Assembly: GCA_903813345.2 (NCBI GenBank)
Contig: CAIIXF020000011.1
Span: 10,264,842-10,328,841, forward strand
Origin: Owenia fusiformis
Taxonomy: Eukaryota > Annelida > Polychaeta > Sabellida > Oweniidae
Direction of reading: 5' to 3'
Length of the DNA: 64,000 nucleotides
Shown here piece after piece: positions 1-64,000 of the stretch. The translations under genes and the position numbers were made by a program. The notes under the pieces were generated by a model that was not told the DNA's origin, ran no database searches, and worked only from the letters and a program-made list of their open reading frames with translations. The stretch's first letter is position 1, and every line of letters begins with the position of its first letter.

Positions 1-154
1 TTTATCCTGCTTAAGATGGTCAATTAGTATGAAGTTCACTATTTATTAGACATTTTGCAAGATATTTGGAATTTATTTGTGATTTCAAGCCCCCTATTCA
101 ATGTTGTGTTTACCTATTAGCTTTTTTGAATCACATTGATACCAATGGAAAAAT

Positions 155-262
155 TCAACAACATTGCTCATGTATCATTCTATAGATCAAGAAAGTATGG
201 CAGTGATTTGTCTAATAATTGTGACGAAAAATAATCACAAGAACCTCACCACTTCTTCAACA
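155..262. repeat. Diverged direct duplicate of 1850-1952
   Basis: Both segments contain GGCAGTGATTTGTC/GACAGTGATGTGTC and end in CCACCACTTCTTCAACA/CTCACCACTTCTTCAACA in the same order. They flank a block of small inverted-repeat elements. Either an old local duplication or two copies of one repeat; nothing coding is visible in 1-380. Confidence 0.6.
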
Positions 263-379
263 CGGGTAGGGGGTGGTCATTTTGAAAAAGTATTTTTCAA
301 GTACATGATTTGTGCAAACTCCTTTTTATCATGCCTAAGATGGTAAATTGATTGAAAATTTTATATGCTCTATTAGTAC

Positions 380-709
380 AATAATGTCATTTCTAAGGGC
401 GATATAGTGAAATATTGGACCGAGGGCCGAAGGCCCAAGGTCCAATATTTCACTATATTGCTCGCAGAAATGACGTTATTAGTATTATTACCACCGTTAA
501 CGACCAGGACTGAAACAGCAAGAAAATCTTACGCATTGAACGATATCTATCTATCCCGGGGAAAATTGCCGGTCCAGAATATATTCTAGACCGGTCCATA
601 TGGACCACCACTATGACGTCACACATTTCTCAGGTCGATATAGTAAAATAAACGCCTTCTAAACTAGCACTAAAACCCCTAGAACTGGCCCGGCAAGGTG
701 GTAATAATA
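380..709. mobile_element. Palindrome-bearing MITE-like element
   Basis: Positions 380-480 form a long hairpin: AATAATGTCATTTCT at the left pairs with AGAAATGACGTTATT at the right. Inside it ATATAGTGAAATATTGGACC pairs with GGTCCAATATTTCACTATAT around the loop GAGGGCCGAAGGCCC. Next to it, TATTATTACCACC at 483 is inverted at 697-709. The part 483-709 may be a second small element. No coding capacity; the superfamily is unknown. Confidence 0.6.
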
Positions 710-872
710 GCATTTTACATGATATTTTGAATTAATTTGTGATTTTAAGACTTTTACTATCCCCCGATTCAATGTTCAGTATACCTAATTCTAATTCTAA
801 GTCTTTTCTCATTACTTTTTTTTGAGTGCATGGACGTTTATGAATAAAATCCACAAAATTATGGAATGTTTT

Positions 873-1835
873 CTGCTTCATTATTCGTATTTTACTATAC
901 GTATTCGTAAATTGAACTTCTGTACTTGTTAAATACACATTTATGTTCGTAACTTGAGTATTTTCATTCATTGTTTGCCTTTTCTGTTCGTTAATCTATT
1001 TTGTTTCGTTAAAACGTATATGTATGTGTTTTATACTGAAATACATTCAAAAGTCCTTAAATGTATTTGTTAGGGACACATTGTTTATCCGTATACAAAT
1101 AAAATGAGTTCATTTGTACCTTTATCATTGTTTCTGCAAATATATTAATTTGATATCTATGAACTGAATGTCGAATTTATCAATGAATAAGTACTAGCCT
1201 TGGCATTTTTATTTTTTAATTGTCGAATTTATTTTCGTAACAAGGTTATATGTTTTCGTAAAAATGCACATTTATTGTTCGTAAATATTGTCATTTGTAT
1301 TCGTAAATTGCTCTTTTATATTCGAATTTCATTGGTTTATTAAGATCACGTGATCATTCTGAACGAGATATAATCAACCCATGGTCAAAGTCATCACCCC
1401 CTCCCCCACACATGTCATGTCACGTGACCTTTGCCTCGAGACTTGCAGTTTATATTCGTTAATTCACATTTGTATTTGTAAACTCACATTTATATTCGTA
1501 AAGTTTCATTTTATCATTCGCTAATGTACAAATATTCCTTTGCTTTCTGCAAAAAGTCATGGGTAATATGCAAGATTATTATTGGTAAAAATACTTCTCT
1601 TCGATAAAATAACAGGCAATTTTGGGGAAATTTACGAATTGTAAGCTGTAGTTGGAGAAAAATAAATTGTTAGTTACAAATATTTCTAGTCCTTACAAAC
1701 ATAAAATGCACCCAAATTTAGTATCTGCTTGTTTATTTGATACTTAATATTTGTATTTGTAATTTGGGAATTTTATTTGTAAATGTTACATTATATTCGT
1801 ATAAGGGAATTTATTCCAAACGAATAATGAAGCAG
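873..1835. mobile_element. Inverted-repeat element filled with TTCGTAA motifs
   Basis: The 16-bp end CTGCTTCATTATTCGT at 873-888 is exactly inverted at 1820-1835. The interior is AT-rich and contains many copies of TTCGTAA or TTTGTAA followed by ATT, roughly every 20-60 bp in both halves. There is no ORF. It looks like a nonautonomous DNA element of unknown family; target-site duplication is not clear. Confidence 0.6.
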
Positions 1836-1951
1836 TTATGACGCTATACAAAATTGCTCAAAAATCATTGGATAAATCCAGGAAATATGACAGTGATGTG
1901 TCTAATCAATAAGAAGAAAAAATGATAACAACCCCACCACTTCTTCAACAG

Positions 1952-2348
1952 CACCTCGGAATAGCCTGACGACGGTAAAGTCAGATACCGTCGTCACAAA
2001 TGGCAGACCTTACCGTCGCTTCAATTAGATTTTCATGAATTGTACATGTATGTTTAATAGACCACCTAGACTGAATTCCTTTGGAACAACAATCAATCAA
2101 AGTGTCTTAATACTCATTGTACAGTTAATAATAATGTTCTACCATCGAAAAAGGTCTTTAATTTAACCGATCAAACTGAGATACGGGACAACAGACATTG
2201 TAATTACCATATGCCGTTGTCTTTGTAAATTATGTCAAATTCAGATTCCATTGTCAATGACGATATCGAAGACGCTATATCATAGCGATTAGCGACCCAA
2301 TTTGATCAAAATTGACTGACTTTACCGTTGTCAGGCTATTCCGGTGTG
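1952..2348. mobile_element. MITE with 33-bp terminal inverted repeats
   Basis: The left end (1952-1984) contains GGAATAGCCTGACGACGG and the right end (2316-2348) contains its complement CCGTTGTCAGGCTATTCC, with three or four mismatches over 33 bp. The interior has no ORF. The right end abuts the miniature LTR element at 2349. Confidence 0.75.
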
Positions 2349-2877
2349 CAAGGGCACCCCAGGGGAATGATTAACTAACGAGTATAGTGTTACAAGCCAG
2401 ATAAAGAAACTGAAAAAGTGTACTAAATTTAACGCCCTGAGTGGAAATCAAAGCTAGGACCCTTGGATCCAAAGACTCTAGGGACTGAGCTATGAAGGCT
2501 TAAGTAGCTACTTGCTATCTAGGGTTGTTACACTATCTCCCCCCACCTTTGAAAGGACCACACTTTCGTCGTCAGTTTTGATTTCCCTAGCAGTCACATA
2601 CAAAACACACAAGGGGGCAAAGGATACAAACAGTATTTTGAACCCACATCTGGCACCAATGTAATCACCCAAAGGCACCCCAGGGGAATGACTAACAACT
2701 AACGAGTATAGTGTAACAAGCCAGATAAAGAAATTGAAAGAAAGTGTACTAAATTCAATACCCTGTGTGGTAATTGAACCTAGTGGATCCAATAACTGAT
2801 GTTCTACCAACTGAGCTATAAAGGCTTAGTCACTACAGGTGGGTTGTAGTAGCAACTTACTTTCCAGGTTCGTTACA
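2349..2877 (-). mobile_element. TRIM-like miniature LTR retroelement with tRNA-like sequence in its LTRs
   Basis: This is a fossil, non-coding LTR element read on the minus strand. The first LTR is 2877-2660 and begins TGTAACGAACC and ends GATTACA. It is followed by a primer-binding-site-like TGGTGCCAGATGTGGG at 2658-2643. The internal part is only about 127 bp and ends in a purine tract (AAAGGTGGGGGGAGA) before the second LTR, 2532-2349, which begins TGTAACAACCC. The LTRs are roughly 80% alike by eye, so it is old. Its size of about 530 bp fits terminal-repeat retrotransposons in miniature. It would have depended on a partner element for all proteins. The second LTR abuts the MITE at 1952-2348. 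Confidence 0.72.
2769..2825 (-). other. tRNA-like Pol III promoter sequence inside the LTR
   Basis: On the minus strand the LTR contains GCCTTTATAGCTCAGTTGG, a good tRNA A-box, then GGTTCAATTACC, a B-box-like motif, about 40 nt downstream. The order and spacing match the 5' three quarters of a tRNA; no acceptor 3' strand follows, so it is not a working tRNA gene. The partner LTR has a more diverged version starting near 2500. It could be a captured tRNA-derived SINE head. Confidence 0.65.
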
Positions 2878-3046
2878 CTTTTATGAAAAAAATTTGAGTA
2901 AAAATTGGAATAATCACAAAAAATTCAGGATTTGTTCTGATTTAAATTGGGACTTGACAGGTGAGGTATTAATTATACAAATTTTGTGACAGTATACAAT
3001 ACTATCTTTAAGTTAGCTAGATAAAAAGATAAAAATAATTCCTTAC

Positions 3047-3187
3047 CTTTTAACACTTTTATCATTGGACATCGACTTTGACAGTTTTTGAGCATCAGTC
3101 TTTGCTTTCCTCAGGTGGGTCTGCTTGCTTTCAAATGTGGAGGACTTCATGTAAGAAACTATGCTCTGATACTGGGTATCTGAAAAT
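3047..3187 (-). CDS. ATM: ATM exon 14 of this window (FAT domain)
   Basis: The exon encodes FSDTQYQSIVSYMKSSTFES and KQTHLRKAKTDAQKLSKSMS, aligning with human [20 protein letters not shown] and KQALLKRAKEEVGLL. The acceptor is TTCTTTCAG|ATTTTC and the donor AAAAG|GTAAGG. The last two bases, AG, await the next exon, which lies left of the window. Confidence 0.96.
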
Positions 3188-6100
3188 CTGAAAGAATGCA
3201 TAGAAGTCATTTTGCAAACAATAATACATGTAAATATATCAGAAGGTTCTACATTTACTGGCAGTGTTTATCATGCAGTGTAGCATAGTATATTACAAAA
3301 AAACGCAACCCAAATGTAAATGGGCGATGGAAGGCCGTGGGTGGCGAATAAAATACAACAGAAACTATGATTTAAAATGTCTAAAAAAGTCTATTTCAAA
3401 ATCTGATACATGTATCTCTGCAACAATTGACTAACTAACTGAATTATCTGGGCAACACCCAAACTCAACTGAGGGAGTGAATGTGATCTATATATACGAT
3501 ATATATACAGGGTGTCCCGAAAGTATTGGGCCCCCCCTAGGCAGAGATGTACCAGTGTCGTCATAGTATGTGTCATATATCATTTTAAAGCTTATGCAAA
3601 GTTACATTGATTCACCAAGTATCATGGTTCAACTCTCAAATGTGAAAAAATTACAGGCATTTCAAAATTTAGTGTTTGGTCAAAATTAAGTTCAATTTTA
3701 CACCAAATCACGAGTCAATGTGTCCTCCCGGGCCATGTTAACAGCAGCAATTCTTTTCGGGTCGGATGGATATTGAGTTGGAAAAAGAGAATGGTGAGGG
3801 TAGAAACTCTAAGGAAACACTTCTAAAGTCCCTTAACAGGTTTTAAGAGGGTTATAAAGTTCCACACTCCTATTTGAAGGACTTTTAAGGTCATATCTGA
3901 AAATAATTGCCGCTGTTAACATGGCCAAGGGGGGACACATTGACTAGTAATGTGGTGTAAAATTGAACTTAATTTTGACAAAACACTAACTTTTAAAATG
4001 ACTGTAACTTTTTCCCATTTGGGAGTTAAACCACGATACTTGGCAAATCAATGTAACTTTGGACAAGCTTTAAAATGATATATGACACATACTATGAGGA
4101 CACTGGAATATGTCTGCCTAGGGGGGGCCCCATACTTTCGGGACACTCTGTATATATATATCGTATAACATGAAGACATGAATGAAAAGTAAAAACAAAC
4201 ACAGCATGAAACAACATACAAAACTGGTTTAAACAATAGAGCATATATACAAAAGTGACTTGCAAACAACATGGTTATAAATATCTGAAATACTGGATGT
4301 AAAAGTCACTGGCATGTAGCGGCCCTGATATCGATAAATTCTACACGCAGTATAACCCGATTCTACATGCTTGGTTAAAACTTTACACGAAAAAGCTTCG
4401 ATATCCGGGCATTTACTCTTACACTGAACTGAAAATAGCATCGTCTAAACGTGTATGTGTTGGCTTCCGGGTAAGTTTATCAACATTTATACTCAATTGA
4501 AAGAGCAGTCGTGCTCATATCGTGTACCAGTTTGATTTATTTATATGTGCGTGTATTTATAACATGATAGCCTAGTAAAACCGTGTCGTTAGAACAACTG
4601 CTAGATATCGAACTGATGACCTGAAATTACATTATTGGACTGATCGCGCATCTGATATTAAATGATTAATTTGCATTGAATCTGATATTAACTTGCAACC
4701 AAATACCATGACTTTACATTTGAATGATAACACGGGCGCCTCATATTCTAATCCATTATACGTCCATTGCAGGCCAAAAATGTTTCAATGTGGATATTGT
4801 AATGCACACAAGAATACATTCGATTCGTATATTGATCATACATCAATTGAACGTGGAGATTTTCCTGTACACTTTTCCCAAACCTGTGGAATAGACAAGA
4901 TGCGAGTAGAAATTATCTTGATTTACGTCATCAAATATTCAATATTCATTTTTTGAAAAAATTCGAAACCATCGAATATCACTTTTCAAACCATAGAATA
5001 TCACTTTTTAAGACGTGATATTCGATAGTTTAAAAGTGATATTCGATGGTTTGTAAATTGTTTGCTAAAATATGATATCTTGGTCCACATATCAAATATA
5101 TTATCATGTGATATTCGATCTATATCATTGCAACCATGGGATATAGAGGATATCCTATGATTTATGAGAGATATGATTTTTATCCACGAATGCATATGAT
5201 ATCTGCACGAGCGAGCGTAGGATGTTCTTTTTATTCCATAGTAAAAGTCATCATCAGAATCGTTGGAAATTAAGTGATTTAAATCGAATTTTCCTATCCG
5301 GCGATGTTGACACTTAGCCTCATTTTGAGTCTGAAGTAGCAAAAATCCATAAACCATCGCATACGACGCCGTATGTCATGACTAAAAAACCATATGCTAT
5401 GGTTAAGTGAAAATTTGCCAAAAATATCATATTTTACCACTGATTACAAAAATACCGTTTTTATTTTCACATGTTATCCTATGAATATTATGCTGACTAT
5501 GGAATAAATAAGGGTTATGTACTGGGAGGTTTTGGATACAGGGTTTATCCAAAGGGAAATATGTGTATCTCACGAGGGACCGAGGGAGATACACATATTT
5601 CCCACGGGATAAACCCAGTATCCAAAACCGACCGTACATAACTGGTGTATCTCATACTTGAGTGGGTTTGGGGTAGATATAACCTTTACCACCTTTTTCA
5701 AATGACAAGATAGGCCTATACTGTAAAAGCACAATTTATATTTAACATTTTTATAATATTCCTTCAGTTCAATACAATAGAATTGTAACATTTAAACTTT
5801 TTCAAAAATTTTAGACATTTTAAACCTTTGAAAAAATTCCCGGGAGCGGGATGGATATATTATATCTGCCCGCATTTGGCCTAGAGCGGGACATACAATA
5901 TATCCTGCCCGCTCCTCAGATATGATATATATTCCCGGTGATATCTACCCCAAACCCACTCAAGTATGAAATACATAAGGGTTATGCACTGGGATGTTTT
6001 GAATACAGGGAATATCCGAGGGATATACAATATATCATCCCAAGGGACCGAAGGGACCAAGGGAAGATGTATTGTATATCCAAAAAAAATTCCAACATTT

Positions 6101-9100
6101 TTTTTCATATTTTTTTTCCCAAATTTTTTTCCCACATTTAAAAAAAATATATTTTCAAAACTTTTTTTTCAAATTTTTTTCCCGAATTTATTTTTAACAT
6201 TTTTTTGAGCGGGACATACGATTTATATGTCCCGGAGCTCCGTCGGAGCGGGACATATGAAAAATATTTGCCGGATATGGAATATATTCCCGGTATATAC
6301 ATAACTGCTTTATCCTATACCAAGTAGAGTTTTCAGGGGCATATGGCCATTTCAATAGTACAAGGTGTAAAAATAAACAAATCGTTCATATGCAAAGTCA
6401 TTTTATTGCATTTCCACTTTTATTGGGAAGATGGAAGATATGCACCGAAGCGGGAAGATATGCACCGAAGCGGGAGATATGGAGGTTCTGGATATGGAAA
6501 CCTCAAAATCCGGATACGGGATATATCTTACCAACTTATCTCCCTAAAACTCTACTTGGCATAGGATAAATAAGGGTTATGTACAGGGAGGTTTTGGATA
6601 TGGGGTTTATCCAGAGGGAGATATGCATATTTACATGAGGAACCGTAGGGACCGAAGGTAGATGTGCATATCTCACGAGGGATGAACCCCATATCTAAAC
6701 CGACCGTACATAACTGCTTTATCGTATACCAAGTAGAGTTTTCAAGGGCATATAGCCATTTCAATAGTACAAGGTGTAAAAATAAACAAATCATTCATAT
6801 GCAAAGTCATTTTATTGCATAACCGGAAGCGGGAAGATATGCACCGGAAGTGGGAAGATATGCACCGAAGCGGGAGATATGGCGAGAGATATGGAGGTTC
6901 TGGATATTGAAACCTCAAAATCAGGATACGGGATATATCTTACCAACTTATCTCCCTAAAACTCTACTTGGCATATGATAAATATAGGTTATTTACTGGG
7001 AGGGATTGAATATGGGTTTTATTCCGAGGAACAATATGATATTGACTGAAGGGTAATGTAATATTGACCGAGAGCGCAGCGACCGAGTGTCAATATCATA
7101 TTGCCCAAGGTCAATATCATATTTTCCGAGGAATAAAACCCATATTCAATCCTGACCAGAAATAACCTATTTATTCCATAATACATCCCTCTAGAATGTT
7201 ACATTTGGATAATGCAAACGTTATATTAATTGTTTGAAAAATGAAATAAATAAATAAAATAACCGGGAAACTAAAAAATAGGTCAATACGCTCCAATACG
7301 ATTTTTCCACGGGGACAATACGATTTTTTCATGTAATACGCTCCAATACGATTTTTTCCCAGGGACAATACGATTTTTTCATGTAATACGCTCCAATACG
7401 ATTTTTTCCCGGGGACAATACGATTTTTTCATGTAATACGCTCCAATACGATTTTCTCCCGGGGACAATACGATTTTTTCATGTAATACGATTCAATACG
7501 ATTTTAATTCCTTCATATTTCCCTGGGAAAACAGTAGTATTATGGAATAAAATATATTTTCCCTCGGGACCTGCGGCCCTCGGACAGATATATTATATTT
7601 GCCTCGGGGTAATCCCAATATCCTGAACCTCATATAGGATAATATCTATATCTACCTGATGGACCATAGGGACCGAAGGTAGACGTGCATATCTCACGAG
7701 GGATAAACTCCATATCCAAACCGACCGCACATATCTGCTTTATCATATACCAAGTAGTTTTCTAAAAAATTAATCTTATATAATGGACGATAAATATATA
7801 TATTTATCCCATACTTGGACGTGTTACGGGTACATAAAGCCGGTTTGTAAAAACTTATATTTTCATCAGCGGGCAAATATAGCTTTACGTCCCGCTCCGA
7901 GCGGGCAGATATAGTATATCTGCCCGCTACGTCATAATCGCTGTTCCCGTATTGGTTCTTTTTTGTAACGTTCGCATACTGTGAACGACAATGGAGAAAA
8001 ATGCAGACAATCGCGATCTGTTTGATGCTTTAAAGAAGGGAAGGAGCAGTATGCCCCGTTAATAATCAAAGAATACAAAACTGGACATGAATATTTTAAA
8101 ATGATTCCATGGTTGGTTGCAAAGCTTTGGCCAATTGAACAATGTGATTGGTATTGGATAAACAGATCATCCTATAGTCGGTTCAGGATATTGGAATTAT
8201 CCCTTGGCCAATATAATATATCTACCCTCGGGACCTACGGCCCTCGGGCAGATATATATAGGATAATCTCTATATAGTTTAGCATGATATGTACTTCTTT
8301 CTGTAACTTGAATACGATTCTAATATACAAGCAACACATACGTATTCCCGGGAACCATAAATCTTTTGTGTAGGGTGTGGACATTTTTCTTTTCATTTCT
8401 CTAAAATCAGATTATTTTCATGAAACCCATACAAAGTTGGGCCTAAGCCTCTATTTTCGTATTCTGCATGTTAAGATATTTATAATGTAAAACCTAAGAG
8501 ATAAATTCAATGTCTTCAGTTGAGAATAAGTATAAGGTAAATGTGTGAATTCTGCTTGTTGTTGCACTATTTTTATAATAAACAAGGTTCGATACGCAAC
8601 ACTGAATAGACTGCAGTCATAGCTTAGTTGTAAAGAAAACAAAAGAAGTTGGGACGTGGTCATGCTTGATTATGTTTCTTTTATATATCACCGTTTGCAT
8701 TCGTTGAAATCGGCCTGCATTGATTTCAAGAGGTGGTCGGTGTACAAGGTCATATGTTTGAGTTATTGGTTTAATGATAAATGTGACCCTTGAATGCGTT
8801 ATGCTTTATGTATGCGTGAAAGAAATACTCCAATGGCCTAATCTCAATTTGTCTACAAACAATATAACATTGAAATGATGGTCATCTGCATATTAACTTC
8901 CGCACCACAAGTCTAACTTCGACACAATTCAGTAAAGTATCCAGTATCGCTATAATCGCTACATGCCAGTGAAAAGTAGTTGATGCAAGAGGATTATAAA
9001 AGGACCTGTTAAAATGAACAAGGAAACAAATGGGGATTGATCAATATGAAATAATATGATTCAAATGACCATGTTACACAAAGAAATTGCTATATCTTGA

Positions 9101-12100
9101 AAAATACTGGTTCAATTATGTTCATATTTTCAGGAAATAAAGAAGAGACTGTGTATGTATAGCTCCTGTAAATGATTAATTGTAAAACATGATGCCTTGG
9201 ACACCTGCTCAAAAGACAGTTGTACTAGGAAAATACGAAAAACGCAGTCAGAAGTGACTACAACCGCAAAAAAATTAAATCACTTCCTAATCATAGTGTT
9301 TTGGCTCTTCAAATTTGGCACAAATCATCTTCATTCTTTGTATGGTAAATCTGTAGAGTGAAATCAAAATCACTCTATCAGGGACTTTACAGTTATGGTT
9401 GAAATGCTTTCAAATCACAGTCAAACGCCCTGGTTCAGGGAGACTTGAAAGGAATTTTGACCATGACTGTAAAGCCCCTGGAGTGATTTTGATGAAACTC
9501 CACAAATTCACCACACATTGAATGAGGATAATTTGTGCCAAATTTGAAGTGCCAAAACACTATGGTTAGAAAGTTATTTGGTTTTATTGCTGTGGCAGTC
9601 ACCTCTGACTGCGTCTTCATATTTTCCTAGTACAACTGTCATTTGAGCAGGTGTCCAAGGCATCATGTTTTACAACTTACTGACAACAGGAGCTATACAT
9701 ACACAGTCTCTTCTTTCTTTTCCTGAAAAAATGAACATAATTGGATTAGTATTTTCCAAGATAAAGTGATTTTCCATGCGCGTTTTTCGTATTTTGCTAG
9801 TACAACTGTCTTTTCAGCAAGTGTCCAGGACATCATGTTTTACAACTAACTAACAACAGGGGCTATACATACACAGTCTCTTCTTTCTTTCCTGAAAATA
9901 TGAACATAATTGGATTAGTATTTTCCAAGCGATTTCTTTGGGTTGCGTTTTTTTTAACACCCTGTATATCCTGGAACGTGCCTCGTTCGCAATTTCATTT
10001 ATTTGGCATTCAGCTTTTTATCATATACAGTTTTGTACACCCCATACACAGCCAATCTCCAATGGTACCGTACGGTACCGTTTTGGCTATGTACCGTGAA
10101 ATATGGTACCATACGGTACCATAAGCTCAAACACGGTGCCGTATGGTACCGTGTAGATGGTACTGTATGGTACCGTGAGAATACGGTACCGTATTGCTCA
10201 GACGGTACCGTATGGTACCATTTTTTAATATGGTACCGTACGGTGCCGTTCTAGTCTTATAATTTCATGATTAAAATTTTGTATGAACTTTTCGGGGATC
10301 TATTATTTCAAATTTGGGATAATGATCAGTCAGTCCTACTTTTTTTGAAGGTTATTAAGATTATATATATCAGGTTAATTATGAATAGATATCTGTTTTT
10401 GCTCTCCAATGTCATTATAATGACATATTATAGTCCATTAAGCAGTAACATATGTTTACATTTTTAACATTTATTTTATACAGTGTAGTGTTGACAATGT
10501 ATTGAACATAACAGACAAAGTAATTTTAATAATTCCTCTGTATTTTATTATATAAAATGTACTCCTCGTTTCTTAGTAAAAGATATGAAATAGGTAAAAA
10601 CTGTTTTACCTCCACATGTCAATGCCAAATATTGGGCCTTTGTTTTACCAATACTTATTTTTTTATCTCTTTCAATTGATACTGAAAATCCCTTTTTTAT
10701 AAATTGAGTAATTTCATTACAGATCCTCAGTTTTTTTGCAAATGGTTCTGTACCTGGGTGCACTGCATTACTATGGATTACGTAACATAACCGTTGATTT
10801 TAGGTTTAATAAACCACAGTGTCAATGTACACTGCCAAAATAACTCCATGCTAAATCAGCGCTAATCTTTTTTCGCGCTGATTTAGCACTGATTTGGTAC
10901 GGAATTGGTACAAATAATGTTTGTGTGGAATTAGCGCTAATAAATCAGTACCAAATCAGTACAAACCTCAGTTAGTGCGAAATCAGCACTAACTTAGCAA
11001 TGCTTCTTTAAAAATATATTTTAACAAATCCTTATTTACATATCATACATTTAAGTTCATCAACTATGGAGCTCATGATGTGAACAAATTGCTGAAAAAG
11101 GTGTCTGGGTCTGAGAAAGTTTACTCCCTTTACAGAATATGAAATGAGGACCATGCAAAGCCCCTGATGTCATTTTGTTTGTAGCATTCTGATTAGACAG
11201 ATTTTAGTGAATTATAATGAACAGCATACTACACTAAGCTCTCATATGATATAGCTACATGTACATTATGAAAGTAATTTTCACCTTGCTAGTGAGAGAT
11301 ATGCATCTAGAGCTGATGATCTGCTTTCCTTGATGTCTGGGTTCTCCCAAAGCTTCACCGCCCTCTCCAGGTACTGGTCCATTATAACAGTAGGGTTCTC
11401 AGACCTTGTTTCTGCAAGCCAGTTACCATAGATACCCAGGGCCAAAGGGTATAACAAAGCCGCAGATTTATCAACATCTTTAGCCTAAAAATACACCTAC
11501 ATTTGGAAATATCAGTAAACAAGAAAACAGCCACTCTGCAAGTCCAACAGAATAAAACATATACAGGGTGGTCAAAAAAAATGGAAACCCTATTACCATT
11601 TCCCTCATATCTTTGTTATTTTAAATAAAAATTAGTACCGTGGGTACTGGGCTCACATGGTGTTGCTCAAAAGTGAAAATAAAAAAGACGGGTATAATTT
11701 TTTGCAGATTTTTTGTGACAAAATTATTTCATACAACTACTCTTTACAAAGACATGGCTTTTTACAATGCAGGACACCTGAACTTATTTGTAAAGCTAGG
11801 AAATGGGCCAAAAGTGAATTTCCTGAGACAAAAATGGTGGCCTTTTGAAATTAGGCGAGATTTTGAAGCAGGAGTCACAGGTTTTTTTTCTTTATTGATG
11901 TTGAACAAAATTATTTTAAATCGGGAATCCTATCTACAGAGGATTTAAAGTGTTGACAGAGGTTTAAAACTTGCCACTTTTTTGGACTGACTGAGAGACA
12001 GATGGACGAATCAATGTTAACTAAAATGGCTGAAAAAAAAAAAACTGATATAATATTTTGCCGATTTTTTGTAACAAAATTATTTCATACAACTACTCTT

Positions 12101-15100
12101 TACAGTGACATGGCTTTTTACAATGCAGGACAGCTGAAATTATTTGTAAAGCTAGGAAATGGGCAAAAAGTGAATTTCGCGAAACAAGAATGGCGACCAT
12201 TTTGAAAATAGGCGAGCTTTTGAACCAAGAGTCATAGGGGAGTTTTCTGTATTGATGTTGAGCAGAAATAACTTAAAACAGGAATCCTATCGACAGACGT
12301 TTTAAAACGTGCCACTGTTATTGACGAAAAGTGGATTTCGCGAGTCAGATAGACAAATCAATGTTAACTAAAATGGCTGAAAATAAAAAAATGGATATAA
12401 GTTTTCGCTGATTTTTTGTAACAATATTATAACATATATCTACCCTTTACATTGACATGGATTTTTACAGTGTAGGACACCTGAAATTATTTGTAAAGCT
12501 AGGAAATGGGTCAAAAGTGAATTTCGCGAGACAAAAGTGACGGCCATTTTGAAAATAGGCGAGCTTTTGAACCAGGAGTCATAGGGGAGTTTTCTGTATT
12601 GATCTTGAACAGAAATAACTTAAAACAGGAATCCTATCGACAGAGGTTTTAAAGGAAATGGGTCAAAAGTGAATTTAGCGAAACAAAAGTGACGGCCATT
12701 TTGAAAATAGGCGAGCTTTTGAACCAGGAGTCATAGGGGAGTTTTCTGTATTGATCTTGAACAGAAAAAACTTAAAACAGGAATCCTATCGACAGAGGTT
12801 TTAAAACGTGCCACTATTGTTGACGGACAGACAGACAGACGGACAGACGGACGGACGGACAGACAGACGGACAAGTGAGTGATTGCAAAAGCTCACCATG
12901 TGAGCTGAAAATAACTCCCTTATATTTTACACTTTTGTACATCATTCAATTTGCTACCAGCCTACCTTATTTCATGACCATCAGATTGATAGTCACAATA
13001 TGTTACAGTACTTTAAAGAACATGCCCAGTGGCCACTATTGCGTTGTGAGGAAACCTGTACTCATCGTCTGAAATGTCCCTACCTGTGGGGATATGGCAG
13101 AGATAGAGTATATGAGAATGACCTCAGGACAATTGCGAACCTCAAAAGTGAGATCATCTGTTTCATTCAGGCCATACCTGCTGAGCAATGCATTCAGCTC
13201 ATTGACAACTGTGCTGTTTTGCCTACAGCGCGATAATGGTCAAATCTGAAGCATGTTATTCAAAGTGCTGTAAAATTGTGACTATCAGTCTGATGGTCAT
13301 GAAATATGGTAGGGTGGTAGGAAATTGAATGATGTACAAATGTGTGAAATATCAGGGAGTAATTCCTTAAATTGACAAAGATATAAGGAAAATGCAGGGT
13401 TTCCATTTTTTTGACCACCCTGTATTATTAAAGCAGATATGAAATGGTATTTTTAACCTAAAAGGAATCAATATAATTTTTTGATAGATGTATTTGGACA
13501 TGTTTTCTCATCAGTAGTGTGGAAATTATTTTACTCTAACGATCGTTATTAGCTGCTTAATAAGCAATATTCGAATTGGTTGTGACGTTATTGGCCCCCA
13601 CGTGATCTCTCACTGGTCCCCACATGGCCCGTTTTGGTCCATTGGATCATGACGTCATAATGCCGAAATGTTTTGTTATTAGTTTACACAACAATCCTAT
13701 GGTTGCCGTGACGTTGTGATTACTAAGAAACCAATAAACCAAAGCTATATTTTGTATATGACGTTACTTATCATGTGGGGGCCAATTTGATAAATCAGTT
13801 AGTTTTATTTCGTTATCTATGACCGTTAGCAGTTATCTAAAATTTACTTCATAATGGCTATCGCAAGAACTCTACGTTGGGCTTACAATGGAGAAAACCG
13901 CGTTTTTGTAGCTGCAAGTTGAGAAAAGTTATTTCAGTTGTCCTTTAAATCTCCCAGTCATTTTGGAATTACATGATAGAAATAACCAGGAAGTACATGT
14001 ACATTTAGTAGTGTAGTATTGTCTCCTTTACCACATCCACATATGATGCCATATATACAGGGTTAATCATACACCTTTTTCAAAATGAATTTCCCTGACA
14101 TTTCCAGGTAAAAAAGGAAATTTTCAGATCTATAGTTTTGCTTGCATGGCCATACTAAAAAGTCGCAAACAACTGTACGATGTAAAAGACAAGACTTATT
14201 ATGAAACCTTTTGGGGGTTTCCTTTAGTACTATTTCTCATGACTTAACTTTACTTCTACAGGTCGTCTCATTCAGCAATTTATTCCTGATTCACCATAAT
14301 TCTAATTTTATATATTTTACATTGCATAAGGCCAAAAGTAAACATACATGTACATGGGCGTAGCAATGTCAAAGGGGCGCAATCTTTTGGGGTTTGCATC
14401 ACTGCGAGCGAAGGAAACCCAAAAGGGGGTATATGTATATGGTGCATTCTAAGCATTTCAAACTATAACTTGTAAAAGTTCTGTAATGAATCAAAATTTC
14501 AAAATTTTGATCTAAAGTCATACTAGAAAAAAGCAACTCCCTTGAGGGGCAATTCCCACCTATAGCTAATGAAACATATTTTTTGGAATGCTGATCATTA
14601 TGAATATTATATGATAGCATTAACCTGGCATTACTATTATATATTGTCTTCTCCCTTTTGAGAAAATCTGCACCAATCATGATACCGTATTAGTAATTCC
14701 TTCTCAAATAGCATCATTATAAGGTACAGGCCTATGATACCAAATCATATAATCGGTATTTGTGTTTTCAGGAATCATATTTTTTTAAATTATCTAATAT
14801 TTCATAAAAAACAGTTTCTATGTTTTATTTTATGGCATGATTTTTCTCTGCAATTATGTGACATTACTACAACGTATAGTATGCATGTGTCTGAATGTGT
14901 TGTATGAAAGATGAGAGGGTATGGGTGGGTAGGAATGTATGGTGTGAAAGGAGGAACGTTTGAAGCCCGGGGGGTTCACTGTTTACAACATTTGTCAGGG
15001 GTCCTAAGCTGAACCCTCAGATATCAATATATTCCCATACCAAAATGTCAAATTTGAATGTGTTCCCATACCAACCGATATTTTGCCCAAAAGCCATCCC

Positions 15101-18100
15101 AAATGCCCAAATATGAAACCAATGCCATACCAAATGTCAAAAAATATAGGACCAATGCCATACCAATGCCATGACTGGTCCAAGGTAGAATATTTCCTGG
15201 GAAAAAGCTATTTACTTAAACAGAAGAAGGTCCCAAGAAGAAGGCGATCTTTGAGGAAAATGAACCAAAACAACCTCATATTAGAATATGTGTAACTGCT
15301 AGACCAATTCTCGAAATCGTTGTTCCCTCTTCAAAAGAGGAGACGCGAAAATCTTTCCTTATAAGGTCAAAATATTTCCCATGATGCAGTTCGTGGAGGA
15401 AAAAATTTATACTTCCTTGTTTTCCCTCATAGGTTTAACATGGGGATTTTCACACCTATTTTTCAAACGATATATTCGTTCATATTCCCGTACGAGAGTA
15501 CAGAAAAAATTATAAGAAACTATTGATCTCTTATTAATCTTAATATAACAGCTATTTTTTTTCATTGCATTGATTAATAGCGTGGTGAAAACGATGATTG
15601 AAAAGTGAGAAAATATTCCGGAGGAGAAGGTCACGTGATCAGTTGACTAGTCGCCATATTGGAAAAAACAATTCCATTCGACTTTCAATACGTTCATGCC
15701 AATCTTACCGCACTACAAACTGCAGCACCGATGCAACAACTGAATAAAAGTATTCATCTTCAAATTACATTATAGAGTTACGTTGAAAACCCACAACAAC
15801 TGAGCAGTAGACCAAAGAAGATGCGTCATTATTATCTAGGTCAATCTGTTCAGTGGTGCGAAAGCAAATCTATAGTACTCGCTTCCGAATTTTTTGTTCA
15901 TTGTACAGTAGAACCTGCTAAGTGGAACACCTCCATAAGTGGAACACCTCGCAAGTGGAACACTTTTTCAAAGTCCTGTTTTAAAAACCCATTGACTTAA
16001 TGTTAATTGAACCTCTGTAAGTGGAACACCTCCAAACTTGAACAGTGAACACCCCATATTGAAAAATTAAACTGCCAAGTGGAACAGTCTATTTTCCATT
16101 AATTTCAATACTGATACTTATGTAAACAGAATTAACCTCCTACATTGAGTGTCTGGGTATGAAAACAGGTAATAACGTGATTATTGGCAAATTAGGATTT
16201 TAACTTTAGCAGATTGGATTAACCTCTTGTAGAGATAAACATGTGATGCTACCACTAATTAATTTGATAATTAGCAAATAAGGATTTCATAAGATTATCA
16301 TTCATCAAATTGGATTAACCTCCTGTAGAGATGGACATGTGATGCTACCTCTAATTAATACCCCTTGCTGTTTGTTTCAAACTTGATAAGTAAGATTAAG
16401 AATGTCACTTAAAAAACAAATGAATTATTAGCAGAAGGAACAAGTCTTCAAAACTTAATCCAAATTAAGCCAAATCTTTGTGCCTGAGACTGGCAGAATG
16501 AGGAGGATTAAGAATGTCAGAAAACATTTTTGGCAGAATGAGAAGGATTATGAATGTCAGATACCTTTATGAGTAAAACAAATGGATAGTTAATGGTATA
16601 TAGCTGCCCTGCAATGAACAGAGAATCATATTTCCGGTGATACATATAAACCCTATATTTAATCTTGTATGTTCTTTAAATCCCCGCAAATCCAAAACCT
16701 CCGTAAGTGGAACACCTCCTAAGTGGAACGCTTTTAGGCAGAATGGAGGGTGTTCCACTTACACAGGTTCTACTGTACAATCTTTTATTGATTAAACTCG
16801 GTTTACTGACTAATAAAGCAATGACAAAGAAGAAAACTTCCGATGGTGTCATTGTTTTATTAAGTGTGCGGGTGTAAAAACAAAATTGCATAATTAGTTT
16901 GATTTAGAACTTTCGGGTCACGCAAATAGCTACGCGAAATGCAAAGTGGGAAAATCAAATTTTGTCCTTTTTGAGTGCTTTTTCAGTACATGTTTGCGAA
17001 CGTTCTGATTCAAAGAGCGAACCGCGAAAGGGAGAATTCCATACCATAATTGTGAGATAACATATTTTCCATGACCATTCTCATACCAGAAAGTTGAAAA
17101 ATCTGACCATTTCCATCCATCAAAAGTTTAATGAGGGGGCATTCTCATACCACATCCTAAAATATGGGTCCATTGCCATACCAAATGTCCAAAAAGGTAC
17201 CCCATGTGCGCTGAGGATCCCCGTCAAGGTTTATATACAGTGAACCCCCCGGGTTTGAAGGTTGCTTTAAAATGTAAAAAGTTGAACTGAAATATAACTA
17301 GACTTTGGAAATTGAACGAAGTTCAATTTCAGACTCCAGATCTAGACTTTTTTTTAGCCCAGTCATACAGAATAAGCCGAGTCATCCAGAATAAGCTGAG
17401 TCATCAAAATAAGCTGGGTCATCCTGAAAAAGATGGATGGGTGGATGGAATAAGCCTAGTCATCCAGAATAAGCCGAGTCATAGCCGAGTCATCTAGAAT
17501 AAGCTGAGTCATTCAGAAAAAGATGGATCGATAAAATAGGAAGGTAGGATAGGACAGAATAGGAAGGAACGATAGGAAAGAATAAGAAAGAAGGATAGGA
17601 TAGAACAGAATAGGAAGAAAGGATATGACAGGAGAGGAAAGGAAGGATAGGAAGGAAAAGATACAAAGGAAGGATAGAAAGGAAGGATAGGATAAGATCA
17701 GATAGGAAGGATGGATGAATTTTTCAACATTTTCTTCTCTACTCTTGACTTTCTATCAGGATACCATCAGATCGATTTTCCGAATTTTCAAAACGCCATA
17801 ACTTCCGAACCCGAAGTCGGATCAAAATTCGATTTAAAGATTCGGATTCCTGACAAAATTCTACCCCTAATTCATAACTCATACGTTAAATTTGGCGAAT
17901 TTTTATTTTGACCTACTTTTTGGAAACGACATAATTTCCTAACCGGAAGTCGGATCTAAATTTGATTGCAGATTCGGATTCCTTATAAAATTTTACTCTT
18001 AAATCATAACTCATACTTTAAATTTGGAGAACTTTTTATTTTGACCTACTTTTCGGACACCATATCTCAAAAGTGGGTCAAAATACTTTCTGACGGAAAA

Positions 18101-21100
18101 AGGCTAACACTATTAGCACACTCTTGGCTACAAGTATACAAAATTTCGAACAATATAATTAAAGTGTAGTGTCAGAATCGCAAAAATAGGGAAAAACTTT
18201 GAATTTGACCTAGATTTTGACCTAGGCCCTGGGCTGGATTTAGACCTAGACTTGACTTGGACCTGGACATGTACCTGGACTTGGATTGAATGAGAAGGAA
18301 GAATAGGATAGAATAGGAAGGAAGGATAGGGGGAAGGATAGAAAGGAAGGGAGAATCATCCAGAATAAGATCATCTAGATAGAAAGGATAGGATAGACCT
18401 AAATTTTGATCTAGGTCCTGGACTGGATTTGGACCTAGACTTGACTTGGACAAAACTGGACTTGGACCTGGACTTGACCTTGACTTGGACCTGGAAATGG
18501 ACTGGACTGGTATTTTTTCAATTTTATTTCACTTTTCTTGACATTCTATGAGGGTACCATCAGATCGATTTTCCTCGAACTTTCAAAACGTCATAACTCC
18601 TGAACCGAAAGTCGGATATCAATTCGGTTTTCAGATTCGGAATCCTGAGAAAATTTCCTATAAGACTATTATCCTGGACATCGGATTCGGAGAACTTTTT
18701 TTCGGACCTCGTTTTCGGACACTGATATCTCGAAATCGGTTCGAGATATCAAAAAACTAAATCGACCCTAGCTTTCCTACTTTTTTATGAGGAACACAAT
18801 GAAAAAAACCAGGATCGAAAATACTGAAGGACGAATGAGAAAATTGAAAAAAGTGACAAAGTACTGGATTTGACCCAGTTCCTGACCTTTGACCTAGATA
18901 AAAATTTGACCTAATTTCCGAGAAACTAGATACTGGACCTGAATTAACCATATACAGGTCTTGACTCAATGTCTTCTAGTTAAGGAGAAAACGTTGGAAG
19001 AATAATAACTAGACTTTGGAAATTGAACGAAGTTCAATTTCAGACTCCAGATCTAGACTTTTTTTAGCCCAGTCATCCAGAATAAGTCGAGTCATCCAGA
19101 ATAAGCTGAGTCATCAAAAATAAGCTGAGTCATCCAGAAAAAGATTGATGGGCGGATTGAATAGGAAGGAAGAATAGGATAGAATAGGAAGGAACGATAG
19201 GATAGAATAGAAAAGAAGGATAGGATAGAATAGGAAGAAAGGATGGGATATGGAGGATAGGAAGTAAAAAATATGAAAGAAGGATAGATAGGAAGGATAG
19301 GATAGGATAGGATCAGATAGGGTAGGAATGATGGATGGAAGGATGGATGGATTTTTCAATATTTTCTTTGCAATCCTTGACTTTCTATCAGGATATCATC
19401 AGATCGATTTTTCTCGAAATTTCAAAACGCCATAATTTCCGAACCAGGAGTCAGATCCAAATTTGGTTTGCAGATTCGGATTCCTGACAAAATCCTACCC
19501 CTAATTCATAACTCATACGTTAAATTTGGAAACTTTTTATTTTGACCTACTTTTTGGACACGCCATAACTTCCCAACCGGAAATCGGATCGAAATTTGGT
19601 TTGCAGATTCGGATTCCTGACAAAATTCTACTCCTAATTCTTAACTCATACATTTAATTTTGAGAATTTTTTATTTTGACCTACTTTTCGGACACCATAT
19701 CTCAAAAGTGGGTCAAATTACTTTCTGACGGCAAAAGGCTAACACTATTAGCACACTCTTGGCTACATTTATACACAATTTCGAAGAATATAATTGAAGT
19801 GTAGTGTCAGAATCGCCAAAATAAGGAAAAACTTTGAATTTGACCTAGATTTTGACCTAGGCATTTTGGTGTCCAAATTTTGAAGCTAGATGGCTTTTGA
19901 GGTCCCCTTCTTTTGAGGGCATTCATTAAATTAAGCTGAACTCAGTCTATATTTCGAATTTTTCACTTCAAAAAAATCTTTTTCCCATTGACTTAACATG
20001 GGCACCAAATTTTGAGCTTTTAAAACGCAATAACTTCCGAACCGGAAATCTGATCGAAATTTGGTTTGCAGATTCGGATTCCTGACAAAATTCTACTCCT
20101 AATTCATAACTCATACATTGAATTTGGAGCACGTTTTGGTGTGACCTACTTTCCGGACGCCATATTTCAAAATCGGTAAGAGTAATCAAAAAACGGATGG
20201 CACACTTATGAAAGGGCTGTTTGTAAGCTACAGGATGAAAAAAAGAAGAAGACGTTTCGAGAAATAACGACGAAGATAATAGACAGAAGACTGAAAATGT
20301 AAGATTTGACCTAGTTCTTGACCTTTGACCTAGATAAAAATTTGACCCAATTTCCCACCAACTAGATACTGAACCTAAATGAACTGTATAATGGTCTTTA
20401 CTGGATACCTTATAGTTATTGAAAAAACTCTTAAAGAAAAATAATAAGAAGAAGAAGAAGAAGAAGAATACTGGCAAAAACAATAGACTCCAGATTGACA
20501 TCTGGAGTCTAATAACTAGACTTTGGAAATTGAACGAAGTTCAATTTCAGACTCCAGATCTACACTTTTTTAAGCCCAGTCATCTAAAATAAGCCGAGTC
20601 ATCCAGAAGAAGCTGAGTCATCCAGAATAAGATGGATGGATAAAATAGGAAGGTAGGATAGGATAGAATGGGAAGAAACGATAGGATAGAATAAGAAAGA
20701 AGGATAGGATAGAACAGAATAGGAAGAAAGGATATGATAGGAGAGGATAGGAAGGAAAGGATACGAAGGAAGGATAGATAGGAAGGATAGGATAGGATCA
20801 GATAGGAAGGATGGATGAATTTTCAATATTTTCTTCTCTACTCTTGACTTTCTATCAGGATACCATCAGATCGATTTTCTGAAATTTCAAAACACCATCA
20901 CTTCCGAACCGGAAGTCGGATCTAAATTTGATTTAAAGATTCGGATTCCTGACAAAATTCTACTCCTAATTCATAACTCATACATTAAATTTGGAAAATT
21001 TTTATTTTGACCTACTTTTTGGACACGACATAACTTCGGAACCGGAAGTCGGATCGGAATTTGGTTTGCAGATTCGGATTCCTGACAAAATTCTACCCCT

Positions 21101-24100
21101 AATTCATAACTCAAACGTTAAATTTGGAAACTTTTTATTTTAACCTACTTTTCGGACACGCCATAACTTCCGAACCGGAAATCGGATCGAAATTTGGTTT
21201 GCAGATTCGGATTCCTGAGAAAATTCTACCCCTAATTCATAACTCATACGTTAAATTTGGAAACTTTTTATTTTGACCTACTTTTCGGACACGCCATAAC
21301 TTCCAAACCGGAAGTCGGATCGAAATTTGGTTTGCAGATTCGGATTCCTGACAAAATTCTACCCCTAATTCATAACTCATACGTTAAATTTGGAGAACTT
21401 TTTATTTTGACCTACTTTTCGGACACCATATCTCAAAAGTGGGTCAAAATACTTTCTGACGGCAAAAGGCTAACACTATTAGCACACTCTTGGCTACATG
21501 TATACACAATTTCGAAGAATATAATTGAAGTGTTGTGTCAGAATCGCAAAAATAAGGAAAACCTTTGAATTTGACCTAGATTTTGACCTAGGAATTTTGG
21601 TGTCCAAATTCTGAAGCTAGATGGCTTTTGACGTCCCCTTCTTTTGAAGGCTTTCATTAAATTAAGCTGAACTCAGTCTATATTTCGTATTTTTCACTTC
21701 AAAAAAATCTTTTTTCCCATTGACTTAACATGGGCACAAAATTTAGCGATTTTTGAGTTTTCTAAACGCCATAACTTCCGAACCAGAAGTCGGATCGAAA
21801 TTTGGTTTGTAGATTCGGATTCCTGACAAAATTCTACCCCTAATTCATAACTCATACATTGAATTTGGAGCACGTTTTGGTGTGACCTACTTTCTGGATG
21901 CCATATCTCGAAATCGGTTTGAGATATCAAAAAACTAAATCGACATTCTTAATACTACTTTTTTATCAGGAACACAATGAAAGAAAAACGGATCAAAAAT
22001 ATTGAAGGACGACTGAGAAAATCGAAAAAAGTGACAAAGTACTGAATTTGACCTAGTTCTTGACCTTTGACCTAGATAAAAATTTGACCCAATTTCCCAT
22101 CAACTAGATACTGAACCTAAATAAACTGTATTATGGTCTTTACTGGATACCCCATAGTTACTGAAAAAACTCCCGAAGAAGAATAATAAGAATAAGAATA
22201 AGAATAAGAATACTAGATCTAGACTTTTTTTAGCCGAGTCATCCAGAATAAGCCGAGTCATCCAGAATAAGCTGAGTCATCTAGAAAGAGATGGATAAAT
22301 AAAATAGGAAGGTAGGATAGGATAGAATAGGAAAGAACGATAGGATAGAATAAGAACGAAGGATAGGATAGAATAGAATAGGAAGAAAGGATAGGATAGG
22401 ATAGGAAGGATAGGAAGGAAAAGATATGAAGGAAGGATAGATAGGAAGGATAGGGTAGGATGAGATAGGAAGGATGGATGAATTTGGTTTGCAGATTCGG
22501 ATTCCTGACAAAATTCTACCTCTAATTCATGACTCATACGTTAAATTTGGAGATTTTTTATTTTGACCTACTTTTCGGACACGCCATAACTTCCAAACTG
22601 GAAGTCGGATCGAAATTTGGTTTGCAGATTCGGATTCCTGAGAAAATTCTATACTTAATTCATAACTCAAACGTCAAATTTGGAGAACTTTTTATTTTGA
22701 CCTACTTTTCGGACACCATATCTCAAAAGTGGGTCAAAATACTTTCTGACGGCAAAAGGCTAACACTATTAGCATATTCTTGGCTACATGTATACACAAT
22801 TTCGAAGAATATAATTAAAGTGTAGTGTCAGAATCGAAAAAATAAGGAAAACCTATGAATTTGACCTAGATTTTGACCTAGGCATTTCGATGTCCAAATT
22901 GTGAAGCTAGATGGCTTTTGAGGTCCCCTTCTTTTAAAGGCTTTGATTATATGAAGCTGAACTCAGTCTATATTCCGTATTTTTCACTTCAAAAAAATAT
23001 TTTTTCCCATTGACTTAACATGGGCACCAAATTTAGCGATTTTTGAGTTTTCAAAACGCCATAACTTCCGAACCGGAAGTCAGATCCAAATTTCGTTTTC
23101 AGATTCGGAATTCTGAGAAAGTTTCCTATAAGACTAATATCCTGGACATTTGATTCGGAGAACTTTTTTTGGACCTCGTTTTCGGACACTGATATCTCGA
23201 AATCGGTTTGAGATATCAAAAAACTAAATCGACCCTAGGTTTCCTACTTTTTTATAAGGAACACAATGAAAAAAACCTGGATCGAAAATATTGAAGGACG
23301 ACCGAGAAAATCGAAAAAAGTGACAAAGTACTGGATTTGACCTAGTTCTTGACCTTTGACCTAGATAAAAATTTGACCCAATTTCCGAGAAACTAGATCT
23401 AGGACCGAAATAAACCATATATAAGACTTGACTCAATATCTTCTAGTTAACGAGAAAACTGGGAAAGAATAATAAAGAATAATAAATAATAATAACTAGA
23501 CTTTGGAAATTGAACGAAGTTCAATTTCAGACTCCAGATCTAGACTTTTTTTAAGCCCAGTCATCTAAAATAAGCTGAGTCATCCAGAATAAGATGGATG
23601 GATAAAATTGGAAGGTAGGATAGGATAGAATGGGAAGGAACGATAGGATAGAATAAGAAAAAAGGATAGGATAGAACAGAATAGGAAGAAAGGATATGAT
23701 AGGAGAGGATAGGAAGGATGGGAAGGAAAGGATACGAAGGAAGGATAGATAGGAAGGATAGGATAGGATCAGATAGGAAGGATGGATGAATTTTTCAATA
23801 TTTTCTTCTCTACTCTTGACTTTCTATCAGGATACCATCAGATCGTTTTTCTGAAATTTCAAAACGCCATAACTTCCGAAACGGAAGTCGGATCTAAATT
23901 TGATTTAAAGATTCGTATTCCTGACAAAATTCTACCCCTAATTCATAACTCATACGTTAAATTTGGCGAATTTTTATTTTGACCTACTTTTTGGACACGC
24001 CATACTAGTAACTTCGGAACCGGAAGTCGGATCAAAATTTGGTTTGCAGATTCGGATTTCTGAGAAAATTCTATTCTTAATTCATAACTCAAACGTTAAA

Positions 24101-27100
24101 TTTGGAGAAATTTTTATTTTGACCTACTTTTCGGACACCATATCTCAAAAGTGGGTCAAAATACTTTCTGACGGCAAAGGGCTAACACTATTAGCATACT
24201 CTTGGCTACACGTATACAAAATTTCGAACAATATAATTAAAGTGTAGTGTCAGAATCGCAAAAATAAGGAAAAACTTTGAATTTGACCTAGATTTTGACC
24301 TAGGCCCTGGACTTGATTTAGACCTAGACTTGACTTGGACCTGGACTTGGACCTGGACTTGGATTGAATGAGAAGGAAGAATAGGATAGAATAGGAAGGA
24401 AGGATAGGAAGGAAGGATAGATAGGAAGGGAGAATCATCCAGAATAAGATCATCTAGATAGAAAGGATAGGATAGACCTAGATTTTGATCTAGGTCCTGG
24501 ACTGGATTTAGACCTAGACTTGACTTGGACAAAACTGGACATGGACCTGGACTTGACCTTGACTTGGACCTGGAAATGGACTGGACTGGTATTTTTTCAA
24601 TTTTATTTCACTTTTCTTGACATTCTATGAGGGTACCATCAGATCGAATTTTCTCGAATTTTCAAAACGTCATAACTCCTGAACCGGAAGTCGGATTTCA
24701 ATTCGGTTTTCAGATTCGGAATCCTGAGAAAATTTCCTATAAGACTAATATCCTGGACATTGGATTCGGAGAACTTTTTTACTGACCTCGTTTTCGGACA
24801 CTGATATCTCGAAATCGGTCCGAGATATCAAAAAACTAAATCGACCCTAGCTTTCCTACTTTTTTATGAGGAACACAATGAAAAAAACCCGGATCGAAAA
24901 TACTGAAGGACGACTGAGAAAATCGAAAAAAGTGACAAAGTACCGGATTTGACCCAGTTCCTGACCTCTGACCTAGATAAAAATTTGACCCAATTTCCAA
25001 ACAACTAGATACTGAACCCAAATGAACTGTATAATGGTCTTTATTGGATACCTTATGGTTAAGGAGAAAACGTGTTAAGAAGAATAATAATAATAATAAT
25101 AATAAGAATACTGGCAAAAACAATAGACTCCAGATTGACATCTGGAGTCTAATAAGAATACTGGCAAAAACAATAGACTCCAGATTGACATCTGGAGTCT
25201 AATAATAACTAGACTTGGGAAATTGAACGAAGTTCATTTTCAGACTCCAGATCCAGACTTTTTTAAGCCCAGTCATCTAAAATAAGCCGAGTCATCCAGA
25301 ATAAGCTGAGTCATCCAGAATAAGATGGATGGATAAAACAGGAAGGTAGGATAGGATAGAATGGGAAGGAACGATAGGATAGAATAAGAAAGAAGGATAG
25401 GATAGAACAGAATAAGAAGAAAGGATATGATAGGAGAGGATAGGAAGGAAAGGATACGAAGGAAGGATAGGATAGGATAGGATCAGATAGGAAGGATGGA
25501 TGAATTTTTCAATATTTTCTTCTCTACTCTTGACTTTCTATCAGGATACCATCAGATCGATTTTCCGAAATTTCAAAACGCCATAACTTCCGAACCGGAA
25601 GTCGGATCTAAATTTGATTTAAACATTCGGATTCCTGACAAAATTCTACCCCTAATTCATAACTCATACATTAAATTTGGCGAATTTTTATTTTGACCTA
25701 CTTTTTGGACACCCCATAACTTCGGAACCGGAAGTCGGATCGAAATTTGGTTTGCAGATTCGGATTTCTGAGAAAATTCTATTCTTAATTCATAACTCAA
25801 ATGTTAAATTTGGAGAACTTTTTATTTTGACCTACTTTTCGGACACCATATCTCAAAAGTGGGTCAAAATTCTTTCTGACGGCAAAAGGCTAACGCTATT
25901 AGCACACTCTTGGCTACATGTATACACAATTTCGAAGAATATAATTAAAGTGTAGTGTCAGAATCGCAAAAATAAGAAAAAACTTTGAATTTGACCTAGA
26001 TTTTGACCTAGGCATTTTGGTGTCCAAATTTTAAAGCTAGATGGCTTTTGAGGTCTCATTCTTTTAAAAGCTTTCATTATATTTAGCTGAACTTAGTCTA
26101 TATTTCGTATTTTTCACTTCAAAAAAATCTTTTTTCCGATTGACTTAACATGGGCTCAAAATTTAGCGATTTTTGAGCTTTCAAAACGCCATAACTTCAG
26201 AACCGGAAGTCTGATCTAAATTTCGTTTTCAGATTCGGAATCCTGAGAAAATTTTCTATAAGACTAATATCCTGGACATTTGATTCGGAGAAATTTTTTT
26301 TGGACCTCGTTTTCGGACACTGATATCTCGAAATCGGGTATCAAAAAACTAAATCGACCCTAGGTTTCTTACTTTTTTATAAGGAACACAATGAAAAAAA
26401 CCCGGATCAAAAATATTGAAGGACAACCGAGAAAATCGAAAAAAGTGACAAAGTACTGGATTTGACCTAGTTCTTGACCTTCGACCTAGATAAAAATTTG
26501 ACCCAATTTCCCACCAACTAGATACTGAACCTAAATAAACTGTATTATGGTCTTTACTGGATACCCCATAGTTACTGAAAAAACTCCCGAAGAAGAATAA
26601 TAAGAATAAGAATAAGAATAAGGATACTGGCAAAAACAAAAGACTACAGATTTTCAATCTGGAGTCTAATAATAATAATAATAACTAGATTTTGGAAATT
26701 GAACGAAGTTCAATTTCAGACTCCAGATCTAGACTTTTTTTAGCCGAGTCATCCAGAATAAGCCGAGTCATCCAGTATAAGCTGAGTCATCTAGAAAGAG
26801 ATGGATAAATAAAAAAGGAAGGTAGGATAGGATAGAATAGGAAAGAACGATAGGATAGAATAAGAAAGAAGGATAGGATAGAATAGAATAGGAAGAAAGG
26901 ATAGGATAGGATAGGAAGGATAGGAAGGAAAAGATATGAAGAAAGGAAAGATAGGAAGGATAGGATAGGATGAGATAGGAAGGATGGATGAATTTTTCAA
27001 TATTTTCTTCTCTACTCTTGACTTTCTATCAGGATACCATCAGATCGATTTTTCTCGAAATTTCAAAACGCTATAACTTGGTTTGCAGATTCGGATTCCT

Positions 27101-30100
27101 GACAAAATTCTACCCCTAATTCATAACACATACGTTAAATTTGGAGATTTTTTATTTTGACCTACTTTTCGGACACGCCATAACTTCCGAACCAGAAGTC
27201 GGATCGAAATTTGGTTTGCAGATCCGGATTCCTGACTGAATTCTACCCCTAATTCATAACTCATACGTTAAATTTGGAGATTTTTTATTTTGACCTACTT
27301 TTCGGACACGCCATAACTTCCGAACCGGAAGTTGGATCGAAATTTAGTTTGCAATTCCGGATTCCTGACAAAATTCTACCCCTAATTCATAACTCATACG
27401 TTAAATTTGGAGATTTTTTATTTTGACCTACTTTTCTGACATGCCATAACTTCCGAACCGGAAGTCGGATCGAAATTTGGTTTGCAGATCCGGATTCCTG
27501 AGAAAATTCTATACCTAATTCATAACTCATACGTTAAATTTGGAGATTTTTTATTTTGATCTACTTTTCGGACACGCCATAACTTCCAAACCGGAAGTCG
27601 GATCGAAATTTGATTTGCAGATTCGGATTCCTGACAAAATTCTACCCCTAATTCATAACTCATACGTTAAATTTGGCGAATTTTTATTTTGACCTACTTT
27701 TCGGACACGCCATAACTTCGGAACCGGAAGTCGAATTGAAATTTGGTTTGCAGATTCGGATTTCTGAGAAGATTCTATTCTTAATTCATAACTCAAACGT
27801 TAAATTTGGAGAACTTTTTATTTTGACCTACTTTTCGGACACCATATCTCAAAAGTGGGTCAAAATACTTTCTGACGGCAAAAGGCTAACACTATTAGCG
27901 TACTTTTGGCTACATGTATACAAAATTTCGAAGAATATAATTAATCTGTAGTGTCAGAATCGCAAAAATAAGGAAAAACTTTAAATTTGACCTAGATTTT
28001 GACCTAGGCATTTTGGTGTCCAAATTTTGAAGCTAGATGGCTTTTGAGGTCCCATTCTTTTAAAAGCTTTCATTATATTTAGCTAAACTCAGTCTATATT
28101 TCATATTTTTTACTTCAAAAAAATCTTTTTTCCCATTGACTTAACATGGGCACCAAATTTAGCGATTTTTGAGCTTTAAAAACGCCATAACTTCTGAACC
28201 GGAAGTCCGATCTAAATTTGGTTTTCAGATTCGGAATCCTGAGAAAATTTCCTATATGACTAATATCCTGGACATTTGATTTGGAGAACTTTTTTTTGGA
28301 CCTTGTTTTCGGACACTGATATCTCGAAATCGGTTTGAGATATCAAAAAACTAAATCGACCTTAGGTTTTCTACTTTTTTATAAGGAACACAATGGAAAA
28401 AACCCGGATCAAAAATATTGAAGGACGACCGAGAAAATCGAAAAAAGTGGCAAAGTACTGGATTTGACCTAGTTCTTGACCTTTGACCTAGCTAAAAATT
28501 TGACCCAATTTCCGAGGAACTAGATTCTGGACCTAAATTGACCAAATGACTGACTTTACTGAAAACCTTATGGTTATTGAGAAAACTGGTTTAGAATAAT
28601 AAGAATAAGAATAATAATAATAACTAGATTTTGGAAATTGAACGAGTTCAATTTCAGACTCCAGATCTAGACTTTTTTTAGCCGAGTCATCCAGAATAAG
28701 CCAAGTCATCCAAAATAAGCTAAGTCATCCAGCAAAAGATGGATGGATGGATGGATGGATGGATGAAAAAGGAAGGAAGGATAGGATAGAATAGGAAGGA
28801 ACGATAGGATAGAATAGGAAAGAAGGATAGAATAGAATAGAAAGAAGGGATAGAATAGGAAGGATAGGAAGGAGAGGATACGAAGCAAGGGTAGATAGGA
28901 AGGATAGGATAGGATCAGAAAGGAAGGATGGATGCATTTTTCAATATTTTCTTCTCTACTTTTGACTTTCTATCAGGATACCATCAGATCGATTTTTCTT
29001 GAAATTTCAAAACGCCATAACTTCCGAACCCGAAGTCGGATCGAAATTTCATTTGCAGATTCGGATTCCTGACAAAATTCTACTCCTAATTCATAACTCA
29101 TACGTTAAATTTGGCGAATTTTTATTTTGACCTACTTTTCGGACACGCCATAACTTCGGAACCGGAAGTCGAATCGAAATTTGGTTAGCAGATTTGGTTT
29201 TCTGGGAAAATTCTATTCTTAATTCATAACTCAAACGTTAAATTTGGAGAACTTTTTAAATTGACCTACTTTTCGGACACCATATCTCAAAAGTGGGTCA
29301 CAATACTTTCTGACGGCAAAAGGCTTACGCTATTAGCACACTCTTGGCTACATGTATACACAATTTCGAGGAATATAATTAAAGTGTAGTGTCAGAATCG
29401 CAAAAATAAGGATAAACTATGAATTTGACCTAGATTTTGACCTAGGGATTTTGGTGTCCAAATTTTGAAATTAGGTAGCCTTTGAGGTTCCCTTCTTTCA
29501 TAGGCTTTCATTATTTTAAGCTGTAATTAGTCCATATCTTGTATTTTACACTTCAAAAAAATCTTTTTTCCCATTGACATAACATGGGGGACCAAATTTA
29601 GCGATTTTTGAGCTTTCAAAATGTCATAACTTCCGAACCAGAAGTCGGATTGAAATTTAGTTTGCAGATTCGGATTCCCGAGAAAATTCTATACTTAATT
29701 CATAACTCAAACGTCAAATTTGGAGAATTTTTTATTTTGACCTACTTTTCGGACACCATATCTCAAAAGTGGGGCAAAATACTTTCTGACGGCAAAAGGC
29801 TAACACTATTAGCACACTGTTGGCTACATGTATACAAAATTTCGAAGAATATAATTAATCTGTAGTGTCAGAATCGCAAAAATAAGAAAAAACTTTGAAT
29901 TTGACCTAGATTCTGACCTAGGCATTTTGATGTCCAAATTTTAAAGCTAGATGGCTTTTGAGGTCCCATTCTTTTAAAAGCTTTCATTATATTTAGCTGA
30001 ACTCAGTCTATATTTCGTATTTTTCACTTCAAAAAAATCTTTTTTCCCATTGACTTAACATGGGCACCAAATTTAGCGATTTCTGAGATTTCAAAACGCC

Positions 30101-33100
30101 ATAACTTCCTAACAGGAAGTCTGATTCGGTTTTGGTTTTCAGATTCAGAATCCTGAGAAAATTTCCCATAAGACTAATATCCTGGATATTTGATTCGAAG
30201 AACTTATTTTTGGACCTCGTTTTCGGACACTGATATCTCGAAATCAGTTTGAGATATCAAAAAACTAAATCGACCCTAGGTTTCCTACTTTTTTATAAGG
30301 AACACAATGAAAAAAACCCGGATCGAAAATATTGAAGGACGACCGAGAAAATCGAAAAAAGTGACAAAGTACTGGATTTGACCTAGTTCTTGACCTTTGA
30401 CCTAGATAAAAATTTGACCCAATTTCCGAGGAACTAGATACTGGACCTAAATTGACCAAATGATTGACTTCACTGAAGACCTTATGGTTATTGAGAAAAC
30501 TGGTTTAGAAAAAGAAGAAGAAGAAGAATAAGAAAACTGACGAAAACAATAGACTCCAGATTTCATCTGGAGTCTAATAATAATAAGAAAACTGACGAAA
30601 ACAATAGACTCCAGATTTTCAATCTGGAGTCTAATAAAGAAGAAGAATACTGGCAAAAACAATAGACTCCAGATTGACATCTGGAGTCTAATAAATATTA
30701 CAAAAAATAAAATAAATAAAAAATAGTGGCCATTTTAGTCTAGTAGGAAGGTATGGTCCCCATGCACCCGAAAGATGTATTTTTTTAATGTACATTTTTG
30801 TAATCCTAAAGGTCCATACTAAAGATTTTTGCATGTTCCCAGAATGAAATATTGTCCCATGGTATCCATTGGCGGCCATCTTGTCGGCCATCTTGAATTT
30901 TTGAAAGAGTTGATGTTAATCATCTCAAAGTATAATAACTTCCACAGTTTTGAGAATTGAAAGCTGTAAGTGGTACCAAAATGAAGCTATTATAGTATCC
31001 TATATTATCAGATGCAATAATTATGCAAATTGTCTCATTTGCATAAAATGTGACGTCATCAATCATAATTCTTGCCTCTTTACAACGGTATCGCATTATA
31101 CCTTTCTGCCTGAGTGATCAGTCTTAGTCATTCATGAACATTAATGATTTTAAATATATAGGTACATTAATTTTGAACATATTTGCAATCGAAAGTTTTG
31201 GAAAAACATTGTCAGACACATGATTATGTTACTGAAAAGGGGCGTGGCACTTCTTGTGAAAGAATTGATGTTAATCATTTCAAAGTACAATAACTTCCAC
31301 AGTTTTGAGAGTTGAAAGCTGTAAGTGGTACCAAACTGAAGGTATCACAATATCCCACATTATAAGATACAATAATTATGTAAATCACCGTATTTGCATG
31401 AAATATGACATCATCAATCATTATTTTTGCCCCTTTTCAACGGTAATACATATTGCATTTCCCTCTGAGTGACCAGTCTTGGTCTCTCATGAATATAAAA
31501 GATATTAAATGTATACATTCATTTTAAACATATTTGCAATTGAAAGCTTGAACATATTTGCATTGAAAGTTTTAGAAAAACATTGTCAGAAACCAAGGTA
31601 TGGCCTTTCAAATGATTATTGTTCTGAAAAGGGGCGTGAAAATCCGTAATGTATTATATAGTCGATGTATCATCTGTAAAATACCCAGGGGTTCACTGAA
31701 TACACAATTCTGTAGTTGTCCCAGGCTGAACCCTAAGATATCACTATGTTCCCATAATCATTATGTTCCCATACCAATCTGTCAAATTTCAATGTGTTCA
31801 CATACCAACCAAAATAATGCCCAAAAGCCATACCAAATATCCAAATATAAGACCAATGCTATACCAAATGTCCAAATATAGGACTAATGCCATACCAAAT
31901 ATCCCAGAAATATAAGACCATTGGAATGCAAAATGTCTAAAGCCCCTGGAAGAAGCAGAACTTTTATGAAAATGAAAACCAACATCAAATTAAGGACATT
32001 TGTAAAAACTAGACCAATCCCATACCATAAGTGAGGGGTAACATATTCTCCATGACCATTCTTGTACCACAAAGTAGAAAAATCTGACCATTCTCAAACC
32101 TCAAAAGTCATAATTAAATGGGGGCATTCTCATTCCAGATCCTAAAATTTGGATCCATTGCCATACCAAATCTTAAAAGAGGAACCCCCTGTCAAGGTTT
32201 ATATAGAGTGAATCCCTCGGGTGTAAAATATAGCTTTTGACTTTTAGAAAGTAGCCCAGTGATGTTCCTTATTCCTAGCTTGTTCAGAAATTCTTGTTGG
32301 TCTGTTTGGCAGACATTTAAATTTCAGCCAAAGATATATAATCTGTATCGCTTTTGGACTAAGTACTATACAGATACGAATGACCACATATCCACACTCA
32401 TATCATTTTAGGATAGGCAATGGACTGAAATGGGTACCCACAATATTTAGTTGTTAAAGCTACATAATTAACTCAATATGTATTAAGCCTCTACCTCAGT
32501 TCAATGTTTTATCCAAGACATCCGACTGGACTCTCGGCTGACTTCTTACAGAAACTCAGTGCTGATGTCAAAACACAAAGGTCCAACATCTTCAATGAGC
32601 TCATGGTACCTTCAGAAGAGTTGACCAATTAAAATATCTGATCAGCTTAAAAATCCAAGACCTGTTTGATGAGGCTAAGACAAGAGGGCGGTATGCAGAT
32701 ATGCACCCAATAGAAGTGGGATGCAGAGCCCAGCCTCTTCACTATGCTACCTCTTGTCCAAGTTAGAACGATTTCAATCCCAGATGCGAGGACAGTGAGT
32801 GGAGGAAACATCTATGAAACACCATTGTGTTGGGCCAAGTAGAATACAAAAGATTCTCTTCGGAAGGAGAGATGAAGCCCACAGTGTTCGTGGACGGCTT
32901 CAACACTGGAAAGTGAAAAGATCAGAGAGCTCCAACAGATGCTTCTTAAGAGATTACTTCATCTTAGAGAAAATCTAAAGAGAAGCGTAGGACCAGGAAG
33001 ACATTCTTTGAAAATCTCTATAGGCTCACATCAAACTTGTTAGGGAACCAAAGAGTGCCCGTATGGCATATACGCAGGATCAAGCAGAAGCAAATACTTT

Positions 33101-36100
33101 GGCAGCACACAGTGACCCAGATCGAAATATGCCATCGAGTAATTTCCCAATTGACATCTCACCAGATTTATCATCAAAACCGTTTGACCAGTCAGATTTC
33201 AAGCTTGATGAGGTAAGAACAATCATCAGGAAGGCATACATGGTGTACAAATTAGCCATAAGCTGTTAATACATCAACAAGAAAAATCTAGCAAGGACTT
33301 GGGCTTTGGCGGAAAGGTGCTTCATTCCAAAGGAGCTAAAATTTGAGGGACCGAACCAGTTCAAGTAGACATCATTATCGAATGCCGAGGGAATGATCTT
33401 CTGGGCCATTGTGGTCAAGTATCGCAGTTATTTCCTACTGGCCTGCCAAGCATTCAGAAAAGTGGTATCCTAAGACATCAAGGGTGCATATAGCAGCAAT
33501 AAGCCAACTTGTGAAGGAAGCCAAGAAAGAGAATAAGTAGTTTGGCTGGACCTAAGGTCTACCTAGTTCCCCTCACCAACTGATACTAGAGATACAAGTT
33601 AACTTTCACTTACCAAATCCAACAGATGTAGTCAATCTGACAATGGGACACACAAACTCCTTGAAGTTGCACAATACATTTGGCAATAATACCACTAATT
33701 AGCAGACTTCAGAGAAAGGCATAGTGGCAGACTGCACTGTATCAGTAGTTCTCTTCGTAACATCAATGAACTTACTGCTCAAGGCAGGGATGATGCAGTG
33801 TAAGGTTTCAAAAGCAAATGAAGGTGCAAAACACTTACCATACAGAGCTTTCATGGATGACATCACAGTTATGACCAGTTCAATAGTGGGTACAAGATGG
33901 GTTCTATTAGGTATGGAAAGAATGGCAAACTGGACTTGCATGAAGTTAAAAACCAACCAGGTCAAGAATCATGGTTTTGGTTGATGGCAAGCTTTCTCCA
34001 ATGCAGTTCAAAATAAATGGCAAGCAAATACCAACAGGGCAAGATAAAGAAACAAATGTCTAGAGAAGAACTATGTGTGGTTTGAACAAAACAGCTGAAG
34101 TGTCAAGGGACCTGGACAAGTGGCTTAGAGCCATTGACTCAAGTCATATATCGGGGTGATATGACATTACTCCCCGATTTCAGTGGCCTTTCCAGATTTA
34201 CATTACCTGGGAATTACCTGACATTACATTACCTGACATTACCTGGGAACCCTCACTTCAGCACTTCTTGAAATGGAATGACCTTTGGTCCATGGACCAA
34301 AGGAGGCTCAATTTCCTATTAAGAGCTTTTCCTGACCTGGTCTCAACTCCATCAAACCTCAGACTTTGGGGCAAGGAAGAAACCGCCAACTGCTCCAAGT
34401 GCATGGCAACTGAATGACACATACATTAAATCATATACTCATTATTTGGGTTACAGCTCCCACAAATGGACAATACAGAGGGCTTCATGATTGAGGCTAA
34501 GGATGCCCATACTTTGATCTGGGCCTTCCTTCAGTATCTATCTTGTGTTAATTTGATCTGGGCATTATTAACCACTACCACTTTTAACATGTCTCATCAG
34601 ATCGACTTTTGCATATGTGACAATAAAATAGCCTGACTTGTATTGTGCTGTCATATTGGAATTACACTATCATAATGAACACTTCATGTACTTGTAAGCA
34701 GTGCATACAAGATGCAAAATTTGGCCAACATTTCACCAATGAGCAACATTGGGCTCTATCTACATGACTCTGCTAGAGGAGCTTCAGCCCTTGAATTTGA
34801 TATTAGTGTTTAGAAGTTAACATTTTGAACAAAAGTGCCCCCCCCCTTTCAGTTACATAATCATGTGAAGTGTCAACACTTAATTTCTTACAAAGTTTTT
34901 CCAAAATTTCAATTGCAAATATGTTCAAAATTAATGTACCTAGATATTCAAAATCATAAATGCTCATGAATAACCAAGACTGTTACCCAGAGGGATAGAT
35001 ATTGGTCGTTACCATTGAAAAATGCCAAAAATAATAGAGGTTGTCACATACAAGGGTCGATCAAAAAGTTTCTTACCGTTGGCTCTAGATTTTATAATAA
35101 GAGGAGTTGGATGCTCAAATTTTTACATGAGATAAGGTAGTAAGTTTGCTTGAGACTGTCTGAGTTTCATTTAAATTGGTTCATTGGTAGTGACACAGAG
35201 TCAATACATATTCTCAATGATTGAATTAGGTAGAGCAGCTTTTTTTATAAAAAATTGTGCTAAGCTGCAGTTTTGGAAATTTCTAACACTAAGTAGTGTC
35301 ATCTGTCAACAGACTGTAGTTTAATCATGTTTAAATAGTTTTTTCTGCTATATTCATTCTCCTTCAAAATATTCAACCCCAGTTGCAATGCACTTCCTAT
35401 ATCTGTCTACTCGATCCAAATGTTTAAGGCCTTCGTACAAGAGGTTTTAAACGATGTCGGCAAATTTCCAGAACCACAACTCAGCAGATATTTTATGTAT
35501 AACGCTGCTCCACCTAACAAAGTCATTGAAAATATGTATTGACTCTGTGTCACTACCAATAAACCAATTTATATGAAACTCGTACAGTTTCAAGCAAACT
35601 AACTATCCTGTCTCATGTTAAAGTTTGAGCTTCCAACTCCTCTTATTTTAAAATTGAGAGCCAACGGTAAGAAACTTTTTGATCGGCCCTTGTATTATGC
35701 AAATGGGAAAATTTGCATAATTATTGCATTTTTATAAGTGTATTATAATAGCTCCATTTTTGTTCCACTTACAGCTTTCAATTATCAAAACTGTGGAAGT
35801 TATTGTACTTTGAAATGATTAACATCAACTCTTTCTCAAGAAGTGCCACGCCCCTCTTCAGTAACATAATCCTGTGAAGTGTTATAACTTAGTGTCTGAC
35901 AATGTTTTTCCAAAACTTTCAATAGTAAATACGTTCAAAATTAATGTACCTATATATTCAAATTCATTTATATTCATGAATGACTAAGACTGGTCACTCA
36001 GGCAGCAAGGTATTGTGCGATACCGTTGTAAAAAGGCAAAAATTACGATTAATGATGTCACATTCTATGCAAATGAGACTATTTGCATAATTATTACATC

Positions 36101-39100
36101 TTATAATATGGGATACTATAATAGCTTCATTTTGGTACCACTTACCGCTTTCAACCCTCAAAACTGTGGAAGTTATTATACTTTAAGATAATTAAAATCA
36201 ATTCTTTCACAAGAAGTGCCACGCCTCTTTTCAGTAACATTATCGTGTGTCTGACAATGTTTTTCCAAAAGTTTCGAATTTGTTTTTGCAAATATGTTCA
36301 AAATTAATGTACCTATATATTTAAATTCATTTATGTGAATGAATGACTAAGACTGATCACTCAGGCAGAAAGGTATAATGCGATACCGTTGTAAAGAGGC
36401 AAGAGTTATGATTGATGATGTCATATTTTATGCAAATGAGACAATTTGCATAATTATTGCATCTGATAATATAGGATACTATAATAGCTTCATTTTGGTA
36501 CCACTTACAGCTTTCAAATCTCAAAACTCTGGAAGTTATTGTACTTTGAGATAATTAACATCAACTCTTTCAAAAATCCAAGATGGCCGACAAGATGGCC
36601 GCCAATAGATACCATGGGACAATAATTCATTCTGGGAACATGCAAAAATCTTTAGTATGGACCTTTAGGATTACAAAAATGTACATTAAAAAAATACATC
36701 TTTCGGGTGCATGGGAACCCCTCCTTCCTACCCGTCTATTTTGGATTCAGAGACCATCTTAAATATTTCTTCTTGAGCAGAGGTCCTTCATCCCTAAGGC
36801 GTCACCATATAAAATTTGAGTTAAAGTAAAACACTAGGATCATCTTTACATGAAGAAAGGTTCTCCTTTGATTCTAGGTTATTTTCTCCTTAAACTGTTA
36901 ACAATGTTTTCAAAAGTATCTCCTTGAGCAGAGGCCCTATATAACCAAAGTATTGGTATATAAACCAAATCTATCAACTGATATTTGAGTTATCACCCTG
37001 ACAGATGGACAGATGAATAGACTGATGTACGATCGAACTGACACACAGACACCTTTTCAATATAAATGCAGTTTTACACTGTAAAGAATTCCTAGAGTTT
37101 TTTTGTTTTTCACCTCCTAACCTCCTCAGATTAACCCCTTAACAAAACATGAAACATATACCAGTAATTTTGAATTCTCTAAGACCATGTCTAATTGAAA
37201 GCCCATGCTAAGACTAACTTACTACATGGAAAAGCATATAGGTAGTAAGCTAGCACCCAAAAATGTATTAGTTCGTGAACAAATTGAAATTACTTGTTTC
37301 TTATGTATTTTTATGTGATACTTCAGAAAATGTTTGTCTGACGTGCCGTATCCGGGGCGAAAGTTGTCAAATTGGCGTTTTTGACCCTAAAATGGAAAAT
37401 TACAGGGGGTACTTTATCATCACTTGATAAATCATTCTGTTAGTCTTCAATCATCATAATAATTTTATGGGGAGTTGATTGGATCATGCTGAGGTAGTAT
37501 GTAAAATTCCAATGCTCTGTCACTCATGGTTGTCATGGAAACCACAATTTTCGTTCAAAATATCCTTAATTTTGCAAAACCTGAACATGTGCATCATGTA
37601 GAATATGGATTATTTTTCGAATCAATACATATCAGCACATTTTAGCACACTCAAAATAACCAGTACAGTTCAAACATTTGTTTAAATATAAAGGATATTG
37701 CAATTTACATGATTGGTCAGTGTCAAAGAACATACAATTACATGAGTGATCAAAAGTGGGCGTCGCCCCCATAATAGTAGATGATTGCTATACTCTATAA
37801 AACAGAGTTTAACTTGACTTTTGAGATATATTTTATATCAAGCATTTCTGGTAAATAATGTACATCTAAGTGTCATAGTTATTGCATGGGGGGGGGGACA
37901 GAGGGGGGCTAGTAAAAGAATTGGGAGGAGGCAGAGCTAATCAGCCTTAAGTATAAATCTCATCTACATATATCTGGATTTCATGGGGTACATTTTCTGC
38001 ATGGGTCTTCTTCATATTCATCTCAGTATATGGGATATTACAACTTACATGATTGGTCAGTGTCAAAGAACATACAATTACACAAGTAATCAAAAGTGGG
38101 CGTCGCCCCCATACTAGAGTAGATGATTGCTATTCTCTATAAAAACAGAGTTAAACTTGACTTGACTTACATTTACATTGGACTTCTTTGATTATACTTT
38201 ATATTTTCTGGTAAATAATGTACAACTCAGTGCAATGGTTATTGCATGAGGAGGGGTGAGGTCTAGTAACAGAATTGGGAGGGGGCAGAGTTACAGCTGT
38301 AATCAGCTTTAGGAATAAATTCTTTCTTTTGGACTTCTTCATAGAGTATTTTCTGGGTCTTCTTAGTTATCTCAATATACTGTATATAGTTATTGTATGG
38401 GAGGGGGGTATATAGTAACAGAATTCGGAGGGGTGGGGGGAACAAGTCAGTCTTTGATTGTTTTATGGGGTCTAAACTTCTATTTCAATTGGTTTAAATG
38501 TGGTTTTGCTGGTGTAAGACATTGTGGCTTAACATAAATGTTTTTTTATTATATTAATCAGTCTTCTTTTGTCTGTCCAGCACTACACTTTGCTCTATTC
38601 TGTGCTTATCCTTACACATTGATTGAAGGACTTATAAATGAAAGATATGTAGTCTTTAAAATGCACATGAGAGATGGATTGAAAATGTGTTTATTCCTTG
38701 TGACAATATTACTCTCTGGGCCCATATGGGCCCTAAGGAAATATCATACTAAATTTCATGGATTCTCTGATGGGTTGTTTTGTTTCTGGAGCTGGCGGAA
38801 AATACATGTTTTTCAAGATACTCCTAACAGCAGAGTGATTATGTGATAATTAAATCCAAAATTCTATAAACGAACCTGATAGAAGAAGTGGGTGGTGGCA
38901 CATCACCTTATCAAATGTAGAAATACATGAGTCCCTTAAGATTGGAAAGAGTTCATGAATAAGGATGCAAACAAGAAACAACTATACCAGTTACACTTAA
39001 TTGAATAAGACCAGAATATGCCAAGAAAAAATCTACTGTGTAACAGGTGGGAAATGCCATATCCTTTCTAGTGATCATCATGATAAACCATGAAATTTTA

Positions 39101-42100
39101 TTTCTTCCCAGCCCTTCAGGTGAGACAGAAAGATGCTATGAGTATCAGAATGTCTAGTCATGGCAATAAAATAACAACTATAGATGAGCCTTCTCATAGT
39201 CTGATCATTTTCATTCTTGTGATTTATCGCATGATATTGATATATCAACAATCTCTCAAGAGAAAATACCACTAAACACTTGCAGATTTGAGAGTCATTC
39301 AGCTGGGACTCAATATGGTGCTCCATCTTTTTAAAATGTGCTATCCTGCCCCTTCAAAGCCTGGCACTTACTTCATCTAGCGAAGGTATGAAGGCTGCAT
39401 ATATTATGCCAGGCCCTAGATGGGAGTAATAACAGAATAATTGGGAGGGAGTAGAGCTCCCTCCTAGGTCTGAAACCACTTCCCCACCCTCACCTCATGT
39501 AAAAACTATACTACTAAACATATTTATGAGAAATGATAAATTATATTTGAACATGACTGTATTCACGCCTTCTATAGACTGTGAACCATGTCAACATTTT
39601 ACCCGGGGTATATATGTCAACACTACCCTTGGTAATACGAGTAATGTGTGACATCAAGAGGGCTGTAGTAATGGCAGACCATAAGTTGAATATTCGAAAA
39701 AATTTGGGGAGTTTTCATGATTGAATTGTAATATATACCTCAGAGCAGGTGTGATATTGACAATGACCCCTTAGGGCTAGGTACAAAAGCTTTCGAACCC
39801 CTCACTCCCTTGCATAGCCATGTGGAGTGTATTTGTCAATATAACACCTGCTATTCAGTCTATATTTCTTAAATAATAGAAGTATAGATGACGTATAGAT
39901 GAGAATGATCTTCCAAGCATTAAAGCAAGTAGTAGCAGTAAGTAGCAAGTAAAGCAGTACCCACCTGAGATTTTGAAAATAGGTTTGCACCCACCTGAAA
40001 ATCCATATGCACCCACTTGAAAGTCAGAAAAATCATGAAAAATTGGCATTTGACCAATTTTGGTCTAAATTGTAAAAATGAAAATTTTGTACCAACCTAA
40101 GAAGAAATCCTGGGGAGATCACTGGATGATCTTAAAACTCAAGTTGACCTCTGTTTGTAGAGAATGAACCATATACTGTTGTTGAAGAGATTCCCACTTT
40201 TGATCACTTATGTAATTGTTTGGTCTTGGATACTTACCTATCATGTTTATTGTAATATCCTATATATTGAGATGAATATGAAGAAGACCTAGAATATGTA
40301 CATGTTCCTTAGTAAATCCAGAACGAAGTATTATGAGCCCCCTTCCAGTTTCTATTACTAGCCCCCCCCCCCTCTCTTAACCTGCCTCTCATGCAATAAC
40401 TATAAAACTCAGATGTCACTGGTCAGTAACGAGCGATGGTATATGCCATATAAGCCTGGTTTAGTTCAAATATCAAAGTATTACATCGTCTATAAAGTAG
40501 TTTAAGTCAATGAAAACTATAAATATCTTCTCAACTGACACCAGTGAGATGTACATTATTTACCTGAAATGGTTGATATTAAGTATAATCAAAGTATAAA
40601 TGATAAATATATATATATCTTGAAAATTCTACTTAAACCCTGTATTTATAGAGAATGGAAATCATCTACTATTATGAAGGTGATGATGCCTTCTTTTGAT
40701 CACTTATGTAATGGTATGGTCTTTGACACCAATCATGTAAAATGTAGTACCTATATATTGAAATGAAAATGAAGAAGACCCAGAAGATGTAACCTTTGAA
40801 TATCCAGAACTATATAAATGAGAATTATACTAAGGCTGATTAGCTCTGCCCCCTCCAAATTCTGTTACGACCAGCCCCCCCCCCCCCCCCCCCCCCCTAC
40901 GCTCCCCATGCAACAACTTTTACACTTATATGTACATTATTTACCAGAAATGCATGGTATTAAGTATATTCAAAGAACTTCAATATAAATGTATCTCAAA
41001 AGTCAAGTTAAACTCTGTCTTTTCAGAGAATGGTAATCATTTACTATTATGGGGGCGACGCCCACTTTTGATCACTTATGTAGTAGTATGGTCTTTGACA
41101 CTTACCAATTATATAAACTGCAATATCCTTTATGCTTAAACAAATGCTTGAACTTCCCTGGCCATTTTGGGTGTGCTAAAATATTCTTATATCTGTTGAT
41201 TTGAAAAATAATCCTCATTCTATATTATGTACCTGTACAGGTTTGGCCAAAATTAAGGATTTTTCAATGAGAATTGTGGTTTCCATGGAAACCATGAGTG
41301 ACAGGTGATTGAACCTTAACATACTACCTCAGCATGATCCAATCAACTCCCCATAAAATTCTTATGATGATTGAAGACCAACTGAAGGATTTATTCAATG
41401 ATGATAAAGTACCCCCTGTAATTTTCCATTTTAGGGTCAAAAACGCCAATTTGACAACTTTCGCCCCGGATACGGCACGTCAGACAAACATTTTCTGAAG
41501 TATCACATAAAAATACATAAGAAACAAGTAATTTCAATTTGTTCACGAACTAATACATTTTTGGGTGCTAGCTTACTACCTAATAATTGTATTGAACCAC
41601 TTATACTTATATGTACAGAACATGTATATTCTTTATTTTTTGGTTTCAGTATAATGTTCACACTGTTCTTATAAATAGACAATACCAGATCAAATGTCAT
41701 TCAAACAATCCTAATGAAAAGATTACCAATATTTGGAAACAACTAAATGTTACATTTTGGATTTCATTGATATCCTGTCATAGTCCTAAATTGTATTTTG
41801 CTGGAACATTTTATTTAAACAAATGTCCCTGACATTTCCCTGACATATCTAGTTTCAAAATTCCCTGACATTTTTTACCCTTTTTGCCCCAATTTTAAAA
41901 TTCCCTGACATTTCCAGAACCTAGAAAAATAAATCAATTTCCCTGACATTTCCAGGTGTGTATGAGCCCTGACACAATTACACCCATTCAGAATTTCACT
42001 TTTTGAAATTGGAGAAAAGTGGAAATGATATCATTCCTAGAACAATAGGGTGACTGATTTCTCCTGGGCTGTTACAATGTACCTGTTCCAGCTTCTGAAG

Positions 42101-45100
42101 CAGGTTTGTTAATATATGTTTGGCTGTGTCTGTCTCCTGTCTTGCCCAATACAGTCTTGCTTCCTCTAATCGCCATGACCACACAACACCTAACTCCTCC
42201 CTCTCTGTCTCTCTCAGTAGTGCCATACAGCGTTCCCCAACCTTATAAGGCAACAAACATGATTATATAGTTTGGCAGCATGTAAGCCTCCAGAAAACTT
42301 TGTCATAACTTATTCTATTATACCTTTCTCATTTAAACTGACCTCTCGATAAAAAACAATCGTGGGTTGTTCTGGTGTTCCTGGAGATATTTTGAGCTAA
42401 AATGAGAGGATATACGCTGATGAACAATTGGGGCAAAGATTTTGTACAAATACTCATGATAAAGGCGTCATTATCACGATTGCTCCTTCCATTGCTTCAA
42501 TATTCAATTAATTTTTCATTTTTTTGTTGTGCCTCATATTCTGCACTGGAAATACCATTATTAACAATGTAATTCTATATATATTTAATATACTGTACAT
42601 ATTTAATATGTTCACCCAAAACACACTACCCGGTAACCGGACAATTCATCCCCTAGACAACTCATCCCTGGACAACACATCACCTAGACAAATCATCCCC
42701 TGGACAACTCATCCCCTAGACAATTCATCCCCTGGACAACTCATCCCCTAGAAAATTCATCCCCTGGACAACTCATCCTTTGGCATGTTTGAGTAATTTA
42801 TGTAATATTATTAATTCATATATTATTCAAATGATTTTTAAATGTATTGGTTATCATGATCAGTTTTAGGTTTCAAGATCATTACATGACCTCCACTCGA
42901 TTATGTTGTAAACAGATTGTTTCGGTAACAAAATGTCAGAGCCTCAAAGGTAAGATTTTTGTATTTTCCTTATTTCTCCAGTAGTAGGCAGAATATCATA
43001 TGTCTAAGAAAATGTACATGTGTACATGCAAACAAATAGTTCAGAAGACAACACAATCCTCGATTTAATACCTCACTTTTGTTACAGAACTTCAAAAATG
43101 GTTAAGATCTGCACTTCTTACTCTTTCCATTTACATAACAAAAGTGAGGTATTAAAGCTACGATTCTGTTGTCTTCTGAGTACAAGTGAACAAAGACAAT
43201 CTGGAAAGTTGTTTAAAAACTGTGATATACCATGGTACTACTATGGTATTGTCAAGGTGATAATCAACCAATTAATCTGTAATTTGTTTTTTAAATATTT
43301 ACCTTTAATTTTACTTTTAATATACAATTTCAATATTATGTTAACATTGACTGAAGAAGCTGCGTTGATGTCATAAGCTCCTTTGATGTCATAATATGTT
43401 TGTTGTTCAATGTTCAAATATTCTTTAATCCAAAGATTATTTTTTCACAGCAGTCACAGACGAAGTTACTAAAATTCATGTTACAAAATTATGCAGAGAG
43501 AAAACTTTATTTTTTGTCATGAAATATTAAGTCGTGTAACATAAGGACAAGAGATGAACGTTTTAATGGCACGTTTGACTGTTTGACCATTTTATTTGTG
43601 TCAATAAAGTGAAAAATAATATTTAGAATGATTCAAGATGTATTTAATTTTTTGTTACAATATCAATGTCAAAGAAGTAACATATTTAAAGTGAAACTTA
43701 CACGCTCCCTGTACTTTAATAGATTTACTAAAATGTATCTTGTATTGCTTTCAAGTTTTACTTCACTGCACCCACTATTCTCTATCTGCCTATATGTTTC
43801 TTTGCCAACAATAATCTACAAACTGCTTGATGAATCTATTTTATGTCTGGTAGAATTAGAACTCTATAAATAAATGTAAAATGTTCAGAAATATGGAAAT
43901 AAACCCATGTCCTCCATTTGCAACTTAACTGTACCCTGTTTCCCTTTTAAATGTGGTCACGTGGTAGGGTAGTATGAATAGTATGGACCCTCTTTATTAC
44001 AGATACCCAGCCATCTCCCACAAAGTGAGCCTCATACACACATGCATGTAGCAAACGAGTGAGAAAACAATGCCAGTAGTTTACCTGAAGTCTTGATGCC
44101 TGTCTAGCAAAGCAGGCCTGTTTCTCCAGGTGCTCCATGAGGCCTTTGTACAGTGTAACATCTCTTGGCCTCTGTTGGTGGCATACCCTTAGCAGCACAG
44201 ACCTTGTGATCATAACCTAAACAGGACATTACATGTTGTTCACATTTTTAAATGGAAAACGGGTTAACTTTTGGATGACTGTGCAGTACTGATGTATGTG
44301 TGTTAATTATTTATGAGCAGTGTACCTCTTCCAAGAACTCATAATCATTCATAAGACATATGTCCTGTTGTTTCCACTGTTGCAGAAGTTGATTAGTCCC
44401 CAGTACATTGAAAAGTGCTTCTCCAGTGTGTTGTGTTTCATTGACACTTTGCAGTGTGGCCAGAGATGAGTACAGACAGCGTGCACTCTCCATACTGCCT
44501 TGTCCCAATGCACAGATGGCGCTGTGTCTGAAAAATAACAGCATACTGACACTTTCCATACTTAAAACAGACAAAAAGATGGATGGATGGGCACATGTAA
44601 TATGTTCAAGTGACAACCCTTTATGTATTAAAATAACACATTTTGTTTTCAAGCAACTGACCTAGTCATATCAATTGCAGTGTGGAACCTTGATTGGTCT
44701 TTATCCAGAATGGCACACAGACTGCTATACATGCCTTCATTGAAACCACACTTCTCATCTAATCTGAAATAAAAGTAGTTAATGTAATATATATATCTCT
44801 CAGCAGTCTGCCAATTACTCACCATATTGGAGTCTTCTGATGAATATATACTGTACATGTACAGTCTTCAGGCCCGTAGCCAGGGGGGGTTCGCAGGGTT
44901 CGGGTGAACCCCCTCCCCCTGGCCAAAAATTCTTTCAAAAGCATGCAGTTTTTCACCATTTTGAGCACTTTTCTTGTGATTTTAGCCATATTTGGGCCAA
45001 AATTGTCAAATGTGAACCCCCCCCCTAGAAATTTTTGAAAACTGAACCCCCCCTTGGCAAATCCTGGCTACGGGCCTGGTCTTGTAGATGTAATCAGTGC

Positions 45101-48100
45101 AACCATTTTATATTTTTTACATACATGTATAAGAATATTTTTTCTAATGTCTCCATAACGTTTATGCAACTTTGATTACTTATATTTCACCAACCTGCTT
45201 GGTGTATCTAGGGTCCAGTTACAGTTTTTCCATGAAGTCTCATACTGGAAGTGTTGTATTTCTGGAGTCTGATCAAGTCCTTGGAACACCAGACCTTGTA
45301 GGTACGTTTCTAGCACATGGGACACACCAAACTTCTGCAGGGACTTAAACAAACAAGTGTGGCTCATTATTTCATGCAAGTGCATACATGTATTAAGTTA
45401 AAACATCTAGCTTAAAGATCTCATTAGCCTTTGGGCATGATGGGTAACTAACAAGTAATAAAAAAGGCATCTGTATCCTGTAGTAAACAAGACAACAGCA
45501 ACACCAATATTATAGTTGCTCCAATACTTTTCCAGTCATAGTAAAAACATAGAATTACACATTCTTTAAAATTAGTCAAATTTTCATCAGACAGTGTAAT
45601 ATTCTTTTGAGTATTCACATATAAAATTTCAAAAAAATGCTACACTAATTTTTCAGTTCGAGTAGAAAAAATAGAACAATTTATTCCATAGATAGCATGA
45701 TATTCATAGGATAACATGTCAAAATAAAAAAAACGGTATTTTTGTAAACAGTGGTAAAATATGATATTTTTGACAAATTTTCACTTAACCATAGCATACG
45801 GTGTTTAATGACATATGGCGCCGTTTGCTATGAATTATGGATTTTTGCTACTTCAGACTCAAAACGAGGCTAAGTGTCAACATCGCCGGATCATTTGGAA
45901 AATTCGAATTAAATCACTTAATTTCCGACGATTCTGATGATGACTTTAACTATGGAATAAAAAGAACATCCTATGATTTACTCGTGATATGATTTTAATC
46001 CACTCATGGATATTGATATGTACACTCTCTCGCTACACTCACTCTTGCAGATATCATATCCATTCGTGGATAAAAATCTTATCACTCATAAATCATAGGA
46101 TATCCTCTATTTACACAATCAAAACTTCAAATATCATATTTGAAATCTACATGTAAAATTGCATCTAGAAATGTGGTTTCAAAAATTGTTTAACAACTTT
46201 GAAAATTTAATTTTCTTGGAAAATGTGACTTCTAGGTATCACCAAAATCACCAAAAGTGAAATATATTTTCTTTTACTGGAGATTTTTCAATTTGTATAA
46301 CTATCAGATACGTAAGGGTAAAATGGAAATTGACCCAATAGAACTGAAGAATATAGATGTTTAAGGGAACTTTCTAATATATCTGCCATATTAACTCACA
46401 CAAATTAGCCACCTGGTGGTGAAACTGGTAACTACCTACTGGCATTTTGGTTATTGCTATTCACTAGCAAAATTCTCATAAGAGAATGTCATATGCTTCC
46501 AGATTTTCACATATCAAATTTCGACAAAATCGCTCCACTACTTTTCCAGTTAAAGTAAAATAACACACATAAAAGTGGCAGCCATTTTTGGAAGATAGCC
46601 AAATCCTCATAAAGATTGCTACATGTATATTCACATATCTAATTTAGATAAAATCTCTCCACTACTTTTAAAAAAACTTTTTTTGCATTTAAAACCTACA
46701 TGTACATGTATTGATGTTACAGTTTTACTTGTAGCTAAAATAATGTAACTCAAATGAAACCAGCAGCCATTTTCAAAACTGGCTTTCAAAAAGAGCTTCT
46801 ATTCACATGAGGCATGTACAAACTAGAACTATAGAAAAACAGCAACTCCACAGAGAATCAAATTCCATCAATAACAAAAAAGGTTTTGATGAATTGTGGC
46901 CATCTTGAAAATTCTTTCTTGAACAGAGGTTCTATGTTCGAAGGCATCTGTTTGAACCAAATCCATTCACTGATATTCGAGGTATCAAAGATTATGTTTT
47001 TTTATGAAAAAAGCAGCCATTTGAACTAAAGCTGCCACACTGAAAATTTGTTCTTGAGCAGAGCTCCTTTGTCCCTCAGCAATGTGAAATAACAAGCTAT
47101 GATATTGGTTAACACGCCAGAAATGAACATAATATTATTTACGTTGACCTCAGGTCACCTTCGTTGTCAAGGGTCACAGCACAGACCAAGTCTTAAAAAG
47201 GCAAATAGCTAGATATTGACCTTTTACCTTGAAATGACCTAGACCTCTGACCTCGTAGAATTCCCACCAACCCACTTAACATGAGGGCTCAAGGTCAAAT
47301 GGTCTACCAAATGTCAGCTTGCTTTATACTTAAAAGAAGAGATTATAAATTCTACCCATATTAATGGGGTTCTATTAATTGAGGTTCCTCAGGCTTTTGG
47401 ACGAGCTTTGGTGGGTTCAACATTTTGTTTCATGGAAACACTCCACTTGTTATGTTATGTTATGTTATATTTATTTTCATATTATAATTATTACAATTTG
47501 AATAACAAGGTTTGCACAAGACGCTGGGCGTATACTGTGTAGTTTACACCACATTACATTGTAGTGTATATATAGCAAGAGCACATTCTTTGATGATAAG
47601 GATCACTAGGTTAGCAATGAAACATGAACAAAATGAACCATGACATGATATTTGATATTAGATGTAGGTGGGGAGGAGAAGTGATTTCAAAGACGATTTA
47701 AACAAAGATAAAGTAGAAGACATAATGATGTTTTCATTTACTCCATTCCAAACTCTTGATAGTTCTACTTTTATTGACTTTTCACCAACTTTGTTTTTAA
47801 ACATATATGAACGTATACGGTCTTTATTTCTAGTTTCATGGTCATGTGTATCAGCATTTGTGGAATAGAATTGATTAACAAGAACACAAATGTGTACAAT
47901 ATGTCCCCACCAATGGGTGATCCCATGAAATGGTTATCCTGAAAATGAGTAGACAAGACTTTACTGACACAATTTGAGGACGGAAAGTCCAAAATGGCCG
48001 CCTTAAAATTTACCCAGAATCCCCAAAAATTAGCTAGTTCTAGATTTTCATACTAAGAACCACCCCTGAAAATTTGAAATTGATCCGTCAAACAGTTAAA

Positions 48101-51100
48101 CAAGACTTTACAGACAAGATTTTAGGATGGAAAATCCAAAATGGCTGCCTTGACATTTACCCAGAATGTCAAAAAACTAATCAGTTCTAGATTTTCATAC
48201 TAAGAATCATCCCTGAAAATTTGAAATTGATCTACCAAACGGTTCACCTGAAAATGCGTAGACAAGACTTTACAGACAAGATTTTAGGACAGAAAATCCA
48301 AAATGGCTGCCTTGACATTTACCCAGAATGCCAAAAAACTAATCAGATCTAGGTTTTCATACTAAGAATCATCCCTGAAAATTTGAAATTGATCTAACAA
48401 ACGGTTCGCCTGGAAATGCGTAGACAAGACTTTACAGACAAGATTTTAGGACGGAAAATCCAAAATGGCTGCCTTGACATTTACCCAGAACGCCAAAAAA
48501 ACTAATCAGATCTAGATTTTCATACTAAGAATCATCCCTGAAAATTTGAAATTGATCTACCAAACGGTTCACCTGGAAATGCGTAGACAAGACTTTACAG
48601 ACAAGATTTTAGGACGGAAAATCCAAAATGGCTGCCTTGACATTTACCCAGAACGCCAAAAAACTAATCAGATCTAGATTTTCATACTAAGATTCATCCC
48701 TGAAAGTTTGAAATTGATCTACCAAACGGTTCACCTGAAAACGTGTAGACAAGACTTTACAGACAAGATTTTAGGACGGAAAAAACCAAAATGGCCGACA
48801 ATAAAAAAGTGATTATGAGTTTTTGCTGATTTCCTTTTACAAAATTATCACATATAACTACTGTTAACAATAACATAGGCTTTTTCAACAAAGTACACCT
48901 GGAATTATTTATAAAGCTACTAAATATTTAAAGTATGAAAACTCAAAAACACCATTCAATATGATACAAAGTATTATCGCGCGCTAACTTTTCTTCAGAC
49001 ATTCAAAATGGCTGACATGACTGGGCTAACAGGTCCAAAACCTAATCAGATGTAGAATGAAGTGAGCTGAACAAGATGTTAAAGTTTTAAAAGCAACTGT
49101 GAAGCCGTTTTTCTTAAAGTTTGCAGACAAGGATTTTAGCATTTGACCTCAAAATGGCCGACAGGAAGTAGCTATCGAGTTAATTTTTTTTCATCCACAT
49201 CTGTATGCACTCACAAGTTATTCCTGAAAATTTGAAGGTGATACCTGTAGCGGTTTTGGAGAAAACTGCCGGACGTACGGACGGACAGACAGACAGACAA
49301 ACAACCAGACAGACAGACGGACGGACGCGCCTAGGACGACAATATGGCCCCACACTATGTGGTGGGGACATAAAAAGGTGATATGGGAACTTGTCAGGTT
49401 TATTCATATTTTGGTATGCAAAGTTGGCAACATTCAAGTTAAATATGTCATAAATATTTAAGATTCTAAGATCTTTCAATAAAGGGGCAGCATGAGCTAA
49501 CTTACTAGAATTTGTTATTAACCTGGCAAATTTCTTCTGGAGTATATGTAGAGGCTTGAGGAGTTTTTTATCAGCATTACCCCAAATTATATTACAGTAA
49601 TCAAGCCCTGAATGAATAAGAGCATTATAAATTTTCATTTTCGAACAGTTGTCAAGTAAGTGCTTAGAAGTATATAATATGTGTATAATTTTAGCTATTT
49701 TCCCTTTTAGTTTTTGAGTGTGAAGTTTCCAATTTAGTTTGTCATCGATTAGGACACCAAGAAAATTAATGTTATCCTTCCTTGTAATATTTTTGTCATC
49801 AATTTTTATCTTGATTTCTTCAGGGTTATATGTTCCTCTTTTAGGTGAAAAGAATAAAAAATTAGTCTTTTCAATATTAAGTGATAACTTGTTAGCCATG
49901 AACCAGTCATTGACTTTTTTAAGTTCATTATTTGCAACAGATATGACTTCCCTGCATGGGTTTAATTATCAAGATATAACTTGAGATGGACATCTATAGC
50001 TGGTCACTGCTTGTTAGCTTGAGAATGACTTTGTTCTTTTTTCTTCTACAATTTGGTATTTATTCTGCTTGTTAGCCTTGCCCAAGTCGGTCTCTTTTAC
50101 TTATCTTGATTTCTATTATGACTGCCTTGTACCCAAGAGAAAGCCACATGCTTAACCGACCCAATCTTTATGTCGGTAAAAGTTGATTAATCAACGACAG
50201 CCCTGTAGAGTTAGCTCATTATTATGCACGGTCAAAAACAAGTACACTTTTCACCGGGACTTTTCACGAACAAATCTTGCACGAATTCATCATGAAAATA
50301 CAAATATTTTATCAGATAAATATCAATCAGAGTTTAGTGGATGCCGGAGCATCGATTGGATAACCGGAGGTGATAAGATTGAAACAATAAACGTTGAAAC
50401 GATCGCTGAATTCAAATGATCGAACATGTAGGCTGAGATTGAATCACTGATCGACGACTGAATGACCCGCTACATTTTCATTTCAAGTCGTAGACGGGAG
50501 GTTTGCCTTGTTTATGCAGCTCAACCTGATAACGTTTTGATTGGTCAATCAGCCTGAAGTCACATGTCGTGTCGTCCACGCGATCTGTCAATCAATAAGG
50601 TTTCGCGATACCCCTGATAGCGTAGCTATTATGGAAATCTCGAAACCGTTGAATATCTCAGCATAATATCAGCGGAGATGTATTGGATTGTACAAGGAGG
50701 TAATAATTCAAGATCAGATTAGTAAAAAAATACCGACTTGGGCAAGGCTATCCGCTTGTCATTTCATGAGTTATTTTATTCCTAACCATGTGGCACCTCA
50801 CTAATGTGCTATATCATATCACTGTGTCCTGTGTTTGGCTGAACTGATGGACAGATAGAGTCGTTCTCTATATCCTCCCAACTTTGTCTAATGGGATAAA
50901 TGTAGGATGGCTATCTTGTGTTTTGATTGGCCAGATTGAAAAGTATCATGCCTAACAATATGTGTGAATATCATTTACCACATTCTAACTTACATGTAAA
51001 AGACCTAGTTGAGTGGCTGTAATAGGGTGGGACATCTCCAGGTCATAGGCACTGAGAGCCTTGCCCCACTTGTCTTCATGCTCATATGTTCTGATCCTGA

Positions 51101-54100
51101 GAAAAGATGGCACTGACATCAGTAAACATGCATGAGATGTCACATGAGAATTCTCTTAACATTTAAATGTGCTATCACACATCTTCCCATATTTTAGTCG
51201 ATGTTTGCGCATGTATTACTATGAATATACAACTTAAGACATTATAGTTAGTTTTCTTGGGAAACATGCTACACTGGATGTTTTATTACATAGAGTTATA
51301 TTTTCCCACATAGTTGTAAAAGTTGTAATTAAAAACACTCCTGTATTACATTGGGGCTTTTCTGATGATTACCTGGCAGATGTCTCAGCTAGCCTACCAG
51401 CCCCACAGCCATAGACACCATCAGGATCCCCTACACACTTGTAGGCCTCCAATAGTAGGGCCTGTACACTAATACCTCCCTGCAGAGAGGAAAGAGACTC
51501 CAGGGATGTCCCTGCATTCTCACTGCCCTGTGATATCGACCTACTGGAACCCCCCTCACTGCTGGACCCACTTTCTTCTCTGAATACAAGAGAAACAAGA
51601 GAAAAAATTTAAGAACATTGCACATGAATACTACTGAAACAAACTAGAAAATGGGAACTCCACAGAGTAGCAAATCTCAACGAACTGCACTATAACATAT
51701 ATAAATCTGTATTTGTAACAATGTAATATTTACCATCTACTCTTCCCTTGAAATATAATTGGTAGATCTTAAAATACATGTACATACATTAGAGATATAT
51801 CAGAATTTCCAGGCAGCCATTTTGAATTTTCTGAGGCACAAATCACAAAAACAATATGATAATTGTGATCTACCCCATATTTCCTTCAATTTGAGTATAA
51901 CATAACCATACTTTGAAGAGATCAGAAAATTATTGAACAATCCCACATAAGTTGGCCATTTTGAATTAACGAGGCTTAAATGAGAAAAATGATACTATAT
52001 GTGTATTCTACATTAAATTACCTTTCATTTGAGTATATTAAAGCTATATTTCAGAAAGATCTCAATATTAACGCAAATTCCTTATGGCAGCCATTTTTAA
52101 AGCGGTGACCATCTTGAAAGCTTTCCACCAATTTTGAAGCAAAACCATCTACTAGATATAGTATTTGAGTTATCTTCCGGATGGATTGACTGAGGGACGG
52201 ACTGACTGATGGACAGAGGGCTTCACTATATCCCTACCGAAATGTGTTCGTTGGGAAAATGAGAATTTCTGCTAAATCATATGACTAAATAATTCCTTTA
52301 TCATACAGATGACACATTTCACGTTACATTTTATTGAACATGATCTTAAAGAAATATGACATTTATGCTGAGTAATGTGCAGCCTTACCGATATACGAGG
52401 GGTGATCCAAAAATCTTGGACGCCCCGCTCTAACTTTGCTATTTTTCAATATAATTACATGAAACTTTCAGATAGTAAAGATCAACATCTTAACAACTTT
52501 GTGTTTAAATTTTTCTTGCCGCTTTACCCATGAATGGAAGACATTTATGAAACCACCATTGCTTATGTGATACAAATGTTCCTTGAGTGCCAATCTAAAC
52601 CTCATCCAATGAGTAAAAACATTTTCTTTCAACCCTCTACTCCTTTCAGAAAAGAAAATTACACCGAGTCATATCCAGACTGTATCGCGCAGATGGGAGC
52701 TGCTCAAGGTCAATAATAGTGTGAACATTTTGTAGTATTCTTTGTTTCACTTTGATTTCTTTCATCTTCTCCATTTCAGCAGCCATCTTGGAGCAAAAAT
52801 GATACCAGAATGAGGGTTGCTTGTCTGATGTCATTTTCTTAGAATTTGACATATACGGCCATTGTCATATGTGACATTATAATTAAAACAAAATTAATTG
52901 GTTCCCTGGTAACAAAGGAAGTAAACTAACATGGTTAGATATTCAAAATTAAAAGGAAGATAGTGGTTAAAATTTGCGAAACAAGTCATATGGCGGCAAC
53001 ATTTAAGGCTGAAAGTTGCCATATGCGAATACCGTTCCGGGTAGCAGGGTCCTGTAATTTTATCGAAAACCAACAAAATTAGAGCAGGGCGTCCAAGACT
53101 TTTGGATCACCCCTCATATACAGCAAAGTGATTTGCTGATCAATTTATGTGCAGGTAGAGAAGTAGTTTGTTGAGTTATGTACAGCTTGGGCTACTTGAA
53201 TATAGTCACTGACTGTTCACTTACCCACATATACAGCAATGTATTTCAGTATACAGTAAGGCAGAGAAGTGATTTGTTGAGTTATATGCAGCTTGGGCTA
53301 CTTGAATATAGTCATTGACTGTTCACTTACCCACATATACAGCAATGTATTTCAGTATACAGTAAGGCAGAGAAGTGATTTGTTGAGTTATATGCAGCTT
53401 GGGCTACTTGAATATAGTCATTGTTCACTTACCCACATATACAGCAATGTATTTCAGTATACAGTAAGGCAGAGAAGTGATTTGTTGAGTTATATGCAGC
53501 TTGGGCTACTTGAATATAGTCATTGTTCACTTACCCACATATACAGCAATGTATTTCAGTATACAGTAAGGCAGAGAAGTGATTTGTTGAGTTATATGCA
53601 GCTTGGGCTACTTGAATATAGTCATTGACTGTTCACTTACCCACATATACAGCAATGTATTTCAGTATACAGTAAGGCAGAGAAGTGATTTGTTGAGTTA
53701 TATGCAGCTTGGGCTACTTGAATATAGTCATTGACTGTTCACTTACCCACATATACAGCAATGTATTTCAGTATACAGTAAGGCAGAGAAGTGATTTGTT
53801 GAGTTATATGCAGCTTGGGCTACTTGAATATAGTCATTGTTCACTTACCCACATATACAGCAATGTATTTCAGTATACAGTAAGGCAGAGAAGTGATTTG
53901 TTGAGTTATGTGCAGCTTGGGCTACTTGAATATAGTCATTGACTGTTCACTTACCCACATATACAGCAATGTATTTCAGTATACAGTAAGGCAGAGAAGT
54001 GATTTGTTGAGTTATGTGCAGCCTGGGCTAGTTGTAAATAGTTGATATCCAACCAGAAGTTGTTCTCCCAAGCTGTCTGGCTTACTTTCCTATAACAATG

Positions 54101-57100
54101 TCCAAGTGAGCACAATGTTAAAATTACCCAACAAGGACAACACTTAAGAAGAATTTTCTTGCTTTGTTAAGATTAATTTGATCCAGTAAATAATTAAGCT
54201 TCCAATTTGATTTAACCAAAATATAAAAAATTTCTGTTTTTATTGTACAAATATGGGTACATGAGTTAAAAAGAATAGGATGCATTTAAGAAAATCTATT
54301 ACTTTTGTTTTGGCCTATCTTGTGTGCGCAGATACTGTACTACGCTAAGCAGGGTCCTCACTGAGCGCTTGTTCATACACACTCCACCCTTTCTGGTTGA
54401 AGATGCTAGAAAACATTTGAAATATTCTACATTTTTCAAAACCTCAGTTGTAAATATACCAAAATACTATCACACTTCTCAAATAATGATGTAATTATGA
54501 GTTTAATCATATACTTACAACAAGGTTGTGGGGTTGTGACACGCCCACTTATTTCTTCAGATCTACTGCAATGTTGAGAAAAGAAATGTCTCATTTGGGA
54601 AGAAATTACTTCTCTATGTGTTTGGTTTCCTGCTTGTAGAATGTTGTGAATAAGGAATGGCAGGACCATCTCACAGAAGGCTACCTGACAATGAGAAAAC
54701 AGACAGGAGTTGTCATAATAATAAGAAATAGTCATTAACAATGAGAAATCGTCAGGAGTTGTCATAACAATGAGAAATAGACTGGGTTCAAAGCAATTGA
54801 TGATTTGCGATCACTGGATGAATTCTATCTTGTAGTGACGTCACAATTAGGCCACACTGCTATAGCTTTTTGATCTTGAGAGATTATCTTCTGTATTTCG
54901 TACTTTGATTTATTTTTCACGAAAATGTTCGATTTGACTAGATCAACATTCATTCCGAGCACATGCCAAGTCTAAGATCTTACTGATATGATCTAGATAG
55001 CGGTTAAGCGCCCCGTGATTTTGAAAAAAACAGGGGGCACTTATAGGCATCGATGTTAAATTAAAAAAATAGTTGTGAGTTGTCATGACAATGTTCTCAT
55101 AAAAATTAGAGTCTAAAACAACATGTCATGTCATTATGGTGACATATAAATAGTCAGGGTTGTCATAATCCAGAATTGCCATTACAATAAGAAAAAAATA
55201 GTATAAAAGCTGTCAAAACAATGAGAAAAACAATGCATTAACATGACAAAATGTCACCACTACCTAGAAAATTTAATCAATTTGAAGCAAGTTGAAAAAT
55301 ACCTTTCTGATCTTTCTAACTTAAAAACCTTTTAGACCTTTTTTACCAGGTCAAATCTTAAATCTAAAGTCAGATATGAATTTCTGAAAACATGTAGATT
55401 GAAAAAAATTGAGCCAATTTCAAGCAAGTTGAAAAATACTCAAATCTATAGTCAGATTTGAACTTCTGAGAACTCGTAGATGATTTTGAAGAAAAAAATT
55501 AAGCAAGTTGAAAAAATACCTTTTTGACCTTTATAATCTTAAGACCTTTTTTAATTTGCGAAGGTCATTGAAGGTAAAGTCTCAAATCTTAAGTCAGATT
55601 CGAATTTCTGAGTGTTAATGATTTAAAATAATAATAATAACCTTTTTTTTACCTTGAAAGGTCATTGAAGGTCAAATCTCAAATCTAGTCAGATTTAAAC
55701 TTCTGATAACTCATAGATGATTTTGAAGCAGGTTGATAAAAGACCTTTTTGACCTTTTTTAACCTTTTTGACCTTCTAAAGGTCATTTAAGGTCAAATCT
55801 TAAATGAGCTTTGAACTTCTGAAAACAATAGATGATTTTGAAAAAAATTGAAGTTTGTCTAAAGTCTGTGTGAGAATTTGTTTCAGACGCCACCCGCCAA
55901 TTATAAAACTTTTTTTACTTTGAAAAGGTCAATGAAGGTCAAATCTTAAATCTGAATTAAGATTTGAACTTCTGAAAACTTGTAGATGATTTTGAAAAAA
56001 AATTGAAGTCAGTCTAAACAGTATTTGTTAAGTTATTGCAAGTTAAGGATTTCTTACAGACGCGAACCACTAACTGCCAACCACAAAAAACGGAGACCAT
56101 TACAATATGTCACCTCTTTTTGGTGGTGATGTAACAAGACACATGGGATAAATATCGCACTTTGAAGAGAAAAACTGGTCACAATGGTTACACCTAAAGA
56201 AGTACTTTTTAGAAGGACACAACTATTTATTCTGGAAGTGATCATCTTGAAATTTTTACATACTGTTAGAAATGAGGTGAATTTATACATCCTGAAATAT
56301 TTTCTTCGAAATATTAAAACGTGCGTTTGTAGAACGGTTTTTGTGAAGCGATGAAATTCAATTTTCCATATTTCACCGTTACATTTTGCTTAAAATCAAT
56401 AACTTTCCCATTACTGTACAAGCAAAATAGAATGTGGCTAAGTAACATAATGAAGCAAAGTCTTAGATTTCATAAAGAAATCGATGGGCGCTCAACCAAA
56501 AATATATGTTAAGAATTTTTCACAATTATTCCGTTATTATTTTTTCCGTTATTCTCATGAGTGGAAAGGTCTCTAAAACATTTTTCTAGGGAAACGCCCA
56601 TTGATTTCTTTTTATTTTCTAAGAGATCAGATAAAAAGGTATCTTACAACTGCGACACTTTGTTCCTATCCCATTAGGCCATACACAGATTTTAAACACA
56701 AATAAAGAGTCTAACCTTAAAAAACGAGTTCATTGCCTTGCCAAAAATGTTCTTAAAAAGCAATTTTTATATCACACAAGTTGTTTTTCGGAATATCTAA
56801 GATCACCTCATCTCTGATGTGTTAAATTTCCATGATGATCACAACCAGAATAAAAAAAAGCAATGTCCTTCTAAAAAGCGTTCCTTATCGGGGGTTCTCC
56901 TTTGAATCCAAAAAAAATCAATTTTAAAAATCAACCTTTTTTTACCTTTCAAAGGTCAATGAAGGTCAATCAAAGGTCAAATCTCAAGTCAAAAGTCAGA
57001 TTTAAACTTTAGGATTATTTTTCTTTAAAATTTGGTCAATTTGGTCGATTTGTTTTTCTTAATTTAAATATATCAAAAGTTTCTTCTACACTATTTTAAT

Positions 57101-60100
57101 AACTTCTGAAAAGGGGATGGATATTGAAATGCCATTGGGAAATGGCGATGATAGGTCAAATAGGCATTATGGATATGCATAAAATGAATGTGGATATGAC
57201 TCAATCTGAATGGCAGTTTTAATTTGTGCGGCCAATGTTGACGGACGGACGGACCAACGGACGGACGCCTGGTCGATCCCATAGGCTCACTGTGTGAGCC
57301 AAAAACATAAAATAACACACGTAAAAATGGTGGCCATTTTCAAAATGGCTGTCTTCATGTCAAAGTGTCATAAAGCAGTGTGCCATGCATATAAGTATTC
57401 ACATATCAAATAAGAACAAAGTTTCTCCTCTAGTTTTCAAGTTACAGCAAAAATCGTGAAATATTGTTTAAAGGCAGCCATTTCTCAAGGTGGCAGCCAT
57501 TCATTTTTCAATATCTACATTTCTAGCTTTATTAATGTCCTAAATAACTTTTTCACATTTAAAGCATTGCTGCTATTATTGTACCTAAATGACTGTAAAA
57601 TCGGCACTAAAATAGCCACCATTTTTATATGAGCGGCCATTTTAAAATTGGCCTATGATTCCAGCTCCGGTTGGAGACCACAGTAGAATTTTCATAGGTG
57701 GCCATTATAACATTTAACCCTGTATCTTATTAACGATCAGTATCCAAGCCTAGTGCAACATACCACAGTGTTCGGGAGAGACTCGCCTAGCCTGCTATAA
57801 CAATCTTACCATGGGTTGTCCACTGAATTTTTGAAATAAATAAACTTGAAGACACTAATCCCCTCTATCGTCAGATTTCTCAGAGAATTCTGGTAAAATC
57901 ACCAAGGTCAAAATCACTCCGCCGTCAGCTTAAAATGAGATTTCCCACTGAACTCTGACATGTTTTCAGATAAATTAGGACCTACCTTATAAATATTTAG
58001 TCCCGATTCACTTCCAAAATGCCAGATGGCGCTCCAATGGGGTAGGGAAGGAGTAAATGACTTTTTATTCAGAAAACCAAATCACTAACGGTAACCGCTA
58101 ATGTCCTTACTCAGGACTATATCCTAATAGTAAACTGAATTAGTTTGTTTTCTTCCAACATGGTTATATTAGCATTGTAGGCATTATCCCGATCACAATG
58201 GTATATAACAATGCTACATTTGAGAAAATGCACGGAGGAAGATTCAATCCTTATAGACACAGGTCCTTTTAGCAAAATCCAGGAAATTTGATTTTGAGAT
58301 TTCTTGAAATTTCTTTGGGGTAGGGGTACACCTTACAGATTGCATCACAGATTGAGTTCACCTAACTGAGGTGAACATGTCCATATGGGGTATCATTGGA
58401 AAGCGATTTCTACTATCTTTCAAGTAATATCCATGCCAAGGCGTTCGATTGCATCTTATGACATCATAACGGTAGGAAGAAACAAAGGTTCATTCAAAAC
58501 TGCCCCGAAAACAATTGAATGGCACGGGAGAATGGAATTCGGGTACTTGGCACAGTGGCCTCAACCCAAAAACACCAAAGTTGCTTCAAAATGTTACGAT
58601 TTTGGTACCATTGTTCAGCTAAAATACAGCCCATATGATATGCGCTATTAGGCTTCTCAGTGAACTAAAAAACCTCAAAAAGGGATAAAACCTTCAAAAT
58701 GCCCCAAAAAAGCGCCTTCTAATAGGTTGGAGACCACAGTAGAGTTTCCCATAGGTGGCCATTATAACATTTTACCCTGTATCTTATTAACAATTAGTAT
58801 CCAAGCCTAGTGCAACATACCACAGTGTTCGGGAGAGACTCGCCTAGCCTGCTATAACAATCTTACCATGGGTTGTCCACCGAATTTTTGAAATAAATAA
58901 ACTTGAAGACACTAATCCCCTCTATCGTCAGATTTCTCAGAGAATTCTGGTAAAATCACCAAGGTCAAAATCACTCCGCCGCCAGCTTAAAATGAGATTT
59001 CCCACTGAACTCTGACATGTTTTCAGATAAATTAGGACCTACCTTATATTTAAATATTTAGTCCCGATTCACTTCCCAAACGCCAGATGGCGCTCCAATG
59101 GGGTAGGGAAGGAGAAAATGACTTTTTATTCAGAAAACCAAATCACTAACGGTAACCGCTAATGTCCTTACTCAGGACTATATCCTCCATAGGGCATATG
59201 TGTACAAAAACAAAATGGTATTTCAGTAATCACCCGGGCAGACGTACAGATGGACAGAGGTGTTCTCTTTATACCTCTGAATGATTTATCTTTACAGCAA
59301 TATATAATACATGGCATGGTTTAACATATATAATATGATACTCATCTTTAAACTTGTGTATTGGTTTTTTGGCCCACCATGTATATATCTTGTATCAATT
59401 AAATGATTATAAATATAACTATTCATTCTTTAAGTAATTTTTCATTTTGCTTCCTGAATCAATTCTTTTTTCGTTCAGCGCTACAAAAAAATCATCCCTA
59501 TGGTATCAGCATCACAAATAAAGCCATGCCTACTCAAGCAACTATCTTTGACAGGTTCAACAAGTGAGTGGCGAGTACTGACATTCGAGTTGCACCACTA
59601 ATGAATTCCCCTTGGCACTTGTACAGTACTAATACTGGCACGAGTGACAATTCACAACTAATGAAATGTATGTACCTTAACTTTACAAACATTGGTTAAA
59701 TGTTGCAAGATGCCATCAGTGACAGCAGTACTCTCAATGAGTGATGTGACAAGTGTTATCAACCATGTGTTATGGTCATCATGACCAGGGCACCAGAGAT
59801 CAAGGTCATCAATGCACTTAAGGAACTTCTCATCATTCACCTCCTGCTGGCTGCTACCAATAACCTACAAAACAGTAAAGCAACAATTAATAGGACAAAA
59901 ATATAATTGTTTTATCCAATGAGATCATTTTGATGAGTGCAGCGAATAGTATTTCTACTACAATCCAATTAAGACTCGATGATTATATTATTACAGTGCG
60001 AGCAAGCAATCTTACTGAGGCCTTAGTAGGCATTTTTGACAATTTGAAGTTCAGCCAAAGGACTGTAAAAGTGGAAACTTTGCCAACTTTTTTCATTGTG

Positions 60101-61549
60101 TATCTCCATAGAGGAGAGAAATGCAATATAAAATAGTATTCGATATTTTGAATCATTTTCGAGATATCCATGTTCTAAAAGTAGGTCAACCAAAAAGTTC
60201 TCCAAAGTCAAGGTTTGAGGTGTCAAAATTATAGGATATCTATATCAATTTCTTTGTTTTAGCAATAACTGTACTATAATTGCATATTTTTTTTAAGACT
60301 GTGTACCAATAAAGAATAGGCTTATATAATATAACAAGAACACAAATGTGTACAAAATGTCCCAACCTATGGGTGATCCCGTCAAATGGTTATCCTAAAA
60401 ATGAGTGGACAAGACTTTACCGACACAATTTGAGGATGGAAAATTCAAAATGGCCACTTTAAAATAGTCAGTTCTAGATTTTCATACTTAGAACCACCCC
60501 TGAAAATTTGAAATTGATCCGTCACACAGTTAACCAGAAAACATGTAAACAAAACTTTATAGACAAGATTTGAGGACAGAAAATCCAAAATGACTGCCTT
60601 GACATTTATCCAGAATGCCAAAAAACTAATCTGTTCTAGATTTTCATACTAAGAATCATCCCTGAAAATTTGAAATTGATCTACCAAACGGTTCACCTGA
60701 AAACGCGTAGACAAGACTTTACAGACAAGATTTTAGTATGGAAAAAACCAAAATGGCAGACAATAAAAAAGTGATTATGAGTTTTTGCTGATTTCATTTT
60801 ACAAAATTATCACATATAACTACTATTAACAATAACATAGGCTTTTACAACAAAGTACACCTGAAATTATTTATAAAGCTACTAAATAGTTAAAGTATCA
60901 AAACTCAAAAACACCATTTAATATGATACAAAGTATTATAGCGCGCTTACTTTTCTTAAGACATTCAAAATGGCTGACATGACTGAGCTAACAGGTCCAA
61001 AACCTAATAAGATGTAGAATGAAGTGAGCTGAACAAGATGTTAAAGTTTTAAAAGCAACTGTGAAGCCATTTTTCGGACAAGTTTGCGGACAAGGATTTT
61101 AGCATTTGACCTCAAAATGGCCGACAGGAAGTAGCTATCGAGTTAATTTCTTTTCATCCACATCTTTATGCATTCACAAGTTATTCCTGAAAATTTGAAG
61201 GTGATACCTGTAGCGGTCTTGGAGAAAACTGCCGGACGTACTGATGGACAGACAGACAACCAGACAACCAGACGGACGGACGCGCCTAGGACGACAATAT
61301 GGCCTCACACTATGTGGTGGGGACATAAAAACTAAAAAAAAATGGCATCTTGAGTCTGAAATTGAAATTCAATTTCCGATGTCTAGTTATTCATAGCAGA
61401 CACATTATACTGTACCTTTTTCTTACTGGTACGGAATGGATACAGATAGTTGAAGAGATAGTCTTGGATGTTCTGTTTGTAGCTTGCTGCAAACTTTGCA
61501 CCAGCCTGAGTGGCCAGTAGAGCCTTCAATACAGCACTTGATGCAACCA
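3047..61549 (-). CDS. ATM: ATM serine/threonine kinase, internal part (14 exons, incomplete at both ends)
   Basis: This is the host gene of the window. ATM is a nuclear PI3K-related kinase that is activated by MRN at DNA double-strand breaks and phosphorylates SQ/TQ sites. Fourteen minus-strand exons translate in order into a protein that follows vertebrate ATM from about human residue 1730 to 2440 (numbering from memory). Landmarks include PFRTSKKK (human PFRTSRKK), YGCGAG, RTYEHEDKWGKAL (human [13 protein letters not shown]), GNWLAET and FSDTQYQSI. Exons are, 5' to 3': 61549-61416, 59864-59676, 54684-54519, 54405-54303, 54089-53955, 51579-51373, 51096-50994, 45343-45195, 44763-44662, 44527-44326, 44216-44085, 42241-42083, 11484-11285, 3187-3047. 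Every junction codon is consistent, so the gene looks intact and expressed. The part seen is alpha-solenoid and FAT domain; the kinase and FATC lie left of the window. Introns range from about 110 bp to 30.6 kb and are full of repeats. Confidence 0.96.
3508..4150. mobile_element. Mariner-type hairpin MITE
   Basis: The ends are CAGGGTGTCCCGAAAGTA and its near-complement TACTTTCGGGACACTCTG, flanked by TA on both sides, as expected for Tc1/mariner insertions. The two halves are complementary over about 250 bp each, with a spacer of about 140 bp, so the element can fold into one long hairpin. There is no transposase. Confidence 0.82.
4968..5060. repeat. GAATATCAC palindrome cluster
   Basis: GAAACCATCGAATATCAC and CAAACCATAGAATATCAC are followed by the inverted forms GTGATATTCGATAG and GTGATATTCGATGGTTTG. 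The four copies of the motif make a cruciform-prone hairpin. Confidence 0.7.
5100..5510. repeat. Dispersed inverted-repeat element, copy 1
   Basis: The segment contains GGATATCCTATGATTTATGA, a TTATTCCATA-type boundary, and CTTCAGACTC/GAGTCTGAAG-related sequence. An inverted relative lies at 45675-46125, about 40 kb away. No coding capacity. Confidence 0.65.
5528..8290. repeat. Cluster of palindromes sharing a GACCGAAGG-type loop
   Basis: At least six long palindromes lie here, for example 5528-5629, about 6008-6084, 6589-6700, 6993-7155, about 7540-7620 and about 8185-8275. Each has its own arm sequence but a loop of the form GGGACCGAAGG or GGGACCTGCGGCCCTCGG. Segments 6302-6580 and 6709-6990 are direct repeats of each other, joined by a palindrome. 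Boundaries often contain GGATAAATAAGGG or TTATTCCATA. I see no gene in this stretch. Confidence 0.7.
7285..7510. repeat. Minisatellite of about 58 bp, four copies
   Basis: The unit contains AATACGCTCCAATACGATTT, then a (C/G)GGGGACAATACG stretch and ATTTTTTCATGT. Four copies are nearly identical. Confidence 0.85.
8291..9060. other. Unique intron sequence
   Basis: I see no gene, tandem repeat or clear element in this stretch of the intron between exons 13 and 14. Confidence 0.5.
9068..9975. mobile_element. Foldback element with mariner-like right end
   Basis: The stretch around 9090-9400 is complementary to about 9460-9760 (for example GATGCCTTGGACACCTGCTC against GAGCAGGTGTCCAAGGCATC). The right arm is partly duplicated (9720-9920). 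The right end reads TTAACACCCTGTATAT, a mariner-like terminus. No ORF of note. Confidence 0.7.
10062..10250. repeat. GGTACC palindrome array
   Basis: About ten GGTACC hexamers plus near variants lie in 190 bp, mostly within the self-complementary TACGGTACCGTA, separated by 5-20 bp of other sequence. Confidence 0.9.
10845..10995. repeat. Cluster of AAATCAGCGCTAA-type inverted motifs
   Basis: AAATCAGCGCTAA, GCGCTGATTTAGCACTGATT, TTAGCGCTAATAAATCAG and AAATCAGCACTAA occur in both orientations within 150 bp. The function is unknown. Confidence 0.65.
11285..11484 (-). CDS. ATM: ATM exon 13 of this window (FAT domain)
   Basis: The exon encodes AKDVDKSAALLYPLALGIYG, then GNWLAETRSENPTVIMDQYL and ALDAYLSLA, aligning with human [21 protein letters not shown] and MKAFLSLAR. 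It follows exon 12 directly with no residues missing relative to human, so no exon appears to be hidden in the 30.6-kb intron. The acceptor is TTTTTAG|GCTAAA and the donor GCAAG|GTGAAA. Confidence 0.96.
11574..13422. mobile_element. Mariner-like MITE interrupted by another element
   Basis: The termini are CAGGGTGGTCAAAAAAAATG and its complement CATTTTTTTGACCACCCTG, flanked by TA. The right arm (about 13258-13422) pairs with a left arm that is split in two: 11574-11625 and about 12905-13015. The gap is filled by the element at 11650-12906. The centre, 13015-13258, is single-copy. Confidence 0.78.
11650..12906. mobile_element. Nonautonomous element nested in the mariner-like MITE
   Basis: The ends are inverted: GCTCACATGGTG at 11651 and CACCATGTGAGC at 12894. 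The body is made of three or four diverged repeats of about 330 bp (for example TTTGTAAAGCTAGGAAATGG) and ends in a GACGGACAGACAG tract. A related end, GGCTCACTGTGTGAGCC, is at 57285. The ORFs inside are repeat-derived and match no family I know. Confidence 0.7.
13590..13786. mobile_element. Small inverted-repeat element
   Basis: ATTGGCCCCCACGTGAT at the left pairs with ATCATGTGGGGGCCAAT at the right with one mismatch, over about 200 bp. No target duplication is clear. Confidence 0.55.
13990..14957. other. Unique intron sequence
   Basis: No gene is seen. A short CAGGGTTAATCATACACC-type terminus near 14059, followed by CCCTGACATTTCCAGG, resembles sequence at 41820-41960, so small repeat fragments are present. 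Confidence 0.45.
14966..17252. mobile_element. hAT-like nonautonomous element, long copy
   Basis: CCCGGGGGGTTCACTGT at the left and CAGTGAACCCCCCGG at the right are inverted. The 8-bp GTTTGAAG is duplicated on both sides (14958-14965 and 17253-17260). An 8-bp duplication suggests the hAT superfamily. The interior repeats CCATACCAAATGTC-type phrases and holds a pogo-like MITE at 15906. A short relative is at 31684-32221. Confidence 0.75.
15906..16775. mobile_element. Tc1/pogo-like MITE nested in the hAT-like element
   Basis: The termini CAGTAGAACCTGCTAAGTGG and its complement CCACTTACACAGGTTCTACTG are flanked by TA. Repeated AAGTGGAACACCTC phrases lie just inside both ends. There is no transposase. 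Confidence 0.8.
17298..30690. repeat. Composite macrosatellite, eight units
   Basis: Units begin near 17298, 19009, 20515, 22206, 23495, 25206, 26685 and 28625, mostly with CTAGACTTTGGAAATTGAAC. Order inside a unit: a head hairpin; GAGTCATCCAGAATAAG repeats; a purine tract of GGATAG/GGAAGGA; one to seven subrepeats of about 110 bp containing CATAACTTCCGAACCGGAAG; a CATATCTCAAAAGTGGGTC block; TGACCTAG-rich blocks; and a tail hairpin AGACTCCAGAT...ATCTGGAGTCT. Units 1 and 5 (about 1.71 kb each) share an extra GACCTGGACTTGGAC block, so there are two unit types. All ORFs here are shadows of repeats. It sits in the 30.6-kb ATM intron. Confidence 0.9.
31684..32221. mobile_element. hAT-like MITE, short copy
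   Basis: This is the compact relative of the element at 14966-17252, starting CCAGGGGTTCACTGAAT and ending AGTGAATCCCTCGG. TGTAAAAT(A) is duplicated at 31675 and 32222. Inside are ATACCAAATATCC-type repeats. Confidence 0.75.
32480..34450 (+). pseudogene. R2-like non-LTR reverse transcriptase remnant
   Basis: Plus-strand pieces in shifting frames resemble the R2-type RT family. In order they are: PFDQSDFKLDEVRTIIRKAY (32.2 kb region end to 33.25 kb); AERCFIPKE near 33310; KGIVADCTVSVVLFVTSMNL at 33717-33776; YRAFMDDITVMTS at 33838-33876, carrying the catalytic FMDD; MANWTCMKLK; LVDGKLSPMQFKINGKQIPT after a frame change; and a late TANCSKC with a downstream histidine, like the R2 C-terminal zinc knuckle. 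Several stops and frameshifts show it is dead. It has no homology to ATM and sits inside giant foldback 1. Confidence 0.75.
35051..35692. mobile_element. Mariner MITE in the right arm of foldback 1
   Basis: The ends are CAAGGGTCGATCAAAAAGTT and the complement AACTTTTTGATCGGCCCTTG with TA on both sides. The arms are complementary over about 190 bp (ACCGTTGGCTCT...AGAGCCAACGGT). It splits a subrepeat of the foldback, so it is younger than that element. Confidence 0.85.
36770..37085. repeat. Dispersed repeat fragment with GAGCAGAGG phrases
   Basis: CTTGAGCAGAGGTCCTT and CTTGAGCAGAGGCCCT precede ATTTGAGTTATCACC and a GACAGATGGACAGATG tail. The same phrases recur near 46915-47060 and 52130-52230, so this is a family of unknown type. 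Confidence 0.6.
37239..41582. mobile_element. Giant foldback element 2
   Basis: The left end TAGGTAGTAAGCTAGCACCC is exactly inverted at the right end. By eye the arms appear identical over about the first 190 bp and remain similar for over 1 kb (37239-38460 against about 40150-41582). Each arm has about three subrepeats with AAAGTGGGCGTCGCCCCC and GTCAGTGTCAAAGAACATAC. The 1.7-kb centre has no recognisable gene. A run of about 24 C lies at 40875. Confidence 0.82.
42083..42241 (-). CDS. ATM: ATM exon 12 of this window (FAT domain)
   Basis: Fifty-three codons, phase 0. It encodes VGERCMALLRETEREELGVV, then WSWRLEEARLYWARQE and ends NLLQKLEQ. Human ATM has LPERAIFQIKQ, SEWQLEEAQVFWAKKE and QMIKKLD. 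The acceptor is TTATAAG|GTTGGG and the donor GAACAG|GTACAT. The intron that follows in the transcript is about 30.6 kb and holds the macrosatellite and both giant foldbacks. Confidence 0.96.
42250..42640. other. Unique intron sequence
   Basis: Intron between exons 11 and 12; I see no gene or clear element here. Confidence 0.45.
42643..42780. repeat. 16-bp minisatellite, about eight copies
   Basis: The unit CTCATCCCCTGGACAA alternates with TTCATCCCCTAGACAA. Confidence 0.88.
43040..43185. repeat. Short inverted repeat
   Basis: TCAGAAGACAACACAATC and AATACCTCACTTTTGTTA at the left are inverted as TAACAAAAGTGAGGTATT and GATTCTGTTGTCTTCTGA at the right, over about 145 bp. It is probably a small MITE. 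The remainder to 44084 shows nothing I recognise. Confidence 0.65.
44085..44216 (-). CDS. ATM: ATM exon 11 of this window (FAT domain)
   Basis: Forty-four codons, phase 0 at both ends. It encodes VMITRSVLLRVCHQQRPRDV and ends LEKQACFARQASRLQ, aligning with human IMALRTVILEILMEKEM and HLVELSILARTFKNTQ. The acceptor is TGTTTAG|GTTATG and the donor CTTCAG|GTAAAC. Confidence 0.94.
44326..44527 (-). CDS. ATM: ATM exon 10 of this window (FAT domain)
   Basis: The exon encodes HSAICALGQGSMESARCLYS, later FNVLGTNQLLQQWKQQ and MNDYEFLEE. This aligns with the human stretch that runs through [38 protein letters not shown]. Identity is lower than in neighbouring exons, but length, order and phase agree. 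The acceptor is TTTTTCAG|ACACAG and the donor GAAGAG|GTACAC. Confidence 0.92.
44662..44763 (-). CDS. ATM: ATM exon 9 of this window (FAT domain)
   Basis: The exon encodes LDEKCGFNEGMYSSLCAILD and QSRFHTAIDMT, aligning with human [20 protein letters not shown]. The acceptor is ATTTCAG|ATTAGA and the donor ACTAG|GTCAGT. The junction with exon 10 makes arginine. Both flanking introns are short (134 and 431 bp); the longer one contains a hAT-like MITE. Confidence 0.93.
44869..45078. mobile_element. Short MITE with CAGGCCCGTAGCCAGG ends
   Basis: CAGGCCCGTAGCCAGG at the left pairs with CCTGGCTACGGGCCTG at the right. GTCTT is duplicated at 44864-44868 and 45079-45083. The interior has G- and C-runs. 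The terminus is reminiscent of widespread hAT-like MITEs, though a 5-bp duplication does not fit hAT well. It lies in the short intron between exons 8 and 9. Confidence 0.8.
45195..45343 (-). CDS. ATM: ATM exon 8 of this window (FAT domain)
   Basis: The exon encodes SLQKFGVSHVLETYLQGL, then EIQHFQYETSWKNCNW, aligning with human ALQNLGLCHILSVYLKGL and ELEELHYQAAWRNMQW. The acceptor is GTTTAAG|TCC and the donor AGCAG|GTTGGT. The partial AG is completed by A of exon 9 to arginine. Confidence 0.95.
45675..46125. repeat. Dispersed inverted-repeat element, copy 2
   Basis: This is an inverted relative of 5100-5510: it reads CTTCAGACTCAAAACGAGGC and ATCCTATGATTTACTCGTGA where the other has the complement. 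Ends contain TTATTCCATA/TATGGAATAA and TCATAGGATA. The middle is palindromic around the TCGCTACACTC region. Confidence 0.65.
46130..47640. repeat. Intron with diverged CAGCCATTTT-type repeats
   Basis: Phrases such as GGCAGCCATTTTTGG, TTTCCAGTTAAAGTAAAAT and CTTGAGCAGAGCTCC recur at 51780-52260 and 57310-57660. They mark an old dispersed family. A TGTTATGTTATGTTAT microsatellite lies near 47450. No gene is seen. Confidence 0.5.
47660..49960 (-). pseudogene. LINE reverse transcriptase 3' fragment, split by an inserted element
   Basis: The right part (49375-49960) encodes NDWFMANKLSLNIEKTNFLF, then NFLGVLIDDKLNWKLH and NALIHSGLDYCNIIWG, the classic RT thumb motifs of jockey/CR1-type LINEs. The left part (about 47660-47876) continues with HDHETRNKDRIR, GEKSIKVELSRVWNGV, the usual ORF C-terminus. 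Between them lies the element at 47877-49374, and the frame is compatible across it. The fragment is 5'-truncated, typical of LINEs, and runs in the same direction as ATM. Confidence 0.82.
47877..49374. mobile_element. Nonautonomous element A, copy 1 (inserted in the LINE)
   Basis: It begins AACAAGAACACAAATGTG and ends GGTGGGGACATAAAA. Just inside the start, TATGTCCCCACC is the complement of GGTGGGGACATA at the end. Inside are about six repeats of about 162 bp (GACAAGACTTTACAGACAAG; AATCCAAAATGGCTGCC), a unique part, and a GACGGACAGACAG tract before the end. Confidence 0.8.
50076..50747. mobile_element. Inverted-repeat element with CCTTGCCCAAGTCGGT ends
   Basis: CCTTGCCCAAGTCGGT at 50076 is exactly inverted at 50732-50747, with looser similarity for another 20-30 bp inward. 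The 78-codon plus-strand ORF inside has no family signature I know. Confidence 0.75.
50994..51096 (-). CDS. ATM: ATM exon 7 of this window (FAT domain)
   Basis: The exon encodes IRTYEHEDKWGKALSAYDLE and ends TATQLGLLH, aligning with human [20 protein letters not shown] and TRQAGIIQ. It is one of the best conserved stretches in the window. The acceptor is TTCTCAG|GATCAG and the donor TTACAT|GTAAGT, ending in phase 0. Confidence 0.96.
51373..51579 (-). CDS. ATM: ATM exon 6 of this window, with the SQ-bearing loop before FAT
   Basis: The exon starts with a serine- and glycine-rich stretch (EESGSSSEGGSSRS) that holds an SQ pair in SISQGSEN. It continues through GGISVQALLLEAYKCVGD to PDGVYGCGAGRLAET, matching human GISLQDLLLEIYRSIGE and PDSLYGCGGGKMLQP. 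In human ATM the same loop carries the autophosphorylation serine 1981 in EEGSQST. The SQ here is in the equivalent loop, so it is a plausible counterpart; this is inference from position. The acceptor is TATTCAG|AGAAGA and the donor GCCAG|GTAATC. Confidence 0.95.
51620..52390. repeat. Intron with dispersed CAGCCATTTT repeat
   Basis: Contains three CAGCCATTTT/GGCCATTTTGAATT phrases and ends in a GACTGATGGACAGAGG tail, the same family as at 36770 and 46900. No gene. Confidence 0.55.
52396..53116. mobile_element. Mariner-type MITE
   Basis: CGAGGGGTGATCCAAAAATC at the left pairs with GACTTTTGGATCACCCCTCA at the right, flanked by TA on each side. GGACGCCCCGCTCTAA is also inverted at the other end. 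No transposase is readable. Confidence 0.83.
53152..53954 (-). repeat. Tandem array of the 3' part of ATM exon 5 with its splice donor
   Basis: Units of 102 or 106 bp run head to tail. On the minus strand each reads YIQVAQAAYNSTNHFSALLY, TEIHCCIC and then the donor GTAAGT, the exon 5 sequence. Donors (GTAAGT) end at 53224, 53330, 53432, 53534, 53640, 53746, 53848 and, for the genuine exon, 53954. A weaker partial copy without donor lies at 53152-53212. The 4-bp GACT presence or absence makes the two lengths. Copies are nearly identical, so the amplification is recent. Read without splicing, each copy meets TAA at its donor. Confidence 0.93.
53955..54089 (-). CDS. ATM: ATM exon 5 of this window, parent of the exon array
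   Basis: The exon encodes KVSQTAWENNFWLDINYLQL, then AQAAHNSTNHFSALLYTEI, aligning with human FNDAFWLDLNYLEVAKVA and AAHFTALLYAEI. The acceptor is GTTATAG|GAAAGT and the donor ATGTGG|GTAAGT. Its last two bases plus the first base of exon 6 make glycine. Directly downstream in the transcript come seven further copies of the 3' part of this exon, each with its own donor. The copies lack the NNFWLD segment and the true acceptor, so this is the only complete copy. Confidence 0.94.
54303..54405 (-). CDS. ATM: ATM exon 4 of this window
   Basis: This short exon encodes STRKGGVCMNKRSVRTLLSV and VQYLRTQDRPKQ, aligning with human [24 protein letters not shown]. The acceptor is TTTTCTAG|CATCTT. The donor AAAA|GTAATA is weak but gives the correct phase: AA plus G of exon 5 makes lysine. 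It is found by homology and phase and is too short to stand out as an ORF. Confidence 0.92.
54519..54684 (-). CDS. ATM: ATM exon 3 of this window
   Basis: The exon encodes VAFCEMVLPFLIHNILQ, matching human TDFCQTVLPYLIHDILL, then SSQMRHFFSQHCSRSEE and VTTPQPC (human HVQGFFTSCLRHFSQ and STTPANL). The acceptor is TTGTCAG|GTAGCC and the donor CTTGTT|GTAAGT. One base is left over and is completed by exon 4 to a serine codon. Confidence 0.95.
54700..55270. other. Intron with short ACAATGAGAAA repeats
   Basis: AGGAGTTGTCATAA and ACAATGAGAAAT phrases are repeated between 54680 and 55230, partly next to the exon 3 acceptor. Nothing coding is seen. Confidence 0.5.
55270..57010. repeat. GACCTTT/AGGTCA-rich repeat with an inverted-repeat insert
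   Basis: Repeats of about 110-130 bp carry GACCTTTTTGACC, GAAGGTCAAATCT and TAGATGATTTTGAA (55270-56020 and 56930-57010). Between them, about 56180-56340 is roughly inverted at 56760-56885 (AGAAGGACACAACTATTTAT against a related ATTCTGGTTGTGATC form), suggesting a separate hairpin element. The block ends at 57230-57300 in GACGGACGGACGGACC and GGCTCACTGTGTGAGCC. Confidence 0.6.
57310..57660. repeat. Dispersed GGCCATTTT repeat
   Basis: Contains GGTGGCCATTTTCAAAATGG, GGCAGCCATTTCTC and related phrases shared with 46500-46800. No gene. Confidence 0.5.
57668..58135. repeat. Long direct repeat, copy 1
   Basis: About 465 bp, from GGTTGGAGACCACAGTAGA to CTCAGGACTATATCCT. It matches 58725-59186 almost completely in the same orientation. 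No TG...CA ends, primer site or tract is visible, so I do not call it an LTR. Confidence 0.88.
58136..58724. other. Spacer between the two direct repeats
   Basis: About 590 bp, containing an 88-codon plus-strand ORF (58385-58651) without recognisable domains. With one repeat copy the whole has the structure of a tandem duplication of about 1056 bp, or of a nonautonomous element with direct ends. Confidence 0.5.
58725..59186. repeat. Long direct repeat, copy 2
   Basis: Near-identical to 57668-58135. Small differences include a few substitutions and a short TATTTA insertion near 59047. The similarity indicates a young duplication. Confidence 0.88.
59676..59864 (-). CDS. ATM: ATM exon 2 of this window
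   Basis: This exon has 63 codons, phase 0 at both ends. It encodes VIGSSQQEVNDEKF and then DDLDLWCPGHDDHNTW, aligning with human LDDINLWIPLSENHDIW, and ends ILQHLTNVCKVK (human ILQLLKPMCEVK). The acceptor is TTTTGTAG|GTTATT and the donor is GTTAAG|GTACAT. It belongs to the helical solenoid just before the FAT domain. Confidence 0.95.
60333..61330. mobile_element. Nonautonomous element A, copy 2
   Basis: Same ends and orientation as 47877-49374 (AACAAGAACACAAATGTG to GGTGGGGACATAAAA), but only about three of the 162-bp internal repeats. The unique 3' part is about 95% alike by eye. It lies in the ATM intron between exons 1 and 2. Confidence 0.82.
61350..61395 (-). repeat. Isolated copy of the macrosatellite head motif
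   Basis: On the minus strand this reads AATAACTAGAC, GGAAATTGAA, CAATTTCAGACTC, matching the first 45 bp of each macrosatellite unit at 17.3-30.7 kb. It directly follows element A copy 2. Confidence 0.7.
61416..61549 (-). CDS. ATM: ATM exon 1 of this window (solenoid)
   Basis: The exon encodes VASSAVLKALLATQAG and ends NYLYPFRTSKKK, matching human RSAAVTCLKNILATKTG and YLQPFRTSRKK. The donor is AAAAAG|GTACAG, phase 0. The acceptor is ambiguous. GAGACAG|TGG puts the start at 61549, while TTTGTAG|TGTTGAG puts it at 61560 and adds V-E-T in the same frame; both give the right phase. The acceptor region is also the source or relative of the 33-bp minisatellite that begins immediately upstream, so many copies of similar acceptor sequence precede it in the transcript. 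Confidence 0.93.
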
Positions 61550-61560
61550 CTGTCTCAACA

Positions 61561-64000
61561 CTACAAACAGATATTGCACTATATCAACACTTCAAACATA
61601 AGCTACAACTACTGTCTCAACACGACAAACATAAGATACAACTACTGTCTCAATACTACAAACATAAGCTACAACCACTGTCTCGACACTACAAACATAA
61701 GATACAACTACTGTCTCAATACTACAAACATAAGATACAACCACTATTTCAACACTACAAACAAAACATAAGATACAACCACTGTCTGAACACTACAAAC
61801 ATAAGATACAACTACTGTCTCAACACTACAAACAAAACATAAGATACAACCACTGTCTGAACACTACAAACATAAGATACAACTACTGTCTGAACACTAC
61901 AAACATAAGATACAACCACTGTCTCAACACTGCAAACAGAAGATACAACCACTGTCTCAACACTTCAAACATAAGATACAACCACTGTCTCAACACTACA
62001 AACATAAGATACAACCACTATTTCAACACTACAAACATAAGATACAACCACTGTCTCAACACTTCAAACATAAGATACAACCACTGTCTCAACACTTCAA
62101 ACATAAGATACAACCACTGTCTCAACACTACAAACATAAGATACAACCACTGTCTCAACACTACAAACATAAGATACAACTACTGTCTCAACACTGCAAA
62201 CAGAAGATACAACCACTATTTCAACACTGCAAACAGAAGATACAACTACTATTTCAACACTTCAAACATAAGATACAACTACTGTCTCAACACTACAAAC
62301 ATAAGATACAACTACTATTTCAACACTTCAAACATAAGATACAACCACTGTCTCAACATTACAAACATAAGATACGACCACTGTCTCAACACTACAAACA
62401 GAAGATACAACCACTGTCTCAACACTACAAACATAAGATACAACCACTGTCTCAACACTGCAAACAGAAGATACAACCACTATTTCAACACTACAAACAA
62501 AACATAAGATACAACCACTGTCTCAACACTACAAACAGAAGATACAACCACTGTCTCAACACTACAAACATAAGATACAACCACTGTCTCAACACTGCAA
62601 ACAGAAGATACAACCACTATTTCAACACTACAAACAAAACATAAGATACAACCACTATTTCAACACTACAAACAAAACATAAGATACAACTACTGTCTCA
62701 ACATTACAAACATAAGATACAACCACTGTCTCAACACTTCAAACATAAGCTACAACTACTGTCTCAACACTACAAACATAAGCTACAACTACTGTCTCAA
62801 TACTACAAACATAAGCTACAACCACTGTCTCGACACTACAAACATAAGATACAACTACTGTCTCAATACTACAAACATAAGATACAACCACTATTTCAAC
62901 ACTACAAACAAAACATAAGATACAACCACTGTCTGAACACTACAAACATAAGATACAACTACTGTCTCAACACTACAAACATAAGATACAACTACTGTCT
63001 CAACACTACAAACATAAGATACAACTACTGTCTCAACACTACAAACATAAGATACAACTACTGTCTCAACACTACAAACATAAGATACAACTACTGTCTC
63101 AACACTACAAACATAAGATTCAACTACTGTCTCAACACTACAAACATAAGATACAACCACTGTCTCAACACTACAAACATAAGATACAACTACTGTCTCA
63201 ACACTACAAACATAAGATACAACTACTGTCTCAACACTGCAAACAGAAGATACAACCACTGTCTCAACACTTCAAACATAAGATACAACCACTATTTGAA
63301 CACTACAAACATAAGATACAACCACTGTCTCAACACTACAAACATAAGATACAACTACTGTCTCAACACTTCAAACATAAGATACAACCACTGTCTCAAC
63401 ACTTCAAACATAAGATACAACCACTGTCTCAACACTACAAACAGAAGATACAACCACTGTCTCAACACTACAAACATAACATACAACTACTGTCTCAACA
63501 CTACAAACATAAGATACAACCACTATTTCAACACTTCAAACATAAGATACAACCACTGTCTGAACACTACAAACATAAGATACAACTACTATTTCAACAC
63601 TTCAAACATAAGCTACAACCACTGTCTCAACACTACAAACATAAGATAAAACCACTGTCTCAACACTACAAACATAAGATACAACCACTGTCTCGACACT
63701 ACAAACATAAGATACAACTACTATTTCAACACTACAAACATAAGATACAACCACTGTCTCAACACTACAAACATAAGATACAACTACTGTCTCAACACTT
63801 CAAACATAAGATACAACCACTATTTCAACACTACAAACATAAGATACAACCACTGTCTCAACACTACAAACATAAGATACAACTACTGTCTCAACACTTC
63901 AAACATAAGATACAACCACTGTCTCAACACTTCAAACATAAGATACAACCACTGTCTCAACACTTCAAACATAAGATACAACCACTGTCTGAACACTACA
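61561..64000. repeat. 33-bp minisatellite built on the exon 1 acceptor region
   Basis: At least about 70 units of 33 bp, some 38 bp with an extra AAAAC, run to the window edge. In gene orientation the unit is CTTATGTTTGTAG, TGTTGAGACAG, TGGTTGTAT. Exon 1 starts with the same TTTGTAGTGTTGAGACAGTG followed by GTTGCATC. Variants include CTGTCTC/TATTTC and ACAAAC/TTCAAAC. A block of about 200 bp starting at 61602 recurs at 62749. The true length is unknown because the array leaves the window. Confidence 0.94.

Follow-up and report, generated by a model that had tools for sequence, protein, structure and literature searches.

Tandem repeats that extend across exon-intron boundaries have been described in lancelet genes, where they are known as "mirages" (PMC3087553, PMC3902484). 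In the accessible text of these reports, the units measure 150-160 bp in the globin gene BflGb6 and 157 bp in BflGb9, units of 10-72 bp in Adh3 are cited (PMC3087553), and boundary repeats of 60 and 108 bp occur in PGBD5, with troponin C cited as a further case (PMC3902484). According to the same portions, the interiors of lancelet mirages are homogenised and their edges divergent, two haplotypes carry 6 and 3 units, respectively, and splicing is undisturbed (PMC3087553). Minisatellite-type repeats likewise lie at exon-intron boundaries in human duplicated genes where, according to the part of that study available to us, they modify the coding sequence of recent paralogues or create novel introns in them (De Grassi and Ciccarelli 2009, PMC2812944). 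The excerpted account of intron gain by tandem duplication in the potato RdRp gene likewise concerns coding DNA in which the duplicated stretch contains splice sites or gives rise to them (PMC4974935). Among the titles and abstract openings that made up the partial literature considered, no annelid or mollusc case of boundary-spanning repeats was found.

A structure that has the anatomy of a mirage is present in the annelid Owenia fusiformis. The window, by which we mean the whole 64-kb stretch of DNA analysed (G000:C11:10264842-10328841), belongs to a genome of which 498 Mb in 525 contigs was searched. Tandem Repeats Finder (TRF) reported an array at positions 53153-54042 of the window with a period of 106, 8.5 copies and 96% matches, and its score of 1612 lies far beyond chance expectation. 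The repeat unit of 102 or 106 bp consists of the last 88 nt of an exon followed by 14-18 nt of intron. The sequence-only reading had proposed that each unit repeats the 3' end of an ATM exon together with the donor, with seven copies following the exon, and both the anatomy of the unit and matches to human ATM bear this out. Splicing as predicted around the array gives a product that aligns with residues 1836-2028 of human ATM (E 2e-36), and the matches are colinear along the gene (human residues 1786-1834, 1836-2028, 2032-2065 and 2068-2110); judging from this order of exons over human residues 1786-2110, the gene that bears the array is ATM. A Pfam scan of the predicted 240-residue ATM piece gave no match.

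All of the ATM exons considered here lie on the minus strand. The array exon (53955-54089) is 135 nt long, and the repeat derives from its 3' 88 nt (54042-53955), which are followed by the first GTAAGT donor at 53954. Upstream are an exon at 54519-54684 (donor GTAAGT at 54518) and another at 54303-54405 (MNKRSVRTLLSVVQYLRTQDRPKQK; donor GTAATA at 54302), the second of which was missed between the "exon 4" and "exon 5" listed earlier. The number 5 is in any case arbitrary, the array exon being deep in the gene at about human residues 1921-1966. The next exon downstream (51373-51579) has its acceptor before 51579, as had been claimed, and a GTAATC donor at 51372. We take the corresponding human exon limits to be c.5674/5675, c.5762/5763, c.5918/5919 and c.6095/6096, the phases of which (1, 2, 2 and 2) would equal those of the four junctions here. 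The literature searched yielded no paper naming those limits.

Eight GTAAGT donors, located on the minus strand at 53954, 53848, 53746, 53640, 53534, 53432, 53330 and 53224, span 730 nt, in agreement with the eight equal 5' splice sites counted from the sequence. Neighbouring donors are 106 or 102 nt apart because a 4-bp indel separates the two unit lengths. Seven complete units, c1 to c7 (53225-53954; 106, 102, 106, 106, 102, 102 and 106 bp), each begin with a donor (53954 through 53330), and the eighth donor at 53224 is followed by a degenerate last copy, c8 (53117-53224), which has no donor at its own end. Copies c3, c4 and c7 are identical to one another, as are c2, c5 and c6, and c1 carries one private change.

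These features place the ATM array beside the lancelet mirages, a kind of structure that has been named and described in print before. The unit contains both exon and intron, GTAAGT closes the exon and every one of the seven complete copies but is absent from the end of c8, and the interior is homogenised, with c2-c7 falling into two identical classes, and the edge copies have diverged. As far as the accessible descriptions go, the lancelet mirages have the same anatomy, including homogenised interiors and divergent edges, and their unit lengths (10-72, 60, 108 and 150-160 bp) bracket the 102/106 bp of ATM. The ATM array differs from them in its gene and in residing in an annelid genome, where it is known here from one assembly; moreover, length polymorphism and RNA are known for some of the lancelet cases in the portions consulted, whereas the ATM array is read from DNA alone. 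The human boundary repeats affect recent paralogues, in which they are reported, in the part seen, to alter what is encoded or to give rise to novel introns (PMC2812944); ATM is a conserved gene, and its repeats occupy an intron that already existed. Similarly, in contrast to the intron gain described in the available part of PMC4974935, the ATM units sit inside an existing intron and no new intron is made.

Could the array be an assembly artefact, the animal itself having one or a few copies? Tandem repeats are prone to mis-assembly, and the portions of the lancelet reports at hand indicate that the copy numbers of BflGb6 and PGBD5 differ between drafts. Against this, the copies differ in an orderly way, with two interspersed length classes, a private change in c1 and a degenerate c8. 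Moreover, the array is shorter than 1 kb, and comparable arrays occur at several other exons (see below). We therefore consider an artefact very improbable. A dispersed repeat family was rejected: in a whole-genome search with the ATM unit, which scored the best candidates, the five matches listed were all the ATM array itself. Strong matches to the unit within the window were likewise confined to the array, the next best being a 16-bp match at 1032. The unit pattern had no match in the viral contigs searched, and Rfam and tRNA scans of the 64-kb window gave no match.

The degenerate copy c8 abuts a 721-bp element (52396-53116, strand not assigned) that is flanked by TA and has inverted ends identical at 57 of 66 positions. 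We take it, by its ends only, to be Tc1/mariner-like. The one ORF scanned, of 66 residues, gave a single Pfam match, which was below the cut-off, and no family was assigned. Beyond the element, at 52360-52393 on the minus strand, TATCGGTAAG followed by GCTGCACATTACTCA may possibly represent a further unit that carries a deletion. When anchored, the score of this stretch was equalled by 2 of 5000 random 34-mers, in a test that was set up after the match had been seen, and the unanchored tests were weak, with values of 27 and 15 per 1000 for shuffles and of 27 and 20 per 1000 for random stretches.

The exon and the first copy differ at four sites, all within 54042-54023, and are identical from there to 53944. 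All four lie among the 21 leading positions of the 88 that were aligned, for which the probability would be 0.0026 if the differences were distributed uniformly, the cut having been chosen afterwards. Since the differences are confined to 54042-54023, homogenisation of the array seems to extend to the coding end of the exon, and the 5' part of the repeated stretch seems to have drifted. The earlier statement that exon and array no longer fully homogenise accordingly seems to hold for the start of the repeated part but not for 54022-53944. At the peptide level, the exon reads LQL and the copies IQV. Of the contrast drawn between YLQLAQAAH in the exon and YIQVAQAAY in the copies, the terminal AAY is found in six of the seven complete copies, but the copy adjacent to the exon reads AAH.

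The question arises which of the eight donors is used. Use of donors 1 to 8 would give exons of 135, 241, 343, 449, 555, 657, 759 and 865 nt, respectively, and the junction to 51579 is open from donor 1 alone. With any of the seven later donors, translation would end in ...HCCICG*, as the split glycine codon is immediately followed by TAA one codon into the extension; this upholds the claim that any donor but the first adds an in-frame stop. Because the eight donors are identical, strength cannot decide the choice and position must; exon definition favours short exons, so donor 1 is the predicted site.

One might object that the real exon ends elsewhere and that the repeat is not an exon end at all, and residues past EIHC do align poorly to human ATM. 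We regard this as extremely improbable, given that the repeated part encodes well-conserved ATM sequence (YLQLAQAAHNSTNHFSALLYTEIH), that the GTAAGT donor is in frame and that the junction to 51579 is open. The human exon, which we take to be c.5763-5918, presumably also matches the array exon in phase at both ends, a further point against this idea.

We consider it highly probable that the ATM array is a mirage that arose by tandem duplication and has been homogenised, that donor 1 is used through exon definition and that the array is without function. In such a scenario, the minisatellite would have been born when the exon end was duplicated in tandem together with its 5' splice site, and unequal exchange or conversion would have maintained its homogeneity. 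The spliceosome would define the 135-nt exon in preference to those of 241-865 nt and so use donor 1, which adjoins the unique part of the exon, and the other seven donors would be removed within the intron. A transcript spliced from a later donor would meet the TAA and be expected to be lost to nonsense-mediated decay. The array would have no function of its own, being one of several boundary-spanning repeats in a minisatellite-rich genome. In some work with minigenes, the intron-proximal one of two strong donors is reported to win, which would predict a later donor here and speaks against the explanation that we favour. Factors bound beside competing donors are described, in the part of the source available, as shifting the choice between them (PMC5585400).

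Boundary-spanning repeats recur at other exons of this genome. For the survey, profile matches to myosin heads (92 rows) and dynein AAA_6 (88 rows) were taken, and 40 stretches picked by gene and not by repeat (265,530 bases, with 154 of the 180 exon matches and hence 308 edges) were searched for direct repeats overlapping the exon matches. A kinase search gave 144 further rows, and the stretches surveyed come from the myosin and dynein rows. Among the 154 rows, twelve belong to a single cluster of duplicated myosin exons, and another (the second site of locus L041) is a repeat copy in its own right. Repeats shared by exons that look complete (L008, L009, L031 and L037) were excluded from the count, and an array 3' of the L016 exon was dropped because it begins after the donor. 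Direct repeats span the boundary at 8 of the 308 edges, two of them borderline (L020 and L035).

In all of the following counts the real site is included. Donors are repeated at a dynein exon (L029; seven donors, 30-bp unit) and at the borderline myosin exon L020 (four donors, 34-bp unit), where only ACAG is common to the exon. Acceptors are repeated at two myosin exons, L026 (five, 61-bp unit) and L016 (41 acceptor-like copies, or 16 by a stricter pattern, 32-bp unit), and at dynein L041 (eleven, 37-bp unit); two acceptors each are found at the second site of L041, at L018 and at L035, the last with copies only 71% identical and so borderline. The L016 array (L016:2721-4116) precedes its myosin exon with 44 copies by TRF, of which 41 match TTTYAGATN at the acceptor. 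At L029:3252-3464 the end of the dynein exon forms the 30-bp unit, and read-through is open to the seventh of its GTAAGT donors; donors 2-6 add multiples of 30 nt, and the extension reads as repeats of the LKLGESPFGK type. At the survey repeats other than L029, one extra unit shifts the frame because the unit lengths are not divisible by three. Outside the survey, a tandem array at G000:C1:2575189-2576699, with a spacing of about 52 bp and an open end reading ...EINYFIKEFE before GGTAAGT, is a candidate donor mirage.

Two of the loci set aside in the survey appear to hold duplicated exons. At L009 (G000:C9:37986009-37994334), twelve tandem myosin-head matches cover roughly one and the same part of the profile (18-30 to 80-84); more myosin exons lie downstream of them, and the cluster is probably a large set of mutually exclusive exons. 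The three dynein AAA_6 matches at L031 (G000:C9:7082562-7087388), with almost coinciding profile ranges (56-59 to 157-164) and 72.5% DNA identity between the first two, are possibly alternative exons.

Are such repeats aimed at splice sites? With TRF arrays of period at least 15, 5 true exon edges of the 308 lay inside arrays (six by the raw count, which includes the L016 3' array), a figure that is lowered by profile matches that can end short of the true exon end. As a control, 1,724 of 20,000 random non-hit positions of the same loci lay in arrays, which occupy 9.3% of the hit-free bases. Enrichment of arrays at exon edges was thus rejected; they are rarer there than in noncoding DNA. A genome-wide excess of tandem GGTAAGT was rejected as well: three copies with gaps of 20-50 nt gave 1,158 matches (675 + 483) vs 1,239 (559 + 680) for the reversed pattern, these being counts of matches, many per array. 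Since neither measure is enriched, there is no sign of a device aimed at splice sites, and the boundary repeats look like ordinary minisatellites that straddle exon edges by chance and have been partly purged. Minisatellites can arise anywhere and exon definition would pick the site adjacent to the exon, so repeats of this kind may persist without function.

These results bear on the suggestion, made in the sequence-only reading, that copy number tunes ATM output. Competing donors would then divert a set share of transcripts to the TAA and decay, and more copies would mean less ATM. In favour of such a mechanism are the eight identical donors, of which every one after the first leads straight to a stop, but nothing was found that links copy number with output. 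Equal anatomy at unrelated myosin and dynein exons, the lack of enrichment of exon-edge arrays or tandem GGTAAGT, and the regular splicing of lancelet mirages, as stated in the portions of those reports available, all argue against it. We find tuning quite improbable. The ATM array, read as a functionless mirage, is most likely neutral by itself because the exon-adjacent donor would be the one used, and it is probably without effect on ATM.

The main interest lies in the recurrence of mirages in this genome, less in ATM itself. We think it rather probable that mirages are not peculiar to lancelets and that several per cent of exons in this genome carry tandem donors or acceptors (one myosin exon has about 41), providing a natural collection of identical sites in competition, of which the one adjacent to the unique exon must win; in one dynein gene, donors 2-6 would add an in-frame, open 10-residue repeat (LKLGESPFGK and variants). 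The choice among identical splice sites is usually studied with artificial minigenes. With conserved genes in which donor-bearing exon edges exist in up to eight copies and acceptor-bearing ones in about 41, exon definition could be tested in vivo with nothing more than long-read RNA. Annotators should also be aware that gene predictors may call the copies exons, as the accessible text reports for lancelet PGBD5 (PMC3902484).

Further observations concern other gene families and other repeats. Profiles for GFP and mollusc haemocyanin had no match in the genome, and the controls gave none either; GFP genes are many in lancelets. The annelid erythrocruorin-linker family PF16915 has three matches over the cut-off within 15 kb on contig C6, one with an internal stop, in keeping with an annelid host. 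By eye, an LDLa-like exon is also present at locus L006. A PDB search with one exon returned "Hemoglobin linker 1" first with a weak E of 0.023, followed by an unrelated protein at 0.028.

Within the window, a minus-strand ORF of 261 residues (49183-49965) had no Pfam match and, by eye, resembles what we take to be the terminal part of a LINE-type reverse transcriptase. At 17535-30163, tandem arrays with units of 133, 19 and 23 bp form blocks that are themselves repeated, and around 60140-60220 there is a diverged relative of the 133-bp unit. When eleven stretches around other ATM exons or candidate exons (the array exon not among them) were compared with the window, ten matched only themselves and the eleventh, a candidate exon at 60010-60260, resembled the 133-bp satellite. 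Finally, a 33-bp satellite of about 74 copies with strong GC skew occupies 61540-64000 and continues past the end of the window.
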